Shown in pieces: positions 1 to 64,000 of a stretch of 64,000 bases of DNA. The stretch lies in NCBI RefSeq assembly GCF_001514065.1, contig NZ_KQ948428.1, forward strand, positions 499,525 through 563,524, written 5' to 3'. The translations under genes were made by a program, and so were the position numbers. Origin of the DNA: Streptomyces antibioticus. Its GTDB lineage: Bacteria > Actinomycetota > Actinomycetes > Streptomycetales > Streptomycetaceae. Each line of letters begins with the position of its first letter. The stretch's first letter is position 1. The notes under the pieces were generated by a model. The model did not search any database. It worked only from the letters and a program-made list of their open reading frames with translations, and had not been told where the DNA came from.

Positions 1-2
1 GC

Positions 3-83
3 GCGGTCGGTGAACCGGATCTGCGCGCGGCCTTCGCCGACCGCGAGCAGCACTGGCGCACCGGGCACACCAGGGGCGCATAG
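3..83 (+). CDS. C-terminal end of an unidentified upstream gene (partial)
   Basis: An open frame entering from the left edge runs 26 codons to a TAG stop. The visible tail reads ...DLRAAFADREQHWRTGHTRGA, rich in Arg and His, with codon use that fits Streptomyces coding sequence. It lies about 100 bp before the next gene on the same strand. The body of the gene lies outside the window, so no function can be assigned; the call rests only on frame and composition. Confidence 0.4.
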   Translation, partial: AVGEPDLRAAFADREQHWRTGHTRGA

Positions 84-181
84 GGGGCATTGGCGCCGAC
101 ACCGGCCGGACGGTGCTTGCCTTCCCCCACAAGCGAACGAAACATCCCTTTTGTTGCTGCCGTGCACCGAAGGGATACGCG

Positions 182-1759
182 ATGAGAGCCCCCGCCCTCT
201 ACTCGGCCGCCGGGACCCTGGTCCTGACCACACTCGCGGCCGCCCCGGGTGGCGCCCCCGCTGCCGCCCCGGGCACGGCCGAGCTGCGCGGCGCCGCTAC
301 CGCCGCCGCCCGTGCCCAGGACGCGGGGATCACCTTCGGCAGATGCCCGGACGCGGAGGACCTGCCGGCCGCGATGCAGTGCGGCACGGTCACCGTCCCG
401 CTCGACTACGCGGACCCCGGCGGCAAGCAGATCAAGCTCACCGTCAGCCGGGTCAAGGCCACCCACAAGGACCCGCACAACAGCAAGCGCAAGGTCCCCC
501 GGCAGGGCTCCCTGGTCTACAACCCGGGCGGCCCGGGCGGCTCCGGCATGTACTTCCCGCTCATGGGCTACGTGCCCGAGTGGAAGCGGCTCGCGGCGGC
601 CTACGACCTCGTCGGCTATGCCCCGCGCGGTGTCGGCCGCTCCGCCCCGCTGTCCTGCAAGGACCCCGAACACTTCCTCAAGGGGCCCTCACCGGCGCCC
701 ACGCACCCCTCGGAGTCGTACAAGCAGGAGCGGATCGCCGAGGCCAAGGCGTACGCGCGCGGCTGTGCGAAGCGGGCGGGCAGCGCGCTGCGGCACTACA
801 ACTCCCTCAACAACGCCCGCGACCTCGACGTCCTGCGAGCCGCGCTGGGCGAGGAGAAGCTGACGTTCATGGGGGCGTCGTACGGCACCTACATCGGGGC
901 GCTGTACGCGACGCTGTTCCCCACGCATGTGCGGCGGATGGTGTTCGACGCGGCGGTGAACCCGGACCCGGAGGAGGTCTGGTACCGCAACAACCTCGCC
1001 CAGTCGGCCGCGTTCGAGGGCCGCTGGGCGGACTTCCGGGAGTGGGCCGCCCGGCACGACAAGACGTACGGGCTCGGCGACACGGCCGAGAAGGTGCAGC
1101 GCAGCTACGACAAGGCGGCGGCCCAGCTGGCGGCCGAGCCGGCCGGCGGAAAGGTCGGGCCCGGGCAGTTGCAGGGGGCGTTCCTGACGGCCGGGTACTA
1201 CGACGACTTCTGGCCGCACCGGGCGCAGGCGCTGTCCGCCTATCTGAAGGGCGATCCCAAGCCGCTGATCGAGCAGGCGGGGCCGCATCCGGAGGCGGCG
1301 AAGGAGGCCGAGAACTCCAGCGCGGTGTACACGGCCGTCGAGTGCAACGACGCGTCCTGGCCCACGGACTGGAAGGTGTGGGACCGGGACAACACACGGC
1401 TGGCCCGGGTCGCGCCGTTCGAGACCTGGGACAACGTGTGGATGAACCTGCCCTGCGCGTACTGGAAGGCGCCGCGTCAGGAGCCGCTGGACGTGCGGAC
1501 GGGTCCGGGTGAGCTGCCGTCGACCCTGATCCTGGCGGCCGAGCGGGACGCGGCCGCTCCCTATGAGGGGGCGCTGGAGCTGCATCGGCGGCTGTCGGGG
1601 TCGGCGCTGGTGACCGAGCGGGACGCGGGGACCCACGGGATCGCGGGCGGGCCGAACAAGTGCGTCAACGGGTACCTGGACGCGTACCTGTTGGAGGGCC
1701 GGCTCCCGGTGCGGCGCGCGGCCTGCGCACCGCACCCGGAGCCCGAGCCCCGTGGCTGA
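182..1759 (+). CDS. Secreted tripeptidyl-aminopeptidase-like alpha/beta hydrolase
   Basis: A 525-residue secreted alpha/beta hydrolase of the Streptomyces TAP/SlpD/SlpE type, expected to remove N-terminal tripeptides outside the cell. The ATG at 182 was chosen over an in-frame ATG at 113 because GAAGGG sits just upstream of it and a signal peptide (MRAPALYSAAGTLVLTTLAA) starts there. The oxyanion-loop motif NPGGPGGSG is near residue 114. The nucleophile elbow G-A-S-Y-G puts Ser at about 233, and the C-terminal TAP-like region carries a candidate Asp (LAAERDAAAP) and His about 485 in GTHG. The length is normal for the family. It converges tail to tail with chdC: its stop ends at 1759 and the chdC stop begins at 1760. 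The true substrate cannot be read from sequence. Confidence 0.88.
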   Translation: MRAPALYSAAGTLVLTTLAAAPGGAPAAAPGTAELRGAATAAARAQDAGITFGRCPDAEDLPAAMQCGTVTVPLDYADPGGKQIKLTVSRVKATHKDPHNSKRKVPRQGSLVYNPGGPGGSGMYFPLMGYVPEWKRLAAAYDLVGYAPRGVGRSAPLSCKDPEHFLKGPSPAPTHPSESYKQERIAEAKAYARGCAKRAGSALRHYNSLNNARDLDVLRAALGEEKLTFMGASYGTYIGALYATLFPTHVRRMVFDAAVNPDPEEVWYRNNLAQSAAFEGRWADFREWAARHDKTYGLGDTAEKVQRSYDKAAAQLAAEPAGGKVGPGQLQGAFLTAGYYDDFWPHRAQALSAYLKGDPKPLIEQAGPHPEAAKEAENSSAVYTAVECNDASWPTDWKVWDRDNTRLARVAPFETWDNVWMNLPCAYWKAPRQEPLDVRTGPGELPSTLILAAERDAAAPYEGALELHRRLSGSALVTERDAGTHGIAGGPNKCVNGYLDAYLLEGRLPVRRAACAPHPEPEPRG

Positions 1760-2491
1760 TCAGGCCAGGCCGGCGACCAGATCGCCGATGTCCTTGCGGC
1801 GGCCCGTGTAGAACGGGACCTCCTCGCGGACGTGCATGCGGGCCTCCGACGCGCGCAGGTGGCGCATGAGGTCGACGATGCGGTACAGCTCGTCGGCCTC
1901 GAAGGCCAGCAGCCACTCGTAGTCGCCGAGGGAGAAGGAGGCGACCGTGTTGGCGCGGACGTCCGGGTAGCCGCGGGCCATCTTGCCGTGGTCGGCGAGC
2001 ATGCGGCGGCGGTCCTCGTCGGGCAGGAGGTACCAGTCGTAGGACCGCACGAAGGGGTAGACGCTGACGTAGTTGCGCGGCGTCTCGTCGGCGAGGAACG
2101 CCGGGATGTGCGAGCGGTTGAACTCGGCGGGGCGGTGCAGCGCCATGTTCGACCAGACCGGCTCCAGGGCGCGGCCCAGCTTGGTGCGGCGGAAGAGGTT
2201 GTACGCCTCCTGGAGCTGGTCGGCGGTCTCGGCGTGCCACCAGATCATGAGGTCGGCGTCGGCGCGGAGGCCGGACACGTCGTAGGTGCCGCGGACCGTG
2301 ACGTCCTTCGCGGCGAGCTGGTCGAACAGCTCCTGGACCTCGTCCGCGTAGCCCGCGCGGTCCTCGGGGAGGACGTCCTTCAGCTTGAAGACGGACCAGA
2401 GCGTGTAGCGGATGACCTCGTTCAGGTCCTTGGCCAGCTTGCCCTTGTTCGGGATCCGGCCGGCCTCGGGGGTGGGGGCGTCGTTGCTCAT
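1760..2491 (-). CDS. chdC: Coproheme decarboxylase (HemQ/ChdC)
   Basis: A 243-residue chlorite-dismutase-fold protein that, in Actinobacteria, oxidatively decarboxylates coproheme III to haem b, the last step of the coproporphyrin-dependent pathway. The Tyr-rich segment [16 protein letters not shown] and the segment [12 protein letters not shown], with the likely haem-ligating His, fit actinobacterial ChdC, as does the C-terminal [10 protein letters not shown] stretch. The ATG follows AGGAGAATAAGGACC, a good ribosome site. It starts 5 nt after the hemY stop, so the two haem enzymes are translated from one message. Family identity is firm; the catalytic role is inferred from actinobacterial homologues. 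Confidence 0.93.
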
Positions 2492-2496
2492 GGTCC

Positions 2497-3948
2497 TTAT
2501 TCTCCTGCCCCTCCGTGCAGACTCTGCACCGGGTGGGCGGTGAGCTCCTGCACACCGCGGTCGTCGCCGTACACCTGGTCCACCGCGGCGTAGGCACTCG
2601 CGATGCAGGCGGGGATGCCGACGCCGTCGTACTGCGCGCCGCAGACGGCGATGCCGGGAAGCTTGGCCACGTGGTCGCGGACGCGGGCCACGCGCGCGTG
2701 GTGTCCGACGGGGTACTGGGGCAGGCCGTCGGTCCAGCGGGTGACGCGGGTTTCGAGGGGGCGGGCGTCGAGGCCGGTGGCCTCGCGCAGGTCGTGGCGG
2801 GAGACGTCGACGAGGTCGGCGTCGTCGCGCTCCAGGATCGCGGTCTCGCCGTAGCGGCCGACCGAGGTGCGCAGGACGACGACGTCCGGGTTCTCGTCGG
2901 CGATCCAGCCCCACTTCTGCGACGCGAACGTGGACGCCTTGATGGTGCGGCCGTCGACCGGCGGCACCAGGAAGCCGCTGCCCGCCGGGAGGTCGGTGTC
3001 GGTGCGGCGGTAGGCGAGGGTGACCAGGGCCATGGACGCGTACTCGACGCCGGCGAGCTCGGCGGCGGCCCCGGGGGACTCGGCGCGCAGGAGGTCGGCG
3101 GCGGCCGGGGCGGGGACGGCGACGATCACGGAGTCGGCGTGCAGGGTGCGGTCGCCGGTGACGATCCGCCAGCCCTCGGCGCCTGCGCGGCGCAGCTCGG
3201 TGACGGGCGCGTCGGTGACGATCTCGCCGCCGCGCGCGCGGACCGCGTCGGCGACGGCGAGCGGGAGGCTGCCGACGCCGCCCGCCAGGCCCATGAACAC
3301 CGGGCCCGTCTGCTGGTGGGCGGCGGCCTTGGCCTGGATGTCGCGGACGGCCTCGGTGAGCGAGGTGTGGGTCTTCGCCGCCTGGAACAGCTGCGGGACG
3401 GCCGAGCGCATCGAGATCCGGTAGGCGTCGCCCGCGTACACCCCGCCGAGGAGGGGCTCGATGAGCCGGTCGACGACCTCGCGGCCGAGCCGTGCGGCCA
3501 CGTACTCGCCGACCGCCACGTCGTCGCCGACCTCCGTGCGCGGCAGATCCGCGTCGCGGTCGATACGGGCGAGGCCCTCCTCGGAGAGGACGCCTTCGAG
3601 GGCGGAGGCGGTGCCGGGGACGCCCATGACATGGCCCTTGGGCATGGGGCGCAGGGCGCCGCGGGTCCAGATCGAGGCGGTCGCGGTGGCGGGGGGCAGA
3701 AGGCGGTCGGTGAGGCCGACCTCGCGGGCCAGGGCGACGGCCTCGGGTCTGCGCGCCAGCATCGACTCCGCGCCGAGGTCCACGCGCGCGCCGGCGATCT
3801 CGCCGGGCAGCAGCTTGCCGCCGACGCGGCCGGACGCCTCCAGCACGGTCACCCGTGCTCCGCGCCGCAGCAGCCGGTGGGCCGCGGCCAGTCCCGCGAT
3901 CCCGGCTCCGATGACGACGACGTGTCCCGTCGTACCTGATCCGCTCAT
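2497..3948 (-). CDS. hemY: Coproporphyrinogen III oxidase (HemY/CgoX)
   Basis: A 483-residue FAD enzyme of the protoporphyrinogen-oxidase family. In Gram-positive bacteria this family oxidises coproporphyrinogen III to coproporphyrin III. The N-terminal dinucleotide motif [20 protein letters not shown] binds FAD, and a typical flavin-amine-oxidase middle region and a C-terminal [15 protein letters not shown] segment follow. The ATG is preceded by GGTGGAG. It is first in a two-gene operon with chdC, while hemE, the enzyme two steps earlier, lies about 4 kb away on the same strand. Many databases call such proteins HemG/HemY protoporphyrinogen oxidase. Coupling to ChdC favours the coproporphyrin route. 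Confidence 0.92.
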
Positions 3949-4104
3949 GGCTCCACCCTCTCAGACGCCACCGACAGCGACGCCAGGGACCTTTGTCCCT
4001 TCCGAGTCCCGACCGTGACCCCATCGGAACCACCGCGCCCCAACGTTGCGGGGCGCCCGCGCGTCGAAGGAGCGTCAGTCGTCACAACCCTCGGGGGGAC
4101 GCCC

Positions 4105-5079
4105 ATGCACGCACGACGTTCCGTACGGCCGGTTCACGCCGTGGCCGGACTTCTGCTGGCCACCGCACTGGCCCTGGCCGGCTGCTCCGGCGCCGATTCC
4201 TCCGGCGGCGATTCCGGCAGCGACAGCGCCGCGCTGTCGGAGGCGAAGGAGGGCGCCCCGGGCGGCGCCGCCGACAGCGACAGCGGCGCGGGCGGCAAGC
4301 AGGCGAGCACCGCGCCCACGCTCCCCACCAGCCACATCATCCGTACCGCCGAACTCACCGTGCAGGTCAAGAACGTGCCCAAGGCGCTGGAGGCGGCCCG
4401 GACGACCACCGAGAACGCGGGCGGTTACGTCGGCAAGGAGTCCACCTCCCGTGACGAGGAGGGCGCGGAGGAGACGCGGGTGACGCTGCGGGTGCCCGTC
4501 GACAAGTACGAGGAGGTGCTGGCCGAGCTGGAGGGCGCGGGCAAGCTCCTCGAGCGCTCCGCGAAGGCACAGGACGTCACCGACCAGGTCGTCGACGTGG
4601 AGAGCCGCATCAAGACGCAACGGGCGAGCGTGGCCCGCATCCGGGAGCTGATGGACCGGGCCACCAAGCTGAGCGACGTCGTCACCCTGGAGGGCGAACT
4701 GAGCAGCCGCCAGTCCGACCTGGAGGCGCTGCTGGCCCGTCAGGCGTCCCTGAAGGACCGCACGAGCCTGGCCACCATCACGCTGTCGCTGTCCGAGAAG
4801 CCGGTGGCGAAGGCCGCCGAGGACGACGATCCGGGGGTCATGGACGCCCTGTCGGGCGGCTGGGACGCGTTCGTGTCGATGCTGCGGTGGATCGTGGTGG
4901 CACTGGCCGCGATCCTGCCGTTCGCCGTGGTGCTCGCGCTGCTCCTGCTGGCGTGGCTGCGGCTGATCCGCCCCCGGCTGGCGCGCCGACCGGCCCCGGC
5001 GTCCGCGTCGACGGCACTCGGCCCGCTCCCGGTCGCCCGCCCCGCGCCCACCGGGGAACAGGGCGGCGAGCAGGACTGA
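4105..5079 (+). CDS. DUF4349 membrane-anchored lipoprotein
   Basis: A 324-residue DUF4349 protein of unknown biochemical role. The ATG at 4105 follows a GGGGGGA ribosome site. An upstream in-frame ATG at 4015 would spoil the signal peptide. Residues 1-27 form a lipoprotein signal ending ALALAGC, with Cys27 as the predicted lipid anchor. A Ser/Asp/Gly-rich linker comes next, then the DUF4349 core with a long heptad-like helical stretch (VDVESRIKTQ to ARQASLKDRT). A hydrophobic transmembrane helix lies near residue 270 (IVVALAAILPFAVVLALLLL), then a short basic Pro-rich tail. It is transcribed away from hemY and 27 nt before the flavoprotein gene, so the two may be co-transcribed. Confidence 0.85.
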   Translation: MHARRSVRPVHAVAGLLLATALALAGCSGADSSGGDSGSDSAALSEAKEGAPGGAADSDSGAGGKQASTAPTLPTSHIIRTAELTVQVKNVPKALEAARTTTENAGGYVGKESTSRDEEGAEETRVTLRVPVDKYEEVLAELEGAGKLLERSAKAQDVTDQVVDVESRIKTQRASVARIRELMDRATKLSDVVTLEGELSSRQSDLEALLARQASLKDRTSLATITLSLSEKPVAKAAEDDDPGVMDALSGGWDAFVSMLRWIVVALAAILPFAVVLALLLLAWLRLIRPRLARRPAPASASTALGPLPVARPAPTGEQGGEQD

Positions 5080-5106
5080 AATGCCCTCCCCCCGTAGCGT
5101 GTTCGC

Positions 5107-6492
5107 ATGAACATGAGCGCTGCGAGCGAACGACTGGTCGTGATCGGCGGTGACGCCGCGGGGATGTCCGCGGCGTCCCAGGCCCGTCGGCTGAAGGGGC
5201 CCGATGCACTGGAGATCGTGGCGTTCGAGCGCGGTCACTTCACGTCCTACTCGGCGTGCGGCATCCCGTACTGGGTGGGCGGCGACGTCGAGGAGCGGGA
5301 CGAGCTGATCGCCCGTACGCCGGAGGAGCACCGCGCGCGGGGCATCGACCTGCGCATGCGGACGGAGGTGACGGAGATCGACGTGGCCGGGCAGCGGGTC
5401 CGCGCGCGTGACGTCGATTCCGGGGCCGAGTCGTGGACGTCGTACGACAAACTCGTGATCGCGACCGGCGCCCGTCCGATCCGCCCGGAGATGCCGGGCG
5501 CCGACGCGCCGGGTGTCCATGGGGTGCAGACCCTGGACGACGGTCAGGCGCTGATCGACACGCTGGCACGCACACGTGGCCGCAGGGCGGTGGTGGTCGG
5601 CGCCGGGTACATCGGCGTCGAGATGGCCGAGGCGCTCATCAACCGCGGCTACGAGGTGACCGTCGTCAACCGGGGCAGCGAGCCGATGTCGACGCTCGAT
5701 GCGGACATGGGCCGCCTGGTGCACGAGGCGATGGAGGGCCTGGGCATCACCATGGTCAACGACGCCGCGGTCACCAAGGTCCTCACCGGCGAGGACGGCC
5801 GGGTGCGGGCGGTGGCCACGGAGGACGCCGAGTATCCGGCGGACGTGGTGGTGCTGGGGATCGGGGTGCGCCCGGAGACCTCGCTGGCCAAGGCGGCGGG
5901 GCTGCCCGTGGGCCGGCACGACGGGCTGCTGACCGACCTCGCCCTGCGGGTCCGCGGGCACGAGAACATCTGGGCCGGCGGCGACTGCGTGGAGGTCCTC
6001 GACCTGGTCTCCGGGCAGGAGCGCCACATCGCGCTCGGGACGCACGCCAACAAGCACGGCCAGGTCATCGGCGCGAACGTGGGCGGCGGTTACGCCACCT
6101 TCCCGGGCGTGGTCGGCACGGCGGTGAGCAAGGTCTGCGACCTGGAGATCGCCCGTACCGGCCTGCGCGAGAAGGACGCGCGCAGGGCGGGCCTCCAGTA
6201 CGAGGCGGTGACCATCGAGTCCACGTCCCGCGCGGGCTACTACCCCGGCGCCTCCCTCATGACGGTGAAGATGCTCGCCGAGCGCCGCACGGGGCGGCTG
6301 CTCGGTGTGCAGATCGTCGGGAGGGAGGGCGCGGGCAAGCGGGTGGACATCGCGGCGGTGGCGCTCACCGCCGGGATGACGGTGGAGCAGATGACGGCCC
6401 TGGACCTGGGCTACGCCCCGCCGTTCAGCCCCGTGTGGGACCCGGTGCTGGTGGCGGCCCGCAAGGCCGCTTCGAAGCTGCGGGCCGCGTGA
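5107..6492 (+). CDS. CoA-disulfide reductase-like pyridine nucleotide-disulfide oxidoreductase
   Basis: A 461-residue FAD/NAD(P)-dependent oxidoreductase. FAD motif VVIGGDAAGMSAASQARR lies at the N-terminus and the NAD(P) motif VVVGAGYIGVEMAEALINRG is mid-protein. Its SYSACGIPY segment (Cys about 51) matches the single redox-active Cys of CoA-disulfide reductase, NADH oxidase and NADH peroxidase relatives, not the CxxxxC of glutathione reductase. No C-terminal rhodanese domain is present, so it is a short form. The predicted reaction is reduction of CoA disulfide or a related persulfide or peroxide; which one cannot be decided by sequence. There is no clear ribosome site, and Met1 or Met3 (5113) could be the start. 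It converges on the next gene with 3 nt between stops. Confidence 0.82.
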   Translation: MNMSAASERLVVIGGDAAGMSAASQARRLKGPDALEIVAFERGHFTSYSACGIPYWVGGDVEERDELIARTPEEHRARGIDLRMRTEVTEIDVAGQRVRARDVDSGAESWTSYDKLVIATGARPIRPEMPGADAPGVHGVQTLDDGQALIDTLARTRGRRAVVVGAGYIGVEMAEALINRGYEVTVVNRGSEPMSTLDADMGRLVHEAMEGLGITMVNDAAVTKVLTGEDGRVRAVATEDAEYPADVVVLGIGVRPETSLAKAAGLPVGRHDGLLTDLALRVRGHENIWAGGDCVEVLDLVSGQERHIALGTHANKHGQVIGANVGGGYATFPGVVGTAVSKVCDLEIARTGLREKDARRAGLQYEAVTIESTSRAGYYPGASLMTVKMLAERRTGRLLGVQIVGREGAGKRVDIAAVALTAGMTVEQMTALDLGYAPPFSPVWDPVLVAARKAASKLRAA

Positions 6493-6495
6493 GGG

Positions 6496-6819
6496 CTACG
6501 CCGATCCGTTGATGCGCTCGATGGCCTGCCGGGTCTGGTCGGCGGCCGGGCGGGGCGGCAGGGAGGAGACGGAGGCGCTCGGCGCGGCCACCGCCGCCGG
6601 CTGCTCCCCCGCCGGTTTCGCATGGGCCGCCGGCCGGGTGGACCGCAGCCGGTGGCTCACCGCCTCGTCCAGCGTCACCGGCCGCTGCATCTGCGTGGCG
6701 AGCCGCCCCGCGTCCTGGCCCAGCCGGGCCACGTCTTCCCAGGGCAGTCTCAGCACCACGGCGACCTCGGCCTCGCCGTCGGGCAGCGCGTGGATCGGAG
6801 GAGTAACTCGGTCGTTCAT
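6496..6819 (-). CDS. Small conserved hypothetical protein (107 aa)
   Basis: An unrecognised 107-residue protein with a compact N-terminal part (residues 1-60, PDGEAEVAVVLRLPWEDVARLGQDAG, then a helical LATQMQRPVTLDEAVSHRL) and a low-complexity Ala/Pro/Ser linker, ending in a short helix (ADQTRQAIERINGSA). There is no signal peptide or membrane segment. It is divergent from the rhomboid gene, with 125 bp between them that hold a perfect 16-bp palindrome. The uniform codon bias and acidic N-terminal domain argue that it is real; its function is unknown. Confidence 0.65.
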   Translation of the reverse strand: MNDRVTPPIHALPDGEAEVAVVLRLPWEDVARLGQDAGRLATQMQRPVTLDEAVSHRLRSTRPAAHAKPAGEQPAAVAAPSASVSSLPPRPAADQTRQAIERINGSA

Positions 6820-6884
6820 CGCCTGTTCCTCACGTTCGCCCCGCGACCTGCCTTCCCCGTGCCGCGGGCAGTTGAGAAGTCATA

Positions 6885-6900
6885 CGCACGCGCGCGTGCG
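6885..6900. promoter_or_regulatory. 16-bp perfect palindrome between divergent genes
   Basis: CGCACGCGCGCGTGCG is fully self-complementary and sits in the 125-bp gap between a small divergent gene and the rhomboid gene, about 45 bp before the rhomboid GTG. It could be an operator for a dimeric regulator. Alternating CG is also common in this genome, so chance is possible. Confidence 0.3.
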
Positions 6901-6944
6901 GGCGTTCACCGATTCGAGGACCGCATCGGGGGCAGTACTTCCTT

Positions 6945-7763
6945 GTGGTCATCCCCGTCCATGACGTGAACCCGGTGCGCCGCACCCCTGTGGTGACGTA
7001 CGCGCTCATCGCCGCGAACGTGCTGGTCTTCCTGTACACGCCCGGCCTGGCCGGCTCCGTGGCGGGCGACAGCAGCCTGTCCCAGCTCTGTCATCTCCAG
7101 GCCTTCCTGGACCATTACGCGGCGGTGCCACAGGAGCTGATCCACCATCAGCTGCCCCGCCTGGTGCCCACGGGCGAGGTGGGCCCGGGCGGCCGGGGCT
7201 GCGTGGTCGGGCCGCCGGGCTACGACAAGTCCCCGTTCCTGTCCGTGTTCACCGCGATGTTCCTGCACGGCGGCTGGCTGCACCTGCTGGGCAACATGCT
7301 GTTCCTGCTGATCTTCGGCAACAACGTCGAGGACCGCATGGGCCATGTGCGCTTCGCGCTGTTCTACGTCGTCTGCGGCTACGCGGCGTCGTACGGCTTC
7401 GCGTTCCTCAACGCCGACTCCGGCGACCCGCTGATCGGCGCGTCCGGCGCCATCGCGGGGGTGCTGGGCGCCTATCTGGTGCTGTATCCGAAGGCCAGGG
7501 TGTGGGTGCTGGTGCCGTTCCTGGTCTTCCTGCCGCTACGCCTGCCGGCCTGGCTGGTGCTGGGCTTCTGGTTCGCGCTCCAGGCGGTGTACTCGTCGGG
7601 CGAGGGCGTCTCCGAGGCGGGCACGGTGGCGTACGCGGCGCACGTCGTGGGCTTCCTCGTCGGCATGGCGCTGGCCTGGCCGCTGAAGGCGGGCACGACC
7701 CCGCCGCCGGAACCGCGCGGTCTGCTGTTCGGCAGGAAGGCGCGGCCCCGGCACACGTGGTAG
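6945..7763 (+). CDS. Rhomboid family intramembrane serine protease
   Basis: A 272-residue polytopic membrane protease that cleaves transmembrane substrates within the bilayer. It starts at GTG 6945. About six hydrophobic helices are visible. The HGGWLHLLGNMLFLLIFGNNVED stretch is the L1/TM2 signature, the nucleophile is Ser about 167 in IGASGAIAG, and the catalytic His is about 233 in AAHVVGFLVG, so the dyad is intact. A soluble insert of about 50 residues after the first helix (SQLCHLQAFLDHYAAVPQEL onward) holds several His. The C-terminus is a short basic cytosolic tail. It ends 1 nt before the hemE stop on the opposite strand. The substrate is unknown. Confidence 0.9.
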   Translation: MVIPVHDVNPVRRTPVVTYALIAANVLVFLYTPGLAGSVAGDSSLSQLCHLQAFLDHYAAVPQELIHHQLPRLVPTGEVGPGGRGCVVGPPGYDKSPFLSVFTAMFLHGGWLHLLGNMLFLLIFGNNVEDRMGHVRFALFYVVCGYAASYGFAFLNADSGDPLIGASGAIAGVLGAYLVLYPKARVWVLVPFLVFLPLRLPAWLVLGFWFALQAVYSSGEGVSEAGTVAYAAHVVGFLVGMALAWPLKAGTTPPPEPRGLLFGRKARPRHTW

Positions 7764-7764
7764 G

Positions 7765-8820
7765 TCAGCGGGCCGTCCGCGTGTGGACGTACTCCACGAG
7801 CCGGGTCAGCGCGTCCGGGTCGGTGGACGGCATGACGCCGTGGCCGAGGTTGAAGACGTGGCCCTCCAGGTCCTTCGCCGTCTCCAGAACCTCGCGGGTC
7901 TTGGCCTCGACGGCGTCGGTGCCGGCGAACAGGACGGTCGGGTCGAGGTTGCCCTGGAGCGCCTTGCCGGGGCCGACGCGGCGGGCGGCCTCGTCGAGCG
8001 ACACCCGGTAGTCGACGCCGACGACATCCGCGCCGGCCTCGCCCATGAGGCCAAGCAGCTCGCCGGTGCCGACACCGAAGTGGATGCGCGGGACGCCGTA
8101 TCCGGCGACGGCGTCGAGCACCTTCGCGGAGGCGGCCATCACCGAGCGGCGGTAGTCGACGGGGGCGAGGGCGCCGGCCCAGGAGTCGAAGAGCTGGACG
8201 GCGGAGGCGCCCGCCTCGATCTGGACCTTCAGGAAGGCGGCCGTGATGTCGGCGAGGCGGTCCAGGAGGTCGGCCCAGAGCTCCGGGTCGCCGTACATCA
8301 TCGCCTTGGCGTTCTCGTACGTACGGGACGGACCGCCCTCGACGAGGTAACTCGCGAGGGTGAAAGGCGCGCCGGCGAAACCGATGAGCGGGGTGGCGCC
8401 GAGCTCGGCGGTCAGCAGGCCGATGGCCTCGGTGACGTAGGAGACGTCCTCGGGGGTGAGGTCGCGCAGCTGGGCCAGGTCGGCGCGGGTGCGGATCGGC
8501 TTCTCGACGACCGGGCCGACGCCGGGCTTGATGTCGAGGTCGATGCCGATGGCCTTGAGCGGGACCACGATGTCGCTGAAGTAGATCGCCGCGTCCACGC
8601 CGTGCCGGCGCACGGGCTGGAGGGTGATCTCGGTGACCAGCTCGGGCCGCATGCAGGACTCGAGCATCGGAACGCCCTCGCGGACCTTGCGGTACTCCGG
8701 CAGTGAGCGCCCGGCCTGCCGCATGAACCACACCGGCGTGTGCGGCACGGGCTCGCGCCGGCAGGCCTTGAGGAAGGCGGATTCGTACGTGGCGGACGGC
8801 GGCGTCTGGTTAGCACTCAC
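7765..8820 (-). CDS. hemE: Uroporphyrinogen decarboxylase
   Basis: A 351-residue enzyme that decarboxylates the four acetate side chains of uroporphyrinogen III to coproporphyrinogen III in the cytosol. The N-terminal [16 protein letters not shown] motif holds the substrate-binding Arg residues and is family-diagnostic. [34 protein letters not shown] and the C-terminal [24 protein letters not shown] motifs are all present. The GTG at 8818-8820 (product beginning [14 protein letters not shown]) was chosen because it gives the normal length; the ribosome site there is weak. The next enzymes in the route, hemY and chdC, lie about 4 kb away on the same strand. Confidence 0.94.
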
Positions 8821-8949
8821 GTCGGCAAGTTTCGCACGGCGCCCGTAGTGCCCGGCGCCCGGCGTCGGTGCCGGTTCCCCGGTGACGTGGCGCCCGTTGT
8901 CCGGGTGTCTAGGCCCGCACCGGGCCCCGCTTCCCTTTAATCTTCCCGC

Positions 8950-9618
8950 ATGGCTGCGGCTCAAGGACGACTGTCGGACGGCACTGGCGGAATGGACGAC
9001 GCGAAGGAGGGGGACCGGGATACGAGCAGCGACGCTCCGTTGCCCTTCCGGGCCGCCGTCGACGCGCTCAGGGCCGCGCGGCTCAGGCCGCAGATCGAGG
9101 TGGAGCCGACGCGCGCCCCGCAGCGGCTCGCGCCGTTCGCGTACGCGCTGGAGGCGACGGTCGTCGACGGCGACCAGGACCTGGCGGACGGCCGGCTGGT
9201 GCTGCTGCACGACCCGGACGGGCACGACGCCTGGCGGGGTGCCTTCCGGCTGGTGACGCTGGTGCGCGCGGAGCTGGAGTCGGAGATGGCGGCCGATCCG
9301 CTGCTGCCCGAGGTCTGCTGGTCGTGGCTGACCGGCGCGCTCCAGGCGCGCGGTCTCGCGTGCGGGGAGCCGAGCGGCACGGTCACCCGGGCCGGCTCGC
9401 ACTACTTCGGCGGTCTCGCCGAGCGCCCGCCGGCCTCGCAGATCGAGATCCGCGCCTCCTGGACGCCCCGCGAGGGTCTTGGCGGGGTGCCGGACACCGC
9501 GGGTCATCTGGCGGCCTGGTGTGATCTGCTCGCGCAGGTGGCGGGGCTGCCGCCGGCCGGTCCGGGCGACGCGTCGGTGGTGACGCTGCCGCAGCGGCGC
9601 GGTCCGCAGTCACGCTGA
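8950..9618 (+). CDS. DUF3000 family protein
   Basis: A 222-residue soluble actinobacterial protein of the DUF3000 family, function unknown. The conserved core begins at [21 protein letters not shown] and runs through [26 protein letters not shown] and the Thr-rich [20 protein letters not shown] segment. The first 30 residues are weakly conserved and acidic, so a start at Met15 (8992) is possible. It is divergent from hemE across 129 bp, a neighbourhood I recall as conserved in Streptomyces. No catalytic motif is recognisable. Confidence 0.82.
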
Positions 9619-9854
9619 AGCCCCTCGGATCACCTTTTCGGGCGCAGGGATTTTGTCGTCACTTTGTCGATACGGCCACTTTCAGTCGAGAGTGATCCCT
9701 CGAACGAGCCGAATCGTTCACCGAACGATCGACCACACGTCCGAATTGCACCAATTGTTACTCACTAGATCGTGATCATTCTCTAAAGGACTCGTGATCC
9801 GGTGCCGAAGACGACTGTGACCTTCCAAGTCGTCCCCGCACTCCAGGAGGCCTG

Positions 9855-10517
9855 GTGTCCGTTCTTCTCGAGCAGCCCGCAAGCCTGGTCGCCTACCGCC
9901 CGAACAAGCCCACCGCGATGGTGGTCGTGGCCGACCCGCGCGTCCGCTCCACCGTCACCCGCCATCTGTGGGCGCTCGGTGTGCGCGATGTCATCGAGGC
10001 CTCGTCCGTCGCGGAGGCTCGTCCCCGCATCGGCAACCCCCGCGACATCTGCGTCGCCGACGTCCACCTGCCCGACGGCTCCGGCCTGACCCTCCTGTCG
10101 GAGACCCGCGCGGCAGGCTGGCCCAATGGCCTCGCCCTGTCCGCCGCCGACGACATCGGCGCCGTTCGCAACGCCCTCGCGGGCGGAGTGAAGGGCTACG
10201 TCGTCACCGGCACCCGCACCAACGTCGGGCTCCCCACCCGACCCGGTGCCGCCCCCATCGGCTCCCGCGCCGCCGGGATGCACCGCCGCCCCCCGGGTGC
10301 CCCGAGCCACCCGGGCGGCTACCGCGAGCTGTCCGGCCGTGAGGTCGAGGTACTGCGGCTGGTGGCGGAGGGCCAGTCGAACAAGGCCATCGGCGTCTCG
10401 ATGGGCCTGTCCGCACTGACCGTCAAGAGCCACCTCGCCCGCATCGCCCGCAAGCTCGGCACGGGCGACCGTGCCGGAATGGTGGCGGTGGCCCTGCGCA
10501 CCGGCATCATCCACTGA
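9855..10517 (+). CDS. Orphan LuxR/NarL-type response regulator
   Basis: A 220-residue transcription factor with an N-terminal receiver and a C-terminal LuxR helix-turn-helix. The GTG at 9855 follows AGGAGG. Asp69 (ADVHLPDGSG) is the likely phospho-acceptor and a Lys is retained in GGVKGYVV. The usual acidic pair after strand 1 is reduced to one Asp (VVVADPRV). A Pro/Arg-rich linker precedes ELSGREVEVLRLVAEGQSNK, where the HTH starts. No sensor kinase is adjacent. The upstream 236 bp are unusually AT-rich for this genome and contain several inverted half-sites, consistent with a regulated promoter. A long hairpin terminator follows. Confidence 0.88.
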   Translation: MSVLLEQPASLVAYRPNKPTAMVVVADPRVRSTVTRHLWALGVRDVIEASSVAEARPRIGNPRDICVADVHLPDGSGLTLLSETRAAGWPNGLALSAADDIGAVRNALAGGVKGYVVTGTRTNVGLPTRPGAAPIGSRAAGMHRRPPGAPSHPGGYRELSGREVEVLRLVAEGQSNKAIGVSMGLSALTVKSHLARIARKLGTGDRAGMVAVALRTGIIH

Positions 10518-10613
10518 GATTCCCGCCCACGATCGAACCGAGGGTTCCCCGCCCTCCTCGTTCACGGACGTGAACCAGAGCTTTCACCTTGCTGACTGGT
10601 TTACGACCCCCAG

Positions 10614-10647
10614 GCGCCCGTCGACGGAACGTTCCGTCGGCGGGCGC
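10614..10647. terminator. 34-nt near-perfect inverted repeat after the response regulator
   Basis: The arms GCGCCCGTCGACGGAAC and GTTCCGTCGGCGGGCGC pair over 17 bp with one G-T pair and essentially no loop (four bases would open). It lies about 100 bp after the response-regulator stop and just before the RNase D gene. There is no T tract, which is common in streptomycetes, so it probably terminates the upstream transcript. A cruciform operator for rnd is the alternative. Confidence 0.6.
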
Positions 10648-10673
10648 TGTCCATACACAGATACCCTTGACAG

Positions 10674-11966
10674 GTGACCGACGCCCAAGACACCGCAGCA
10701 GACAGCTCACTGCGAACCACCGGAGGCGCCCCTCCGGACGACGGCGGATCTTCTGTTACGGGGGCGCCGAACCCTGAGGCCGTTCCGCTACTGGAACCGC
10801 GCGAAGGCATTCCGCCAGTGATCGCGGACGAGACCGCGCTCGCCGAGATGATCGCCGCGTTCGCCGCCGGCTCCGGACCCGTCGCCGTCGACGCCGAGCG
10901 CGCCTCCGGCTACCGCTACGGACAGCGGGCCTATCTCGTCCAGCTGCGCCGCGAAGGCGCCGGCAGCGCCCTGATCGACCCCGTGGCCTGCCCCGACCTG
11001 TCCGGGCTCGGCGAGGCGCTCTCCGGTGTGGAGTGGGTGCTGCACGCCGCCACCCAGGACCTGCCCTGTCTCCGTGAGATAGGCATGATTCCGACATCGT
11101 TGTTCGACACCGAGCTGGCCGGACGGCTCGCCGGGTTCCCCCGGGTCGGGCTCGGCGCGATGGTCGAGGGCGTCCTGGGCTTCGTACTGGAGAAGGGCCA
11201 CTCCGCCGTCGACTGGTCGACCCGGCCGCTGCCCGAGCCGTGGCTGCGCTACGCCGCGCTGGACGTGGAGCTCCTGGTCGATCTGCGGGACGCGCTGGAG
11301 AAGGAGCTGGACCGGCAGGGGAAGCTGGAGTGGGCGCGGCAGGAGTTCGCCGCGATCGCGGCCGCGCCGCCCGCCGAGCCGCGCAAGGATCCCTGGCGGC
11401 GGACGTCCGGGATGCACAAGGTGCGGCGGCGTCGGCAGCTGGCCGTCGTCCGGGAGCTGTGGCAGACCCGGGACCGGATCGCGCAGCGGCGGGACGTGTC
11501 GCCGGGCAAGGTGCTGTCCGACGCGGCGATCGTGGAGGCCGCGCTGTCGCTTCCGGCCAATGTGCACGCGCTGACCGGGCTGAACGGGTTCGGGGCGCGC
11601 ATGGGCCGGCGGCAGCTGGAGCAGTGGCAGGCCGCCGTCGACCGGGCCAAGGCGCTGCCCGAGGCACAGTTGCCTGCGCCTGGGCAGCCGGTGACGGGGC
11701 CGCCGCCGCCGCGGGCGTGGGCCGACAAGGATCCTGCGGCTGCGGCTCGGTTGTCCGCGGCCCGGGCGGGCGTCTCCGCCCTGGCCGAGCGGCTCAACAT
11801 GCCTCAGGAGAACCTGATCACTCCGGACACGGTTCGGCGGGTTTGCTGGGAGCCGCCGAAGGTGGTGGACCTCGCGTCCGTCGGGGAGGCGTTGAGCGGG
11901 CACGGGGCTCGGCCGTGGCAGGTCGAGCTGGTGGCGCCGGTTCTGGTGAGTGCGTTGTCCGCCTAG
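10674..11966 (+). CDS. rnd: Ribonuclease D (DEDD 3'-5' exonuclease with HRDC domain)
   Basis: A 430-residue exoribonuclease acting on tRNA precursors and other structured RNAs. After a low-complexity N-terminus, the DEDD exonuclease domain (about residues 40-220) shows VAVDAERASGYRY (first acidic pair), LHAATQDLPCL and YAALDVELLVDLRDAL (last Tyr/Asp motif). An HRDC domain follows (about 235-310, RRRQLAVVRELWQTRDRIAQ). The C-terminal third, ending in a second helical region, is typical of actinobacterial RNase D. It starts at GTG 10674. The full DEDD set appears present, so an active enzyme is expected. Confidence 0.9.
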   Translation: MTDAQDTAADSSLRTTGGAPPDDGGSSVTGAPNPEAVPLLEPREGIPPVIADETALAEMIAAFAAGSGPVAVDAERASGYRYGQRAYLVQLRREGAGSALIDPVACPDLSGLGEALSGVEWVLHAATQDLPCLREIGMIPTSLFDTELAGRLAGFPRVGLGAMVEGVLGFVLEKGHSAVDWSTRPLPEPWLRYAALDVELLVDLRDALEKELDRQGKLEWARQEFAAIAAAPPAEPRKDPWRRTSGMHKVRRRRQLAVVRELWQTRDRIAQRRDVSPGKVLSDAAIVEAALSLPANVHALTGLNGFGARMGRRQLEQWQAAVDRAKALPEAQLPAPGQPVTGPPPPRAWADKDPAAAARLSAARAGVSALAERLNMPQENLITPDTVRRVCWEPPKVVDLASVGEALSGHGARPWQVELVAPVLVSALSA

Positions 11967-12090
11967 CCCTTCAGAGCCTTCGAAGCGGAACACGGGACAT
12001 CGAGATCACGCCAAGATCCTGGGACGGCACGGGCTCCTCGGCACCGCCGCCGATGTGACCTTCGCCGCTCCCGCCTCCAGGACTGTGCAG

Positions 12091-12132
12091 CTACGTTACC
12101 CACAAGTAGCATGGGCCTGAGCGCGCGCTCAG
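12091..12132. promoter_or_regulatory. Candidate operator cluster upstream of the fadAB operon
   Basis: Two inverted repeats lie in the 223-bp leader before fadA. GTTACCCACAAGTAGC (12095-12110) is an imperfect dyad of the form GYTAC-N6-GTARC. CTGAGCGCGCGCTCAG (12117-12132) is a perfect 16-bp palindrome. Beta-oxidation operons in actinobacteria are usually repressed by TetR- or GntR-type regulators that bind such dyads. Which protein binds here is not known. Confidence 0.4.
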
Positions 12133-12189
12133 CGCTTGCGCCGTGCAGCCGTGCCAGCAGTGCCATCCCGCATCTGGAGGAGAGCCATC

Positions 12190-13407
12190 GTGCCTCGTAC
12201 CGTCAGGGACGTCGTCTTCGTCGACGGCGTCCGTACCCCGTTCGGCAAGGCGGGCCCGAAGGGCATCTACCACGAGACCCGCGCCGACGACCTCGTCGTG
12301 AAGGCGATCCGGGAGCTGCTGCGCCGGAACCCGGCTCTGGAGCCCGCGAAGATCGACGAGGTCGCCATCGCCGCGACCACGCAGATCGGTGACCAGGGCC
12401 TGACCATCGGCCGGACCGCCGGCATCCTGGCCGGTCTGCCGACGTCCGTGCCCGGCTACTCCATCGACCGCATGTGCGCCGGCGCCCTGACCGCCGTCAC
12501 GACCGTCGCCGGTTCCGTGGCCTTCGGTGCGTACGACGTCGCCATCGCCGGCGGTGTCGAGCACATGGGCCGCCACCCCATGGGCGAGGGCGTGGACCCG
12601 AACCCGCGGTTCGTGAGCGAGAAGCTGGTCGACGAGTCCGCCCTGTTCATGGGCATGACCGCGGAGAACCTGCACGACCGCTACCCGACGATCACCAAGC
12701 AGCGCACCGACGAGTACGCCGTGCGCTCGCAGGAGAAGGCCGCCAAGGCGTACGCCAACGGCCAGATCCAGGCCGACCTGGTGCCGATCTCGGTGCGCCG
12801 CACCAACCCGGAGGCCGGTGAGACCGGCTGGGGCCTGGTCACCGCCGACGAGCCGATGCGCCCGGGCACCACGCTGGAGAACCTCTCCGGCCTGAAGACG
12901 CCGTTCCGTGTCCACGGACGCGTGACCGCGGGCAACGCCGCCGGCCTCAACGACGGTGCCACCGCCTCCCTCATCGCCTCCGAGGACTTCGCCCGGGAGA
13001 ACAACCTCCCGGTGAAGATGCGCCTCGTCTCCTACTCCTTCGCGGGTGTGGAGCCGGAGGTCATGGGCTACGGCCCGATCCCGGCCACGGAGAAGGCCCT
13101 CGCCCAGGCGGGGCTCACCATCGACGACATCGGCCTGTTCGAGATCAACGAGGCCTTCGCCGTCCAGGTGCTCGCGTTCCTGGAGCACTACGGCATCGCC
13201 GACGACGACGCGCGCGTCAACCAGTACGGCGGCGCCATCGCCTTCGGCCACCCGCTCGCCTCCTCCGGCGTCCGCCTGATGACGCAGCTGGCCCGCCAGT
13301 TCGAGGAGCAGCCGGAGGTCCGCTACGGCCTGACCACCATGTGCGTCGGCTTCGGCATGGGCGCGACCGTCATCTGGGAGAACCCGCACTTCGAGGGGGA
13401 CAAGTGA
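12190..13407 (+). CDS. fadA: Acetyl-CoA C-acyltransferase (3-ketoacyl-CoA thiolase)
   Basis: A 405-residue thiolase that cleaves 3-ketoacyl-CoA with CoA in the final step of beta-oxidation. The GTG at 12190 follows GGAGGAGAG; an upstream in-frame ATG at 12136 gives an Arg-rich non-conserved extension and was rejected. The acyl-accepting Cys is about 96 in SIDRMCAGALTA. NEAFAVQVLAF, the catalytic His about 354 in AIAFGHPLASSG and Cys about 385 in TTMCVGFGMGA complete the active site. Its stop overlaps the fadB start (GTGA), so the alpha and beta subunits of the fatty-acid oxidation complex are translationally coupled. Confidence 0.94.
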   Translation: MPRTVRDVVFVDGVRTPFGKAGPKGIYHETRADDLVVKAIRELLRRNPALEPAKIDEVAIAATTQIGDQGLTIGRTAGILAGLPTSVPGYSIDRMCAGALTAVTTVAGSVAFGAYDVAIAGGVEHMGRHPMGEGVDPNPRFVSEKLVDESALFMGMTAENLHDRYPTITKQRTDEYAVRSQEKAAKAYANGQIQADLVPISVRRTNPEAGETGWGLVTADEPMRPGTTLENLSGLKTPFRVHGRVTAGNAAGLNDGATASLIASEDFARENNLPVKMRLVSYSFAGVEPEVMGYGPIPATEKALAQAGLTIDDIGLFEINEAFAVQVLAFLEHYGIADDDARVNQYGGAIAFGHPLASSGVRLMTQLARQFEEQPEVRYGLTTMCVGFGMGATVIWENPHFEGDK

Positions 13408-15533
13408 GCACCACCGCTGAGCTTTTGAAGGGTGCGGCCGAGCTGTTCCCCGACGAGGTCGTGACGTCCGCGCACGTACGCCACCTCGACCTGCCGTTCG
13501 GTGCCGGGCGCTTCGCGCTCATCACCCTCGACAACGGCTTCGACCACACCAAGCCGACCACCTTCGGCCCGCAGTCGCTGGCCAACCTGGACGCGGCGAT
13601 CGACCAGGTCGAGGCGGAGGCCGCGGCCGGCGGCATCGTCGGCGTCGGCATCACCGGCAAGCCGTTCATCTTCGCGGTCGGCGCCGACCTCAAGGGCGTC
13701 GAGCTGCTGAAGGAGCACAAGGACGCGCTCGCCATCGGCAAGGGCGGCCACGAGGTCTTCAAGCGCCTGTCGGGCCTGGCCGTGCCGACCTTCGCCTACT
13801 ACAACGGCGCCGCGATGGGCGGTGGCGTCGAGGTCGGTCTGCACTGCAAGTACCGGACGGTCTCGAAGGCGCTCCCCGCCTTCTCGCTCCCCGAGGTCTT
13901 CCTCGGCCTGGTGCCCGGCTGGGGCGGCTGCACGATCCTGCCGAACCTGATCGGCGCCGACAAGGCCGTCTCGGTGATCATCGAGAACAGCCTGAACCAG
14001 AACAAGCAGCTCAAGGGCCAGCAGGTCTTCGACCTCGGCATCGCCGACGCCCTCTTCGAGGGCGCGGACTTCCTGGAGCAGTCGCTGATCTGGACGGCTT
14101 CCGTCCTGAAGGGTGACATCGAGGTCGAGCGTCCGGTCATCGACCGTGGCGAGGCCTGGGACCAGGCCGTCGCGCGCGGCCGGTTCATCGCCGACTCCAA
14201 GGTGCACGGGGCCGCTCCGGCCGCCTACCGCGCCCTGGACATCATCGCCAACGCCAAGAACGGCGACCTCCAGCAGGGCTACGACGCCGAGGACAAGGCG
14301 CTCGCCGACCTGATCATGGGTGGCGAACTGCGCTCCGGCATCTACGCGTTCAACCTGGTGCAGAAGCGCGGCAAGCGTCCCGCGGGCGCCCCGGACAAGT
14401 CGCTGGCCCGCCCGGTCACCAAGGTCGGCGTCGTCGGCGCGGGCCTGATGGCCTCGCAGCTGGCGCTGCTGTTCCTGCGCCGCCTCGAGGTCCCGGTCGT
14501 CCTCACGGACATCGACCAGGAGCGCGTCGACAAGGGTGTGGGCTACGTCCACGCCGAGATCGAGAAGCTGCTCGGCAAGGGCCGTATCAACCAGGACAAG
14601 GCCAACCGCCTCAAGGCCCTGGTCACCGGTGTGCTGGACAAGGCCGAGGGCTTCTCCGACGCGGACTTCATCATCGAAGCCGTGTTCGAGGAGATCGGCG
14701 TCAAGCAGACCGTGTTCGCGGAGGTCGAGGCGGTCGCCCCGGCGCACGCGATCCTGGCGACGAACACCTCGTCGCTGTCGGTGTCGGAGATGGCGTCGAA
14801 GCTCCAGCACCCCGAGCGGGTCGTCGGCTTCCACTTCTTCAACCCGGTGGCCGTGCTTCCGCTGCTGGAGATCGTCCGCGGCGAGAAGACCGACGACGCC
14901 TCGCTGGCCACGGCCTTCGCCGTCGCCAAGAAGCTGAAGAAGACCGCGGTGCTGACGAAGGACGCCCCCGCGTTCGTCGTGAACCGCATCCTCACCCGCT
15001 TCATGGGCGAGATCCAGAACGTCATCGACGAGGGCACGCCGGTCGAGGTCGCGGAGAAGGCGGTCGAGCCGCTGGGTCTGCCGATGTCGCCGCTGGTCCT
15101 CCTGGAGCTGGTCGGCCCCGCGATCGGTCTGCACGTCTCCGAGACCCTGAACCGGGCCTTCCCGGACCGCTTCACGGTCTCCCCCAACCTCGCGGCCGTC
15201 GTCAAGGCGGGCAAGCGCGGCTTCTACGTCTACGACTCCGGCAAGCCGGAGCTGGACCCCGAGGTCGCCGCGCTGCTGAAGCAGGGCGATGTCGTCCTCA
15301 CCGAGGAGCAGGTGCGTGACCGCGTCCTCGACGCCGTCGCCCAGGAGATCGGGCTCATGCTCGACGAGGGTGTCGTCGCCGAGGCCCAGGACATCGACCT
15401 CTGCCTGATCACGGGCGCCGGCTGGCCCTTCCACCTGGGCGGCATCACGCCGTACCTGGACCGCGAGGGTGTCTCGGAGCGCGTGAACGGCAAGAAGTTC
15501 CTGGCGCCGGGCGTGGCCAGCGTCCCGGCGTAG
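13404..15533 (+). CDS. fadB: Fatty oxidation complex alpha subunit: enoyl-CoA hydratase / 3-hydroxyacyl-CoA dehydrogenase
   Basis: A 709-residue bifunctional enzyme. The N-terminal crotonase domain (about residues 1-300) hydrates trans-2-enoyl-CoA. It shows GKPFIFAVGADLKG and YYNGAAMGGGVEVGLHC, the oxyanion-hole segments. The middle NAD-binding domain begins at VGVVGAGLMASQLALLFLRR, and FHFFNPVAVLPLLEIVRG with the downstream all-helical C-terminal domains form the hydroxyacyl-CoA dehydrogenase. It starts at the GTG overlapping the fadA stop, preceded by GAGGGGGA. It is the second gene of the operon and is followed by a strong terminator. Confidence 0.94.
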   Translation: MSTTAELLKGAAELFPDEVVTSAHVRHLDLPFGAGRFALITLDNGFDHTKPTTFGPQSLANLDAAIDQVEAEAAAGGIVGVGITGKPFIFAVGADLKGVELLKEHKDALAIGKGGHEVFKRLSGLAVPTFAYYNGAAMGGGVEVGLHCKYRTVSKALPAFSLPEVFLGLVPGWGGCTILPNLIGADKAVSVIIENSLNQNKQLKGQQVFDLGIADALFEGADFLEQSLIWTASVLKGDIEVERPVIDRGEAWDQAVARGRFIADSKVHGAAPAAYRALDIIANAKNGDLQQGYDAEDKALADLIMGGELRSGIYAFNLVQKRGKRPAGAPDKSLARPVTKVGVVGAGLMASQLALLFLRRLEVPVVLTDIDQERVDKGVGYVHAEIEKLLGKGRINQDKANRLKALVTGVLDKAEGFSDADFIIEAVFEEIGVKQTVFAEVEAVAPAHAILATNTSSLSVSEMASKLQHPERVVGFHFFNPVAVLPLLEIVRGEKTDDASLATAFAVAKKLKKTAVLTKDAPAFVVNRILTRFMGEIQNVIDEGTPVEVAEKAVEPLGLPMSPLVLLELVGPAIGLHVSETLNRAFPDRFTVSPNLAAVVKAGKRGFYVYDSGKPELDPEVAALLKQGDVVLTEEQVRDRVLDAVAQEIGLMLDEGVVAEAQDIDLCLITGAGWPFHLGGITPYLDREGVSERVNGKKFLAPGVASVPA

Positions 15534-15555
15534 CCGCCGCGTTCGCTGTGAACGG

Positions 15556-15591
15556 CGGTGCCCCGCAGGCCGGTCGGCTTGCGGGGCACCG
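15556..15591. terminator. Bidirectional rho-independent-type terminator after fadB
   Basis: CGGTGCCCCGCA (15556-15567) pairs with TGCGGGGCACCG (15580-15591) over 12 bp with a 12-nt loop, 23 nt after the fadB stop. A convergent gene ends at 15619, so the symmetrical stem probably stops transcripts from both directions. Confidence 0.75.
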
Positions 15592-15618
15592 GTGTTCCGG
15601 CGGGACTGCGAGATTGCG

Positions 15619-16029
15619 TCAGCGAGCGTCCTCGACGTGGACGACCTGGAGGTCGGTGCCGTCGCGGTGGCGCTTGCTGCGGCCGTGGAGGCCCACGGCG
15701 AGGTTCGACGGGTCGGCGGGCTCGTCGGAGCCGACGTAGGTGACGACGTCCGGGTGGTGGCCGGTGACCAGCCAGCCGGTGCCGTCCTTGAGCGCGTGGG
15801 TGCCGAAGTCACCGGCGGGACCGCCGGCGCGCACGGGACCGAACTGCCGGAGGATCTCCACGGCCTGCCCGGCGAGTTCGCCGTCGGGCTCCTTGAGCAT
15901 CACGCACGTGCCGTTCTCGAACAGCACCCAGGACACCCCGGAGGGCTCCAGGATGCGCTGCCATACCTCGACGAGGTGTTCGATGTCGTCCACGCGGTCA
16001 TGGTGGCGCACCCGCCCCCGAACGGTCAT
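15619..16029 (-). CDS. Conserved hypothetical protein (up to 136 aa)
   Basis: A small soluble protein, not recognised. The compact alpha/beta pattern (VDDIEHLVEVWQRILEPSGV, WVLFENGTCVMLKEPDGELA, GTGWLVTGHHPDVVTYVGSDE) suggests a single globular domain. A poorly conserved tail ends GRSKRHRDGTDLQVVHVEDAR. The start is uncertain. The ATG at 16027 has GGGAGGG too far upstream, and a GTG at 15993 (just before DDIEHL) may be real, giving 124 residues. It lies directly downstream of the beta-propeller-like gene on the same strand (15-nt gap from the ATG), so the two may form an operon. Confidence 0.62.
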   Translation of the reverse strand: MTVRGRVRHHDRVDDIEHLVEVWQRILEPSGVSWVLFENGTCVMLKEPDGELAGQAVEILRQFGPVRAGGPAGDFGTHALKDGTGWLVTGHHPDVVTYVGSDEPADPSNLAVGLHGRSKRHRDGTDLQVVHVEDAR

Positions 16030-16044
16030 GCGAATAAAGCCGGT

Positions 16045-17064
16045 TCAGCCCTCCCGCCACGCCTCCAGCGCCAGCCCCGGTTCGTCCTTGCGCCGGGTCA
16101 GCAGGAGCTGGCCGGTCGACGGGGACAACGTTGCCGCCACGACCCGGCCGTCCTCGTCGGTCGCGAGCGACACCCGTGCGTCCGACGGGAGTTGGGGCCC
16201 CGACTCCGTCCACCACGCCCCCGCGGCCTCCTGTTCCGTCGGATAGGCGGCGAAAGCGACCCGGCCGCTCGAAGAGCGCTGGGCGAGCAACGTGCAGTCG
16301 TGGCCGTCGAGTTCGCAGCGGACGGCGGAGACCGGGCCGGGACCGGCCGAGGCGAGGAGAGAGACGGGCTTGCCTCCCGGACGCCAGGCGCACAGGTCAC
16401 CGGAGTCGTCGGTGTAGAAGAGGGTGGTGCGGTCGGCGGAGGTGGCCACGGCGCGGAGGGTACCCGGACGTACCGGGGTCTCGACCGCCTCCTCCAGGAC
16501 CGGCGGGGTGCCCCGCTCGCCCTGCCGCCAGTACAGCAGGCCCCCGGGGACGGCCGCGTACAGCTCCACGCGCCCGCACTCCCCCGTCACCGCGGCCAAG
16601 TCCTCTTGTACGTCACTCCCCTTGAGGTCCCGCCACGGGTCCCACCCGCCCTTCTCCTTCTGCGCGGCCATGCTCACCCCGCCGCTGCTGTTGCGGACGA
16701 AGACATGGGCCCGCCCCTGGGCGTCGACGGCGACGGCCGGTGTGCCGGTGCGGTCGCCGGTCTTGTCCGGGTGGCCGATCGGGGACCAGTCGAGGGCGGC
16801 GAGCCGGGGGCGGAAGTGCGTGGAGTGGACGAGCCCGGCCTCGCCGGGTTTGGTGGGCCGCCAGGAGACGAGATGGGCGTAGCCGTCCGCTCCCTGACCG
16901 ACGGCCGGACCGGGGCGGAGCTTCTGGTCGCCGCCCACCTGGCGCGGGGGAGCCTCCCAGGGGCCGCCGGGCGCGAGTTCGGCCCGGCACAGCAGGGCCT
17001 CGCCGGACGGCAGATAGACACTGAGCCGGCCGTCACGGCCGCGGAGGAGCCAGTCGCCGTTCAC
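16045..17064 (-). CDS. Repeat-containing beta-propeller-like protein of unknown function
   Basis: A 339-residue soluble protein with no signal peptide, starting at GTG. Its sequence is made of recurring blade-like units with pattern hydrophobic-x-x-D-G-x-G-x-hydrophobic, for example GRDGRLSVYLPSG, QGADGYAHLVSW, DAQGRAHVFVRNSSGG, GECGRVELYAAVPGG, ADRTTLFYTDDSGD and DEDGRVVAATLSP, spaced about 45-50 residues apart. This resembles fucose-lectin-like or PLL-type propellers and implies six or seven blades. No catalytic residues are evident. It could bind sugars or proteins, but that is inference from fold alone. Confidence 0.65.
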   Translation of the reverse strand: MNGDWLLRGRDGRLSVYLPSGEALLCRAELAPGGPWEAPPRQVGGDQKLRPGPAVGQGADGYAHLVSWRPTKPGEAGLVHSTHFRPRLAALDWSPIGHPDKTGDRTGTPAVAVDAQGRAHVFVRNSSGGVSMAAQKEKGGWDPWRDLKGSDVQEDLAAVTGECGRVELYAAVPGGLLYWRQGERGTPPVLEEAVETPVRPGTLRAVATSADRTTLFYTDDSGDLCAWRPGGKPVSLLASAGPGPVSAVRCELDGHDCTLLAQRSSSGRVAFAAYPTEQEAAGAWWTESGPQLPSDARVSLATDEDGRVVAATLSPSTGQLLLTRRKDEPGLALEAWREG

Positions 17065-17159
17065 CGGTTCACTCTATGCGGGGGCGGGCGTGGGCCGACG
17101 GTCCGGGGGCCCGCCTGGCCGCCTGGCCACCCCCTGCCCACGCGTCTACGTTTGGCGTC

Positions 17160-18041
17160 ATGACCGACAAGCTCACCGTCACCGTTCTCGGCACCGGCAT
17201 CATGGGCGCCGCCATGGCCCGCAACCTCGCCGCGGCCGGGCACACCGTCCGCGCCTGGAACCGCACCCGCGCCAAGGCCGAGCCCCTCACCGCCGACGGC
17301 ATCCGTGTCACCGACTCCCCCGCCGAGGCGGTCGAGGGCGCGGACGTCGTCCTGACCATGCTGTACGACGGTCCCGCCGCCCTGGAGGTGATGGAGGCGG
17401 CGCTGCCCGCACTGCGCCCGGGTGTGGTGTGGGCGCAGTCGACGACGGCCGGTGTCGAGGCCCTCGCCGAACTCGCCGCGTTCGCCGCCGCGCACGGCCT
17501 GGTCTTCTACGACGCCCCCGTGCTCGGCACCCGGCAGCCCGCGGAGGCCGGTCAGCTCACCGTGCTGGCGGGCGGCCCGGAGGCCCACCGGTACTCCGTG
17601 GCCCCCGTCTTCGACGCGGTCGGCGCCCGCACGGTGTGGACCGGCGAGGCGGGCAGCGCGACCCGGCTGAAGCTGGTCGCCAACAGCTGGGTGCTGGCCG
17701 CGACGGCGGCGACGGGCGAGGTCCTGGCGCTGTCCCAGGCGCTGGGCGTGGACCCGCAGGACTTCTTCGCGCTGATCGAGGGCGGACCGCTGGACATGGG
17801 CTATCTGCGCGCCAAGGCGGGACTGGTCCTGAACGGGCAGCTGACCCCGCCCCAGTTCGCGGTGTCCACGGCCGCCAAGGACGCCCGGCTGATCGTCGCG
17901 GCGGGCGAGGAGAACGGCGTACGCCTGGACGTGGCGGCGGCGAGCGCCGCGCGGCTGGAGCGGGCCGCGGCGCAGGGGCACGGGGACGAGGACATGGCGG
18001 CGGCCTACTACGCCAGCTTCGACGAGAAGGACGGGGACTGA
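17160..18041 (+). CDS. NAD(P)-dependent beta-hydroxyacid dehydrogenase family oxidoreductase
   Basis: A 293-residue protein of the 3-hydroxyisobutyrate/6-phosphogluconate dehydrogenase superfamily, probably reducing or oxidising a small beta-hydroxy acid or semialdehyde. The Rossmann motif TVLGTGIMGAAMARNLAAAG is at the N-terminus. The family substrate motif appears as FYDAPVLGTRQPAEAGQLTV (canonical DAPVSGG altered to DAPVLGT), and the active-site Lys region reads ATRLKLVANSWVLA (canonical KxxxN kept). The altered DAPVLGT places it in the GLYR/imine-reductase-like side of the family, so substrate is uncertain. The ATG at 17160 was preferred over an upstream in-frame start at 17076. Confidence 0.85.
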   Translation: MTDKLTVTVLGTGIMGAAMARNLAAAGHTVRAWNRTRAKAEPLTADGIRVTDSPAEAVEGADVVLTMLYDGPAALEVMEAALPALRPGVVWAQSTTAGVEALAELAAFAAAHGLVFYDAPVLGTRQPAEAGQLTVLAGGPEAHRYSVAPVFDAVGARTVWTGEAGSATRLKLVANSWVLAATAATGEVLALSQALGVDPQDFFALIEGGPLDMGYLRAKAGLVLNGQLTPPQFAVSTAAKDARLIVAAGEENGVRLDVAAASAARLERAAAQGHGDEDMAAAYYASFDEKDGD

Positions 18042-18053
18042 CACCCTGGCTCC

Positions 18054-18425
18054 ATGAACAGCGATGCCCCGCTCCTCGTGATCGTCGATGCCGCCAACGT
18101 CGTCGGGTCGGTGCCCGACGGCTGGTGGCGCGACCGACGTGGCGCCGCGGAGCGGCTGCGGGACCGGCTGGCGGCGCAGGGGGTGCCGGGGCGGGCGGGG
18201 CCCGTGGAGATCGTGCTGGTGGTGGAGGGGGCGGCGCGGGGGGTGGAGTCCGTGGCGGGGGTGCGGGTGGAGTCGGCGTCGGGGAGTGGGGACGATCGGA
18301 TGGTGGAGCTGGTGGCCGAGGCGCGTGGACGAGACACGCTGGTCGTCACGGCGGACCGGGAGCTGCGGGACAGGGTGACCGCCCTGGGGGCACGGACCGC
18401 CGGGCCACGCACCGTGCACGGGTGA
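18054..18425 (+). CDS. NYN/PIN-like domain protein (putative RNase-fold)
   Basis: A 123-residue protein with a PIN/NYN-like nuclease topology. A first acidic strand LLVIVDAANVVGSVPDGWWRD, a central VEIVLVVEG strand, an SASGSGDDRMVELVAEA acidic motif and a final DTLVVTADRELRDRV strand match the acidic cluster used for metal binding in this fold. It follows the dehydrogenase by 12 nt, suggesting co-transcription. Databases often label homologues NTP-binding protein. Nuclease activity is inferred from the acidic motifs only. Confidence 0.65.
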   Translation: MNSDAPLLVIVDAANVVGSVPDGWWRDRRGAAERLRDRLAAQGVPGRAGPVEIVLVVEGAARGVESVAGVRVESASGSGDDRMVELVAEARGRDTLVVTADRELRDRVTALGARTAGPRTVHG

Positions 18426-18437
18426 ATTTCATGACGC

Positions 18438-18548
18438 AGTACCACACTTGTCCACGAATGCGGTACTACGATCCCGCTGAAGCGGCGAAATAGGCATAAG
18501 CTGGCCGTGTTCGGTCATGAATTCGACATTCTAGTCACTTTCCAGTGA
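18438..18548. promoter_or_regulatory. Inverted repeats before the alpha/beta hydrolase gene
   Basis: Within the 217-bp gap two dyads stand out. AGTACC (18438-18443) and GGTACT (18462-18467) are separated by 18 nt, and TCACT (18535-18539) and AGTGA (18544-18548) by 4 nt. The region is AT-richer than its surroundings. They are candidate regulator sites for the hydrolase gene; no known consensus is matched with confidence. Confidence 0.3.
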
Positions 18549-18642
18549 CGGAATAGCGGCTACGCGAGAAGCTTGCTGAGGTAAGGCCCGTCGTTCTGAG
18601 AGGATTCCGGCACCCTTGGCAGCCGGTGGACGGGAGGCAGGA

Positions 18643-19542
18643 GTGGCACGTGCCGCTCAGAGAGGAGACGAGCACACGCTCGTTTTCGATTCCTGGGGTG
18701 ATCCGCAAGGGCACCCCGTCTTTCTGCTGCACGGAACTCCTGGCAGCCATCAGGGACCGCGCCCCCGGTCCATGCTGCTCTATCAGCTTGGCATCCACCT
18801 GATCGCCTACGATCGCCCCGGCTACGGTGGTTCCACCCGCCGCCGCGGCCGCGCGGTCGTCGACGCCGCGCGAGACGTCGAGGCCATCGCCGACGAGCTC
18901 GGCATCGACGAGTTCTCCGTCGTCGGCCGTTCCGGTGGCGGACCGCACGCTCTCGCCTGCGCCGCGGAGCTTCCGAAGCGGGTCAGAAGCGCAGCCGTCC
19001 TGGTGAGCCTCGCGCCGCCGGACGCGCCGGAGCTCGACTGGTTCAAGGGGATGACGGAGTCCAACGTCCGCGAGTACCTGAACGCACGCAACAACCGCAA
19101 GAGGCTGCGGAGCACGCTCGTACAGAACGCGGACGCCATGCGGGCCGACCCGATGGCCGTGCTCAACGACCTCGACGACGAGATGCCCGAGGTCGACCGG
19201 CACGTCGTGGCGGACGCCGGCATCCGCAGAATGCTGCACAAGAACTTCGAGGCCGCGATCGAGAACACCGCGGACGGCTGGATCGACGACGCGGTCGCCT
19301 TCAGCAAGAACTGGGGCTTCGATCCGGTGACCATCGACGTCCCCACCCTGCTGTGGCACGGTGAGGACGACGTCTTCTCTCCCGTCGAGCACTTCAACTG
19401 GCTCTCCCGCACGATCAGGAACGCCACCGTCGTGCTCCAGCCGTCCGCCGCGCACTTCGCGGCCGTACCCGTGCTGCCCCGGGTGCTCGGCTGGCTCCGG
19501 GACCAGGCACGGGCCGACGCCGCCGCCACCACGACGGCGTGA
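18643..19542 (+). CDS. Alpha/beta hydrolase
   Basis: A 299-residue cytosolic alpha/beta hydrolase. GTG 18643 was chosen because GGGAGG lies 8 nt upstream; an in-frame TTG at 18616 has no ribosome site. The HGTPGSHQGPRPR loop forms the oxyanion hole. The nucleophile is Ser about 97 in GRSGGGPHA, the acid is probably in LWHGEDDVFSP, and His about 271 in PSAAHFAAVP completes the triad. The HG-T-P-GS variant is typical of uncharacterised streptomycete hydrolases. It converges on fxsT with 21 nt between stops, so it could share the locus's biology but is not in its operon. Substrate unknown. Confidence 0.82.
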   Translation: MARAAQRGDEHTLVFDSWGDPQGHPVFLLHGTPGSHQGPRPRSMLLYQLGIHLIAYDRPGYGGSTRRRGRAVVDAARDVEAIADELGIDEFSVVGRSGGGPHALACAAELPKRVRSAAVLVSLAPPDAPELDWFKGMTESNVREYLNARNNRKRLRSTLVQNADAMRADPMAVLNDLDDEMPEVDRHVVADAGIRRMLHKNFEAAIENTADGWIDDAVAFSKNWGFDPVTIDVPTLLWHGEDDVFSPVEHFNWLSRTIRNATVVLQPSAAHFAAVPVLPRVLGWLRDQARADAAATTTA

Positions 19543-19563
19543 CCTCCGCCTGAAGCGCCACCG

Positions 19564-22500
19564 TCAGATCGGGTGCGGGTCGAGCTCCAACCCCACCCGA
19601 TGACCAGCCCGCAGCCGGACCACCTTGGAGTGCTTGGCGCCGAGCTTGCGGCCCAGCACGTCCAGGGACGCCCGGGACAGTTCGTCGGCCTCGTCGACGC
19701 GGCCGGCCTCGCGCAGCAGGACCGCGAGATTGCCCTGGCAGGTCAGTGCGGTGGGGTGGGTCGGGCCGAGCCGCCCGCACAACTCCCGGTAGGCCTGGAG
19801 GTAGTTCTGCTCCGCCGTCTCCACATCGCCGAGGGCCGCCTCCGTGTTCGCCAGGTTCATCTGGCAGTTCATGCTGAAGGGGTGGCCCGGCCCCAGGGTG
19901 GTCCGTAGCGCTGCACGCGCCCGTTCGCACACCTCACGGGCCTCGGCAGCCCGGTCCGTGGACAGCAGGTTGATGCCGTGATTGACCGCGCACGCCAGCG
20001 TGTTGGGGTGGCCCTCGCCGAGCGCGGTACGGAACCGTTTGAACAGGTCCGCGGTCTCCCGGCAGGCCTCCTCGTGGCGTCCCGCGGCCGAGAGGTGACC
20101 CGCGTGGCCGAGCCGCACCACCAGGGTCTCCGGCGAGGAGTCGCCCAGGCGCTTGCGGCAGATGTCCAGTACTTGCCGACTGATGTCCATGGCCTCGTCC
20201 AGCAGGTCGAGGCGGCGCAGCGTGATGGCGAGCGCCTTGGCGGCCTCCAGCGCGGGCGGTTGCTCCGGCCCGAGCTCCAACGCCGTCGCATAGACCTCGC
20301 GCAGGGTCTCGGCCGAGGCCTCGTACTCACCGCAGGAGCGCTGGTCGCGGCCCAGGTTGATCTTGGAGAACAGGGTGTAGGGGTGCTTCTCCCCCAGCGT
20401 GGACGCGCGCTGTTCCCAGTTGCCGCCGTCTACGTCCCGGGCTTCGTAGCAGTCTCCGGCCATGCGCAGCGACACGGCCAGGTTGTTGGCCGCGAACAGT
20501 GTCCGGGGACTGTCCTCGCCGAGGAGGAAGACCCATCGGCGGTAGGTCTCGCGGTCGATCTCCAACGCCTTGCCGACCTGTCCGACGGCCCTCAGGTCCG
20601 CGGTGAGGCCGCCCGCCGTCATCAGCGTGTGCTCGTCGTCGTCACCCAGAACGGCGCGCTGCCGGTCGTAGACGTCCTGGTCGATCTCCAGCGCCTTGCT
20701 GTACCAACCCTGGAACCGCAGCACGTTGGCCATCTCGAAGCGCAGGTGCAGGGTCCAGCGGTCGTCGGGGCCCGCCTCCTTCTGCCACTTGTCCAGCAGA
20801 TCGTCGGCCAGCGCGAGGGCCTCCGCGTACTCGCCCCGCGCGCGCAAGTACCTCATCCACTCGGTCATCAGCTTGCGGATCCGGTCGTCGAACGAATACC
20901 TGGTCCACGGTGTCTTGAGATGGGGCCAGATGGTGTTGTAGCGCGGCCAGTTCGTCGGGCTCTCCACGTCCTCCTGGGACGGGCGGGCGCCGTTGAGGAC
21001 ATCGAGCACGGCTTGCAGGGCCGACTGCTGCTCCTCCGCGGACATCGACGACCGCACCGCGGCCTGCACCAGCCGGTGCACCTGGAGGCTCTGGCTCTTG
21101 CGGTCGACCTTGGCCAGCGAGAAGCGGTTCAGCTGCTGGATGGCCCGGCCCGCCAGTGCCGAGCCCCCGATGCCCGGCTGCACCTTGCGGAGGGCCTCGC
21201 CCATCTCCTTGCCGTTCACCAGATCGAGTGCGATGGGGTCCGCACCGAAGTGCGCGCACAGCTCCAGCAGTCGCCGGGCGACCGGGGAGTCGAGTTTCTC
21301 GATGGAGATGTTCCAGGTCGCGCCCACCTGGAGCGGGAAGTCCGGCGCGTCGACGTCCGCCTCCAGCCGCGCCAACTGCCGCTCCAGCAGCTCCAGGTAC
21401 GCGGTGGCGCTCTGGCCGGTCTGGTTCAGCCAGGCGGCGGCGTGGTCGACGGCGAGCGGCAGGTCACCGAGGGCGGCCGCGACCTGCTCGGCGTCCTCCT
21501 CGTTGATGCCGGAGACCCGGCGCAAAAGGTGCTCGACGCTCTCGGTGCGGGTGAACACGTCGACCTCGACCCGCCCGCCGACCTGCTCCCAGCCCTCGTT
21601 GCGGGTAGTGATCAGGACATGGCCGGTCGGCGTGTCGACCAGCAGCTTCGCGATGGACTCAGGGGTGGTGGCGTTGTCGAAGACCAGCAACCAGCGGTCG
21701 TACTTCGTGCCGCGGCGCAGCACCTCCCGGACGGCGTCCGCCGTGGCGCTGATGCTGTCCCGCTCCTCCACGCCCAGGTGCGAGGCGAGTTCGGAGTACT
21801 GGCGCAGAGCGAGGTCGCCGAACTCCGCCTCGATCCACCAGACGACGTCGTAGTTGCCCCGGTAGCGGTACGCGTACTCGGTCGCCAGCTGCGTCTTGCC
21901 GACGCCCCCCATGCCGTGCAGCAGCGTGGCGGTGCCGGTCTCCGCGAGCCGCCGCCGCAGCTCCTCCAGCAGTTCGGCGCGTCCCGTGAAGGCCGCGTTG
22001 CGCGTCGGAACGGACCACACGGGCGGCTGCGCTCCGGGGAAACGGGGCCCGCCGGCCCCCGCCTCCGCGGGATGCTCACCCTGCGAGGGCTGGGCGTCCA
22101 GGGCTCGCAGCAGAGCGTTCTTGGCCTGATCCTCGTTCATGCCGCCCAGATGGACCGGCGTCCGGTCCGAGAACGGGTGGGCCAGCCGTGCGTCGCTGAC
22201 CCGGACCGGCACCAGGGTGCGCCGGGAACCCATCGGGTCGGCGGCGGCCACGGCCTCCCAGACGGCCCTGGCCTCCGGGGACTTCTGGTAGTCGGCGGAG
22301 AGCACCGCCACGGTGCGGGAGGCGCCGCGCACCTTGCTGTCGGTGTCGTCGCGCAGCGGTACCCCGACGGCCGCGCCGGCCTCGGAGGCCGCGTCCGCGA
22401 CGGTGAAGCCCGCCTCTCGGAGGACCCGTCCGATCCACTCGGCCCAGATCCGGTCCTCGCGGACATAGCTGAGGAACACATGGGTGGGGTCAGGCGCCCT

Positions 22501-23499
22501 GCGGCGCACCACCGCCTTGAGATAGTTCTGGCGTTCGTCGTCGGCCATGGGGACGAGGGAGTCGACGTCGCCCTCGGTGATGACGGACGTCAGCCGCTCG
22601 CAGGCGGCGAGCAACGAGGCTGGGGTCTCCGGCTCGTCGCGGAATGTCGCGAGCATCTCCTCGTAGGCGTACGGGGACTTGAAGGGCAGTTCCACATTGC
22701 CCCAGTAGCGACGCTGGTCGATGCCCGGGGTCTGGAGCAGCAACTGGTCGAAGGTGACCCGCACTTTGGCCCGTGCCGCCTCCAGCCGGTCCGCCTCGGA
22801 GTCCACGACCCGCATGGGCACCGGCAGGATGCGGATACGCCGACGGCTCCTGGTCTCCAGCACCCGGCGGGCGACGGCCGCCGCGCCCTCGATGCTCTGG
22901 TCGTTGTGGGTGAAGCAGTTCACCAGCACGTCGGGAAAGTGCAGGGTGCAGATGTCCGAGATGTCGCTGAGGCCGGTGCGGCTGTCGATGAGAACGTAGT
23001 CGTAGCCGTGCCGGAACTGGGCGCACAGCGCGTCCAGGAACTGACCGCCGTACTGCTGGTCGTAGAAGAGGTTCCAGTTGAACTGGGAGAAGATCGACGA
23101 GTAGTTGCGGTCCTGGCGGCCCGCGGAGATGTAGTCCAGTCGGCCGCCGCGGGAGAACTCCCATTCCAGCTGGTTCAACGTCCGTCCGATGTCGGCCTGT
23201 TCGGCGATCCAGTCGTCGTGGATCTTGGCCCCACGCTGGTGGTCGACCTTCAGGACGTAGTCGTTGATGAGTTCCAGCACCCCGGGGCGGTCCTTCAGGG
23301 CGCCCGTCTCCAGGAACGGGTGCAGGAACCGGTCCAGTCCCGGCGCCTCCAGATCCCAGTCCACGACGAGTACCCGGCGGCCCTGGGAGGCCATGATCCA
23401 GGCGGTGTTGGCCAGGGCCATGGTGCGGCCGCTGCCGCCCTTGTAGCTGTAGAAGGTGATGATCTTACCGCCGTCGGGGCGGGGGGACACGCCGGTCAC
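19564..23499 (-). CDS. fxsT: FxsT: ParA-like ATPase / TIR-like / NB-ARC / TPR protein of the FxSxx-COOH system
   Basis: A 1311-residue multidomain protein of the FxSxx-COOH system TPR family. Four parts can be read in order. A ParA/MinD-like ATPase has deviant Walker A YKGGSGRT at residues 20-26, with VVDWDLEAPGLDR and YVLIDSRTGLSD downstream. A TIR-like domain runs from about 337 (THVFLSYVREDRIWAEWIG). An NB-ARC/STAND ATPase has Walker A HGMGGVGKTQLA at about 528, KYDRWLLVFDNA as Walker B and the GDLPLAVDHAAAWL helix. Twelve or so TPR-like units fill about 850-1311, for example HPNTLACAVNHGINLLSTDR. The plan is that of an NLR-type sensor with a second NTPase in front. Its GTG start overlaps the fxsC stop. 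The biological role is not established. Confidence 0.88.
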   Translation of the reverse strand: MTGVSPRPDGGKIITFYSYKGGSGRTMALANTAWIMASQGRRVLVVDWDLEAPGLDRFLHPFLETGALKDRPGVLELINDYVLKVDHQRGAKIHDDWIAEQADIGRTLNQLEWEFSRGGRLDYISAGRQDRNYSSIFSQFNWNLFYDQQYGGQFLDALCAQFRHGYDYVLIDSRTGLSDISDICTLHFPDVLVNCFTHNDQSIEGAAAVARRVLETRSRRRIRILPVPMRVVDSEADRLEAARAKVRVTFDQLLLQTPGIDQRRYWGNVELPFKSPYAYEEMLATFRDEPETPASLLAACERLTSVITEGDVDSLVPMADDERQNYLKAVVRRRAPDPTHVFLSYVREDRIWAEWIGRVLREAGFTVADAASEAGAAVGVPLRDDTDSKVRGASRTVAVLSADYQKSPEARAVWEAVAAADPMGSRRTLVPVRVSDARLAHPFSDRTPVHLGGMNEDQAKNALLRALDAQPSQGEHPAEAGAGGPRFPGAQPPVWSVPTRNAAFTGRAELLEELRRRLAETGTATLLHGMGGVGKTQLATEYAYRYRGNYDVVWWIEAEFGDLALRQYSELASHLGVEERDSISATADAVREVLRRGTKYDRWLLVFDNATTPESIAKLLVDTPTGHVLITTRNEGWEQVGGRVEVDVFTRTESVEHLLRRVSGINEEDAEQVAAALGDLPLAVDHAAAWLNQTGQSATAYLELLERQLARLEADVDAPDFPLQVGATWNISIEKLDSPVARRLLELCAHFGADPIALDLVNGKEMGEALRKVQPGIGGSALAGRAIQQLNRFSLAKVDRKSQSLQVHRLVQAAVRSSMSAEEQQSALQAVLDVLNGARPSQEDVESPTNWPRYNTIWPHLKTPWTRYSFDDRIRKLMTEWMRYLRARGEYAEALALADDLLDKWQKEAGPDDRWTLHLRFEMANVLRFQGWYSKALEIDQDVYDRQRAVLGDDDEHTLMTAGGLTADLRAVGQVGKALEIDRETYRRWVFLLGEDSPRTLFAANNLAVSLRMAGDCYEARDVDGGNWEQRASTLGEKHPYTLFSKINLGRDQRSCGEYEASAETLREVYATALELGPEQPPALEAAKALAITLRRLDLLDEAMDISRQVLDICRKRLGDSSPETLVVRLGHAGHLSAAGRHEEACRETADLFKRFRTALGEGHPNTLACAVNHGINLLSTDRAAEAREVCERARAALRTTLGPGHPFSMNCQMNLANTEAALGDVETAEQNYLQAYRELCGRLGPTHPTALTCQGNLAVLLREAGRVDEADELSRASLDVLGRKLGAKHSKVVRLRAGHRVGLELDPHPI

Positions 23500-24755
23500 G
23501 ATTGGGCCTCCTGGTCACCCTGCGTATCGGCCGACGCCGAGTTGCTGGTCGAGGATGGTGAGGGACGGTTGAGGTACTGCTGGGCCGCACTGTCGGCGAG
23601 CTCTATGAAGCGGGAGTTGAAGGTCTCCGAGTTGTCGATGCCCGCCGCCGCTCCGCGCTGGATGGCCCGGCCGGTGTTCAGCCGGCGGGGCAGTGCTTCC
23701 CTGAGCCGGGCGTCGAGCGTCTCGCGGGCCTGCCAGGTCTGCGGGTCGTCGGCCAGCGGGGTCAGCACGGACACCCAGGGCAAGTCCCGTGCGTCGAAGG
23801 CGCGCAGTCGTTCGATGGCTGCGCGGTCGTGCAGGACCCAGGGGTCGAGGATGAGCACCCAGGGGCTCGTCGCCTCGCGCCGGCCGAGGAAGACGGCCTC
23901 GGCCTCGTCGTAGGTGTGGATCTCGGGGGCGAAGCCGAGGTTGCGGGCGAGTTCGGCGGTGCGGTCGACCAGTGCGGTGCCCAGTCCGTCGCTGAAGGGC
24001 TGCCAGTCCCGGGGCTCGGCACCGTACTTGGTGTCGCTGCGATCGGGCGGCAGATGACCGGTGTCCGGGGCCAGTACGGCAATGCCCAGCGGATGCCAGG
24101 AGGAGGCGGCGAACGCGTCCGGTACGTCCGCCAGATCGGTCAGTGCGGCCTCGCCCGGGGCGGGTTCGGGGACCCGGCGCGCGGCCTGCACGACGCACTG
24201 GGCGATCCTGCGCACACACTGGTCGTAGTACTCGGGCCGGTCGGGAGACTGCCGCAGTCCGTACAGACCGCGCCGCGCATAGTGGTACAGCGCGTCCTCG
24301 TCGACGTGGACCGGGGTCAGCGGTGGGTCGGGCACGGGCAGGCCGAGCTTGACGACGACGGGCACGGCCGTGGTGGGAACCGGCGTCCACAACACCGGGA
24401 CGACGGCTTTCGGGTGTGCGCGCCGGGCGAAGACCGACCACTGGCGGCCGCAGTAGCCGTCGGCGAAGTAGCGGCGCGTGATCAGGGGCACGAAGCTGTG
24501 ACAGCGCTGCAGGGCGCGGAGCATGACCGGCCCACCGCGTTCGGCGTCCAGGTATCCGAGGGAGGGGGTCGTGAGGAGTCCGCTGCCGCCCGCGACCGCC
24601 CGGGTGAGGTCCGTGTAGAACTCCTTCACGTTCTTGTCGGCCGGGATGCAGCCCCCCTGCGACTCTCCGCCTGACGACGGTGCCGGGGCGTAGCTCAGGA
24701 AGAAGTGCGGCGCTTTGTCACGCGAGCCTCGGGGGGCGCGGCCGTCATACGTCAT
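23496..24755 (-). CDS. fxsC: TIR-like protein FxsC
   Basis: A 419-residue protein of the FxsC family. The N-terminal TIR-like domain (about 15-190) begins PHFFLSYAPAPSSGG. It contains YLDAERGGPVMLRALQRCHSFVPLITRRY and FADGYCGRQWSVFARR, where the position of the TIR NADase Glu (WCxxE) is Gln. A C-terminal domain from about 215 (HPLGIAVLAPDTGHLPPDRS) contains SPWVLILDPWVLHD and resembles a second Rossmann-like half. A Ser/Asn-rich tail follows. The ATG lies 11 nt inside the end of the upstream TIR gene, and its stop overlaps the fxsT start, so translation is coupled on both sides. An adaptor role is more likely than catalysis, by inference. Confidence 0.85.
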   Translation of the reverse strand: MTYDGRAPRGSRDKAPHFFLSYAPAPSSGGESQGGCIPADKNVKEFYTDLTRAVAGGSGLLTTPSLGYLDAERGGPVMLRALQRCHSFVPLITRRYFADGYCGRQWSVFARRAHPKAVVPVLWTPVPTTAVPVVVKLGLPVPDPPLTPVHVDEDALYHYARRGLYGLRQSPDRPEYYDQCVRRIAQCVVQAARRVPEPAPGEAALTDLADVPDAFAASSWHPLGIAVLAPDTGHLPPDRSDTKYGAEPRDWQPFSDGLGTALVDRTAELARNLGFAPEIHTYDEAEAVFLGRREATSPWVLILDPWVLHDRAAIERLRAFDARDLPWVSVLTPLADDPQTWQARETLDARLREALPRRLNTGRAIQRGAAAGIDNSETFNSRFIELADSAAQQYLNRPSPSSTSNSASADTQGDQEAQS

Positions 24756-25413
24756 GTTTCTCCCCCTGGGAGGCGTTCGCCGATGCGAAGAGGCTGTCGA
24801 ACTCGTGCGGTTCGCAGGGGTCCAGACGGGCGCTGACGGCCACCTCGACGATTTTCTGGGCCAGTTGGTAGGCGACCTCGTTGAAGACCTTGTGGCGGCC
24901 GTGGTTCTGCAGTCCGAGCAACCCCAGGCGCTGGTAGTCGGGGTGGAAATCCTGGTGGGCGTACTGAACCTGGGAGTAGGGGCGGGGAATGTCGGCGGGC
25001 CGCAACGGTGCCCACAGAACCGGCACGACCGCGCTCCGGATGAACGTACCGCGATCCCGGTGGAGTTGCTGCCGTCGTTCGAAGCAGTCCCACTCCAGTT
25101 CGCACCACCGGCTGCTGAACAGGCGTGGCGCCAGCACCGGTACGAGCACCTGGCACCGGGCGAGACGGAGTTTGAGCTCGTCCTGCCAGTCGGTGCCGAT
25201 CGGAATCCGCTGGTCGAGGTAGACCGCGGGGATCCCGGCGTCCAGATCGGTGAGTTCCACCAGGTGCTCGGTCAGTCTCGTGTGGAAGCGGCGCAACCGT
25301 TCGTTGGGCGGTCTGTCACTCTCGGGCGACCAGGGATTACGTCCGTAGCTCATGAACCCGTAGGGGCGCTGAACGCTGCTGCGCACCTCATCGCGGTACG
25401 GGGTGTCACGCAC
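24745..25413 (-). CDS. Compact TIR-domain protein of the Fxs locus
   Basis: A 222-residue protein that is essentially one TIR-like domain. RPYGFMSYGRNPWSPES forms the first strand and loop, GIPAVYLDQRIPIGTDWQDELKLRLARCQVLVPVLAPRLF the middle, and SSRWCELEWDCFERR carries the S-x-W-C-x-x-E motif in which the Glu (about residue 107) is the catalytic residue of NAD-cleaving TIR domains. The VVPVLWAP strand is shared with FxsC (VVPVLWTP), suggesting duplication. GTG 25413 is preceded by GGAG and overlaps the acetyltransferase gene by 8 nt. Another start a few codons downstream is possible. Enzymatic NADase activity is plausible but untested. Confidence 0.8.
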   Translation of the reverse strand: MRDTPYRDEVRSSVQRPYGFMSYGRNPWSPESDRPPNERLRRFHTRLTEHLVELTDLDAGIPAVYLDQRIPIGTDWQDELKLRLARCQVLVPVLAPRLFSSRWCELEWDCFERRQQLHRDRGTFIRSAVVPVLWAPLRPADIPRPYSQVQYAHQDFHPDYQRLGLLGLQNHGRHKVFNEVAYQLAQKIVEVAVSARLDPCEPHEFDSLFASANASQGEKHDV

Positions 25414-26236
25414 GGCCGGGCTCCGCGGGGAGGTTGCGGCGCGTACGACGGCACACGGCCATCCAGGAGTCGGCCGCGTCCACCGCCCAGCGCAGCGGGA
25501 ACAGCCTGCTGTCGGCGGCGCCGATCCGGCCCCTGGTGAGGGCGTCGGATGCACCCGGTGCGCGGGTCTCCAGCCAATGGCCGAGTTCCCCGAAGTCGCT
25601 GTCGTCGAGATCGACGTCGACGAAGTGGGTCCAGCGCGGGCCGGCGTCGGTCGAGATCCGGCAGTCGTAGCGGCGGCGGCGCGGGAGGTACTGCCGGTAC
25701 TCCGCGAGATGGAAGGCCGAGCAGGTCTCGAACCCGGCGCCCAGCAACAGGACATGGGCGCCGTCCTCGTACATGCGGCCGAGTGGCGAGCGCTCGCCGA
25801 GCAGGCAGTCCTGGTCGTGCCCCGAGGTGATCCGGGCCGCGCGCGCACCCAGTGCGGCGAAGGACGACTGCGGGTGAGTGCTGCGCACGGCTCCCGGGGT
25901 GACCCGCACCTCCTCCGCCAGCCGTCCCATGCCGTGCGAAGGGGTGGAGGCCGCGCTGAACGGCTCCATGTTTTCACGGTAGGCCACAAGTTGATGTGGC
26001 GTCAGGCCTCGCGTCAGGTGGAGATACGCCCGTGATGTCAGCGAATTTCCCTCGGTGAACGTAGGCACCACCACCGTGCCCTCGGCACCCAGCGCATCAC
26101 GCAACGCGCCCAGCACGGCCCCGACGCCGCCGGACACCCGGCCGACGGACCGCAGGGAGGCATGGACCAGCAGCGTCATGGCCTTCTCGACACCCAGTGC
26201 CCGCAGATCGGCGGTGAGGGAGGCCCGGGTCCGCAT
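25406..26236 (-). CDS. Aminoglycoside N(3)-acetyltransferase family protein in the Fxs locus
   Basis: A 276-residue acetyl-CoA-dependent enzyme of the AAC(3) fold. Diagnostic segments are MTLLVHASLRSVGRVSGGVGAV near the N-terminus, GTVVVPTFTEGNS, and VRSTHPQSSFAALGARA with the conserved His of the acetyl-transfer centre. HVLLLGAGFETCSAFHLAEY follows. The length is normal and no key motif is missing. AAC(3) members near antibiotic clusters modify aminoglycosides, but some act on other amines. In this operon it sits between the radical SAM maturase (6-nt gap) and a TIR gene, so modification of the Fxs peptide or another locus product is a fair hypothesis. Resistance function is not implied. Confidence 0.85.
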   Translation of the reverse strand: MRTRASLTADLRALGVEKAMTLLVHASLRSVGRVSGGVGAVLGALRDALGAEGTVVVPTFTEGNSLTSRAYLHLTRGLTPHQLVAYRENMEPFSAASTPSHGMGRLAEEVRVTPGAVRSTHPQSSFAALGARAARITSGHDQDCLLGERSPLGRMYEDGAHVLLLGAGFETCSAFHLAEYRQYLPRRRRYDCRISTDAGPRWTHFVDVDLDDSDFGELGHWLETRAPGASDALTRGRIGAADSRLFPLRWAVDAADSWMAVCRRTRRNLPAEPGRA

Positions 26237-26242
26237 CCGCCG

Positions 26243-28375
26243 TCAGCCACGCAGCCTGTCGGCCATCCGGCGGCCATGGACCGTGAGGCCTTCGTGGGGA
26301 ATCACTGCGGCGGACGGGCGGTCCAGGTACGCGGACCGCAGCCGCTCCCTGGCCGCCTCACTACCGGCGAGGTCGAAGAGGTCCAACAGGGCGTTGAACT
26401 TCATCTGTTGCACTCCGTCCACGATCAGCGCGGCAAGTTCCGCGGCGGTCGGCGGCAGCACGATCCCCAGGGCACCGAAGGCGTGCGGGGCCGCGGCCAC
26501 CTCCCCCTCGTCCCGCCGGCCGCGCAACGGGGTGCACGCGGTGAACAGGAGCCGAACTCCCTCTCCGCGGCCGGTGTGCCGGGTTCGGATGCACCGGGCG
26601 GCCTCGTCGAACAGCCGTTGCCACAGCGCGTGTTCCGTCTCGTCCAGGGCGGCTGCGGGCGGGGCGGGGAAGTCGTCCCGGTACGGGTCGGTGTCCTCCA
26701 CCAGCACGGTGAACTCCCCTGTGGTGACGCGGTGTACGGGCCGCCAGGCGAACCCGGCGGACTCGGCCGCGGCGACCGTACGCGGGACCGGATCCGCCCC
26801 GGTGACGACCAGCAGACGGCCGTCCCGGGCGAGCAGTGCGGCGCTGCCGGGGCCGGGCGGCAGGGTGAGACGGCCGAGCCCCGGCAGATGGGCCTGCCCC
26901 GCCCGCTCCGGCAGGTCGAGCCTGAGTGCGGTGCGGGCCCGCAGCGCGACCGTCACGGCGATCTCGCCGAGCCGCTGCCGGACGGCGTCCGGTGTCAGCC
27001 GCCCCTCGACGCCCCGGACCGCCCAGGTGCCGATGTGCGGGTGGCGCAGCACCTGCGCGGTCTCACGGGGCCACTGCTGGTCCAGCCCGATCAGGGCGTC
27101 GGCCTCGGGCCCCGGGTACCGGGCGCACACAGCGCCGAGCAGCATCCGGCGCACGCTGTCCTCGGCCCCGACGAGCGCGCGCAGCGCCTCGCCGTCGCCG
27201 TCGCCCGCGGCCAGGGAGTCGAAGCCGTGCGCGGTCAGGGTGTGCCGGCGGTGGACCGGGCGCGGGGACCGCAGGACGTGCCCGATCAGCCGGAAGAGGT
27301 CCTCGCAGTAGACCGAGGGGTTGTCGAAGCCGTTGTCGGACCGATGGCGATGCCCGTACAGGCCACCGCCGCAGACGCGGACCACGGAGCAGTCGCGGCA
27401 CTGCCGGCTCAGTGCCTCCAGTCCCCCGCGCTGTGCCAGGAAGCCGGGGTGGGCCGCCGCCTCGTCGAACGAGTGCCGCAGGACGTGGAAGCCGGTGGCG
27501 GGCGCGCCGACTCCGGCCGTCTTGAGCCAGTCGGCCTGCTCGATCTCCCCGTCGGTCTCCACCACGACCAGGTCCGGGCTGCCGAGCCCGAGGGCCTCGG
27601 TGAACGACTCCAGTCCGTCCCGTCCGGCCTCGATGGAGTCGAACAGCCGGACGGGAAAGGGTCTGCCGTCGGCGGTCCAGCGATCGTAGACGGTGGTCAG
27701 CCAGTGCGCGTGGGCCGCGGGACGGGCGGGATCCCGGGCCGGCGGCCGATCCCATGTGGCATGCGGCAGCAGGAAGTCAACCCGAGGCGGACGGAGCGCG
27801 GCCAGGGCCTCGTAGACGGCGACCGGGTCGTTCTGTACGTCTACGGTGCACAGCAGACCCGCAAAAGCGCTGCGGTACTCCGGGGAGCCGATGAGCCGGA
27901 CGGCCCTGACGACGGCGTCGTACGATCCGGTGCCGCCCGGCCGCTTGCGGTGGCGATCATTGGCGGCGCGGTCGCCGTCGAGGGAGATGCCGGTTCTGAT
28001 CCCTTCGCGCACCAGCATGCGGCACATGGACTCGTTCAGCCGCAGGCCGTTCGTCTGCATCCGCAGGTCCAGTCGGCACACTCCGCGCAGCGCGGTGCGC
28101 AGGTCCCGGGCGATTCCGGCCAGCCGGTCGGCGCCGGCCAGCAGGGGTTCACCGCCGTGCAGGATGACGTGCACACAGGGGAGTTCGGGGTGGTCCCGGG
28201 CGTGTTCGGCGATCCGGGACACCGTCGCCGCGATCACCTCGTCCGGGACGACCGGTGGCCGGCGTCGCCAGCTCTGGTCGGCGTGGCGGTAGACGTAGCA
28301 GTGGTCGCAGGCCAGGTCGCAACGGCTGTGCACCTTGAGGACGAACTGACGGAACGCTCCTGTTCCCGCGGTCAT
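26243..28375 (-). CDS. fxsB: FxsB family radical SAM/SPASM cyclophane-forming peptide maturase
   Basis: A 710-residue maturase. The radical SAM cluster motif C-x3-C-x2-C is at Cys19, Cys23 and Cys26 (SRCDLACDHCYVYR). HVILHGGEPLL and LRMQTNGLRLNE are the SAM-binding strands. A SPASM region near 340-380 (CRDCSVVRVCGGG, then NPSVYC) provides auxiliary-cluster Cys ligands. FxsB enzymes join an aromatic ring to a side-chain carbon two residues away in the FxsA C-terminal motif, making a three-residue cyclophane. The C-terminal 320 residues correspond to the HExxH-type domain found in long FxsB proteins, but here the motif is degenerate (VDGVQQMKFNALLDL at about 652). It begins 21 nt after fxsA, preceded by GAGG. 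Confidence 0.9.
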   Translation of the reverse strand: MTAGTGAFRQFVLKVHSRCDLACDHCYVYRHADQSWRRRPPVVPDEVIAATVSRIAEHARDHPELPCVHVILHGGEPLLAGADRLAGIARDLRTALRGVCRLDLRMQTNGLRLNESMCRMLVREGIRTGISLDGDRAANDRHRKRPGGTGSYDAVVRAVRLIGSPEYRSAFAGLLCTVDVQNDPVAVYEALAALRPPRVDFLLPHATWDRPPARDPARPAAHAHWLTTVYDRWTADGRPFPVRLFDSIEAGRDGLESFTEALGLGSPDLVVVETDGEIEQADWLKTAGVGAPATGFHVLRHSFDEAAAHPGFLAQRGGLEALSRQCRDCSVVRVCGGGLYGHRHRSDNGFDNPSVYCEDLFRLIGHVLRSPRPVHRRHTLTAHGFDSLAAGDGDGEALRALVGAEDSVRRMLLGAVCARYPGPEADALIGLDQQWPRETAQVLRHPHIGTWAVRGVEGRLTPDAVRQRLGEIAVTVALRARTALRLDLPERAGQAHLPGLGRLTLPPGPGSAALLARDGRLLVVTGADPVPRTVAAAESAGFAWRPVHRVTTGEFTVLVEDTDPYRDDFPAPPAAALDETEHALWQRLFDEAARCIRTRHTGRGEGVRLLFTACTPLRGRRDEGEVAAAPHAFGALGIVLPPTAAELAALIVDGVQQMKFNALLDLFDLAGSEAARERLRSAYLDRPSAAVIPHEGLTVHGRRMADRLRG

Positions 28376-28396
28376 CGGCCCTCGGCGTCCGGACGG

Positions 28397-28588
28397 TCAG
28401 ACGCCGGAGTTGAAGGTGATGTCCGGCGACCGGCCGGACGACAGCAGCGTGTACACGGGCTGGACGCGACAGCGGGCCAGATCGGCCAGTGGAATGGTGG
28501 CGCAGTCGGCGATCCCCGTGACCAACTGCGGTGTTTCGGCTCGTAACGCGACCCGAGCTACGCCGGAATCCTCTCCGCCATTCGTCAT
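28397..28588 (-). CDS. fxsA: FxsA: FxSxx-COOH cyclophane RiPP precursor peptide
   Basis: A 63-residue precursor whose last five residues are F-N-S-G-V, exactly the FxSxx-COOH signature after which the family is named. The N-terminal two thirds act as leader. GIADCATIPLADLARC resembles the short hydrophobic leader helix seen in the family, and VYTLLSSGRSPDIT links to the core. The Phe and Ser of the final motif are the predicted residues crosslinked by FxsB. The ATG is preceded by AAGGGG. It is the first gene of a six-gene operon and the direct neighbour of its maturase, which makes the assignment strong despite the small size. Confidence 0.9.
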   Translation of the reverse strand: MTNGGEDSGVARVALRAETPQLVTGIADCATIPLADLARCRVQPVYTLLSSGRSPDITFNSGV

Positions 28589-28620
28589 TACGGTCCCCTT
28601 CGCCGGTTCTTCCCATCATC

Positions 28621-28642
28621 GTGTCCGTCTCCGGTAGGACAC
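28621..28642. promoter_or_regulatory. Inverted repeat in the fxsA leader
   Basis: GTGTCC (28621-28626) and GGACAC (28637-28642) form a 6-bp dyad with a 10-nt spacer, 33-54 nt upstream of the fxsA ATG on the minus strand. An AT-richer stretch containing TAAGGTACCTTTACC lies just beyond, where a promoter would fit. It may be an operator or a leader hairpin for the whole fxs operon. Confidence 0.35.
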
Positions 28643-28727
28643 AAGGGCGGTAAAGGTACCTTACGAGCCAGCTTCTCCACGGAATGAGTCAATTCCGGTC
28701 CGGATCGGGCCCGTTGCGAACATGAGG

Positions 28728-28767
28728 CGGCCCCGCACCGGGCGTCGAAGCGCCTCGGGCGGGGCCG
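28728..28767 (-). terminator. Terminator of the amino-acid permease gene
   Basis: CGGCCCCGC (28728-28736) pairs with GCGGGGCCG (28759-28767). Inside, CCG/CGG and GGCG/CGCC extend the stem to a TCGAAG loop. It lies 11 nt beyond the permease stop on the minus strand and about 140 bp upstream of fxsA, separating the two transcripts. Confidence 0.75.
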
Positions 28768-28777
28768 GGCAGACCGG

Positions 28778-30301
28778 CTACTCCGCGCCCCCGTCCGCCG
28801 GCCTCACCCCCTCTCCGACCGCCGTCCCCTCCCCCTTCGCCAACCGGCTGTGCGACCGCCCGTACAGGAAGTACACGAGGAACCCGACCACCATCCACCC
28901 CGCGAACCGCAGCCATGTCTCGGTCGGCAGGTTCAGCATCAGCCACAGGGACGCCAGCACCGACAGGATCGGCAGGACCGGGACCCACGGGGTGCGGAAG
29001 GAGCGGGGCAGGTCGGGGCGGGTGCGGCGGAGGATGATGACGCCGATCGCCACGACCACGAACGCGAACAGAGTGCCGATGTTGACCAGTTCGGCGAGTT
29101 CGCTGAGCGGGGTGAAGCCGGCGACGATCGCGATGATCACGCCGAGCAGGATGGTCGGGCGGTGCGGGGTCTTGAAGCGCGGGTGCACGTGGGAGAAGAA
29201 CCGGGGCAGCAGGCCGTCGCGGCTCATCGCGAAGAAGACCCGGGTCTGGCCCAGGAGAAGGATCATGCAGACCGTCGTCAGGCCCACCGCCGCGCCGAAG
29301 CTGATGAAGCCCGCGTACCAGGGGTGTCCGATGGCCTTGAAGGCGTCGGCCAGCGGGGCCGTCACCGACAGGTCGGTGTACTTCTGCATGCCGGTGACGA
29401 CGATCGACACGGCGACGTAGAGGGCCGTGCAGATCACCAGGGAGCCGAGGATGCCTCTCGGCATGTCGCGTTGCGGGTTCTTCGTCTCCTCCGCCGCCGT
29501 CGCCACCACGTCGAAGCCGATGAAGGCGAAGAAGACCACCGACGCCGCCGTGAAGATGCCCATCACGCCGAAGTTGGACGGTGCCCAGCCGAACATCAGC
29601 TGGATCAGCGGGGCTTGGAGGCTGCCGCCCGCCTCGACCGCCTGTGACTTCGGGATGAACGGGTCGTAGTTGTCGCCCTTGATGAAGAAGGCGCCCGCGA
29701 TGATGACGACGAGGACCACCGTGACCTTGATGGCCACGACGATCGACGTCACGCGCGCGGACAGCTTCGTGCCGAGGACCAGGATGCCGGTCAGCACAAG
29801 GACCAGGGCCGCCGCCAGGATGTCGAAGCCGAAGCCGTCGGCGCCGTCACGGCCGCTGAGCGCCTCCGGGAGGTGCCAGCCCGCGTTGTCCAGGAGCGAG
29901 GCGATGTAGCCCGACCAGCCGACGGCCACCACCGCCGTGCCGAGCGCGAACTCCAGGACCAGGTCCCAGCCGATGATCCAGGCGGGCAGTTCGCCCAGGG
30001 AGGCGTACGAGAAGGTGTACGCCGAGCCGGCCACCGGGACGGTGGAGGCGAACTCGGCGTAGCAGAGCGCGGCCAGCGCGCAGACGACGCCGGCGACGAC
30101 GAAGGCCAGGGCGACCGCCGGTCCCGCGTTGTTCTTGGCGACCGTGCCGGTCAGGACGAAGATGCCGGTGCCGATGATGACACCGACGCCGAAGACGGTC
30201 AGATCCAGCGCGGAGAGGGATTTCTTCAGCGCGTGTTCTGGTTCTTCGGTGTCCTGGATGGACTGCTCGACTCTCTTCGTCCGGAAGAGTGTGCTGCTCA
30301 C
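28778..30301 (-). CDS. APC-family amino acid permease
   Basis: A 507-residue membrane transporter with about 12-14 helices, of the cationic amino acid transporter type. The GTG at 30301 follows GGGAGG; upstream in-frame ATG would add a non-conserved tail. The first helix carries VFGVGVIIGTGIFVLTG, with the unwound GxGIxxGxG-like motif of the APC superfamily. FFAFIGFDVVATAAEETKNPQRDMPRGI is the consensus amphipathic loop of family 2.A.3.3. Substrate is predicted as a cationic or broad-range amino acid, taken up by proton symport. It is bounded by hairpins on both sides, so it is a single transcription unit. Confidence 0.9.
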   Translation of the reverse strand: MSSTLFRTKRVEQSIQDTEEPEHALKKSLSALDLTVFGVGVIIGTGIFVLTGTVAKNNAGPAVALAFVVAGVVCALAALCYAEFASTVPVAGSAYTFSYASLGELPAWIIGWDLVLEFALGTAVVAVGWSGYIASLLDNAGWHLPEALSGRDGADGFGFDILAAALVLVLTGILVLGTKLSARVTSIVVAIKVTVVLVVIIAGAFFIKGDNYDPFIPKSQAVEAGGSLQAPLIQLMFGWAPSNFGVMGIFTAASVVFFAFIGFDVVATAAEETKNPQRDMPRGILGSLVICTALYVAVSIVVTGMQKYTDLSVTAPLADAFKAIGHPWYAGFISFGAAVGLTTVCMILLLGQTRVFFAMSRDGLLPRFFSHVHPRFKTPHRPTILLGVIIAIVAGFTPLSELAELVNIGTLFAFVVVAIGVIILRRTRPDLPRSFRTPWVPVLPILSVLASLWLMLNLPTETWLRFAGWMVVGFLVYFLYGRSHSRLAKGEGTAVGEGVRPADGGAE

Positions 30302-30390
30302 GGGCGTACCTCCCACGCTGTGTCGTCCTCGACATGATCGAGAGGGGGCGTACTGCGTATGCCCCGGCGCGTGGGGATTCACGCAAATGG

Positions 30391-30430
30391 GCCGGTCGTA
30401 CCACCGTGAAGGGTGGTACGACCGGCCCGT
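30391..30430. terminator. 17-bp perfect hairpin terminator downstream of dxs
   Basis: GGGCCGGTCGTACCACC (30391-30407) pairs perfectly with GGTGGTACGACCGGCCC (30414-30430) around a 6-nt loop, 9 nt beyond the dxs stop. It is one of the strongest stems in the window and isolates dxs from the downstream permease gene. Confidence 0.85.
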
Positions 30431-30439
30431 TCAGGCGTG

Positions 30440-32365
30440 TCAGTCGCGGGCCGGCTGAGGCTCCTCGGCCGCCGCCGCACTGCTGTACTTGCCGTCCAGC
30501 TTCGAGACCAGACCGGTGACCTGGCGGGCGATGTCCGGGGCGGTCAGGCCGATCTCCGCCATCACCTCGGCGCGCGAGGCGTGGTCGAGGAAGCGCGGCG
30601 GGATGCCGAAGTCACGCAGCGGGACGTCCACGCCCGCGTCGCGCAGCGCCTGGGCGACGGCCGAACCGACGCCGCCGACGCGGGAGTTGTCCTCGACCGT
30701 GACGACCACGCGGTGGCGTTCGGCGAGCGGGGCCATGGCCTCGTCCACCGGCTTGACCCAGCGCGGGTCGACGACGGTGGTGGTGATGCCCTGCTTGTCG
30801 AGGAGCGAGGCGATCTCCAGGCACATGGGGGCGAGGGCGCCCACGGAGACCAGGAGCACGTCCGGGGTGTCCGTGCCGGGCTCGCGCAGGACGTCCATGC
30901 CGCCGACCCGTCCGACAGCCGGTACGGCCGGGCCCACGGCGCCCTTCGAGAACCGTACGACCGTCGGCGCGTCGTCGACCTGCACGGCCTCGCGGAGCTG
31001 GGCGCGGACCTGGTCGGCGTCGCGCGGGGCGGCCAGGCGAAGGCCCGGGACGACCTGGAGGATCGACATGTCCCACATGCCGTTGTGGGAGGCGCCGTCG
31101 GTGCCGGTGACGCCGGCGCGGTCCAGGACGAAGGTGACGCCGCACTTGTGCAGGGCCACGTCCATCAGGACCTGGTCGAAGGCACGGTTGAGGAAGGTGG
31201 CGTAGACGGCGAAGACGGGGTGCAGTCCGCCGGTCGCCAGGCCCGCCGCCGACACCGCGCCGTGCTGCTCGGCGATGCCGACGTCGTAGATCCGGTCCGG
31301 GAAGGTGTCCGCGAACTTCTTCAGGCCGACCGGCTGGAGCATCGCCGCCGTGATGGCCACGATGTCCTTGCGCTCCTTGCCGAGCTGCACCATCTCGTCG
31401 CCGAAGACGGAGGTCCAGTCGGCGCCGGAGGCCTTGACCGGCAGGCCGGTGTCGGGGTGGATGGGGCCGATGCCGTGGAAGCGGTCGGCCTCGTCCTGGA
31501 GGGCGGGCTGGTAGCCGCGGCCCTTCTCGGTGAGGACGTGCACGATGACCGGGCCGCCGAAGCGCTTGGCGCGGGCCAGCGCGGACTCCATGGCCTCGAT
31601 GTCGTGGCCGTCGATGGGGCCGACGTACTTCAGGCCGAGGTCCTCGAACATGCCCTGCGGGGCGATGAAGTCCTTCAGGCCCTTCTTGGCGCCGTGCAGG
31701 GTCTCGTAGAGGGGCTTGCCGACGACCGGGGTGCGCTCCAGGAGGTCCTTGCCGCGGGCCAGGAAGCGCTCGTAGCCGTCGGTGGTGCGCAGGGTCGCCA
31801 GGTGGTTGGCGAGGCCGCCGATGGTCGGCGCGTAGGAGCGCTCGTTGTCGTTGACGACGATGACGAGCGGGCGGTCCTTGGCGTCGGCGATGTTGTTCAG
31901 CGCCTCCCAGGCCATACCGCCGGTGAGGGCGCCGTCACCGATCACGGCGACCACGTGGTCGTCGCGTTTCTGGATCTGGTTGGCCTTCGCGAGGCCGTCG
32001 GCCCAGCCGAGGACGGTCGAGGCGTGGCTGTTCTCGATGACGTCGTGCTCGGACTCGGCCTGCGAGGGGTAGCCGGACAGGCCGCCCTTCATCTTCAGCC
32101 GGGAGAAGTCCTGGCGGCCGGTGAGCAGTTTGTGGACGTAGGACTGGTGTCCGGTGTCCCAAAGCACCTTGTCCTTCGGGGAGTCGAAGACACGGTGCAG
32201 GGCGATGGTGAGCTCGACCACGCCGAGGTTCGGGCCGAGGTGGCCGCCGGTCTTGGAGACGGCGTCGACGAGGAAGGTCCGGATCTCCTCTGCCAGCTGG
32301 TCCAGCTGCTCCAGGCTGAGCCGGTCCAGATCGCGCGGTCCCCTGATGCGGGTCAGCAGCGGCAC
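30440..32365 (-). CDS. dxs: 1-deoxy-D-xylulose-5-phosphate synthase
   Basis: A 641-residue thiamine-diphosphate enzyme condensing pyruvate and glyceraldehyde 3-phosphate, the first step of the MEP isoprenoid pathway. [37 protein letters not shown] (the GDG...NN TPP-binding motif), KGRGYQPA and [18 protein letters not shown] are DXS signatures. The C-terminal transketolase domain ends normally. The GTG start is preceded by AAGGAGG. Length equals the family norm. A perfect hairpin terminator follows; no riboswitch is evident in its leader. Confidence 0.95.
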
Positions 32366-32501
32366 CCGTGCCTCCTTGCAGTAGAGCTGTTGCCGGGCTT
32401 GTCGAGTCTAATGTTCCGCCTTTGCGGACGGCGCCCGGGAGGTGCGTCATACGTCACGCGATCGGCTGTACCCACGATCCATCGTTCGTACGACATGAAA
32501 A

Positions 32502-32533
32502 CGGCCCGGCGCTGGATTTTCAGCGCCGGGCCG
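32502..32533 (-). terminator. Intrinsic terminator of the xylFGH operon
   Basis: CGGCCCGGCGCTG (32502-32514) and CAGCGCCGGGCCG (32521-32533) form a 13-bp stem with a 6-nt loop. Read on the minus strand it is followed by TTTTC, a rare T tract for this genome. It lies 12 nt past the permease stop. Confidence 0.85.
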
Positions 32534-32545
32534 TTCTCGGACGTG

Positions 32546-33868
32546 CTAGCCGCGACCGGCGGCCTTCTGGCTGCGACGCGACACCGAGTCGATGACCACG
32601 GCGCCGAGCAGAACGCCACCGGTGATCATGTACTGGATCGACGTGTTCATGTTCAGCAGGTCGAGGCCGGTCTGGATCGACTGGATGACGAGCATGCCGA
32701 GCAGGGCCGACCACACGTTGCCGCGACCGCCGAACAGCGACGTACCACCGATGACGGCCGCCGCGATGGCGAGCATCAGGGTGTTGCCGCCACCGGCGTT
32801 CAGCGTCGCCGACGCCGTCTGACCGGCGAAGAACATACCGCCGATGGCCGCGAAGCCGCCGGAGATCGCGAACACGCTGATCCGGACCATCGGCACGTTG
32901 ATACCGGCACGACGGGCCGCCTCGATGCCACCGCCGACCGCGAAGACCTTGCGGCCGTACGTCGTACGACGCAGCACGAAGTCCACGATCACCAGCGAAG
33001 CGAGGAAGATCACCAGCGCGTTGGAGACACCGGAGGCGTTGTTCAGCACGACCGCCGCGGCGAACGCGGCGACGGCGAGCGCGCCGACCCGGATCAGGAT
33101 CTCGCTGGTCGCCCGGAACGGCACGCCCGCGGCCTTGCGGCGGCGCTGGTCCATCAGGGAGCCGATCAGCATGGACGCGACGGCGAGGCCGGCCAGCAGG
33201 TAGGCGCCGACGATGGCCTGGTCCATGAAGAACGAGCTCTGGCCGAACAGCTGGATCGGGCCGCTGTCGGACGGGATGTTGATCGTGCCGCTGTCGCCGA
33301 GCAGCCACAGCATCAGACCGTTCCAGCCGAGGAAGCCGGCCAGGGTCACGACGAACGCCGGGACACCGATCTTGGCGAAGAACCAGCCGTGCAGGGCGCC
33401 GATGACGACACCGGTCACCACGGCGAGGATCAGGGCCAGCCACTGGCCCATGCCGTGGTTGACCACGAACACCGCGAAGACCGTGGACGCCAGACCGCTG
33501 ACCGAACCGACCGACAGGTCGATCTCGCCGAGCAGCAGCACGAACACCAGGCCGATGGAGAGCATGCCGGTGGCGGCCATGAAGTAGCTGATGTTGGACA
33601 GGTTGTCCGCGCTCAGGAACAGGTCGTTCTTCACCTGGAAGATCGTCCAGATGACGATGAGGCCGACGACCACCGGCAGCGAGCCGAGCTCACCGCCCTT
33701 CACCTTGCGCTTGAACTCGGTCCAGTAGCCCTTGAGACCCTCTTCGCGGATCAGCAGGCGCGGGTCGACGACCGCGACCGGAGCGGCCGTGGGGTCGTCG
33801 GCGGGGGCGACGGTGGTCTGTTCCTCCACCACGCCGTCCGTCTTCTCTACCTTCGACGTGTCGCTCAC
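32546..33868 (-). CDS. xylH: Xylose-type sugar ABC transporter permease
   Basis: A 440-residue inner-membrane permease of the RbsC/XylH family with about 10-12 helices. A long charged N-terminal cytosolic extension (about 55 residues) precedes the first helix. LLLGEIDLSVGSVSGLASTVFAV is the family signature, and RRTTYGRKVFAVGGGIEAARRAGI is the cytosolic coupling loop that contacts the ATPase. The GTG start overlaps the stop of the ATPase gene (GTGA). It is the last gene of xylFGH, followed by an intrinsic terminator. Substrate xylose is inferred from the adjacent ROK regulator and homologous order in Streptomyces. Confidence 0.88.
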   Translation of the reverse strand: MSDTSKVEKTDGVVEEQTTVAPADDPTAAPVAVVDPRLLIREEGLKGYWTEFKRKVKGGELGSLPVVVGLIVIWTIFQVKNDLFLSADNLSNISYFMAATGMLSIGLVFVLLLGEIDLSVGSVSGLASTVFAVFVVNHGMGQWLALILAVVTGVVIGALHGWFFAKIGVPAFVVTLAGFLGWNGLMLWLLGDSGTINIPSDSGPIQLFGQSSFFMDQAIVGAYLLAGLAVASMLIGSLMDQRRRKAAGVPFRATSEILIRVGALAVAAFAAAVVLNNASGVSNALVIFLASLVIVDFVLRRTTYGRKVFAVGGGIEAARRAGINVPMVRISVFAISGGFAAIGGMFFAGQTASATLNAGGGNTLMLAIAAAVIGGTSLFGGRGNVWSALLGMLVIQSIQTGLDLLNMNTSIQYMITGGVLLGAVVIDSVSRRSQKAAGRG

Positions 33869-34647
33869 TTTGCCGCCTCCGTGCTGCGACGCCCCGCACG
33901 ACGGGTCACGGCGTTGTCCGTGGCACCCGTGATGGCGGCGATGATCTCTTCGTGGGTGGTGTCCTTCACGGAGAAGGAACCGTTGTTCTTACCCAGGCGC
34001 AGCACGGCGACGGTGTCGGCGACAGCCTTCACGTCGGCCATGTTGTGGCTGATGAGGATGACACCGAGGTTGCGCTCGCGCAGCCGCTCGACGAGGTCGA
34101 GGACCTGTGCGGTCTGCTCGACGCCGAGGGCGGCGGTGGGCTCGTCGAGGATGACGACCTTGGGGTCACCGATGAGGGCGCGCGCGATGGCGACGACCTG
34201 ACGCTGGCCACCGGAGAGGCTCGCGATCGGGATGCGGACGCTCGGGATGCGGATGGAGAGCGTGGACAGCAGCTCGCGGGCCTTCTGCTCCATCGTGACC
34301 TCGTCGATGACGCCGCGGTGCAGCAGCTCGCGTCCGAGGTAGAGGTTGCCGACGACATCGAGGTTGTCGCACAGCGCGAGGTCCTGGTAGACCGTCGCGA
34401 CGCCGAGTCCCTGGGCGTCGTGCGGCCGGTTGATGCTGACCGGCTTGCCGTCCCACTCGATGACGCCCTCATCGATGGGGTGGACACCGGCGATCGTCTT
34501 GACCAGCGTGGACTTTCCTGCGCCGTTGTCGCCGACCAGGGCGACTACTTCTCCGGCGTGGACCTCCAGTTCGACGTCGGTGAGTGCCTGCACCGCACCG
34601 AATCGCTTGGAGACTCCGCGCAACGCCAGCACGGGCGTAGCGGACAC
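33865..34647 (-). CDS. xylG: Xylose-type sugar ABC transporter ATP-binding protein (single NBD)
   Basis: A 260-residue ATPase with Walker A GDNGAGKSTL, Q-loop YQDLALCDN, signature LSGGQRQVVAIARAL, Walker B VVILDEPTAAL and the H-loop ISHN. The expected E. coli XylG/RbsA proteins carry two tandem NBDs in about 500 residues; this one has one and so must act as a homodimer. The start matters: the AAGGAG ribosome site abuts an ATG at 34656 with no spacing, while GTG at 34647 has the correct 9-nt gap, so GTG is chosen. Its stop overlaps the permease start. Confidence 0.9.
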   Translation of the reverse strand: MSATPVLALRGVSKRFGAVQALTDVELEVHAGEVVALVGDNGAGKSTLVKTIAGVHPIDEGVIEWDGKPVSINRPHDAQGLGVATVYQDLALCDNLDVVGNLYLGRELLHRGVIDEVTMEQKARELLSTLSIRIPSVRIPIASLSGGQRQVVAIARALIGDPKVVILDEPTAALGVEQTAQVLDLVERLRERNLGVILISHNMADVKAVADTVAVLRLGKNNGSFSVKDTTHEEIIAAITGATDNAVTRRAGRRSTEAAK

Positions 34648-34792
34648 GTGAACCATCTCCTTCGCCGCCTGACCGGCGGGGATGCCGCGCTTGGGGTAAG
34701 ACGCGGAGGATGTGCTCGAAGCACAGATCTACTAGATGAACTTGCGCGCAGTCCGGCCGGGTTGGCAACGGGCGCGCACGGGATGCTTCCGT

Positions 34793-34889
34793 CCGGCGCC
34801 CGCCCCGCAGCGGGGTATGGAAGGCGGGGTGGGCGCCGGAGGGGCTTGCACCTGCCGACGGGGCGTGCCGTGGCTCTCAGGCACGCCCC
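34793..34889 (-). terminator. Tandem hairpins between xylF and xylG
   Basis: Two strong stems occupy the gap after xylF. One pairs 34793-34808 with 34824-34839 over 16 bp, and one pairs GGGGCGTGCC (34860-34869) with GGCACGCCCC (34880-34889) over 10 bp. They could protect the xylF message or partly terminate transcription, so that binding protein is made in excess over the ATPase and permease. Confidence 0.7.
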
Positions 34890-34902
34890 CGAAGGCGGTG
34901 GG

Positions 34903-36006
34903 TTACTGCAGGCCGGCCTTCTTGCACGCGGCGGCGTAGGCCGAGGTGCAGATCTGGTCGACGGTGTACAGCTTGTCCTTGACCACCGTGTCGTTGATGT
35001 TCTTCACGGTGACGGAGACCGGGGTCAGCAGCTGCGACGGGACCTTGTTGCCGGAGCCGTTGGTCATGGTCGTGGTGGCGAGGTCGCTGATGCTCTTGCC
35101 CTCGACCAGGTTGACCGCGAGCTGGGCGGCGGCGTCGGCCTCGGGCTTGAAGGCCTTGTAGACCGTGCTGGACTGCGTACCGGCGACGATGCGCTGGATA
35201 CCGGCGAGCTCGGCGTCCTGGCCCGTCAGCGGGATGCCGGAGATGCCGGCGCCCTTGAGGGTGGTGGCGATACCACCGGCCATGCCGTCGTTGGCGGCGT
35301 AGACGCCCGCGATGTTCTTGGCGCCCAGCTGGGTGATGGCCGCCTTCATCTTCTGCGCGGCGACCGAGTCCTTCCACAGGCCGGACTGCTCGTAGGCGAT
35401 GTCGACCTTGCCGTCGAGGACGCTGTGGGCGCCCTTCTTGAACAGCGCGGCGTTCGGGTCGGCGTCGTCACCGTTGATCATGACGACCTTGGCCTTGGGG
35501 GTCGCCTTGGAGCCGAGCGAGTCGAGCAGGGCCTGGCCCTGGAGCTGGCCGACCTTCTCGTTGTCGAAGGAGACGTACGCGGAGACCGGGCCCTGGGCCA
35601 GACGGTCGTACGCGATGACCTTGACGCCCTTCTTGGTCGCCGCCTCGATCGAGGACTTGATGGCCGCCGAGTCCTGGGCGGAGATCGCGATGACCTTCAC
35701 GCCCTTGGTGACCATGGTGCTGACCTGCTGGGCCTGCTTGGCGGCGTCCGCTCCGGCGTTGGCGTAGGAGACGGTGCAGTCGCTGCACAGCTCCTTGACC
35801 TTGGCCTCGAAGAACGGCTTGTCGAACTGCTCGTACCGCGTGGTGACGCTGTCGGGCAGGAGCAGGCCGATCGACTTGTTGCCCGAGCCGGAGCTGCTGC
35901 CGCCGTCGGAGTCGTTGTCGTCGCCGGCCTTGCCACAAGCGGCGGCCGTGAGGGCGAGGGCCGAGACCAGAACCGGGACAGCCGCACGACGCATAAGCGT
36001 GTTCAC
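34903..36006 (-). CDS. xylF: Xylose-type sugar-binding lipoprotein
   Basis: A 367-residue periplasmic-binding-protein-like lipoprotein (type I, RbsB/XylF fold) that captures sugar outside the membrane. Signal peptide MNTLMRRAAVPVLVSALAL ends at TAAAC with Cys24 as lipid site. A Ser/Gly/Asp-rich linker precedes SIGLLLPDSVTTRYEQFDKP. Ligand-site segments VKVIAISAQDSAA, VKVIAYDRLAQGP and GVYAANDGMAGGIATTLKG follow, then the hinge region. The GTG start is preceded by GGGAGG with 9-nt spacing. First gene of xylFGH; a dyad at about 36087-36098 lies in its promoter and the ROK regulator gene is directly upstream. Confidence 0.9.
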   Translation of the reverse strand: MNTLMRRAAVPVLVSALALTAAACGKAGDDNDSDGGSSSGSGNKSIGLLLPDSVTTRYEQFDKPFFEAKVKELCSDCTVSYANAGADAAKQAQQVSTMVTKGVKVIAISAQDSAAIKSSIEAATKKGVKVIAYDRLAQGPVSAYVSFDNEKVGQLQGQALLDSLGSKATPKAKVVMINGDDADPNAALFKKGAHSVLDGKVDIAYEQSGLWKDSVAAQKMKAAITQLGAKNIAGVYAANDGMAGGIATTLKGAGISGIPLTGQDAELAGIQRIVAGTQSSTVYKAFKPEADAAAQLAVNLVEGKSISDLATTTMTNGSGNKVPSQLLTPVSVTVKNINDTVVKDKLYTVDQICTSAYAAACKKAGLQ

Positions 36007-36080
36007 TTCAGAAACCTCCCTGACGAGGCCGCGTCGTTGCGGCCGAGGTGGCTGGAAGTCAACTCGGCCACACGTGCGAC

Positions 36081-36100
36081 GTCAAGAAGTAAATACTTAA
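36081..36100 (-). promoter_or_regulatory. Candidate ROK regulator site upstream of xylF
   Basis: On the minus strand TTAAGTATTTACTTCTTGAC contains the perfect dyad AAGTATTTACTT in an AT-rich island. A related sequence, TTAGAGTTCACTAGTTGGAC, lies in front of the ROK gene itself. The two share TT(T/C)ACT-N2-TTG. Binding by the ROK regulator is inferred. Confidence 0.45.
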
Positions 36101-36127
36101 CGGGTTGGCAACGGCGGGTTTCGTTCT

Positions 36128-37354
36128 CTAAGTGAAGGCAGGAGCTGCTGAGTGCAGCGTGCCGTCCAAAAGGGTCGAATCACCCATCTCGCTGAGCGCG
36201 AGAGCGAGTGCTCCGAGCACCTCCGCACGGCCTCCAAGTGCCCCCGGGAGAACGGTGAGTTGACGTGCCGCGCTGGGAATGGCGTACCGGCTGACGGACT
36301 CCCTGATGGGCCCGAGAACCAGCTCGCCCGCCTCGGCGAGATCACCGCCGAGGACCACCCTGCTCGGGTTCAGGAGATTGCAGAGATTGGCCACTCCACT
36401 GCCGATATGGCGGCCGACGTCGGCGATCACCCGACGGCAGCCAGGGTCTCCGTCCCTGGCCAGCCGCACGACGCCTTCCATCGTCAGGTCCGTGCCATGA
36501 CTGGACTGGAGGAGCGGGAGCACATAGCGCGCGGCCGCGAAGGTCTCCAGGCAGCCACGGTTTCCACAGCGGCAGACCGGGCCGGATTCATCAAGAGTAA
36601 TATGCCCGATTTCTCCCGCTGTGCCACCCGGGCCGCGATAGATCTTGCCGTCGATGACCAGACCGGCGCCGACACCGCTCGCGACCTTGATGTACGCCAG
36701 GTCCCTGACGCCTCTGCCGCTGCCCCAGACCATCTCGCCGAGGGCGCCCAGGTTGGCGTCGTTGTCGACGTGCACAGGGACGCCCAGGCGGCCTCGTAGC
36801 TCCTCGGCGGGCTTGGTGCCGATCCAGCCCGGCAGGATCGCGGAGGAGCCCAGGGAGCCGGATTCCAGGTCGATCGGGCCGGGGACGCCGAGGCCCACTC
36901 CGGCGATCTTCGACCGGTCCACGCCCGTTGCTGCGATCAGGCGGTTGACCAGCTCCTCGGCCCGGTCGAAGCCCTGCGTGGAGGAGGCGTCCACGTCCAG
37001 CGGCTCGGACTCCTCGGCCAGCACCTGGTGGGCCAGATTGCCGACGGCGACCCGTAGGTGCGTATGGCCGAAGTCGACGCCGATGACGATGCCGGCGTCA
37101 CCGCTGAGCGAGACGCTGCGGGCCCGCCTGCCGCCCGCCGACGTGGGCGTGACCTCGACGGTTCCGCCGTCCTTGAGCTCCCGCACGATGTTGGAGACGG
37201 TGGCCGCGGACAGACCCGTGGTCCGTGCGATCTCCGCCTGGGTGAGCGACCCGGCCAGCCGGACGGCCCGGACGACCCGTTCCAGGTTGGCTCGGTGCAG
37301 CGACGACTGCGACCCCGGAGTCTCCACGACGACCTCCTGCGCGCGGGACCGCAT
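36128..37354 (-). CDS. rok7B7: ROK-family transcriptional regulator (Rok7B7-like)
   Basis: A 408-residue regulator with a winged HTH at about residues 20-80 (RVVRAVRLAGSLTQAEIARTTGLSAATVSNIV) and a ROK sugar-kinase-like domain. The ATP-like loop is VIGVDFGHTHLRVAVGN. The ROK signature GLGVPGPIDLESG, VDNDANLGALGE and the zinc motif GPVCRCGNRGCLETF (C-x-C-x4-C) are intact. The position next to xylFGH and ngcEFG matches S. coelicolor Rok7B7, which controls xylose uptake and influences carbon repression. ATG at 37354 is preferred; a TTG at 37378 lies inside the candidate operator. It is a single gene between two ABC operons. Confidence 0.87.
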   Translation of the reverse strand: MRSRAQEVVVETPGSQSSLHRANLERVVRAVRLAGSLTQAEIARTTGLSAATVSNIVRELKDGGTVEVTPTSAGGRRARSVSLSGDAGIVIGVDFGHTHLRVAVGNLAHQVLAEESEPLDVDASSTQGFDRAEELVNRLIAATGVDRSKIAGVGLGVPGPIDLESGSLGSSAILPGWIGTKPAEELRGRLGVPVHVDNDANLGALGEMVWGSGRGVRDLAYIKVASGVGAGLVIDGKIYRGPGGTAGEIGHITLDESGPVCRCGNRGCLETFAAARYVLPLLQSSHGTDLTMEGVVRLARDGDPGCRRVIADVGRHIGSGVANLCNLLNPSRVVLGGDLAEAGELVLGPIRESVSRYAIPSAARQLTVLPGALGGRAEVLGALALALSEMGDSTLLDGTLHSAAPAFT

Positions 37355-37371
37355 CGATGAGGCCCCGTCTA

Positions 37372-37392
37372 TGTCCAACTAGTGAACTCTAA
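37372..37392 (-). promoter_or_regulatory. Candidate autoregulatory site of the ROK gene
   Basis: The minus-strand sequence TTAGAGTTCACTAGTTGGAC contains ACTAGT and resembles the site in front of xylF. It lies 18 nt upstream of the chosen ATG, where a repressor would block its own transcription. Inference from two copies only. Confidence 0.4.
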
Positions 37393-37440
37393 GCTGAGCC
37401 GTTCGGGTCGCCTCCCGTCAAGAGGTTGAACAGTTTCCGG

Positions 37441-37498
37441 GCCCGTGCACACGCCTCGGCGCACCGTCACCAGGGGCGGGGACGGTGCGCTCACGGGC
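37441..37498 (-). terminator. Two-tier hairpin terminator after ngcG
   Basis: An inner stem pairs GCGCACCGTC (37459-37468) with GACGGTGCGC (37481-37490), and an outer stem pairs GCCCGTG (37441-37447) with CACGGGC (37492-37498). It lies 12 nt beyond the ngcG stop and separates the operon from the ROK promoter. Confidence 0.75.
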
Positions 37499-37510
37499 GC
37501 TTTCGGAGCG

Positions 37511-38434
37511 CTACTTCAAGGTCGCGGACGTAAGGCCCGCCTGCACCTGCCGCTGGAAGGACAGATAGACGACCAGCATCGGGATCATCGCGATGGTCAC
37601 ACCGGCGAAAAGCACCGGAAGGTCGGAGGCGTACCCCTGCTGCTGCTGGAGCTGGATGAGGCCCTGGGTGAGGACGTAGCGCTCGGGATCGTCACCGCTC
37701 TGCGGCTGCATGAGGACCGTCGGCAGGATGAACTGGTTCCACTGGCCGAGGGTGTTGAAGATGCCGACGCTGAGCAGACCCGGCTTCGCCATCGGCAGCA
37801 TCACCTGGAAGAAGGTGCGGCTGTGCGAGGCGCCGTCCAGGATCGCCGCCTCGAAGACGGCCGTGGGCAGGGTCCGGAAGAAGGCGTGCATGAAGAAGAC
37901 CGTGAACGGCATCGAGTAGGCGACGTACACCAGGATCAGCCCCTGGTAGGTGTTCAGCATGTCCAGCCGTTTGACCATGAAGAACAGCGGGACCAGGGCC
38001 AGGAACACCGGGAACATCGCGCCGGCCACGAAGAAGTAGTACAGGAACCGGTTGCCCCAGAACTCGTAGCGGGCCAGCACGTACGCCGCCATCGAGCCGA
38101 ACAGCATCGTCAGCGGCACGGAGAAGACCAGCACGATGACGGTGTTGAGGAAGTAGTCGCCGATGCCCTTGTCCCAGGCCCGTCCGAAGACGTCCAGCGA
38201 CCAGTTCTGCGGCCAGCCGAAGGCCGAGCCGCCGATCTGGCCGTCGGTCTTGAAGGAGCTCAGGACCAGCCAGAGCAGCGGCAGGATGATCAGCAGGGCC
38301 CACAGGGCGAGGAAGCCGTGCGAGAAGACGTTCAGGACGACGCCCTCGCTGCGTTCGTCGCCGGGGCGGGCCGGGGTCTTGGCCACGGGCGGCCGCACGG
38401 GGGCGTCCGCCGTCTCCTTGATGGGTGCGCTCAT
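37511..38434 (-). CDS. ngcG: Sugar ABC transporter permease (NgcG-like)
   Basis: A 307-residue MalG-type permease with six predicted helices, starting at ATG 38434 after GGGAGAG. The EAA loop reads ...VFEAAILDGASHSRTFFQVMLPMAKPG, the contact site for the shared ATPase MsiK encoded elsewhere. Downstream, FNTLGQWNQFILPTVLM is typical of CUT1 permeases. It is third in an SBP-permease-permease operon without its own ATPase, the usual streptomycete design. Assignment to Ngc (N-acetylglucosamine/N,N'-diacetylchitobiose uptake) rests on remembered synteny with S. coelicolor SCO6005-SCO6007 and a DasR-like site upstream. Confidence 0.8.
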   Translation of the reverse strand: MSAPIKETADAPVRPPVAKTPARPGDERSEGVVLNVFSHGFLALWALLIILPLLWLVLSSFKTDGQIGGSAFGWPQNWSLDVFGRAWDKGIGDYFLNTVIVLVFSVPLTMLFGSMAAYVLARYEFWGNRFLYYFFVAGAMFPVFLALVPLFFMVKRLDMLNTYQGLILVYVAYSMPFTVFFMHAFFRTLPTAVFEAAILDGASHSRTFFQVMLPMAKPGLLSVGIFNTLGQWNQFILPTVLMQPQSGDDPERYVLTQGLIQLQQQQGYASDLPVLFAGVTIAMIPMLVVYLSFQRQVQAGLTSATLK

Positions 38435-38451
38435 CGTCGTATCTCTCCCGC

Positions 38452-39387
38452 TCAGAACTCGACGCGGTCGCGGCGGGTGGCGCGCAGCATGACCACGGAC
38501 AGGACCAGGGTGAGCAGCAGCATGACGACGCCCATCGCGCAGGCGTATCCGCTCTTGCCGAAGTACTGGAAGTTGCGCATCATCACGGTCGACATCACGT
38601 CGCTCTTGTGATCGGGACCGCCGCCGTAGGCGCCCATGTTCTGGGTCATCGAGGAGACGAGGACGAACATGTCCATCGCGACGATGCCCAGGTACACCCA
38701 GGCGGTCTGCACGCTCTCCCAGAGCAGCGGCAGGGTGATGCGGAAGAAGGACTGGTTGCGGCCGGCGCCGTCGATCAGGGCGGCCTCGTAGATGTCCCTG
38801 GGGATGGACTGCATGGCGGCGGAGAACAGCACCAGGTAGAAGCCGACGCCGTGCCAGACCACGGCGATCATCAGCATCCACAGCACCAGGTTCGGCTCGT
38901 TCAGCCATTCCATCGGATTCTGGGCGTCGACCAGTCCCAGTTTGATCAGGATGCCGTTGAGGAGACCGCCGCCGTCACTGCGGTACACGGCGTTGAAAAG
39001 CACCGCGACGATCGCCAGTGACAGCACCTGCGGAAAGAAGTAGACGATTTTGTAGAACGACGATCCGGCGACACCCGAGACCCCGCCGGCCCGGCTGCGT
39101 CCGCCCGCGTTCAGCATGAACGCGAAGAACAGGGCGAGCAGGATCGTGATCGCCGGGATGAAGATCAGGAACAGGATGTTGTGCCAGATGGCCTGCATGA
39201 AGACGTCGTCGTCGAACAACGCCTTGTAGTTGTCCAGGCCGACGAACTTGAAGGTCTGCGACTGTCCCTTCCAGTCGGTCAGCGAATAGCCGAACGTCTG
39301 GATGTACGGCCAGATCACGAAGATCAGATAGAGCGCCACGGGGACGAACAGAAATCCCGCGACGAACCTGTGCTGCCCTTTGCGCAT
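38452..39387 (-). CDS. ngcF: Sugar ABC transporter permease (NgcF-like)
   Basis: A 311-residue MalF-type permease with six helices. The N-terminal FVAGFLFVPVALYLIFVIWPYIQTFGYSLTD is the first membrane segment. The EAA coupling loop reads DIYEAALIDGAGRNQSFFRITLPLL. It lies 17 nt before ngcG and forms the heterodimeric channel with it. A very strong hairpin sits between the upstream binding-protein gene and this start. Substrate assignment is shared with ngcE and is inferred. Confidence 0.8.
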   Translation of the reverse strand: MRKGQHRFVAGFLFVPVALYLIFVIWPYIQTFGYSLTDWKGQSQTFKFVGLDNYKALFDDDVFMQAIWHNILFLIFIPAITILLALFFAFMLNAGGRSRAGGVSGVAGSSFYKIVYFFPQVLSLAIVAVLFNAVYRSDGGGLLNGILIKLGLVDAQNPMEWLNEPNLVLWMLMIAVVWHGVGFYLVLFSAAMQSIPRDIYEAALIDGAGRNQSFFRITLPLLWESVQTAWVYLGIVAMDMFVLVSSMTQNMGAYGGGPDHKSDVMSTVMMRNFQYFGKSGYACAMGVVMLLLTLVLSVVMLRATRRDRVEF

Positions 39388-39411
39388 TGGCGTTCCCTGC
39401 CCCTGATGTCC

Positions 39412-39444
39412 TTCCCCGGGCCGGAGGAGTTCCGGCCCGGGGAA
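39412..39444 (-). terminator. Strong hairpin between ngcE and ngcF
   Basis: TTCCCCGGGCCGGA (39412-39425) and TCCGGCCCGGGGAA (39431-39444) form a perfect 14-bp stem with a 5-nt loop, 9 nt after the ngcE stop. Because ngcF follows on the same strand, it is probably an attenuator or mRNA-stabilising element that favours ngcE expression. Confidence 0.78.
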
Positions 39445-39453
39445 CGGCGTTGG

Positions 39454-40899
39454 TCAGTCCCGGTGGTTCTTCTTGGAGGCCGGGTCCTTGGCCTGCTTGT
39501 CGACCGCGGCCTGGGCGCGCTTCAGCCACTCCTTGGGCTGGATGCGCTTGGCCATCAGCTCGTTGGATGCGGCCTCGATCGCCGCTCCCATCTCGCTGTA
39601 CCAGTCGACGTACAGGTAGCGGAAGGTGTTGTCACCCGCCGCCTTGGACGCCTCCACCGTGGACTGGGTGCCCGGGCGCAGCGTGACGCTGGAGTCCACG
39701 CCGTCCTTGAGGATGGTCAGGGAGTTGGCCTCCTTGGCGAACTGCGTCGACCACTCCTTGGAGAGCATGCGCCGCATGAACTCCTTGGCCCCGGCGAGGT
39801 TCTTCGCCTTCTGCGGGATGATGAAGGGCTCGCCGGCGCCGGCCCGGATCGCCTCGAAGGGCAGCTTGCTGTCCGGCAGCAGCGGCATCGGCAGGAACTT
39901 CATGTCGAAGTCCGCCGGCGTCGTCTTGAGCTGCTCGTTCTCCAGCCAGGAACCGCTCGTGATGAACACGGCCTTGTACTGGTTCCAGCGGGTCTGCGAC
40001 TCGGTGTGGGTGAGGCCGTTGGTGCCGGGCATCAACAGGCCCTTCTCCACGACCTCGTAGATCGCCTCGACGCCCGCCTGGGCCGCGTCGGAGCCGACGA
40101 ACGCCTTGGGGTCGAGGTTGTCGATCGCCTTCATGGCGTCCAGACCGCCGGTCTTGGCGATCAGGTCCATGATGGCCACGTTGATGTAGTACGGGTACTT
40201 GCCCTGGTGGGCGAGGCCCCCGATGCCCTGCTTCTTGGCGTCGGTGCAGATGGCGAGGAAGTCGTCCCAGGTTTTGGGCTCCTCCCAGCCCTTCTCCTTG
40301 AAGAGCTTGCCCGAGTACCACAGGCCCCAGACCGTGTAGATGTAGTTCAGGGCGACGACCTTGCCCTCGAACGTGCCCGGGTCGAGGGTGCCCGGGATGA
40401 GGGTGTCGCGGACCTTCTTGGAGGGATCGTCGACCGACGGCGCGTCCAGCACCTCGGCGAGGTCGAGGAGCTGGCCGTTCTTGTTGAGGACGTCGACCTT
40501 GATCTGCTGGGCGCCGGAGTCGTCCACGATGTCCGGCGGGGTGCCCGCGTTGAAGCGGGGCTGGAGCTTGCCGGTGATCTCCTGCGTCCCGGTGTGGGAG
40601 GACGTGATGCCGAGCTTCTTCTGGAAGTCGGCCTCCCACACCTTCGCGTAGTTGTCGCCGTAGCCGCCCTTGAAGATGACGACGTCGAGCTTGCTGCCCT
40701 TCTCGGCGCCGAAGGGGTTGTCCTTGGTGGTCTTGCCCTTGGGGGTGTCGTTGCCGGAGTCGTCGTCCCCGCCACCGCTGGCACACGCGGACAGGAAACT
40801 CATCGTGGGTACGGTGATCAGACCGAGTGCGGCGGACCGCTTGATCAGATCACGGCGGCCGACGGAGCCTTTGTCGTTCTCGGCGGATGTGGATCCCAT
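39454..40899 (-). CDS. ngcE: Sugar-binding lipoprotein (NgcE-like)
   Basis: A 481-residue extracytoplasmic binding lipoprotein of CUT1 type. The ATG at 40899 has GAGG with correct spacing; TTG two codons earlier does not. It has a Tat-type signal, GRRDLIKRS with Arg15-Arg16, and lipobox FLSAC with Cys39. The mature part shows the SBP_bac_1 pattern, VVIFKGGYGDNYAKVWEADFQKKLG, NYIYTVWGLWYSGKLFKEKGWEEPKTWDDF and GAGEPFIIPQKAKNLAGAKEFMR. It resembles NgcE of Streptomyces, which binds chitobiose or GlcNAc. It is divergent from a GH92 gene across 374 bp that hold a DasR-like site, so it may import N-glycan or chitin fragments. Confidence 0.8.
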   Translation of the reverse strand: MGSTSAENDKGSVGRRDLIKRSAALGLITVPTMSFLSACASGGGDDDSGNDTPKGKTTKDNPFGAEKGSKLDVVIFKGGYGDNYAKVWEADFQKKLGITSSHTGTQEITGKLQPRFNAGTPPDIVDDSGAQQIKVDVLNKNGQLLDLAEVLDAPSVDDPSKKVRDTLIPGTLDPGTFEGKVVALNYIYTVWGLWYSGKLFKEKGWEEPKTWDDFLAICTDAKKQGIGGLAHQGKYPYYINVAIMDLIAKTGGLDAMKAIDNLDPKAFVGSDAAQAGVEAIYEVVEKGLLMPGTNGLTHTESQTRWNQYKAVFITSGSWLENEQLKTTPADFDMKFLPMPLLPDSKLPFEAIRAGAGEPFIIPQKAKNLAGAKEFMRRMLSKEWSTQFAKEANSLTILKDGVDSSVTLRPGTQSTVEASKAAGDNTFRYLYVDWYSEMGAAIEAASNELMAKRIQPKEWLKRAQAAVDKQAKDPASKKNHRD

Positions 40900-41032
40900 G
40901 CTCAAGTCCTCGCCTTCTCCAGGACTCAGGCGGTGAACCGGATCCTTGCCGGCACCGCGATCGGGTCACGCTGGGTCGTGCAGGAAGTGCGGATCGTGCA
41001 GATCTTGCTCGAACGGATCTGGTGAATCGCCG

Positions 41033-41048
41033 ACAGGTATAGTCCACT
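41033..41048. promoter_or_regulatory. DasR-like (dre) site between ngcE and the GH92 gene
   Basis: ACAGGTATAGTCCACT matches the DasR consensus ACTGGTCTAGACCACT at 13 of 16 positions, keeping both GGT and CCACT arms. DasR is the GntR-family repressor of aminosugar uptake released by GlcN-6-phosphate. It lies in the 374-bp divergent gap, 134 nt from the ngcE ATG. The rest of that gap (40900-41273) holds no gene that I can support; it contains CTTTTTCGAGTT and ACCCTTGACATCGCTC, the latter a possible -35 element. Confidence 0.6.
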
Positions 41049-41237
41049 TCCCGCCAGCGGAGCAAGATCGAATGCAAGGTTGGCATGGGTCTTTTTCGAG
41101 TTGAGACCTCCCGGAAATAAGTGCGGGCTGTGCATCGAGGGACGGAAATATGCCCGCCATTGCGCCCGAATGCCGCACCCAACACCCTTGACATCGCTCA
41201 CCACTTGGGCCACTACTGATCCTTGCGCATCGAAGCC

Positions 41238-41249
41238 GACAACGTTGTC
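41238..41249. promoter_or_regulatory. Palindromic operator GACAACGTTGTC before the first GH92 gene
   Basis: A perfect 12-bp palindrome located 25 nt before the GH92 ATG, between a possible promoter and the ribosome site. The same 15-nt sequence CGACAACGTTGTCCG recurs before the second GH92 gene at 61527. The central CG and symmetric arms fit a LacI-type repressor operator. Confidence 0.65.
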
Positions 41250-41273
41250 CGCGATGGCGGGAGGGTGCTGCAC

Positions 41274-44200
41274 ATGCGGCACAGACACAGTTCGGCGGTC
41301 GTTCTCACGGCCGCCTTCGCTTTGGCCATGAGTTCCCAGGGGGCCGCTGCGGCCCTGCCCCAGGCGCCGCCGGGCGCCGCCCGGGCGTTCGCGTCCTCCT
41401 TCGAGGCGGACGACCCCGCACCGGACTGGCTGAACACCCCGGAGCGCGCCTCCGGCGTCGACGGCGGCTACGCCAGCGGCATCCCGGGCAATGTCACCGA
41501 CCACGTCACGGACGTCCGCGCGAGCGCCGAGAACACGGGCGGCGGCGAGGTGAAGGAGAATCTCGCCGACGGCGAGGCGGTCACCAAGTGGCTGGCCTTC
41601 GCCCCCACCGGCTGGGCCGAGTTCGACCTCGACAAGCCCTACCGAATCGCCACTTATGCCCTCACTTCGGCCAACGACTACGCCGAGCGCGACCCGAGGG
41701 ACTGGACCCTTCAGGGTTCGACGGACGGCAAGGACTGGAAGACCCTCGACACCCGCTCCGGCGAGTCGTTCGACGAACGGTTCAAGACAAAGTCGTACGA
41801 CCTCACGGAGCCGGCGGAGTACGCGCACTTCCGCCTGGAGGTCACGGCCAACAACGGCGCCGAGGGCATCCTTCAGCTCGCCGACCTCCAGCTCTCCACG
41901 GGCGGCGGTGCCGGGCCGGTCCCGCAGGACATGCTGTCGCTGGTCGACCGCGGCCCGAGCGGCTCGCCGACGGCCAAGGCACGCGCCGGGTTCACCGGCA
42001 AGCGGGCGCTGCGGTACGCGGGGCGGCACACGGCGGACGGGCGGGCGTACTCGTACAACAGGGTCTACGACGTGAATGTCGCCGTCGACCGGAACACCCG
42101 GCTGTCCTACCGCGTCTTCCCGTCGATGGCGGACGGCGACCGGGACTACGACGCCACGAACGTGGCGGTGGACCTGGCTTTCACCGACGGCACCCATCTG
42201 AGCGGCCTCGGGGCGGCGGACCAGCACGGGTTCGGGCTGTCGCCGCAGGCCCAGGGCGCCGCGAAGGTGCTGTACGTCAACCAGTGGAACAGCGTGGCCT
42301 CGCGGATCGGGTCGGTCGCGGCCGGGAAGACGGTCGACCGGATCCTGGTGGCGTACGACTCCCCGCGCGGGCCGGCGAAGTTCCGTGGCTGGCTGGACGA
42401 CGTGCGGATCGAGTCGGTCGCGCCGGAGCGGCCGAAGGCCCATCTGTCCGACTACGCGCTCACGACCCGCGGCACCAACTCCAGCGGCGGCTTCTCGCGC
42501 GGCAACAACTTCCCCGCGACGGCCGTGCCGCACGGCTTCAACTTCTGGACGCCGGTGACCAACGCGGGCTCGCTGAGCTGGCTGTACGACTACGCGCGGG
42601 CCAACAACGACGACAACCTGCCCACGATCCAGGCGTTCAGCGCGAGTCATGAGCCGAGCCCCTGGATGGGCGACCGGCAGACCTTCCAGGTGATGCCGTC
42701 GGCGGCCTCCGGCGTCCCGGACACCGGCCGGGAGGCGCGGGAGCTGGCCTTCCGGCACGAGAACGAGACCGCGCGACCGTACTACTACGGGGTGCGGTTC
42801 GAGAACGGCGTCAAGGCGGAGATGGCGCCGACCGACCACGCGGCGGTGCTCCGCTTCAGCTACCCGGGCGACGACGCGAGCGTCCTCTTCGACAACGTCA
42901 CCGACCAGGCGGGGCTGACGCTCGACAAGGCGGCCGGGGTGATCACCGGCTACTCGGACGTGAAGTCCGGGCTGTCCACGGGTGCGACGCGGCTCTTCGT
43001 CTACGGCGTCTTCGACCAGCCGGTGACGGACGGCGCCTCGAAGGGGGTGAAGGGATATCTGCGGTTCGACGCCCCGACGGTCACCCTGCGCCTGGCGACC
43101 TCGCTCATCAGCCTCGACCAGGCGAAGGACAACCTGCGGCAGGAGATCCCGGACGGCACCGGCTTCGAGACGGTACGGGACCGGGCGCAGCGGCAGTGGG
43201 ACCGGCTGCTCGGCAGAGTGGAGGTCGAGGGCGCGACGCCGGACCAGCTGACGACCTTGTACTCCAGCCTGTACCGGCTGTATCTGTACCCCAACTCGGG
43301 CTTCGAGAAGGTGGGTTCGGAAGACAAGTACGCGTCCCCCTTCCAGCCCATGCCCGGCCCCGACACCCCGACGCACACCGGGGCGAAGATCGTCGACGGC
43401 AAGGTGTACGTCAACAACGGCTTCTGGGACACGTATCGGACCACCTGGCCGGCCTACTCCTTGCTGACGCCCGGTCAGGCGGGTGAGCTGGTCGACGGGT
43501 TCGTGCAGCAGTACAAGGACGGTGGCTGGACCTCGCGCTGGTCCTCCCCCGGCTACGCCGATCTCATGACCGGTACCTCCTCGGACGTCGCCTTCGCCGA
43601 CGCCTACGTCAAGGGCGTCGACTTCGACGCCGAGGCGGCCTACAACGCGGCCGTGAAGAACGCGACGGTCGTGCCGCCGACATCGGGCGTGGGCCGCAAG
43701 GGCATGGAGACCTCGCCCTTCCTCGGCTACACGAGCACCGAGACGCACGAGGGCCTGTCCTGGGCGCTGGAGGGCTACCTCAACGACTACGGCATCGCGC
43801 GGATGGGCCGGGCGCTGTACGAGAAGACGGGTGAGAAGCGGTACGCGGAGGAGTCCGCGTACTTCCTCGACCGGGCCCGGGACTACGTGAACCTCTTCGA
43901 CCCGAAGGCCGGCTTCTTCCAGGGCCGGGACCGGACCGGGGGCTGGCGTGTGGAGTCCTCGAAGTACGACCCGCGCGTGTGGGGGTACGACTACACCGAG
44001 ACCAACGGATACGGATACGCCTTCACCGCCCCGCAGGACTCCCGCGGACTCGCCAACCTGTACGGCGGCCGGGCCGGGCTGGCGGACAAGCTCGACACGT
44101 ACTTCGCCACCCCGGAAACCGCCTCTCCCGACTTCGTCGGCTCCTACGGCGGGGTCATCCACGAGATGACCGAGGCGCGGGACGTGCGGATGGGCATGTA

Positions 44201-45029
44201 CGGCCACTCCAACCAGGTCGCCCACCACGTGAACTACATGTACGACGCGGCCGGTCAGCCGTGGAAGACCCAGCGGGGCGTCCGCGAGGTGCTGTCGCGG
44301 CTGTACGTCGGCAGCGACATCGGGCAGGGCTACCACGGCGACGAGGACAACGGCGAGCAGTCGGCCTGGTACCTGTTCTCCGCGCTGGGCTTCTATCCGC
44401 TGGTGATGGGGAGCGGCGAGTACGCCGTCGGGTCGCCGCTGTTCACCAAGGCGACCGTCCATCTGGAGAACGGCAAGGACCTGGTGGTGCGGGCGCCGAA
44501 GAACAGCTCCCGCAACGTGTACGTCCAGGGCCTGCGGGTCAACGGGCGCTCCTGGTCGTCGACTTCGCTCCCGCACACGCTGCTGGCGAAGGGTGCGGTG
44601 CTCGACTTCGACATGGGGCCGCGGCCGTCGACCTGGGGCAAGGACTCGGCGCCCGTGTCGATCACGCAGGACGACAAGGTGCCGAGCCCGCGGAGCGATG
44701 TGCTGAAGGGCGAAGGGGCGCTGTTCGACGACACGTCGGCGACCGACGCCTCCGTGACCTCGGTGGCCCTTCCGGTGTCCGGGCCGGTCAAGGGCGTGCA
44801 GTACACGGTGACTTCGGCCGGGGACCGCACGAAGGCGCCGACCGGCTGGACGCTCCAGGGGTCGGACGACGGCACCACGTGGGAGACCCTCGACCGGCGC
44901 TCCGGGGAGACCTTCACCTGGGCCCGGCAGACACGGGCGTTCACCGTGGGGTCTCCGGGTACGTACGGGAAGTACCGCCTGGTGCTCGACGGTGAGGCGG
45001 TGGTGTCGGAACTCGAACTGCTCGGCTGA
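41274..45029 (+). CDS. Secreted GH92 alpha-mannosidase with flanking F5/8 C-type domains
   Basis: A 1251-residue secreted enzyme expected to release mannose from alpha-1,2-type mannosides such as high-mannose N-glycans. ATG 41274 is set by GGGAGG nine bases upstream. A signal peptide (SSAVVLTAAFALAMSSQGAAA) is followed by an F5/8 C-type carbohydrate-binding domain (about 60-190, FDLDKPYRIATYALTSANDYAERD). The GH92 N-domain and catalytic (alpha/alpha)6 region (about 400-1040) include GYLNDYGIARMGRALYEKTG, MGMYGHSNQVAHHVNYMYD and DEDNGEQSAWYLFSALGFYP. A second F5/8 C-like module closes the C-terminus. It is followed in 20 nt by the GH67 gene. Calcium dependence is known for the family; linkage specificity is not readable. 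Confidence 0.88.
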   Translation: MRHRHSSAVVLTAAFALAMSSQGAAAALPQAPPGAARAFASSFEADDPAPDWLNTPERASGVDGGYASGIPGNVTDHVTDVRASAENTGGGEVKENLADGEAVTKWLAFAPTGWAEFDLDKPYRIATYALTSANDYAERDPRDWTLQGSTDGKDWKTLDTRSGESFDERFKTKSYDLTEPAEYAHFRLEVTANNGAEGILQLADLQLSTGGGAGPVPQDMLSLVDRGPSGSPTAKARAGFTGKRALRYAGRHTADGRAYSYNRVYDVNVAVDRNTRLSYRVFPSMADGDRDYDATNVAVDLAFTDGTHLSGLGAADQHGFGLSPQAQGAAKVLYVNQWNSVASRIGSVAAGKTVDRILVAYDSPRGPAKFRGWLDDVRIESVAPERPKAHLSDYALTTRGTNSSGGFSRGNNFPATAVPHGFNFWTPVTNAGSLSWLYDYARANNDDNLPTIQAFSASHEPSPWMGDRQTFQVMPSAASGVPDTGREARELAFRHENETARPYYYGVRFENGVKAEMAPTDHAAVLRFSYPGDDASVLFDNVTDQAGLTLDKAAGVITGYSDVKSGLSTGATRLFVYGVFDQPVTDGASKGVKGYLRFDAPTVTLRLATSLISLDQAKDNLRQEIPDGTGFETVRDRAQRQWDRLLGRVEVEGATPDQLTTLYSSLYRLYLYPNSGFEKVGSEDKYASPFQPMPGPDTPTHTGAKIVDGKVYVNNGFWDTYRTTWPAYSLLTPGQAGELVDGFVQQYKDGGWTSRWSSPGYADLMTGTSSDVAFADAYVKGVDFDAEAAYNAAVKNATVVPPTSGVGRKGMETSPFLGYTSTETHEGLSWALEGYLNDYGIARMGRALYEKTGEKRYAEESAYFLDRARDYVNLFDPKAGFFQGRDRTGGWRVESSKYDPRVWGYDYTETNGYGYAFTAPQDSRGLANLYGGRAGLADKLDTYFATPETASPDFVGSYGGVIHEMTEARDVRMGMYGHSNQVAHHVNYMYDAAGQPWKTQRGVREVLSRLYVGSDIGQGYHGDEDNGEQSAWYLFSALGFYPLVMGSGEYAVGSPLFTKATVHLENGKDLVVRAPKNSSRNVYVQGLRVNGRSWSSTSLPHTLLAKGAVLDFDMGPRPSTWGKDSAPVSITQDDKVPSPRSDVLKGEGALFDDTSATDASVTSVALPVSGPVKGVQYTVTSAGDRTKAPTGWTLQGSDDGTTWETLDRRSGETFTWARQTRAFTVGSPGTYGKYRLVLDGEAVVSELELLG

Positions 45030-45049
45030 GCAGGGCTGTTGGAGGAATC

Positions 45050-47005
45050 ATGCGGGGTGTCGATCCGGCCTGGCTGCCGGACGAGGTGTTCCGGCCGATC
45101 GGCACCCGGCGGACGGTGATCCGCGGCTCGGGTCCCCTGGTGGACACGGTGCACGGCGAGCTGGCGGCCGCGTGCGCGCGGTACGGGGGTGCTGTCTCGC
45201 GCGAACCCGAGGCGCACGAGCTGCTGTTGGAGCTCGACGGCTCCTTGGGCCCCGACGACTCCGAGGGGTTCACGTACGAACGCGGTGCCGGACGGGCCAC
45301 CGTCACCGCGTCCGGTGCGCGCGGACTCCTGTACGGCTTCTTCCATGTCGTCCGGCTCGGCGAGGAGGCGTTCCTCGGCGAGCCGGTGCGGGAGACCCAT
45401 CGGCCGGCGGTGGGACTGCGCATGCTGGACCACTGGGACAACGTGGCCGTGCACCCGGTCATGGGCCAGGTGGAGCGGGGTTACGCGGGCGGCTCGCTGT
45501 TCTGGGAGGACGGGCGGGCACGCGGCGATCTGGAACGGGTGGCCGCGTACGGCAGGCTGCTGGCGTCCTGCGGGATCAACGCCGTGGCCGTGAACAACGT
45601 CAATGTGCACGAGGCCGAAGCGCGCCTGCTGACCGACCGGATCGGTGAAGTCGCTGAGCTGGCACGGGCGTTCAGGCCCTACGGCATCCGGACCCATCTG
45701 TCGGTCACCTTCGCGGCGCCGATCGTGCTCGGCGGGCTCGCCACCGCCGATCCGCTCGATCCGGAGGTGCGGGCGTGGTGGGCGGCGGCGACCGCGCGGG
45801 TCCACGAGGCGATCCCCGACTTCGGCGGGTACGTGGTGAAGGCCGACTCGGAGGGGCAGCCCGGCCCGTTCGCCTACGGCCGCACTCACGCCGACGGCGC
45901 GAACCTGCTGGCCGCCGCGCTGGAGCCGTACGGCGGCACCGTGCACTGGCGGGCGTTCGTCTACGACCACCACCAGGACTGGCGCGACCGCACGACGGAC
46001 CGGGCGCGCGCCGCGTACGACCATTTCACGCCGCTGGACGGGGAGTTCGCGGCGAACGCCGTGCTCCAGGTGAAGCACGGTCCGATGGACTTCCAGGTAC
46101 GGGAGCCCGTGTCACCGCTGATCGGTGCGATGCCGGGGACGCGGCTCGCGGTGGAGTTGCAGGCCACGCAGGAGTACACCGGGCAGCAGCGGCATGTGTG
46201 CTGGCTGGGGCCGATGTGGAGCGAGGTGCTGCGGTTCGAGCCGGAAGAGGGCGCGTCCGTCGGGGAGTTGGCGCGCGGCGGACTCGTCGCCGTGTCGAAC
46301 GTCGGTGACGACCCGTTCTGGACCGGGCATCCGCTGGCGCAGGCCAATCTCTACACCTTCGGACGGCTGGCCTGGCGGCCGGACGCGGAGGCCGGGGGCA
46401 TCCTCGACGAGTGGATCGGGCTCACCTTCGGGGCGGAGGCCGCGGAGGCCGCGGCGGGTGTACGGGCGGTCATGGCGGGTTCGTGGCGGACGTACGAGAA
46501 GTACACCGCTCCGCTCGGAGTGGGCTTCATGGTGCAGCCGGGGCATCACTACGGGCCGAACGTGGACGGGTACGAGTACAGCCCTTGGGGGACCTACCAC
46601 TTCGCCGACCGGGACGGGGTGGGGGTGGATCGCAGTGTGGCGTCCGGCACCGGGTACGCGGGGCAGTACGGCAAGCGGTGGGCCGAGGTGTACGAGACGG
46701 TGGCGTCCTGCCCCGACGAGCTGCTGCTGTTCTTCCATCATGTGCCGTACGGGCATGTGCTGAAGAGCGGGAAGACCGTGATCCAGCACATCTACGACAC
46801 GCACTTCGAGGGCGTGGACGAGGTGGCGGAGGCCCGGCGGGAGTGGGACGCGCTGGCCGGGGTCGTCGATCCGGTGCGGCATGCGCGGGTGGCCGAGCTG
46901 TTCGGGGAGCAGCTGCGCAGTGCGCGGGAGTGGCGGGACCAGATCAACAGCTACTTCTTCCGGAAGTCGGGGGTGCCGGACGAGCGCGGGCGGACTATTT
47001 GCTGA
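45050..47005 (+). CDS. GH67 alpha-glucuronidase
   Basis: A 651-residue enzyme that removes (4-O-methyl-)glucuronic acid from the ends of xylo-oligosaccharides. The ATG follows TTGGAGGAATC. The N-terminal GH67N beta-domain (DSEGFTYERGAGRATVTASG) and catalytic TIM barrel are complete. VVKADSEGQPGP holds the likely acid Glu, and KHGPMDFQVREP and VELQATQEYTGQQ hold the likely basic Asp and Glu. The C-terminal domain carries GYEYSPWGTYHFADRDGVGVDRS. There is no signal peptide, so it acts inside the cell on imported oligosaccharides. It is second in an operon with a GH92 gene, an unusual pairing of mannan and glucuronoxylan functions. Confidence 0.9.
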   Translation: MRGVDPAWLPDEVFRPIGTRRTVIRGSGPLVDTVHGELAAACARYGGAVSREPEAHELLLELDGSLGPDDSEGFTYERGAGRATVTASGARGLLYGFFHVVRLGEEAFLGEPVRETHRPAVGLRMLDHWDNVAVHPVMGQVERGYAGGSLFWEDGRARGDLERVAAYGRLLASCGINAVAVNNVNVHEAEARLLTDRIGEVAELARAFRPYGIRTHLSVTFAAPIVLGGLATADPLDPEVRAWWAAATARVHEAIPDFGGYVVKADSEGQPGPFAYGRTHADGANLLAAALEPYGGTVHWRAFVYDHHQDWRDRTTDRARAAYDHFTPLDGEFAANAVLQVKHGPMDFQVREPVSPLIGAMPGTRLAVELQATQEYTGQQRHVCWLGPMWSEVLRFEPEEGASVGELARGGLVAVSNVGDDPFWTGHPLAQANLYTFGRLAWRPDAEAGGILDEWIGLTFGAEAAEAAAGVRAVMAGSWRTYEKYTAPLGVGFMVQPGHHYGPNVDGYEYSPWGTYHFADRDGVGVDRSVASGTGYAGQYGKRWAEVYETVASCPDELLLFFHHVPYGHVLKSGKTVIQHIYDTHFEGVDEVAEARREWDALAGVVDPVRHARVAELFGEQLRSAREWRDQINSYFFRKSGVPDERGRTIC

Positions 47006-47094
47006 CAGATCTTGAGCGGCGTGCTTATGATGCCGCCGATGAAGAACTTCTCCTCGTTTGGATTGGGGGACTCGTTCGCTACAGGTGAGTGCTG

Positions 47095-48471
47095 ATGACA
47101 GCCCACCTCGCGAACGGGATTCCGACCCGCCTGTTGATGTGGCAGCGCGTGCGTGAGTACGCCGTGCCACTGTCCATGATCGAGACCTCGACGGTCCGGC
47201 GTACCGCCGGTGACTGGGCGGGTGCCTGCGCCGCCGCCCGGGTCGACGTCGATCTCGATCTGCGCGCCGTGCGTCGTCGCCACGGCACTGAAGTCACCGC
47301 TCGACTCCGTGCGGATCTGCGCCGGTTGGCGCCGGATCTGCTGCGCTGGCACATGCCTCGGATCGCCCCCGACGGGCGGCTGCGGCCGGGCCTGACGCTC
47401 ACCCTGGCCCGCTATCGGGGTGCCGTACCGGTGCAACTGGTGGTGCGGACGCCGCCGGCCTGGGCGGACGCCGGGCAGCGGATGGCGCTCGCGCTGTGGG
47501 AGGAGTCCGGGGACAGCGACCCCGGACACCATCCGCATCCCTACCCCGACCGGCGTTTCCGGCTCGATCTGCACCGGCATCTGTGGGATGCGGGGCGCAG
47601 TGAGGAGCTGGCGTTGCGCTGCGATGTGCCGCGCGGCGCCGACAACTCCTCGTGGGCCAGGCCCCGTTGGGCCGCCGAGGCCGAGGTGCTGTTCCGCGCC
47701 GACGGTCGTCCCCGTGGGGCCTTCACCGTGCGGCTCGGTCCCCGCAGTCGTGCCGTGCTGGAACTCGTCGCGCCCGACGACAGCCATGCGCCGACGGTCC
47801 GGCCGCTGCGCGCGGAGCCGCCTCCGCAGGAGGTCGCGGCGCTGCCGGTGCTGCCGGAGGCGGCGGCCCGGGTGCTGCCGGACCTGGAGCTGGTACGGGC
47901 CGGACTGGTCCCGCTCGACCGGCTGCATCCGCTCGTCGCCCCCGCGTTGGCGGCGCACGGCCCGGCGGTCGAGACGGCCGTCCCCGTCGCCGAGACGCGC
48001 GATCCGCATCGCGTGGAGTGCCGGGGCGAGGTCCATCGGATCGCGCTGCGGGACGGTGTGCTGACGGCGGTCGATCACGACCCCGGCCAACTGCGCCGCG
48101 AGGAACTGCTGGTGGCGCTCGGCGGACCGCCCCTGCCCTGTCTGCGGGCGATCGACGCCGTGCACCGGAACCCCGAGGAGCTGCCCGCGGTGCGGGAACG
48201 CCTCGGTCACGGTGACGTCGTCGGGGCGCTGGACGTCGTCGAGGGGCTGCTCGGCCCCGGCGCGGTGCTGCGTGACGGGCCGCTCCGGGAGGAGCTGGAG
48301 TCGGCCGCGGCCCGCCGCCTCGACCACGGCCTCTACAGGTCGGGGCTGGTCCCCGAACACCCCGCCGCCGGGGTGGCCGAGGAGGGGCGCCGTCCACGGC
48401 TCGACCGTCGAATCCCTCATGACATGCGCCGCAAGCGGAACGGCCGCACTCGGCCGCGTATCGCGGTCTGA
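47095..48471 (+). CDS. Unknown protein encoded upstream of a MoxR-like ATPase
   Basis: A 458-residue protein with no recognised family. ATG 47095 is preceded by AGGTGAG; GTG two codons earlier is possible. It has no signal peptide or membrane segment. The sequence is Arg-rich and split into a mixed alpha/beta N-terminal half (ARVDVDLDLRAVRRRHGTEV, LTLARYRGAVPVQLVVR) and a helical C-terminal half with repeated V-P-x-L-x-R-L patterns. The basic tail ends DMRRKRNGRTRPRIAV. It precedes the AAA+ ATPase by 60 nt on the same strand and probably belongs to that three-gene unit, for instance as its client or nucleic-acid-binding part. Function unknown. Confidence 0.7.
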   Translation: MTAHLANGIPTRLLMWQRVREYAVPLSMIETSTVRRTAGDWAGACAAARVDVDLDLRAVRRRHGTEVTARLRADLRRLAPDLLRWHMPRIAPDGRLRPGLTLTLARYRGAVPVQLVVRTPPAWADAGQRMALALWEESGDSDPGHHPHPYPDRRFRLDLHRHLWDAGRSEELALRCDVPRGADNSSWARPRWAAEAEVLFRADGRPRGAFTVRLGPRSRAVLELVAPDDSHAPTVRPLRAEPPPQEVAALPVLPEAAARVLPDLELVRAGLVPLDRLHPLVAPALAAHGPAVETAVPVAETRDPHRVECRGEVHRIALRDGVLTAVDHDPGQLRREELLVALGGPPLPCLRAIDAVHRNPEELPAVRERLGHGDVVGALDVVEGLLGPGAVLRDGPLREELESAAARRLDHGLYRSGLVPEHPAAGVAEEGRRPRLDRRIPHDMRRKRNGRTRPRIAV

Positions 48472-48531
48472 TCCCGACTTCCCTCTGTCCGGGTCCCGTT
48501 CGGGACCCCTCACACCCCTCAGGTGATGCCC

Positions 48532-49767
48532 ATGACTTCGCACGCCCTCCTGCCCGAAAACCCCCAACTCGCCCTCGCCGACGACCTCCTGAAGCTGCTC
48601 CGGACCACCAGCACCGAGCCGCGCCCCGACGACCAGCTCGAAGCGCTCACCCTCGCCGTCGCGGCCGACCTTCCCGTGCTGCTGTGGGGCGAGCCCGGCA
48701 TCGGCAAGACCGCGGCGCTGACGCAGCTCGCCGACTCCCTCGACCTGCCGCTGACGACCGTGATCGCCAGCGTCCACGAACCGACCGACTTCTCCGGCCT
48801 GCCCATCGTCGGCGACGACCCCGCGGTGCAGGGGGTGCCGATGGCTCCGCCGCAGTGGGCCGTGGAGCTGGTCCGGGCCGGGCGGGGGCTGCTCTTCCTG
48901 GACGAACTGTCCACCGCCACCCCGGCCGTGCAGGCCGCGCTGCTGCGGGTCGTGCTGGAGCGCAGGGTCGGCGCGCTCCAACTTCCGCCGGGGGTGAGGA
49001 TCGTGGCCGCCGCGAATCCGCGCGCGTCGGCGGCGGACGGCTGGGAGCTGAGCCCGCCGCTGGCCAACCGGTTCGTGCACCTGTACTGGGTGCACGACCG
49101 GGATGTGGTGGTGCGGGGACTCGGCGGGGTGTGGCCCCGGGCCGAACTGCCTCGCCTGGAGCCGGAGCGGCTGGCGGAGGCGGTGGCGTTCGCGCGGCGC
49201 GCGGTCTGCGGCTTCCTGCATGCCCGGCCGACCCTGATCCACCGGCTCCCGAGCACCGAGACGCGGCGCGGTGGGGCCTGGCCCTCGCCGCGCAGCTGGG
49301 AGACGGCGCTCACCCTGCTGGCCTTCGGCACGGCGGCCGACGTCTCCCGCGAGGTGCTGGCGCTGCTGGTGCGGGGTGCGGTGGGTGACGGACCGGGCCT
49401 CGAACTGCTCGCCCACCTCGACCGGATGGACCTCCCGGACCCGGAGTCACTGCTGGCCGACCCGCCCACCGCCGAGCTGCCCGAGCGCGGCGACCTGCGG
49501 CAGGCCGCGCTGGAGGCGGTGGTCGCGGCGATCGGCGCCCGGCCGGAACGCGAGCGCTGGGAGGCGGGCTGGGCGGTGCTGGTCCGGGCCATGGAGACGG
49601 GCGCCCCGGATCTGCTGGTCGCCCCGGCGAAGGCGCTGGCCGGGCTGCGGCGCGACGAGTGGGAGGTGCCGGAGGCGGTGGAACGGCTGGCCAAGGTCGT
49701 CGGGATCGCCGACCGGGCGGAACGGTCGGTGGAGCGGGTGGAGGCCGGGCTGGGGGTGGGCCGATGA
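48532..49767 (+). CDS. MoxR-like AAA+ ATPase
   Basis: A 411-residue AAA+ ATPase resembling MoxR/RavA/dynein-related chaperones. Walker A GEPGIGKTAAL is at about residues 53-60, Walker B LLFLDELSTATPAVQAALLRVVLE is near 120-126, sensor 1 VAAANPRASAADGW and a NRFVHLYW arginine segment follow. The C-terminal region lacks known domains. MoxR ATPases usually act with VWA-domain partners to insert metals or remodel complexes, and the next gene encodes one, overlapping by ATGA. The start at 48532 is taken because AGGTG precedes it; GTG 48523 is an alternative. Confidence 0.87.
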   Translation: MTSHALLPENPQLALADDLLKLLRTTSTEPRPDDQLEALTLAVAADLPVLLWGEPGIGKTAALTQLADSLDLPLTTVIASVHEPTDFSGLPIVGDDPAVQGVPMAPPQWAVELVRAGRGLLFLDELSTATPAVQAALLRVVLERRVGALQLPPGVRIVAAANPRASAADGWELSPPLANRFVHLYWVHDRDVVVRGLGGVWPRAELPRLEPERLAEAVAFARRAVCGFLHARPTLIHRLPSTETRRGGAWPSPRSWETALTLLAFGTAADVSREVLALLVRGAVGDGPGLELLAHLDRMDLPDPESLLADPPTAELPERGDLRQAALEAVVAAIGARPERERWEAGWAVLVRAMETGAPDLLVAPAKALAGLRRDEWEVPEAVERLAKVVGIADRAERSVERVEAGLGVGR

Positions 49768-51095
49768 CAAGGTCCACGGCACGCCCCGTACCGCGCCCCA
49801 TGTCACCCCCTCCCCCACCGCGCCCGGTGCGGGCCACGCTGCCGCAACCACCCGACACGGAGACCGGGGAACCCCAAGTCCCCTTGGACATGGAGAAGTT
49901 GCTCGCCGCCCGCCTGCATGCCGTCAAGGTCCGCCCCTACCTCGCCGTCGCCCTCTTCGCGCTCCACATCGTCGAGGACCGGTCCGTGCCGACGATGGCG
50001 GTCGACGCGCACTGGCGCTGCTACGTCTCCCCCGCCTTCGTGGCCCGCATGCCGGTGGAGGAGCTGGCCGGCGTCTGGGTGCACGAGGTGTCCCATCTCC
50101 TCCGGGACCACCATGGGCGCGGAGAGCGCTACGCGCGGGAGAACGAGGAGTACGGTCCCGGCGAGCGGCTGCGCCGCAACATCGCCGCCGACTTCGAGAT
50201 CAACGACGACATCTACGGCGACGGACTGCCCCGCCCCCTCGGTGCGGTCCTCCCGTCACTGCTGGGCCTGGACGACGGCCTGCTCATGGAGGAGTACCTG
50301 CGGACGTCCTCCATGTCCGGGCTCACCGCCGACCTGGCCTGGCTGGACTGCGGCGGCGGCGCCGACGGACAGGCGCGGCCCTGGGAGCTCGGCCCCGAGG
50401 GGGCGAACGGGCTGACCCGGCAGCAGCGCGACGCGGTGCGCTTCCGGGTCGCCGAGGGGATCAAGGGGCGGCCGGGCGAGGCTCCGGAGGGCTGGCGGCG
50501 CTGGGCCGACGAGGCGTTCCATCCGCCGCAGCCCTGGCGGCAGTTGCTGGGCGCGGCGATCCGCTCGGCGGCGGGTGCGCCGGGGGTCGGCGAGAACCAT
50601 ACGTACCGCCGTCCGTCCCGCCGTTCGGCCGCCGTCCCCGGCGTGCTGCTGCCGAGTCTGCGCCGCACCCCGCCCCGGGTGTGCGTGGTGATCGACACCT
50701 CCGGTTCGGTGAGCGATACCGAACTGGGCAGCGCGCTGCTGGAGGTGGCGGCGATCGCACGGGCCGTGGGCGGCCGGCGCGACCTGGTCTCGGTGATCTC
50801 CTGCGACGCGGCGGCCGGGCTCGCCGCCCCGCTCTGTCGCGCCGAGGACATCGAACTGATCGGCGGCGGAGGGACGGACCTGCGCTCCGGCTTCACCCGG
50901 GCACTGCGCTCCCGGCCCCGCCCGGACGTGATCGTCGCTCTGACGGACGGCCAGACCCCCTGGCCGTCCGAGGCCCCGCCCTGCCGGACCGTCGTCGGGC
51001 TCTTCCCGCGTCCCGCGTCGGGCGTGGACGAGCAGGACCCGGACTACGTCCCGGACACCCCGCCGTCCTGGGCCCGTGTCGTCGTCATCAACTGA
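49764..51095 (+). CDS. DUF2201-type HExxH and VWA-like protein partnered with a MoxR ATPase
   Basis: A 443-residue protein whose ATG overlaps the ATPase stop. After a Pro/Arg-rich N-terminus, the putative metallopeptidase domain carries VWVHEVSHLLRDHHGRGE, an HExxH zinc motif at His107-His111. RRNIAADFEINDDIYGDG follows and may provide further metal ligands. The C-terminal VWA-like domain has the MIDAS motif VIDTSGSVSD at about 311 and GGGGTDLRSGF, then VIVALTDGQTPWP. Both metal sites look intact. Coupled with the ATPase, it is likely the effector or scaffold of a MoxR-VWA module. Substrate and purpose are not known. Confidence 0.85.
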   Translation: MTRSTARPVPRPMSPPPPPRPVRATLPQPPDTETGEPQVPLDMEKLLAARLHAVKVRPYLAVALFALHIVEDRSVPTMAVDAHWRCYVSPAFVARMPVEELAGVWVHEVSHLLRDHHGRGERYARENEEYGPGERLRRNIAADFEINDDIYGDGLPRPLGAVLPSLLGLDDGLLMEEYLRTSSMSGLTADLAWLDCGGGADGQARPWELGPEGANGLTRQQRDAVRFRVAEGIKGRPGEAPEGWRRWADEAFHPPQPWRQLLGAAIRSAAGAPGVGENHTYRRPSRRSAAVPGVLLPSLRRTPPRVCVVIDTSGSVSDTELGSALLEVAAIARAVGGRRDLVSVISCDAAAGLAAPLCRAEDIELIGGGGTDLRSGFTRALRSRPRPDVIVALTDGQTPWPSEAPPCRTVVGLFPRPASGVDEQDPDYVPDTPPSWARVVVIN

Positions 51096-51097
51096 GC

Positions 51098-51172
51098 AGG
51101 CGCAGCACGGTCACACCGAGCGGGTCGAGGGGCAGGGGGTCGCCCTTCTCGGTCCGCCGCCGCACGGGATCT
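51098..51172 (-). pseudogene. Possible residual C-terminus of a glycoside hydrolase
   Basis: Between convergent genes a 25-codon minus-strand frame reads VRRRTEKGDPLPLDPLGVTVLRLLS then stop. The PLxxLGVTVLRL pattern is the usual last beta-strand of GH39/GH51-type and similar enzymes. There is no upstream frame to continue it, because a stop lies six bases before the first Val. It may be a leftover of a deleted enzyme gene at the end of the GH39 operon; chance cannot be excluded at this length. Confidence 0.3.
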
Positions 51173-51178
51173 CACCGG

Positions 51179-51862
51179 TCATGCGGTGAAGTCCCTCTCG
51201 GTCTCGGCGATCACCGAGCGGCTGCCGTGCAGCAGCGACAGCAGCAGCGGGGTGGCCAGCAGGGCGGGCAGGGCCTCGGTCAGCAGGGCGGTCCCCGCGG
51301 CGGCCAGGACGAGCAGCGAGCCGGCGGCGAGGGTGGCGCGGCCGTGCCGGAACAGGAAGTACGCGGCGAGGCGGGCGGTGTCGCGGGTGCGGAAGCTGAA
51401 GAGGGAGGTCAGGACGAGTGCGTGCGCTCCCCAGAGCAGCGAACAGGCCCCGATCGCGGCGAGCAGCACCGCCCACCAGCCGGGCAGACCGGTCGCGGAG
51501 AAGTGGGTGAGCGTGAACGCGATGACCGTCAGCCAGGCCAGCAGCGGCGCCCACAGCCGCAGCGCGGGGAGCGCGTTGAGCCGCCAGCCGCGCCGGTAGG
51601 CGCGGGCCGGGTGGAGGTCGGTGAGGTCGCGGTCGCGGTGGTGGAGGGCGTAGACGGCGGCGGAGGCGGCCGGGCCGAGCGGGAGCAGGCATACGGCGGC
51701 CAGGGGGAGGTTCGACGGGTCGGCGCCCAGCAGGAGCAGGCCCGCGAGGCCGGGGCTCGCGGCCGCCAGGAGCAGGCCCTCGACCGCGAGGAGGGTGTGG
51801 ATGAGGGCGGCGGCGCGGGAGAGGGTGCCGGCGCCGAAGGCGGCGGACGACGGTGTGCTCAT
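51179..51862 (-). CDS. DUF624 (YesL-like) membrane protein
   Basis: A 227-residue membrane protein with about five hydrophobic segments (for example LLAVEGLLLAAASPGLAGLLL and ATLAAGSLLVLAAAGTALLT). DUF624/YesL proteins accompany lplABC-type oligosaccharide transporters in many Gram-positive bacteria. Their exact role is unknown; help with transporter assembly or regulation is supposed. Its ATG overlaps the GH39 stop (ATGA). It is the last gene of a five-gene operon. Confidence 0.8.
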   Translation of the reverse strand: MSTPSSAAFGAGTLSRAAALIHTLLAVEGLLLAAASPGLAGLLLLGADPSNLPLAAVCLLPLGPAASAAVYALHHRDRDLTDLHPARAYRRGWRLNALPALRLWAPLLAWLTVIAFTLTHFSATGLPGWWAVLLAAIGACSLLWGAHALVLTSLFSFRTRDTARLAAYFLFRHGRATLAAGSLLVLAAAGTALLTEALPALLATPLLLSLLHGSRSVIAETERDFTA

Positions 51863-53370
51863 TGCGGTTCCCTGCCGAGCAGCCGGCCCTCGTCCGTCCA
51901 GGGCGGCGCCTCCTCCACGACCGCGCTGACCTCGACGAGCGTCACCTCGTGGCGGCTCAGCGTGAGGTCCAGCGCCACTCGCCCGTCCGCCACCGGCAGC
52001 CGCAGATGCCGTCGGCCGGGCTCGGCCGCCTCGTGGAGTACGTCGAGCTGGTGCGGGCGCGGCGACCGGGGGCTGCCCATCCGCTGCCAGGCCGTGCGGG
52101 CGTTGCCGTGCTCCTCGTCAACACTGGACCGTCGTACGAAGGCCTCCCCCGCGGCCTCCAGCGGCACCGACAGCTTCAGCCGGTGCCGCTCCGGGCCCGG
52201 CGTCTGCCCGCTCGCGTCGACCGGTGCCCAGGCGAGGACGGTGACGCGGCCGTCCGTGTGCCGGGTGACCAGGTGGTCGTCGCCGCGGGCGAGCAGTTGG
52301 GTGCCCATGCGGGCCATGAACGCGTACAGGTGGTACGTCGGCTTCTTCACCTGCCGGTGGGTGAGCAGTCCGAAGCCGCCGTGGAAGAGCGCGGTCGGCG
52401 GACCGGCCTCCTCGAACATGTCGCTGAACGTCCAGTAGGAGAAGGAGTCGACGTGGTCGCCGCCGTGCGCGAGGACGGGGGCCAGGTAGGCGGCGTGGAA
52501 GGCGGTGTCGTGGACGGGGTTGTCGGGGCGGTAGGAGGAGTTGAACTCCGTGATGTGGACGGGCAGTTCGGCGAGCCGGGTGCCCTTCAGAAGGTCCCGG
52601 GGCGTGGCGAACTGGTCCAGCAGGTCCTGCGCGGGCGCCAGCGTCTGGTGGGTGCCGAAGGGCACGTGGTCCGCCGGGCCCGAGGTGTAGGCGTGCTTGG
52701 ACACGAAGTCGACGGGCACGTCCCGGCGTTCGGCGAACTCGGCGAAACGGCCCAGCCAGTCGTCCGCGCCGGGCGAGAGTGACGGGCCGCCGACCTGCAA
52801 CCCGGCGTCGACGTCCTTCACCGCGGCCGCCGTCACCTCGTACAGCCGGTGGTACTCCTGTTCGTCCGCGTTCTCCCAGAAGATGGACAGGTTGGGCTCG
52901 TTCCACACCTCGATGGGCCAGGTGCGCACCTCGTCGAGGCCGTAGCGGTCGACGAGGTGGGCGACGGTCGCGCGGACCAGGTCCGCCCACTCCTCGTAGG
53001 ACCGGGGCGGGGTGACATGGCCCTTCCACCAGAAGACCGTCTGCTCGCCCGACGCCAACTCCTCGGGCATGAAGCCCAGTTCGACGAACGGCCGGATGCC
53101 CAGGTCGAGGTAGGCGTCGACGACCTGGTCGACGTAGGTGAACGAGTGGTGGACGTGCCGGGCGCCCTGCCAGTCGTACGGGCGGTGGACCGCCATGCTG
53201 TCGCTGAGCAGGCCGTGCCCGCGGATGTGGCGGAAGCCGATCTCATCCTGGAGCAACCTCAGCGAGTCCTGGTAGTCGCGGCGCAGGGCGAGTTCGATGC
53301 GGCCGGTGCCGACGCAGTGGCGCCAGGCGTCGGAGAGTTCGCCGGTCGGTTCGGCGGGGACGTGGATCAT
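51859..53370 (-). CDS. GH39 beta-xylosidase-like glycoside hydrolase
   Basis: A 503-residue cytosolic glycoside hydrolase of family 39. The TIM barrel shows RHIRGHGLLSDSMAV, GIRPFVELGFMPEELASG, the acid/base motif VWNEPNLSIFWENADEQEY (Glu about 157) and the nucleophile motif PVHITEFNSSY (Glu about 271). A small C-terminal beta-sandwich ends the protein. GH39 enzymes of this form hydrolyse beta-1,4-xylo-oligosaccharides. It lacks a signal peptide, so it acts on sugars brought in by the adjacent transporter. ATG overlaps the stop of the binding-protein gene; its own stop overlaps the DUF624 start. Confidence 0.88.
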   Translation of the reverse strand: MIHVPAEPTGELSDAWRHCVGTGRIELALRRDYQDSLRLLQDEIGFRHIRGHGLLSDSMAVHRPYDWQGARHVHHSFTYVDQVVDAYLDLGIRPFVELGFMPEELASGEQTVFWWKGHVTPPRSYEEWADLVRATVAHLVDRYGLDEVRTWPIEVWNEPNLSIFWENADEQEYHRLYEVTAAAVKDVDAGLQVGGPSLSPGADDWLGRFAEFAERRDVPVDFVSKHAYTSGPADHVPFGTHQTLAPAQDLLDQFATPRDLLKGTRLAELPVHITEFNSSYRPDNPVHDTAFHAAYLAPVLAHGGDHVDSFSYWTFSDMFEEAGPPTALFHGGFGLLTHRQVKKPTYHLYAFMARMGTQLLARGDDHLVTRHTDGRVTVLAWAPVDASGQTPGPERHRLKLSVPLEAAGEAFVRRSSVDEEHGNARTAWQRMGSPRSPRPHQLDVLHEAAEPGRRHLRLPVADGRVALDLTLSRHEVTLVEVSAVVEEAPPWTDEGRLLGREPQ

Positions 53371-55022
53371 CCGTTCTCCTTCTTGAACCGGTCGTACGCC
53401 TTGTTGTGCAGGTCGACGAGCTGCTGGAGGTTCTTCGCCTTCAACTCGGTGACGTAGGCGTCCCATTCGGACATCGGGCGCTTTCCGAGGACGAACTTCA
53501 GGGTGTTCTGGATGGCGTGGTCCTTGAGCGGGGTGTCCCAGAGGGTCGCCTGTTCCTGCTCGACGGACTGGAGGGGGTGGGCGGGGTCGATGGGCAGCTG
53601 TTCGCGCTGGGCCATCGCGTCCTGGAACTTCTTCTCGTCCGGGCCGAAGGTGGAGGAGACCAGCTCCCAGCTGCCGCCGTAGGTGAAGACGCCGTTGAAG
53701 AAGCCGAAGTCCTTCTGGAGGTCCTTCGGGGCGTCCGGGTCGGAGCCCATGACGGAGATGCCGGGCTTCAGCCGGTAGGCGCCGCCGGACTCGGTGTAAG
53801 TGACGCCCTCCACACCCCACTTGCTCAGCTTCTGGCCCTCGTCCGAGTACCAGAGCCAGTCCACGAACTGCATCATCGCGACGAAGGTGTCACTCTTGAG
53901 GGCCTTGCTGGAGACCATGATCCCGTTCTCCAGCCGGACCCCGCCGAGGACGACCGGGCCCGCCGGTCCGAGCGGCACCGGGACCATCTCGATCTTCGCG
54001 CCCTTGACCTGCTTCTCCAGGTTGTAGCGGTAGTTCTGCACCAGCTCCTGGGGGTTGGCGCTGATGACGTACGCCTTCTCGGCCAGCAGCTTCTGTATGG
54101 CCTGGTCGTCCTGCTGGGTGAAGCTCTCGGGGTCGAGCAGCTTCTCGGCGACGATCTTCCTCAGGTACTCGATCATCGCCCGGTAGTTGTCCTGGGTGGC
54201 GGTGAAGACGAACTCCTGCGCCTTGGTGTCGAAGGTGATGTTGTCGTACGCCCAGCCCGCCTTCACCCCGTACGCCTGGCCGAGGTACTGGAACAACGCC
54301 CCGCAGGGGAAGGGGGTGTTGGTGCTCCAGCGGTCCGTCCACGGGTACTTGTCGGGGTACTCCGCCTTGAGCGCCTTCAGGACCGAGTACACCTCGTCCC
54401 AGGTCCCGGGCAGGGTGAGGCCGAGCCTGTCGAGGACGTCCGTGCGGAAGGAGAGGGAGTAGTTGGCCTTGGGCTTCTCGTGCAGGCCGGGCAGCAGGTA
54501 GTACTTGCCGTCGGACTGGCGGATGGAGTCGAGCTCGGGTTCGAGCTTCCACCGCTTCACCTTGTCCTGGTAGTTGGGCATGAGGTGCACGTACTCGCTG
54601 ACCGGCAGGATCGCGCCGGAGGACACGAAGGCCACCTCGCCCGGGTGGTACGTCTTGGGGATCAGGAAGGGGGCGTCGCCCGCGCCGATGAGGACGCTGC
54701 GCTTCTTCTCGTAGTCGGCGAGCGGTACGTCGAGCGGCTTCAGGGTGATGCCGGTGCGCTGGGCGACCTCTTTCCAGAACAGCCAGCTGCTCTTGTACGG
54801 GTAGACCGGGTTGTCGTTGTGCAGCATCGAGAAGGACAGCGGCTTGGCGGCCTTGAACTGCTGCCCGGCGCGGTACTCCTTCATCGCGCCGTCCTGCTTC
54901 TTCGAGAGGTCCTTGCCGTCGCCGCCGTCGCCGCCGCTGCCGCAGCCGGTGAGGCCGGCGAGACCGATGAAGCCGGCGGCGGCCAGGATCTGACGCCGCG
55001 ACAGTTCTCCTGCGTTCTTCAC
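53367..55022 (-). CDS. lplA: LplA-type oligosaccharide-binding lipoprotein
   Basis: A 551-residue extracytoplasmic substrate-binding protein. Tat-like SRRQILAAAGFIGLAGL with lipobox LTGC gives Cys27 as lipid anchor. The protein is longer than typical sugar SBPs, as is usual for LplA. It has a conserved HNDNPVYPYKSSWLFWKEVAQRTGITL segment and GLHEKPKANYSLSFRTDVLDRLG. A C-terminal helical region ends VDLHNKAYDRFKKENG. The GTG start is preceded by AGGGAG. It is third in the order permease, permease, binding protein, GH39, DUF624. The xylan-type operator at the head of the operon suggests xylo-oligosaccharides as ligand. Confidence 0.85.
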   Translation of the reverse strand: MKNAGELSRRQILAAAGFIGLAGLTGCGSGGDGGDGKDLSKKQDGAMKEYRAGQQFKAAKPLSFSMLHNDNPVYPYKSSWLFWKEVAQRTGITLKPLDVPLADYEKKRSVLIGAGDAPFLIPKTYHPGEVAFVSSGAILPVSEYVHLMPNYQDKVKRWKLEPELDSIRQSDGKYYLLPGLHEKPKANYSLSFRTDVLDRLGLTLPGTWDEVYSVLKALKAEYPDKYPWTDRWSTNTPFPCGALFQYLGQAYGVKAGWAYDNITFDTKAQEFVFTATQDNYRAMIEYLRKIVAEKLLDPESFTQQDDQAIQKLLAEKAYVISANPQELVQNYRYNLEKQVKGAKIEMVPVPLGPAGPVVLGGVRLENGIMVSSKALKSDTFVAMMQFVDWLWYSDEGQKLSKWGVEGVTYTESGGAYRLKPGISVMGSDPDAPKDLQKDFGFFNGVFTYGGSWELVSSTFGPDEKKFQDAMAQREQLPIDPAHPLQSVEQEQATLWDTPLKDHAIQNTLKFVLGKRPMSEWDAYVTELKAKNLQQLVDLHNKAYDRFKKENG

Positions 55023-55089
55023 GGGAACTCCCTTGTTCCGTAGGTGAGTCGGGGATCAGCTCTTGACCGCTCGGGCGAGTCGGGGGGGA

Positions 55090-55962
55090 TCAGCCCTTGA
55101 CGGCGCCGAGCATCACGCCCGAGACGAAGTAGCGCTGGACGAACGGGTACACGCAGAGGATCGGCAGCGAGGTGAGCACGATGGTCACCGCCTGGATGTT
55201 CGCGCCGACCTGGCTGAGCTGCTCGGTACCGGCGCCCGCGGTGGAGCCGCCGGTGGCACCCAGGATCATGTTCCGCAGATAGACGGTGACCGGCATCAGG
55301 TCCGAGCTGTCCATGTAGAGGAACGCGCTGAACCAGGAGTTCCAGAAGGACACCGAGTAGAACAGGACCATCGTCGCGACGACCGCCTTGGACAGCGGCA
55401 GCACGACCCTGAGCAGGATGCCGTAGGTGCTCAGCCCGTCGATCTGCGCGGCCTCCTCCAGCTCACCCGGCAGGCTCTCGAAGAAGGCCTTCATCACCAG
55501 CAGATTGAAGACGCTGATCGCGTTGGGCAGGGCGATCGCCCACACGCTGTTCTTCAGGCCGAGGGTGGTGATCAGCACATAGTTGGGGATCAGACCGCCG
55601 GTGAAGAACATGGTGAAGACGGCGACGCCGACGAGCGCCGTGCGGCCCTTGAGGTGCTTCTTCGACAGGACGTACGCGTAACAGGTCGTCAGGATCATGG
55701 CGACGGCGGTGGAGACGACCGTGTAGAACACGGTGTTGCCGTAGTTCCGCCAGAACATCGAGTCCTGGAACACGATCTTGTACGTGGTGAGGTTGAACCC
55801 CTTGGGCCACAGCGTCACTTCACCGGCGCGGATCTGCCGCTCCCCGCTGAAGGACCGGGCGACGATGTTGACGAAGGGATACAGGGTCACGACCACGACG
55901 AGGCTGAGGATCACCCCGTTGACGCCCTGGAACACCCGGTAGGAGCGGCTCGGCCTCACCAC
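55090..55962 (-). CDS. lplC: LplC-type ABC transporter permease
   Basis: A 290-residue permease with six helices. The first is GVILSLVVVVTLYPFVNIVARSF. The EAA coupling loop is GELEEAAQIDGLSTYGILLRVVLPLSK, and the protein ends FVQRYFVSGVMLGAVKG, a hallmark of LplC. Start GTG 55962 has GGGGA at correct distance; GTG 55959 overlapping the upstream stop is nearly equivalent. It pairs with LplB and relies on an ATPase encoded elsewhere. An imperfect direct repeat of its last codons appears in the spacer before the binding-protein gene. Confidence 0.87.
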   Translation of the reverse strand: MVRPSRSYRVFQGVNGVILSLVVVVTLYPFVNIVARSFSGERQIRAGEVTLWPKGFNLTTYKIVFQDSMFWRNYGNTVFYTVVSTAVAMILTTCYAYVLSKKHLKGRTALVGVAVFTMFFTGGLIPNYVLITTLGLKNSVWAIALPNAISVFNLLVMKAFFESLPGELEEAAQIDGLSTYGILLRVVLPLSKAVVATMVLFYSVSFWNSWFSAFLYMDSSDLMPVTVYLRNMILGATGGSTAGAGTEQLSQVGANIQAVTIVLTSLPILCVYPFVQRYFVSGVMLGAVKG

Positions 55963-56939
55963 AGGCTGGTCCCCACCGTGCGCCGCGAGAGCTGGTTCGC
56001 GGTCGTGATCAGGACCAGGCCGATGACCGCCTCGAACAGACCGATGGCGGCGGCGTAGCTGAAGCTGTTGGACTCGACGCCGGTGCGGTAGACGTACGTC
56101 GAGATCACGTCGGAGGTCTGGTAGGTCAGCGGGTTGTAGAGCAGCAGGACCTTCTCGAAGCCGACCGCCATGAACGTGCCGACGTTGAGGATCAGCAGCG
56201 TGATCATGGTGGGGCGGATGCCGGGCAGGGTGACGTGCCAGGTCTGCCGCCAGCGGCCGGCGCCGTCGATGCGGGCGGCCTCGTACAGGTCCTCGTCGAT
56301 GGTGGTCAGGGCGGCGAGGTAGAGGATCGTGCCCCAGCCCGCCGTCTGCCAGATCTCGGAGCCGACGTAGATCGTGCGGAACCACTCGGGTTCCTGGATG
56401 AAACGGATCTCCTCGTGGCCGAGCCGGCCGAGCACATGGTTGACCGGGCCGTCGGTGGCGAGGACCTGCAAGGTGATGCCGGCGACGATCACGATCGACA
56501 GGAAGTGCGGCAGATACGACACCGACTGCACGAACCGCTTCAGGGCCCGCCGGCGCACCTCGTTGAGCAGCAGCGCCAGCACGATCGGCACCGGGTAGCA
56601 GAAGACGAGGGTCAGTCCACCGAGCCACAGCGTGTTCCGGAAGACCTGCCAGAAGGTCGGGTCGCTGAGGAACATCTCGACATAGCGCAGGCCGACCCAC
56701 TGCTCGCCGAACATCGAGCCGCCCGGTTCGAAGCGCCGGAAGGCGATCAGGTTGCCGAGCATCGGCAGATAGCGGAAGACCAGGAAGAACAGCAGCGGCA
56801 GCACCGCCAGCGAGTACAGCTGCCAGTCGCGGCGCAGCGCCCGTCTCCAGCTGACGCGGGCGGAGGGCTTGCGCGGTGAAGCGGGTGCGGGTGGGTCCTG
56901 GACGCCGGGCGGAGAGGCCGACTTGGTGGACGTGCTCAT
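55956..56939 (-). CDS. lplB: LplB-type ABC transporter permease
   Basis: A 327-residue permease. A charged, Pro-rich cytosolic N-terminus precedes LYSLAVLPLLFFLVFRYLPMLG, the first helix and family signature. GGSMFGEQWVGLRYVEMFLSDPTFW is the conserved external loop. The EAA loop is DEDLYEAARIDGAGRWRQTWHVTLPGI. It is the first gene of the operon, with a cluster of operator-like palindromes in the 227-bp divergent promoter region upstream. Stop overlaps the lplC start region by 7 nt. Confidence 0.87.
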   Translation of the reverse strand: MSTSTKSASPPGVQDPPAPASPRKPSARVSWRRALRRDWQLYSLAVLPLLFFLVFRYLPMLGNLIAFRRFEPGGSMFGEQWVGLRYVEMFLSDPTFWQVFRNTLWLGGLTLVFCYPVPIVLALLLNEVRRRALKRFVQSVSYLPHFLSIVIVAGITLQVLATDGPVNHVLGRLGHEEIRFIQEPEWFRTIYVGSEIWQTAGWGTILYLAALTTIDEDLYEAARIDGAGRWRQTWHVTLPGIRPTMITLLILNVGTFMAVGFEKVLLLYNPLTYQTSDVISTYVYRTGVESNSFSYAAAIGLFEAVIGLVLITTANQLSRRTVGTSLW

Positions 56940-56970
56940 TGCTCGGTCCTCTCAGGAGAGGGAGTTGAAC

Positions 56971-56981
56971 CGAAACTTTCG
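56971..56981. promoter_or_regulatory. Xylan-type operator CGAAACTTTCG upstream of the lplB operon
   Basis: A perfect CGAAA-N-TTTCG dyad, the element reported in front of streptomycete xylanase and beta-xylosidase operons and bound by LacI-type regulators such as BxlR. It is 32 nt before the lplB ATG. It supports a xylo-oligosaccharide role for the operon. Confidence 0.72.
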
Positions 56982-56986
56982 AGCTC

Positions 56987-57034
56987 TTACCGGTAACTTC
57001 GCGGCAACCTAAAGGCACATGGAAAGCGCTGTCA
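56987..57034. promoter_or_regulatory. Additional palindromes between lplB and the acetylxylan esterase gene
   Basis: TTACCGGTAA (56987-56996) is a perfect 10-bp palindrome and TGGAAAGCGCTGTCA (57020-57034) is an imperfect LacI/CRE-like dyad with central GCGC. With the CGAAACTTTCG box they pack three candidate operators into 64 bp of a divergent promoter, which suggests integrated control of import and deacetylation. Confidence 0.5.
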
Positions 57035-57166
57035 ATGGGTGTCGCAGCGGCCTTTTGAGGCGTGAGTGGGGAGTTGAAATCCCTTGGGCGCGGGGTAGAA
57101 CCCGGGGGCCAGGCGCACTGATCTCCGCAAGTTTCCATTTTCCGTCCGACTCCTGCGAGGTGTCCC

Positions 57167-58165
57167 GTGCCCGCGTTCGACCTGCCGCTGACGGAACTCG
57201 TGCACCATCGCCCGCTCCCCGAAGAGCCCGCCGACTTCGAGGAGTTCTGGCGCGGGACCCTCAAGGAGGCCGCCCAGGACGAGGTGTTGGTGTCGGTGCG
57301 GCCGGTGGAGACCGGCCTGCGGCTCACCGAGTCCTGGGACGTGACCTTCCGGGGCTTCGCGGGCGACCCGGTGCGCGCCTGGTTCTCGCGCCCCGCCGGG
57401 GTACGGGAACCCCTTCCGGCGGTCGTCGAGTACGCGGGCTACGGCCGCGGCCGCGGCCTCCCGCACGAGCGCCTGACCTGGGTGAACGCCGGATACGCGG
57501 TGCTGCTCATGGACAACCGCGGCCAGGGCGACCAGTACGGCAACGGCGGCGCCACCCCCGATCCGCACGCCCAGGCCCCCGGCGGCCCGGGCCCCATGAC
57601 CCGCGGCCTGCTCGACCCCCGCGACTATCACTACCGCCGCCTCATCACGGATGCCGTCCGCGCGGTCACCGCGGTCCGCGCCCTGCCCGGCGTGGACGCC
57701 TCCCGCACGGTCGCCGTCGGCAACAGCCAGGGCGGCGGCCTCGCCCTCGCCGTCGCGGGACTCGTCCCCGACCTGGCCGCGGCCCTGATCACCGCCCCGC
57801 TGCTGTGCGGCATCCGCCGTGCCCTCGACCTCACCGACGCCCACCCGTACGGCGAGATCAGCACCTACCTCTCCGTGCACCGGGGCGCGGAGGAGGCCGC
57901 CTACCGCACCCTGTCCTACGTCGAGGGCATCTCCTTCGCCCGCCGCGCCCACGCCCCGGCCCACTTCGGGGTCGGCCTGCGCGACACGGTCTGCCCGCCG
58001 AGCGGTGCGTACGCCGCCTTGAACCGCTGGGCCGAACTGTCCGGCGCCGACCGGCGCACGGAGATCCACGCCTACCCGTACAACGGCCACGAGGGCGGCG
58101 ACGCGGTCCATGTTCGCCGCCAACTCGACTGGCTGGAAGCGCTGTTCAGCGGGTCGCCAGCGTGA
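57167..58165 (+). CDS. axe: Acetylxylan esterase (CE7 family)
   Basis: A 332-residue cytosolic carbohydrate esterase that removes acetyl groups from xylo-oligosaccharides and cephalosporin-like substrates. The GTG start follows GCGAGG. Catalytic triad: Ser187 in VGNSQGGGLAL (the CE7 GxSQG motif), Asp273 in GLRDTVCPPSG and His308 in YNGHEGGD. The RGQGDQYGNG loop is CE7-specific. No signal peptide. It is divergent from the lplBC-GH39 operon and shares its operator region. Its last 20 nt overlap the end of a convergent GH92 gene. Confidence 0.9.
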   Translation: MPAFDLPLTELVHHRPLPEEPADFEEFWRGTLKEAAQDEVLVSVRPVETGLRLTESWDVTFRGFAGDPVRAWFSRPAGVREPLPAVVEYAGYGRGRGLPHERLTWVNAGYAVLLMDNRGQGDQYGNGGATPDPHAQAPGGPGPMTRGLLDPRDYHYRRLITDAVRAVTAVRALPGVDASRTVAVGNSQGGGLALAVAGLVPDLAAALITAPLLCGIRRALDLTDAHPYGEISTYLSVHRGAEEAAYRTLSYVEGISFARRAHAPAHFGVGLRDTVCPPSGAYAALNRWAELSGADRRTEIHAYPYNGHEGGDAVHVRRQLDWLEALFSGSPA

Positions 58166-61100
58166 ACACGTGCAGGTCGGGCTCGCGGGGCAGCCGCACA
58201 CTCGCGACGGCCTTCCCCTCGGGCGCCCTGAACGGCGCGGTGGCGAAGACGTACGTGGCGACCGCTTCCCGCCCCGCGCCCGGCACGTTCCGGTACGCGG
58301 TCCTCGCGACGACCTCGTTGCCGTACCGCACGCTGCCACCGCCCCCGCCGAGCGTCCAGTCGGTGAAGGAGAGGTCGACGGAGTCGGTGCTGCCGTCGGT
58401 GTAGGTGACGGTGGCGCGGGCCTGCTGATCCCCGTTGACCGCGCTGCCGACGAAGGCCAACTGGCTGACGGGCTGTGCCAGTTGCACGGTCTGCCCGTTG
58501 GCTGAGGCGTTGTCCGGCCGCCCGCTCGGCGAGCCCGGCCAGGTGAAGCCGAGGCCCTCCCCCACCCGCCCCTGCCCGCCCGGGCTCAGCCCAGCCGCGG
58601 CCAGGGCCTGCCGGGAGTAGCTCCAGCCGCCGCCGTCGAAGTCGGCCTCGTCGTGGTCGCCGGAGTCGTCCGAGATCCCGGTGCCGTCGTAGGCGGCCAG
58701 AAGACTCCCGGGCGCCGCGACGGTCAGGAAGACCGGCTGCGCGTACGAGTCGACGGCGACCCCGACGTCGTAGAAGCCCGGCGTAGCATCCGCGCCGGCG
58801 CTGAGCGTGATCTCCCGAACCCCGTCGACCACGCTGCCCTCGGCGGGACTTGCCTCGATGCCCTCCGGTGCGTCGACTCGGAAGCGGACCTCGGGCCCGG
58901 CACCGCCGCTCAGCGCGAGCGCGCGCACGGCGACCTTCGCGCTCCCGCCCGGGGCGAGCGTCAGCGCGGTCGGCCCGATGCCGACCTGGTAGGGCTGCTC
59001 GCCCTCGCGGAAGGAGGGCGGGGCGGCATCGGCGCCCGAGCCCCAGGCGCGGTCGGGTGTACCGGAGAGCGTGTAGTCGAGGTGCCCGCCGTCCCGCACG
59101 AAGGCGGAGGACAGCCAAGGCCGTTCACTGGTACGTCCGTCGACGCGCAGGGAGTGGATGTACGGCGCGTCCGCGGCGGCTCCTTCCGCGCGGACGGAGA
59201 TGTCGTTGCCGCCCGGGCGGTCGATCTCGATCCGCGGGAACAGCGGTGAGGCCAGGACGAGTTCGGCGCGGGAGGGGACCTGCGGATACATGCCGAGGGC
59301 GGCGAAGACGTACCAGGCGGACATCGCACCGAGGTCGTCGTTGCCCGGGATGCCGTCCGGCCGAGTCGACCACAGCTGTCGCACGGCGGCGCGCACGGTC
59401 TCCTGGGTCCGGTACGGGGCGCCCGCGTAGTCGTACAGGTAGGGCACGTTGATCGACGGCTCGTTGTCCAGCTCGGCCCTCTCGCCGCCGCTCCCGGTGA
59501 AGGCCCAACTGCCGTCACCCGCGTGGAAGAAGGAGTCGAGCCGGCCGCGGGCCGCGTCCCGCCCGCCCATGGCGGCGAAGAGGGCCGCCGGATTGTGCGG
59601 GACCATCCAGGTGTACTGGGCGGCCGTCCCCTCCACGAACCCGTTGCCGGTGGCCGGGGTGAAGCCCGTGACCCAACTCCCGTCGTCCTTGCGGTTGGCG
59701 ATGTAGCCGCCGCTCGGGTGGGCACCGATGTTGAAGTTGTTCTGCCACCACTGGGAGCGTCCGGCGAACTCGACGGCGACGCCCCTCTCCCCCGCCGCCG
59801 CGGCGAGTTGTGCGAGGGCGAAGTCGGCGCCGGACATCTCCAGCGTCTCCGCGGCGCCGCCCCAGGCGTTGGACACGGACGGCATGTAGTGGTGCTTCAA
59901 GTACCGGTCGAGAGAGGGCCGTTGCCCCACCGAGAGGACCGGCTTCCCGGCGGCGGACAGATCCTCCGGGGTCGGTACGGTCGCCGCGCGGACCAGGGAG
60001 TCCAGCGCCCCGGGCAGGTCGAAGTCGGTGCCGCCGAAGGCGTGGATGCCCGCCAGGGCGACGGCCGACGGGTCGCCGTTCATGACATGCGTGCCGCTCG
60101 CGCCGTGCAGCCAGCGGTCCCAGATCCCGCCGTTCTGCTGGGCGAGTTCATACAGCGACTGAGCGATGTCGGAACCGGTACGCGGCTGGAGGAGCGTGAG
60201 CAGCTGCACCTGGTCGCGGTAGACGTCCCAGCCGGAGAAGGTGCCGTACTGCGCCCGGCGCCCGGTCCGGTGCACCTCACCGTCGGCGCCGCGATACCTG
60301 CGGTCGGCATCGCTGATGACGTTCGGGTGGAGGAGCGAGTGGTACAGGGCCGTGTAGAAGGTGGTGCGTTCGGCGTCCGTGCCGCCGCCGACACGGATGG
60401 CGGCGAGGGCGTCACGCCAGGCCCGAAGGGCCGCTTCCCGTACGTCGTCGAAGGTCCGGTACGGCGGGTTCTCCGCCGCCAGGTTCGCCTCGGCGCCCGA
60501 CCGGCCCACGTACGAGACACCGACCTTGACGTTCACCGGCCCGGCGCCCGGCGCGAACTCCACGTACCCCCCGGCCCCCTTGCCCGCGACCGGCCGGCCG
60601 CCGTCGGCGAAGCCACCGGTGCCGCCGCTCGCCGCGCGGGAACCGGGGTCGAGCCGGTCGTCCCGCCAGGTGCCGGTCGCCTTGAAGGCGCGGTCGAACC
60701 GGGCGGTGAAGTGCAGGGTGTAGTAGGCGCGTCGGCCTTCCGGGTCGAGGTGGCCGCAGAAGTTGCCGGAGGTCACGGAGCCGGAAACGGTACGGCTCTC
60801 CGGGTCGATCTCCACCGTCGAATCCGTGGACCCCACCTCGGAGTTGGCGGTGCGGATGAGCAACGAGGCGGGGCGGTCGGCCGGGTAGGTGAAGCGGGCC
60901 GAGCCGGTGCGGGCGGTGGCCGTGAGGTCCGCGGTGACGCCGGAGGCGAGCGCGACCTTGTAGTGGCCGGGTTCGGCCGCCTCGTCGGCGTGGTCGAAGC
61001 CGGCGGCGTACACCGCGTCCGCAGTGTCGCTCGCGGGCGAGGAGTCGACCTGTCCGGCGTACGGGAAGAACGGGATGTCGCCGCTGCCGCCCGCGCACCC

Positions 61101-61496
61101 GGTGCCGGACATGTGGGTGAGGCTGAAGCCCCGGATGCGGGTGGCGTCGTAGTGGTAGCCGCCGGGCGCCGCCGTGCGGGTGGCGTCGCCGCGGGTGTTC
61201 TCGGGGCTCCACGAGAGCATGCCGAACGGGGTGACCGCGCCGGGGAAGACGTTGCCGCCGTCGCGGGTGCCGATGAGGGGGTCGACGTAAGGGGTGGGGT
61301 CGTCGACGAGCTCGGGAGGTGCGAGGGGTGTGGCGGGCGCGGCGGCGACACCGGCGAACACCGAGGCCAGGGCGGCGGCGAGCATCAGGGGCTTCACGTG
61401 CGCCAGCCGTACCACGCCCGGTCGCGAACAGCCGTCCGACAGCGCCGCGGAACCACTCGGACGGGTCAATCCAACTCGCTTGACGCCACGGTCCAT
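58146..61496 (-). CDS. Secreted GH92 alpha-mannosidase with C-terminal NPCBM-like module
   Basis: A 1116-residue secreted enzyme, the second GH92 of the window. After a long N-terminus with the signal-like segment [49 protein letters not shown] starts the GH92 N-domain. [23 protein letters not shown] follows. The catalytic region carries [22 protein letters not shown] and [21 protein letters not shown], both matching the family closely. The C-terminal 130 residues ([19 protein letters not shown] onward) resemble an NPCBM/F5-8-like beta-sandwich. The start is uncertain: the ATG at 61496 has no ribosome site, and Val28, Val29 or Val34 could initiate. Both a DasR-like site and the shared GH92 palindrome lie upstream. 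Confidence 0.88.
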   Translation of the reverse strand: [1116 protein letters not shown]

Positions 61497-61509
61497 TGAC
61501 GCGGTAAGG

Positions 61510-61525
61510 TGAGGTTTAGACCACT
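61510..61525. promoter_or_regulatory. DasR-like site upstream of the second GH92 gene
   Basis: TGAGGTTTAGACCACT keeps the dre core GGT-T-TAGACCACT and matches the consensus ACTGGTCTAGACCACT at 12 of 16 positions. It abuts the palindrome at 61527. If real it links this mannosidase to aminosugar signalling, as for ngcE. Confidence 0.5.
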
Positions 61526-61526
61526 C

Positions 61527-61538
61527 GACAACGTTGTC
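61527..61538. promoter_or_regulatory. Palindromic operator GACAACGTTGTC before the second GH92 gene
   Basis: Identical 12-bp palindrome, and the same 15-nt context, as at 41238. It lies 31 nt upstream of the annotated ATG. Two exact copies in front of two members of one enzyme family 20 kb apart suggest one LacI-type repressor. Confidence 0.65.
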
Positions 61539-61611
61539 CGATCCGCCGCGCTGTCGCCGTCTTCAGCCACTCCGCACCCGGGCAGAGACTCCCCCCTCGC
61601 CTGCCCGGCTC

Positions 61612-61643
61612 GCGGACCCGGTGGGGGTGTCCACCGGGTCCGC
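61612..61643 (-). terminator. Hairpin terminator after the Cys-rich hypothetical gene
   Basis: GCGGACCCGGTGG (61612-61624) pairs perfectly with CCACCGGGTCCGC (61631-61643), 13 bp with a 6-nt loop, 78 nt past the stop of the minus-strand gene at 61721. The same stem core occurs at 62306. Confidence 0.7.
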
Positions 61644-61720
61644 ACCTGAGCCCTGGGGCCGACCGAACCCCGCGCCCTCTCCCCGGCGCCGCCCCCCGAC
61701 TCCCGCCTCCTACCGCGGTG

Positions 61721-62233
61721 TCATCGGCGGCGCCGGCCAGACGTCGGCTCCCCCGACGCGGGGAGCGGGTCCTCCCGGCCGCCCGCCAGCCGGCGCCGCC
61801 ACCACAGGTCGCCCCGCCACTGACGCTCCGCGGCGAAGGGGTCGGGGAGGGTGCGTCTCAGGTACGCGGCGTCCAAGTCGCCCACGGCACGGGCGAGTTC
61901 GGCGCGTGGGCGGGGAGGCAACCGGGTGCGGACCTCGTCCAGTACGTCGCGGGCGTGCCGGACGTCGTCGAAGGAGCAGCCGCGGCAGGAGCACTCCGCG
62001 TCCTGCGGGTAGCGGGGGCGTCGGCCCGCCGGTTGCAGGAACCGGCGGTAGCGCCGCAGGGCCTGGTCGGTGGCGCCGGAGTAGACGTAATTGTCGCCCG
62101 GAAGCCCTTCAACGCGGGCTATGGCCAGGCTGGTTCGGGTGGAGAGGCCATGGATGCGGGCCGGCGGAAGGCCCCACCGCGGGGCACTGGCGGGTCGGGC
62201 GGCGCGCAGCGCGCCGGGACGCCTACGCGGCAT
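61721..62233 (-). CDS. Hypothetical protein with C-x-C-x2-C motif
   Basis: A basic 170-residue protein of unknown function. The central AECSCRGCSFDDVRHARDVLDEVR has three Cys in C-S-C-R-G-C spacing, possibly binding a metal or cluster. A helical stretch, RAELARAVGDLDAAYLRRTLP, leads to WRGDLWWRRRLAGG. The N-terminal 40 residues are poorly structured, so a later start such as GTG near residue 41 is possible. It lies between two terminators with identical stems, as a single transcription unit. Codon usage and helix periodicity support a real gene; nothing indicates its role. Confidence 0.6.
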   Translation of the reverse strand: MPRRRPGALRAARPASAPRWGLPPARIHGLSTRTSLAIARVEGLPGDNYVYSGATDQALRRYRRFLQPAGRRPRYPQDAECSCRGCSFDDVRHARDVLDEVRTRLPPRPRAELARAVGDLDAAYLRRTLPDPFAAERQWRGDLWWRRRLAGGREDPLPASGEPTSGRRRR

Positions 62234-62305
62234 CGTCCTTTCGGGACGCGGCCGGCACGGTCATGCGGGTCGTGAACATCATGTCCGCCATCATGTCATC
62301 GCCGA

Positions 62306-62344
62306 CGGACCCGGTGAGCGGCGGCTCGTGGCCCACCGGGTCCG
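62306..62344 (-). terminator. Hairpin terminator after the LPMO gene
   Basis: CGGACCCGGTG (62306-62316) pairs with CACCGGGTCCG (62334-62344) over 11 bp with a 17-nt loop, 15 nt past the LPMO stop. It isolates the LPMO transcript from the next minus-strand gene. Confidence 0.7.
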
Positions 62345-62358
62345 CAGGCCGGCCGGGG

Positions 62359-63447
62359 TTACCCGACGCGACAGGGCAACGTGGTCGCCGTATCACCGCC
62401 GGAGCCGGTCACGACGTACCCGAACGTCGCGCTCTGTCCTGGGCTCAGGGACCCGTTCCAGTCGGCGTTGTGGACCATCACCCCCTGGCCGGTGTAGGTG
62501 GCGTTGCCGTTCCAGAGGCTGTCGACCTTCTGGCCGCTCGGGAGCGTCCAGTCGACCATCCAGCCCAGCATCGGGACGTCGCCGGAGTTGGTGACGGTCA
62601 CCTCGGACTGGTAGCCGCCGCTCCAACTGCCGGTCGTCCTGCGAGTGGCGGTGCAGGCGCCGGGGACCGGTTCGGTCGGGTTGCCCGGTTCGTGGATGCC
62701 GGTCACCTCGCCGTGACCGCCGTCGAAGACGACGTCAGAGCAGGAGTAGAAGGTCTCCGAGCTGTCCGAGCGCTGCCAGACCATGTAGATGATGTGGCGG
62801 CCCGACTTGTTGGACGGAAGCTGCCCGGTCCAGGAGTAGTTGGCATCGACCGTGCCCGGGCTGCCGTGGAGGGGCGGGTGGTCGACGGAGAGGAAGGGCC
62901 GGTCCTCGATGTCGTTCCAGGTGAGGGTCTTGGTCGGGTCGAAGCCGTCCTTGGTGACGTAGACGTAGAACCAACCCGGGTGCGCCGCCCAGGCGTTGTA
63001 GGAGAAGTCGACGGTCGCGCCCGAGGTGAGGTGGGTCAACGGCCAGTCGTTGCGCGGGGCGTTGAAGCCGGTGAAGTTGGTGTTGCCGCCGCTGCACAGC
63101 TGGCCGTCCGGTACGAAGCCGCGGGTGCGGCCAGCGCCGTCCGAGCGGAGCACCGAGAACCAGTTGTAGAACGGTGTGGTGCCGCTGACCGCCTGCGCGT
63201 TCTTGCAGGCCGGGTTGACCGGCTTGATCTCACCGGTGTCGGTCAGCGCGTCCTGCCAGCACAGGAAGGTACGGCTGGCGGGCTTCATCGGGGTGCCGTG
63301 GGCCTCCGCCTGCCCGCCGGCCGTGACGACCAGGGCGACGGCGGGGATGGCGGCGAGCAGGGAGACCAGGACGAGGAAGAGGGCTCTGGCGCGAGTCGGA
63401 AGCACTAATCGGCGACCTGGGGACGCCGCTGATTTTGTCAGGATCAT
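62359..63447 (-). CDS. AA10 lytic polysaccharide monooxygenase with CBM2
   Basis: A 362-residue secreted copper monooxygenase that cleaves crystalline polysaccharide. A signal peptide (about residues 1-49) ends AEA before His50, which would become the N-terminal copper-ligating His of the mature enzyme (HGTPMKPASRTFLCWQ). The second histidine-brace residue is His156 in YNAWAAHPGWFYVYVT. DVVFDGGHGEVTG closes the AA10 domain, and a Pro/Thr linker leads to a CBM2 (about 255-362, TGSWSGGYQSEVTVTNSGD) with surface Trp residues. A CBM2 of this type and the perfect CebR box upstream point to cellulose; chitin remains possible. The ATG at 63447 has a weak ribosome site. Confidence 0.9.
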   Translation of the reverse strand: MILTKSAASPGRRLVLPTRARALFLVLVSLLAAIPAVALVVTAGGQAEAHGTPMKPASRTFLCWQDALTDTGEIKPVNPACKNAQAVSGTTPFYNWFSVLRSDGAGRTRGFVPDGQLCSGGNTNFTGFNAPRNDWPLTHLTSGATVDFSYNAWAAHPGWFYVYVTKDGFDPTKTLTWNDIEDRPFLSVDHPPLHGSPGTVDANYSWTGQLPSNKSGRHIIYMVWQRSDSSETFYSCSDVVFDGGHGEVTGIHEPGNPTEPVPGACTATRRTTGSWSGGYQSEVTVTNSGDVPMLGWMVDWTLPSGQKVDSLWNGNATYTGQGVMVHNADWNGSLSPGQSATFGYVVTGSGGDTATTLPCRVG

Positions 63448-63546
63448 GACAGTCCAGTCCGTTCCTTGAGGTACGGGCCGTGCGGATGCGTGTGCGGAGG
63501 GGCGGGGTGGGTGGTCCCCCTTCGGATGGGTTCCGGTCCATCCGCA

Positions 63547-63560
63547 TGGGAGCGCTCCCA
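63547..63560. promoter_or_regulatory. CebR/CelR box upstream of the LPMO gene
   Basis: TGGGAGCGCTCCCA is a perfect match to the 14-bp palindrome bound by CebR, the cello-oligosaccharide-responsive LacI-type repressor of streptomycete cellulase genes. It lies 100 bp upstream of the LPMO ATG, in promoter position. Confidence 0.85.
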
Positions 63561-63728
63561 CCCCGCCTGTGGCGGAAGGTAGCGCGAATAGGGGCGGGTG
63601 TAAACGGTCGGCGCAGGAGGGTCTGCCGTCAACGGCACGCCATGGCCTCGCCGGTTCGAGGGACGGTACCTTCGTACGTACGGTCACGCCGCGTATCGGC
63701 GTCCACACTGGCGTCCATGGGAGCAGTG

Positions 63729-64000
63729 ATGACGACACCCCAGCAGGGACAGGCCACCGAGGACACCTGGATGTTCCCCCCGGCCGACGGCTGGACCTTC
63801 GACCAGGTCAAGGACTTGGAGCTGCCCTTCGACTGGGAACTCGTGGACGGACGGATCGTGGTTCGAGGACAGACCAAGTTTTGGCACAACCGTGTGCGGG
63901 ACAAGATCGTGAGCGGCCTGGAGACGGCGCACACCCAGCCGTACGAGGTCGTGGCCGAGCAGTGCGTGATGGTCGACGCCCAGAACACGCCCAAGCCCGA
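63729..64000 (+). CDS. Uma2 family endonuclease-fold protein (partial, runs off the end)
   Basis: The first 90 codons of a Uma2 (DUF820) protein, a PD-(D/E)xK-nuclease-fold family expanded in Streptomyces and of unknown role. ATG 63729 is preceded by GGAG; an in-frame ATG at 63717 is possible. Visible features are the TFDQVKDLELPFDWELVDGRIVVRG segment, with the conserved E-L-x-D-G motif after a first helix, then FWHNRVRDKIVSGLE and YEVVAEQCVMVD. The catalytic Asp and Lys motifs lie beyond the window. It is divergent from the LPMO gene across about 280 bp. Confidence 0.78.
   Translation, partial: MTTPQQGQATEDTWMFPPADGWTFDQVKDLELPFDWELVDGRIVVRGQTKFWHNRVRDKIVSGLETAHTQPYEVVAEQCVMVDAQNTPKP

What the first reader, a model, noticed from the sequence alone, without database searches (positions are those of the whole stretch)
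19564..28588. Complete FxSxx-COOH cyclophane RiPP operon coupled to TIR and NLR-like proteins
Six genes with 4- to 21-nt gaps or overlaps encode a precursor ending F-N-S-G-V, a radical SAM/SPASM maturase, an AAC(3)-fold enzyme, two TIR-like proteins and a 1311-residue ParA/TIR/NB-ARC/TPR protein. Families FxsA, FxsB, FxsC and FxsT are named in databases, but what the locus does is, to my knowledge, not settled. Tight coupling suggests that a modified peptide and a TIR/STAND signalling unit work together, for example as a peptide-sensing defence or developmental switch. No transporter or protease gene is present, so the peptide may act inside the cell.
Basis: partly seen in the sequence, partly recalled or inferred. 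Interest (0 to 1): 0.88.

Follow-up and report, generated by a model that had tools for sequence, protein, structure and literature searches.

The report
Peptide-linked TIR/NLR cassette in Streptomyces
A block of seven genes makes a small, probably ring-closed peptide beside an immune-receptor-like protein set; its general type was already predicted from genomes, but its partner enzyme, its membrane-effector link and the way its signalling enzymes share the work look new and can be tested.

Summary
The general class is known: NCBIfam names the families, and Kaur et al. 2020 (PMC7159879) described standalone FxSxx peptide systems with a TIR AP-ATPase carrying a ParA-like domain, as conflict systems.

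New here:
1. The unit is larger. A serine alpha/beta-hydrolase (18616-19542, convergent) belongs to it: found beside 42 of 46 long-FxsB loci in 121 Streptomyces genomes and 0 of 74 short-FxsB loci, missing from empty sites, inside the same diverged DNA block, co-inherited within genomes. 'No protease gene' is therefore unsafe.
2. Thirty of 46 loci carry a SLATT membrane-effector gene; none was found in this genome.
3. TIR catalysis is divided. FxsT's fused TIR lacks the catalytic glutamate in 80 of 80 ParA-type FxsT; 26 of 31 FxsT from short-FxsB loci without FxsC keep it. Here only the small TIR protein keeps it; FxsC2 has E-to-Q.
4. The signalling genes also occur without fxsB, so the peptide is no obligatory antidote.

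Best reading: TIR/STAND conflict system regulated by its own cyclophane peptide. Function is untested.

The parts
28397..28588 (-). fxsA: 63-aa precursor, C-terminus T-F-N-S-G-V-COOH; predicted Phe-Asn-Ser three-residue cyclophane
   Evidence: RBS-like AAGGGGA upstream of ATG; conserved F-x-S-x-[LIV] tail. No family-model hit. dN/dS 1.07 against S. justiciae over 63 codons.
26243..28375 (-). fxsB: radical SAM/SPASM maturase (about 1-367) fused to a C-terminal domain of the HExxH beta-hydroxylase family with the HExxH motif lost (D-G-V-Q-Q)
   Evidence: TIGR04269 537.5 bits; NF040587 113 bits, below its cut-off of 225. CxxxCxxC at C19-C26 seen in the translation. HExxH column aligned.
25406..26236 (-). 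AAC(3)-fold (Antibiotic_NAT) acetyltransferase; substrate unknown, possibly the peptide
   Evidence: PF02522 232 bits. NF033082 172.1 bits, below its cut-off of 270. H176, E179 and D207 conserved in 29 of 29 homologues aligned; that residues of this kind are catalytic is recalled.
24745..25413 (-). TIR1 (FxsC-type, TIR only, 222 aa): the only TIR module here that keeps the catalytic-type glutamate (W-C-E-L-E-W)
   Evidence: NF040588 147.3 bits. GTG start. Glu (E107 of the 222-aa protein) invariant in an alignment of 21.
23496..24755 (-). FxsC2: full-length FxsC with a pseudo-TIR (C-G-R-Q-W, Glu to Gln) and the FxsC C-terminal domain
   Evidence: TIGR04276 136.7 bits. E-to-Q.
19564..23499 (-). 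FxsT: ParA/MinD-like domain with KGGSGRT (about 12-212), pseudo-TIR (341-458), NB-ARC with intact P-loop (about 511-692), TPRs
   Evidence: TIR glutamate absent.
18616..19542 (+).
   Evidence: Abhydrolase_1 72.2 bits. S106, D252, H280 conserved in 65, 66, 66 of 66 aligned. Linkage.
18616..28588 (.). Whole accessory block (ABH + six-gene operon) lying between a hydroxyisobutyrate-dehydrogenase-type gene and an amino acid permease gene
   Evidence: Absent at the same site in 6 of 6 relatives examined. dS 0.37-0.65 inside against 0.07-0.19 outside, window versus S. justiciae.

Best explanation
It is an accessory cassette of the FxSxx/AP-ATPase conflict-system class, in a variant with split TIR proteins. 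FxsB joins the Phe ring to the Ser beta-carbon of the F-N-S tail of FxsA (inferred from the family). ABH, and where present AAC(3), process the peptide or what is made from it (inferred from co-inheritance). The ring-closed tail, with its free aliphatic C-terminus, is a self-made ligand read inside the cell by the FxsT TPR/NB-ARC receptor; it sets the threshold or licenses the receptor (inferred). On activation FxsT assembles TIR modules. Its own TIR and FxsC2 are catalytically dead adaptors, and TIR1 is the enzyme that acts on NAD+ (glutamate pattern shown; activity inferred). Most relatives couple this to a SLATT membrane effector (linkage shown). None was found in this genome, so here the output may be NAD+ loss itself or an unlinked effector. 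The likely role is an abortive response to phage or another invader.
For: Family membership. Linkage over 121 genomes. FxsA tail against control. ABH tracks long FxsB: 42 of 48 ABH places within 12 kb of a long FxsB, 42 of 46 loci, 0 of 74 short-FxsB loci, although some short-FxsB loci (L045-L050, L056) have FxsC and a ParA-type FxsT; absent in the four FxsB-less FxsC+FxsT loci. Empty site, dS block. Where one genome has two loci, ABH, FxsB and FxsT share the same nearest foreign locus in 5 of 6 loci, and ABH and FxsT in the sixth. TIR division: 0 of 80 versus 26 of 31; TIR1 E and FxsC2 Q. In S. aureus Thoeris, E81Q in ThsB2 disrupts immunity and a second TIR protein binds the phage capsid protein (PMC12578639, abstract and passages). 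SLATT: 31 of 38 places within 12 kb of FxsB, 0.19 expected. The ParA part of FxsT matches candidate defence family PDC-M28B (E 9.5e-22). Phe C4 to Ser C-beta bond by MscB (PMC11002830, passages).
Against: No experiment: my searches (listed under Tried and rejected) found no peptide, NADase activity or phage phenotype for this locus type. Nothing shows that FxsA touches FxsT. FxsC+FxsT persist without FxsB in four loci (L039, L042, L043, L044; two of these genomes, G011 and G106, have no FxsB over the family cut-off), so the peptide is not always needed; two of the four (L043, L044) have lost the NB-ARC P-loop lysine. The window sits among metabolic genes, not a defence island. PADLOC hits other than PDC-M28B are weak. 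In 12 loci, 11 of them with two FxsC-type TIRs and one with three, every copy keeps a glutamate, so one catalytic TIR per locus is not universal. Kaur et al. say, for the VMAP systems, that an alpha/beta-hydrolase paired with a caspase is mutually exclusive with peptide-modification components (legend passage); whether that hydrolase is related to ABH was not tested.
Confidence: 0.45

Rival explanations
1. [quoted passage not shown]
For: FxsA evolves fastest (39.7% identity, dN/dS 1.07 against S. justiciae). The hydrolase follows long FxsB, not the TIR genes, as a processing enzyme would. One locus (L067) keeps FxsA, FxsB and ABH without FxsC/FxsT.
Against: Of the twelve gene families that one search found in six or more of the 46 loci, the only transporter-like one that I identified is an ABC-2 membrane protein in 10 loci; three families (median about 178, 295 and 207 aa) were not identified, so a transporter is not excluded. 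No immunity gene was recognised.
Confidence: 0.25
2. Developmental or stress switch rather than defence: the TIR/STAND unit reports an internal state in Streptomyces growth.
For: All relatives of FxsC2 found in genome contigs are Actinomycetes, many of them multicellular. No plasmid match covers more than 52% of FxsB (E-limit 1e-40).
Against: Patchy presence (42 of 121 genomes carry a long FxsB), empty sites in relatives and fast, block-wise divergence fit an accessory conflict system better.
Confidence: 0.15
3. AAC(3) and ABH are detoxifying enzymes for a foreign or self-made antibiotic, and TIR/STAND reacts to the same compound.
For: AAC(3)-fold family with conserved H176/E179/D207. ABH resembles esterases; best PDB hit 9wlv (named pimeloyl-ACP methyl ester carboxylesterase), E 4.4e-48.
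Against: AAC(3) is beside fxsB in only 25 of 46 loci, and the window protein is far below the curated resistance cut-offs.
Confidence: 0.08
4. ABH is merely a conserved chromosomal neighbour.
For: It is convergent, not in the operon; 6 of 48 ABH places lie away from a long FxsB, one of them (G028) beside FxsT on a contig that does not hold the FxsB. The census scored at most 19 candidates per genome, so some ABH-like genes may be missed.
Against: It lies 3' of fxsT in most loci, but in 7 (L069, L074, L077, L080, L089, L092, L095) about 10 kb upstream of the fxsT end on the operon strand, that is ahead of fxsA. Absent from empty sites; inside the dS block; co-inherited among paralogous loci of one genome.
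Confidence: 0.07

Closest known systems
Standalone FxSxx peptide-processing systems with AP-ATPase (Kaur, Burroughs, Iyer, Aravind 2020, eLife, PMC7159879; section 24 and found passages read)
   Same: FxSxx small protein, radical SAM/SPASM enzyme, AP-ATPase with TIR and C-terminal TPRs, extra inactive ParA/MinD-like domain, actinobacteria.
   Different: They centre on a zincin-like HExxH enzyme; here that domain is fused to FxsB and has lost the motif. In the section and passages seen they do not mention AAC(3), an alpha/beta-hydrolase or SLATT in these standalone systems (they mention the latter two in other systems), nor which TIR is catalytic.
NCBIfam FxsB / FxsC / FxSxx_TPR families (TIGR04269, NF040588, TIGR04276, NF040586)
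   Same: Over cut-off for FxsB, TIR1, FxsC2 C-terminus and FxsT.
   Different: FxsC split into a TIR-only protein with Glu and a full-length protein with a pseudo-TIR; FxsC2 N-terminus below its cut-off; FxsA not recognised.
Triceptides / three-residue cyclophane RiPPs (XncB, OscB, MscB; PMC11002830, passages read)
   Same: Radical SAM/SPASM maturase; Phe-x-Ser motif as in the MscB Phe C4 to Ser C-beta bond.
   Different: No product known here; coupled to TIR/STAND genes. That MscB's InterPro family IPR026335 equals FxsB is recalled, not tested.
Two-TIR Thoeris (S. aureus ThsA-B1-B2, PMC12578639; outline, abstract and found passages read)
   Same: Two TIR proteins of which one is needed for catalysis; E-to-Q in that one disrupts immunity.
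   Different: No peptide gene or STAND receptor is named in that three-gene system; no ThsA-type effector was seen here. ThsB1 there keeps a glutamate, unlike FxsC2. Works-like comparison only.
SLATT membrane effectors (Pfam PF18184 + PF18181)
   Same: Within 12 kb of 30 of 46 relatives of this locus.
   Different: No match found in the window's genome.

Membership tests
FxSxx-COOH / AP-ATPase conflict system (Kaur et al. 2020; NCBIfam Fxs families) | FxsB radical SAM/SPASM maturase | tested here: met
   TIGR04269 537.5 bits, cut-off 370
FxSxx-COOH / AP-ATPase conflict system (Kaur et al. 2020; NCBIfam Fxs families) | Small precursor ending FxSxx beside fxsB | tested here: met
   F-N-S-G-V, 21 nt upstream of fxsB; 38 of 46 long-FxsB loci (window included) by script, 0 of 178 control ORFs
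FxSxx-COOH / AP-ATPase conflict system (Kaur et al. 2020; NCBIfam Fxs families) | NB-ARC/TPR protein with TIR and ParA-like domain | tested here: met
   NF040586 890.2 bits; NF047398; NB-ARC, TIR_2
FxSxx-COOH / AP-ATPase conflict system (Kaur et al. 2020; NCBIfam Fxs families) | HExxH metalloenzyme domain, active | tested here: not met
   Domain present but HExxH replaced by D-G-V-Q-Q; lost in 41 of 45 long FxsB aligned
Triceptide RiPP | Cyclophane in the product | not testable with these tools
   No chemistry available; maturase and motif only
TIR NAD+-processing enzyme (TIR1) | Catalytic glutamate of the TIR fold | tested here: met
   By alignment only: E in W-C-E-L-E-W, invariant in 21; absent in FxsC2 (Q) and FxsT (V). 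No structure could be predicted
TIR NAD+-processing enzyme (TIR1) | NAD+ cleavage or cyclisation | not testable with these tools
   Needs purified protein
Thoeris | ThsA-type effector gene | tested here: not met
   No SIR2, SLOG or macro domain among the Pfam hits of the operon, the permease, ABH and nine other neighbouring ORFs; only weak partial ThsB/ThcB4 hits. The rest of the genome was not searched
AAC(3) aminoglycoside resistance enzyme | Score over the curated resistance-family cut-off | tested here: not met
   NF033082 172.1 against cut-off 270; four others also below
STAND (NB-ARC) receptor | Intact P-loop and MHD-like motif | tested here: met
   G-M-G-G-V-G-K-T and V-H-R-L-V-Q; that the latter is MHD-like is my reading

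The most novel reading that the evidence does not exclude
A bacterial NLR-type immune receptor whose ligand is a ribosomal peptide that the cell makes and ring-closes itself, with a dedicated serine hydrolase in the peptide branch and TIR catalysis moved from the receptor to a separate TIR protein that feeds a SLATT pore in most relatives: a peptide-gated, three-layer TIR pathway.
Probability: 0.3. Interest if true: 0.88.

Novelty: new variant of a known kind. Interest (0 to 1): 0.66.

Why it matters
FxsB-type maturases are widespread in Streptomyces (77 of 121 genomes have one over cut-off), yet my searches of the open library found no experimental function for their peptides. Placing them, with a hydrolase and a SLATT effector, in one heritable TIR/STAND unit gives a concrete pathway to test: does a modified peptide gate an NLR? 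The glutamate pattern names one residue in one protein to mutate, and the two-module split (peptide genes versus signalling genes) gives natural knock-outs to compare.

Tried and rejected
Mutual exclusion of HExxH and AAC(3): in the 46-locus census AAC(3) stood beside fxsB in 25 of 41 HExxH-less loci and 0 of 4 HExxH loci (labels 24 so; L094, where a long ORF overlaps, is the 25th, counted). Six named loci (L135, L136, L137, L138, L141, L143) have AAC(3) and an HE.QH motif in FxsB, so the idea was dropped.

One catalytic TIR per locus: holds in 70 of 82 loci (52 with one FxsC-type TIR that has Glu, 18 with two of which one has Glu); 12 loci keep Glu in every copy, L130, L134-L142 and L144 with two copies and L143 with three. 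It is kept only as a statement about this window and the Streptomyces loci seen. L117-L145 were found with two patterns, one of which contained GRQW, so the Q state there is not independent; the census without that pattern gives 3 of 3 tandem loci (window, L040, L041). L048, counted among the 18, has Glu and Asp.

The 26 of 31: 11 of the 31 FxsT were checked to lack the ParA motif; for the other 20 (L146-L165), picked from FxsT hits beside short FxsB, only a 901-base stretch over the TIR was read, so their ParA state was not checked. None of the 31 stands in a locus with an FxsC hit within 15 kb. Eleven of the 80 ParA-type FxsT have a Glu one column away.

Peptide as obligatory antidote: rejected because FxsC+FxsT occur without FxsB.

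Plasmid carriage: no plasmid match covered more than 52% of FxsB. Phage collections were not searched.

Defence island: besides ABH, the nine neighbouring ORFs scanned and the permease are metabolic, transport or unassigned. In one search three neighbour ORFs given (17061-18419, 18535-19455, 30413-34201) were, by the later gene calls, the wrong frames and gave nothing.

The other recurrent neighbour families were followed only partly (trypsin-like protease, ABC-2 membrane protein); they may be ordinary synteny. Distance correlations (r 0.90-0.97) are confounded by species history; the same-genome paralog comparison is the part I rely on. No statistic here is phylogeny-corrected. The FxsT list was cut at the 150 best.

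Literature: 9 of 10 searches used. FxsA/FxsB/FxsC and FxSxx searches and combined radical SAM/RiPP/TIR/anti-phage and SLATT/TIR searches listed no experimental study of this locus type that I recognised; only the top rows of each were shown, and subscription journals are mostly missing. Papers seen: PMC7159879 (section 24 whole, found passages), PMC11002830 (passages), PMC12636437 (passages), PMC12578639 (outline with abstract, passages); all others only in listings.

Full report
What is there. FxsB, the two FxsC-type proteins and FxsT match their NCBIfam families, FxsC2 over cut-off by its C-terminal domain only. FxsA matches no model but carries the expected tail. The likely start of the small TIR gene is GTG 25413, overlapping the AAC(3) stop by 8 nt. 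The interval should be extended to 18616, because a convergent alpha/beta-hydrolase gene belongs to the unit.

Linkage across genomes. In 121 Streptomyces genomes FxsB hits over cut-off fall into 46 long forms (over 530 bits) and 74 short forms. The long form goes with FxsC and a ParA-type FxsT: 43 and 42 of 46 in the stretches read; from the hit lists alone, where the FxsT list was cut at 150, 40 of 46 had both. All long-form neighbours listed are on the same strand. Of the 74 short forms, 42 had FxsT without FxsC, 8 both, 3 FxsC only and 21 neither in those lists; the stretches that I read hold both ParA-type FxsT and shorter FxsT without ParA. FxsA tails: 38 of 46 by script, none in 178 control ORFs; the eight misses were read by eye. 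In a wider set 68 of 72 loci gave a tail under a pattern that demanded L, V, I or F at the end; 66 of 68 have Ser and 2 have Ala at the third place (missing L091, the cut loci L118 and L119, and L145; L040 and L120 probably count one locus twice).

The hydrolase. ABH (18616-19542) first appeared when I searched for empty sites: in six of the seven Streptomyces relatives with a hit at E up to 1e-60 (of 24) it lay beside an Fxs locus (compared). A census gave 48 places in 45 of 121 genomes; 42 of 48 lie within 12 kb of a long FxsB, 42 of 46 long loci have one, 0 of 74 short loci do (genome-level Fisher p about 9e-22, not corrected for relatedness; E-limit 1e-50, at most 19 candidates scored per genome). 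The four long loci without it are one of G108, the cut contig of G033, and the divergent loci of G004 and G041. It is absent from the four loci that keep FxsC and FxsT without FxsB (L039 in this very genome, L042, L043, L044), whose next genes, where identified, are unrelated (PaaX, histidine-kinase-like, methyltransferase), and from short-FxsB loci that have FxsC and ParA-type FxsT (L045-L050, L056). It is present in L067, which has FxsA and FxsB but no FxsC/FxsT. In six relatives, chosen from the 24 Streptomyces with a permease hit, the window's own site has permease, dxs and the 339-aa neighbour gene (the dehydrogenase in two) with neither ABH nor fxs genes found at E up to 1e-15. Against Streptomyces justiciae (L117), which has the block at the same site, flanking genes have dS 0.07-0.19 while every gene from ABH to fxsA has dS 0.37-0.65, so ABH shares the block's history. 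Where one genome holds two loci, ABH, FxsB and FxsT point to the same nearest foreign locus in five of six cases; in the sixth (L053) ABH and FxsT agree and FxsB points to another. Serine, aspartate and histidine of the triad are conserved. What it hydrolyses is not known.

SLATT. A clustering of all called genes in the 46 loci brought up a second neighbour, a protein with SLATT_3 and SLATT_1 domains, divergent from fxsA or 3' of fxsT. In the census 31 of 38 such proteins lie within 12 kb of an FxsB (0.19 expected), 30 of 46 long loci have one, and one short locus (G007); two Micromonospora loci (L136, L138) have a weak hit upstream on the same strand. None was found in the window's genome (the Pfam search rang in no control genome, so the protein search, which rang in 38 genomes, is the firmer one). 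Kaur et al. [quoted passage not shown]

Which TIR works. In FxsC-type proteins the glutamate of C-G-x-E-W is kept in 93% of 57. In FxsT the corresponding residue is never Glu in 80 ParA-type proteins (11 have a Glu one column away, so alignment error is possible for those), but is Glu in 26 of 31 FxsT taken from short-FxsB loci without an FxsC hit (ParA absence was checked in 11 of the 31). So catalysis appears to have moved from the receptor to the separate protein. In the window, and in the two other tandem loci of the census (L040, L041), FxsC is doubled: a TIR-only protein with Glu and a full-length protein with Gln. In 12 other loci, from Micromonosporaceae, all copies keep a Glu, though the second has lost the Cys and Trp around it. 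The comparison with S. aureus Thoeris, where E81Q in ThsB2 disrupts immunity and ThsB1 binds the phage major head protein (PMC12578639), suggests that FxsC2 is a sensor or adaptor; but ThsB1 there keeps its glutamate.

Peptide chemistry. Related enzymes join residues i and i+2; MscB joins Phe C4 to Ser C-beta (PMC11002830). The C-terminal domain of FxsB belongs to the HExxH family, members of which hydroxylate or oxidatively cleave RiPP precursors (PMC12636437), but its motif is lost here and in 40 others of 45 aligned long FxsB. The precursor's fast change (39.7% identity, dN/dS about 1 over 63 codons) with a fixed tail suggests that the tail is what is read.

Model and limits. Shown: gene content, linkage, block history, residue patterns. 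Inferred: ring closure, ligand role, NAD+ chemistry, defence. The four loci without FxsB show that the signalling genes can exist without the peptide maturase, though two of them have lost the receptor's P-loop lysine. No statistic corrects for phylogeny; loci in Streptomyces are related.

Standing. As a kind, the system was described in silico by Kaur et al. 2020. The hydrolase, the SLATT link, the TIR division of labour and the tandem-TIR variant are not in the section and passages I saw, and the searches listed showed no study of them in the open library.

Noticed in passing
L039:4098-9184 (G000:C6, window's own genome): A second FxsC+FxsT pair in the same genome, without an fxsA, fxsB, AAC(3) or ABH hit; its upstream neighbours (a 151-aa and a 500-aa ORF) look by size and C-terminus like those of complete locus L057 (and by size like those of L058), suggesting loss of the peptide genes from a once complete locus.
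   Followed up: partly
L043:10269-12395, L044:9015-10532: Beside FxsB-less FxsC+FxsT pairs, an opposite-strand gene repeats the ParA-TIR half of FxsT (46-47% identity); FxsT there has lost the NB-ARC P-loop lysine.
   Followed up: partly
L054, L055 (G004, G041): Long FxsB without FxsC, with only a weak NB-ARC-like FxsT match downstream; precursor reads F-N-S-E-I followed by a C-terminal extension: possibly another peptide class.
   Followed up: no
L072, L093: FxsA tail is F-D-A-A-[L/I]: Ser replaced by Ala at the predicted crosslink residue.
   Followed up: no
G052:C2:31770, G053:C8:327306, G098:C1:1524237, G108:C1:7904627, G049:C1:416279: FxsC TIR domains inside open frames of about 900-1575 aa, away from any FxsB hit and any listed FxsT hit: possible larger fusion proteins, not examined.
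   Followed up: no
L059:49-948, L059:11885-13093: Trypsin/alpha-lytic-type protease genes recur near several Fxs loci (family in 23 of 46 loci; Pfam); may be ordinary synteny.
   Followed up: no
window:16045-17064: A 339-aa protein without any Pfam match next to the site, kept in the six relatives without fxs; uncharacterised conserved gene.
   Followed up: no
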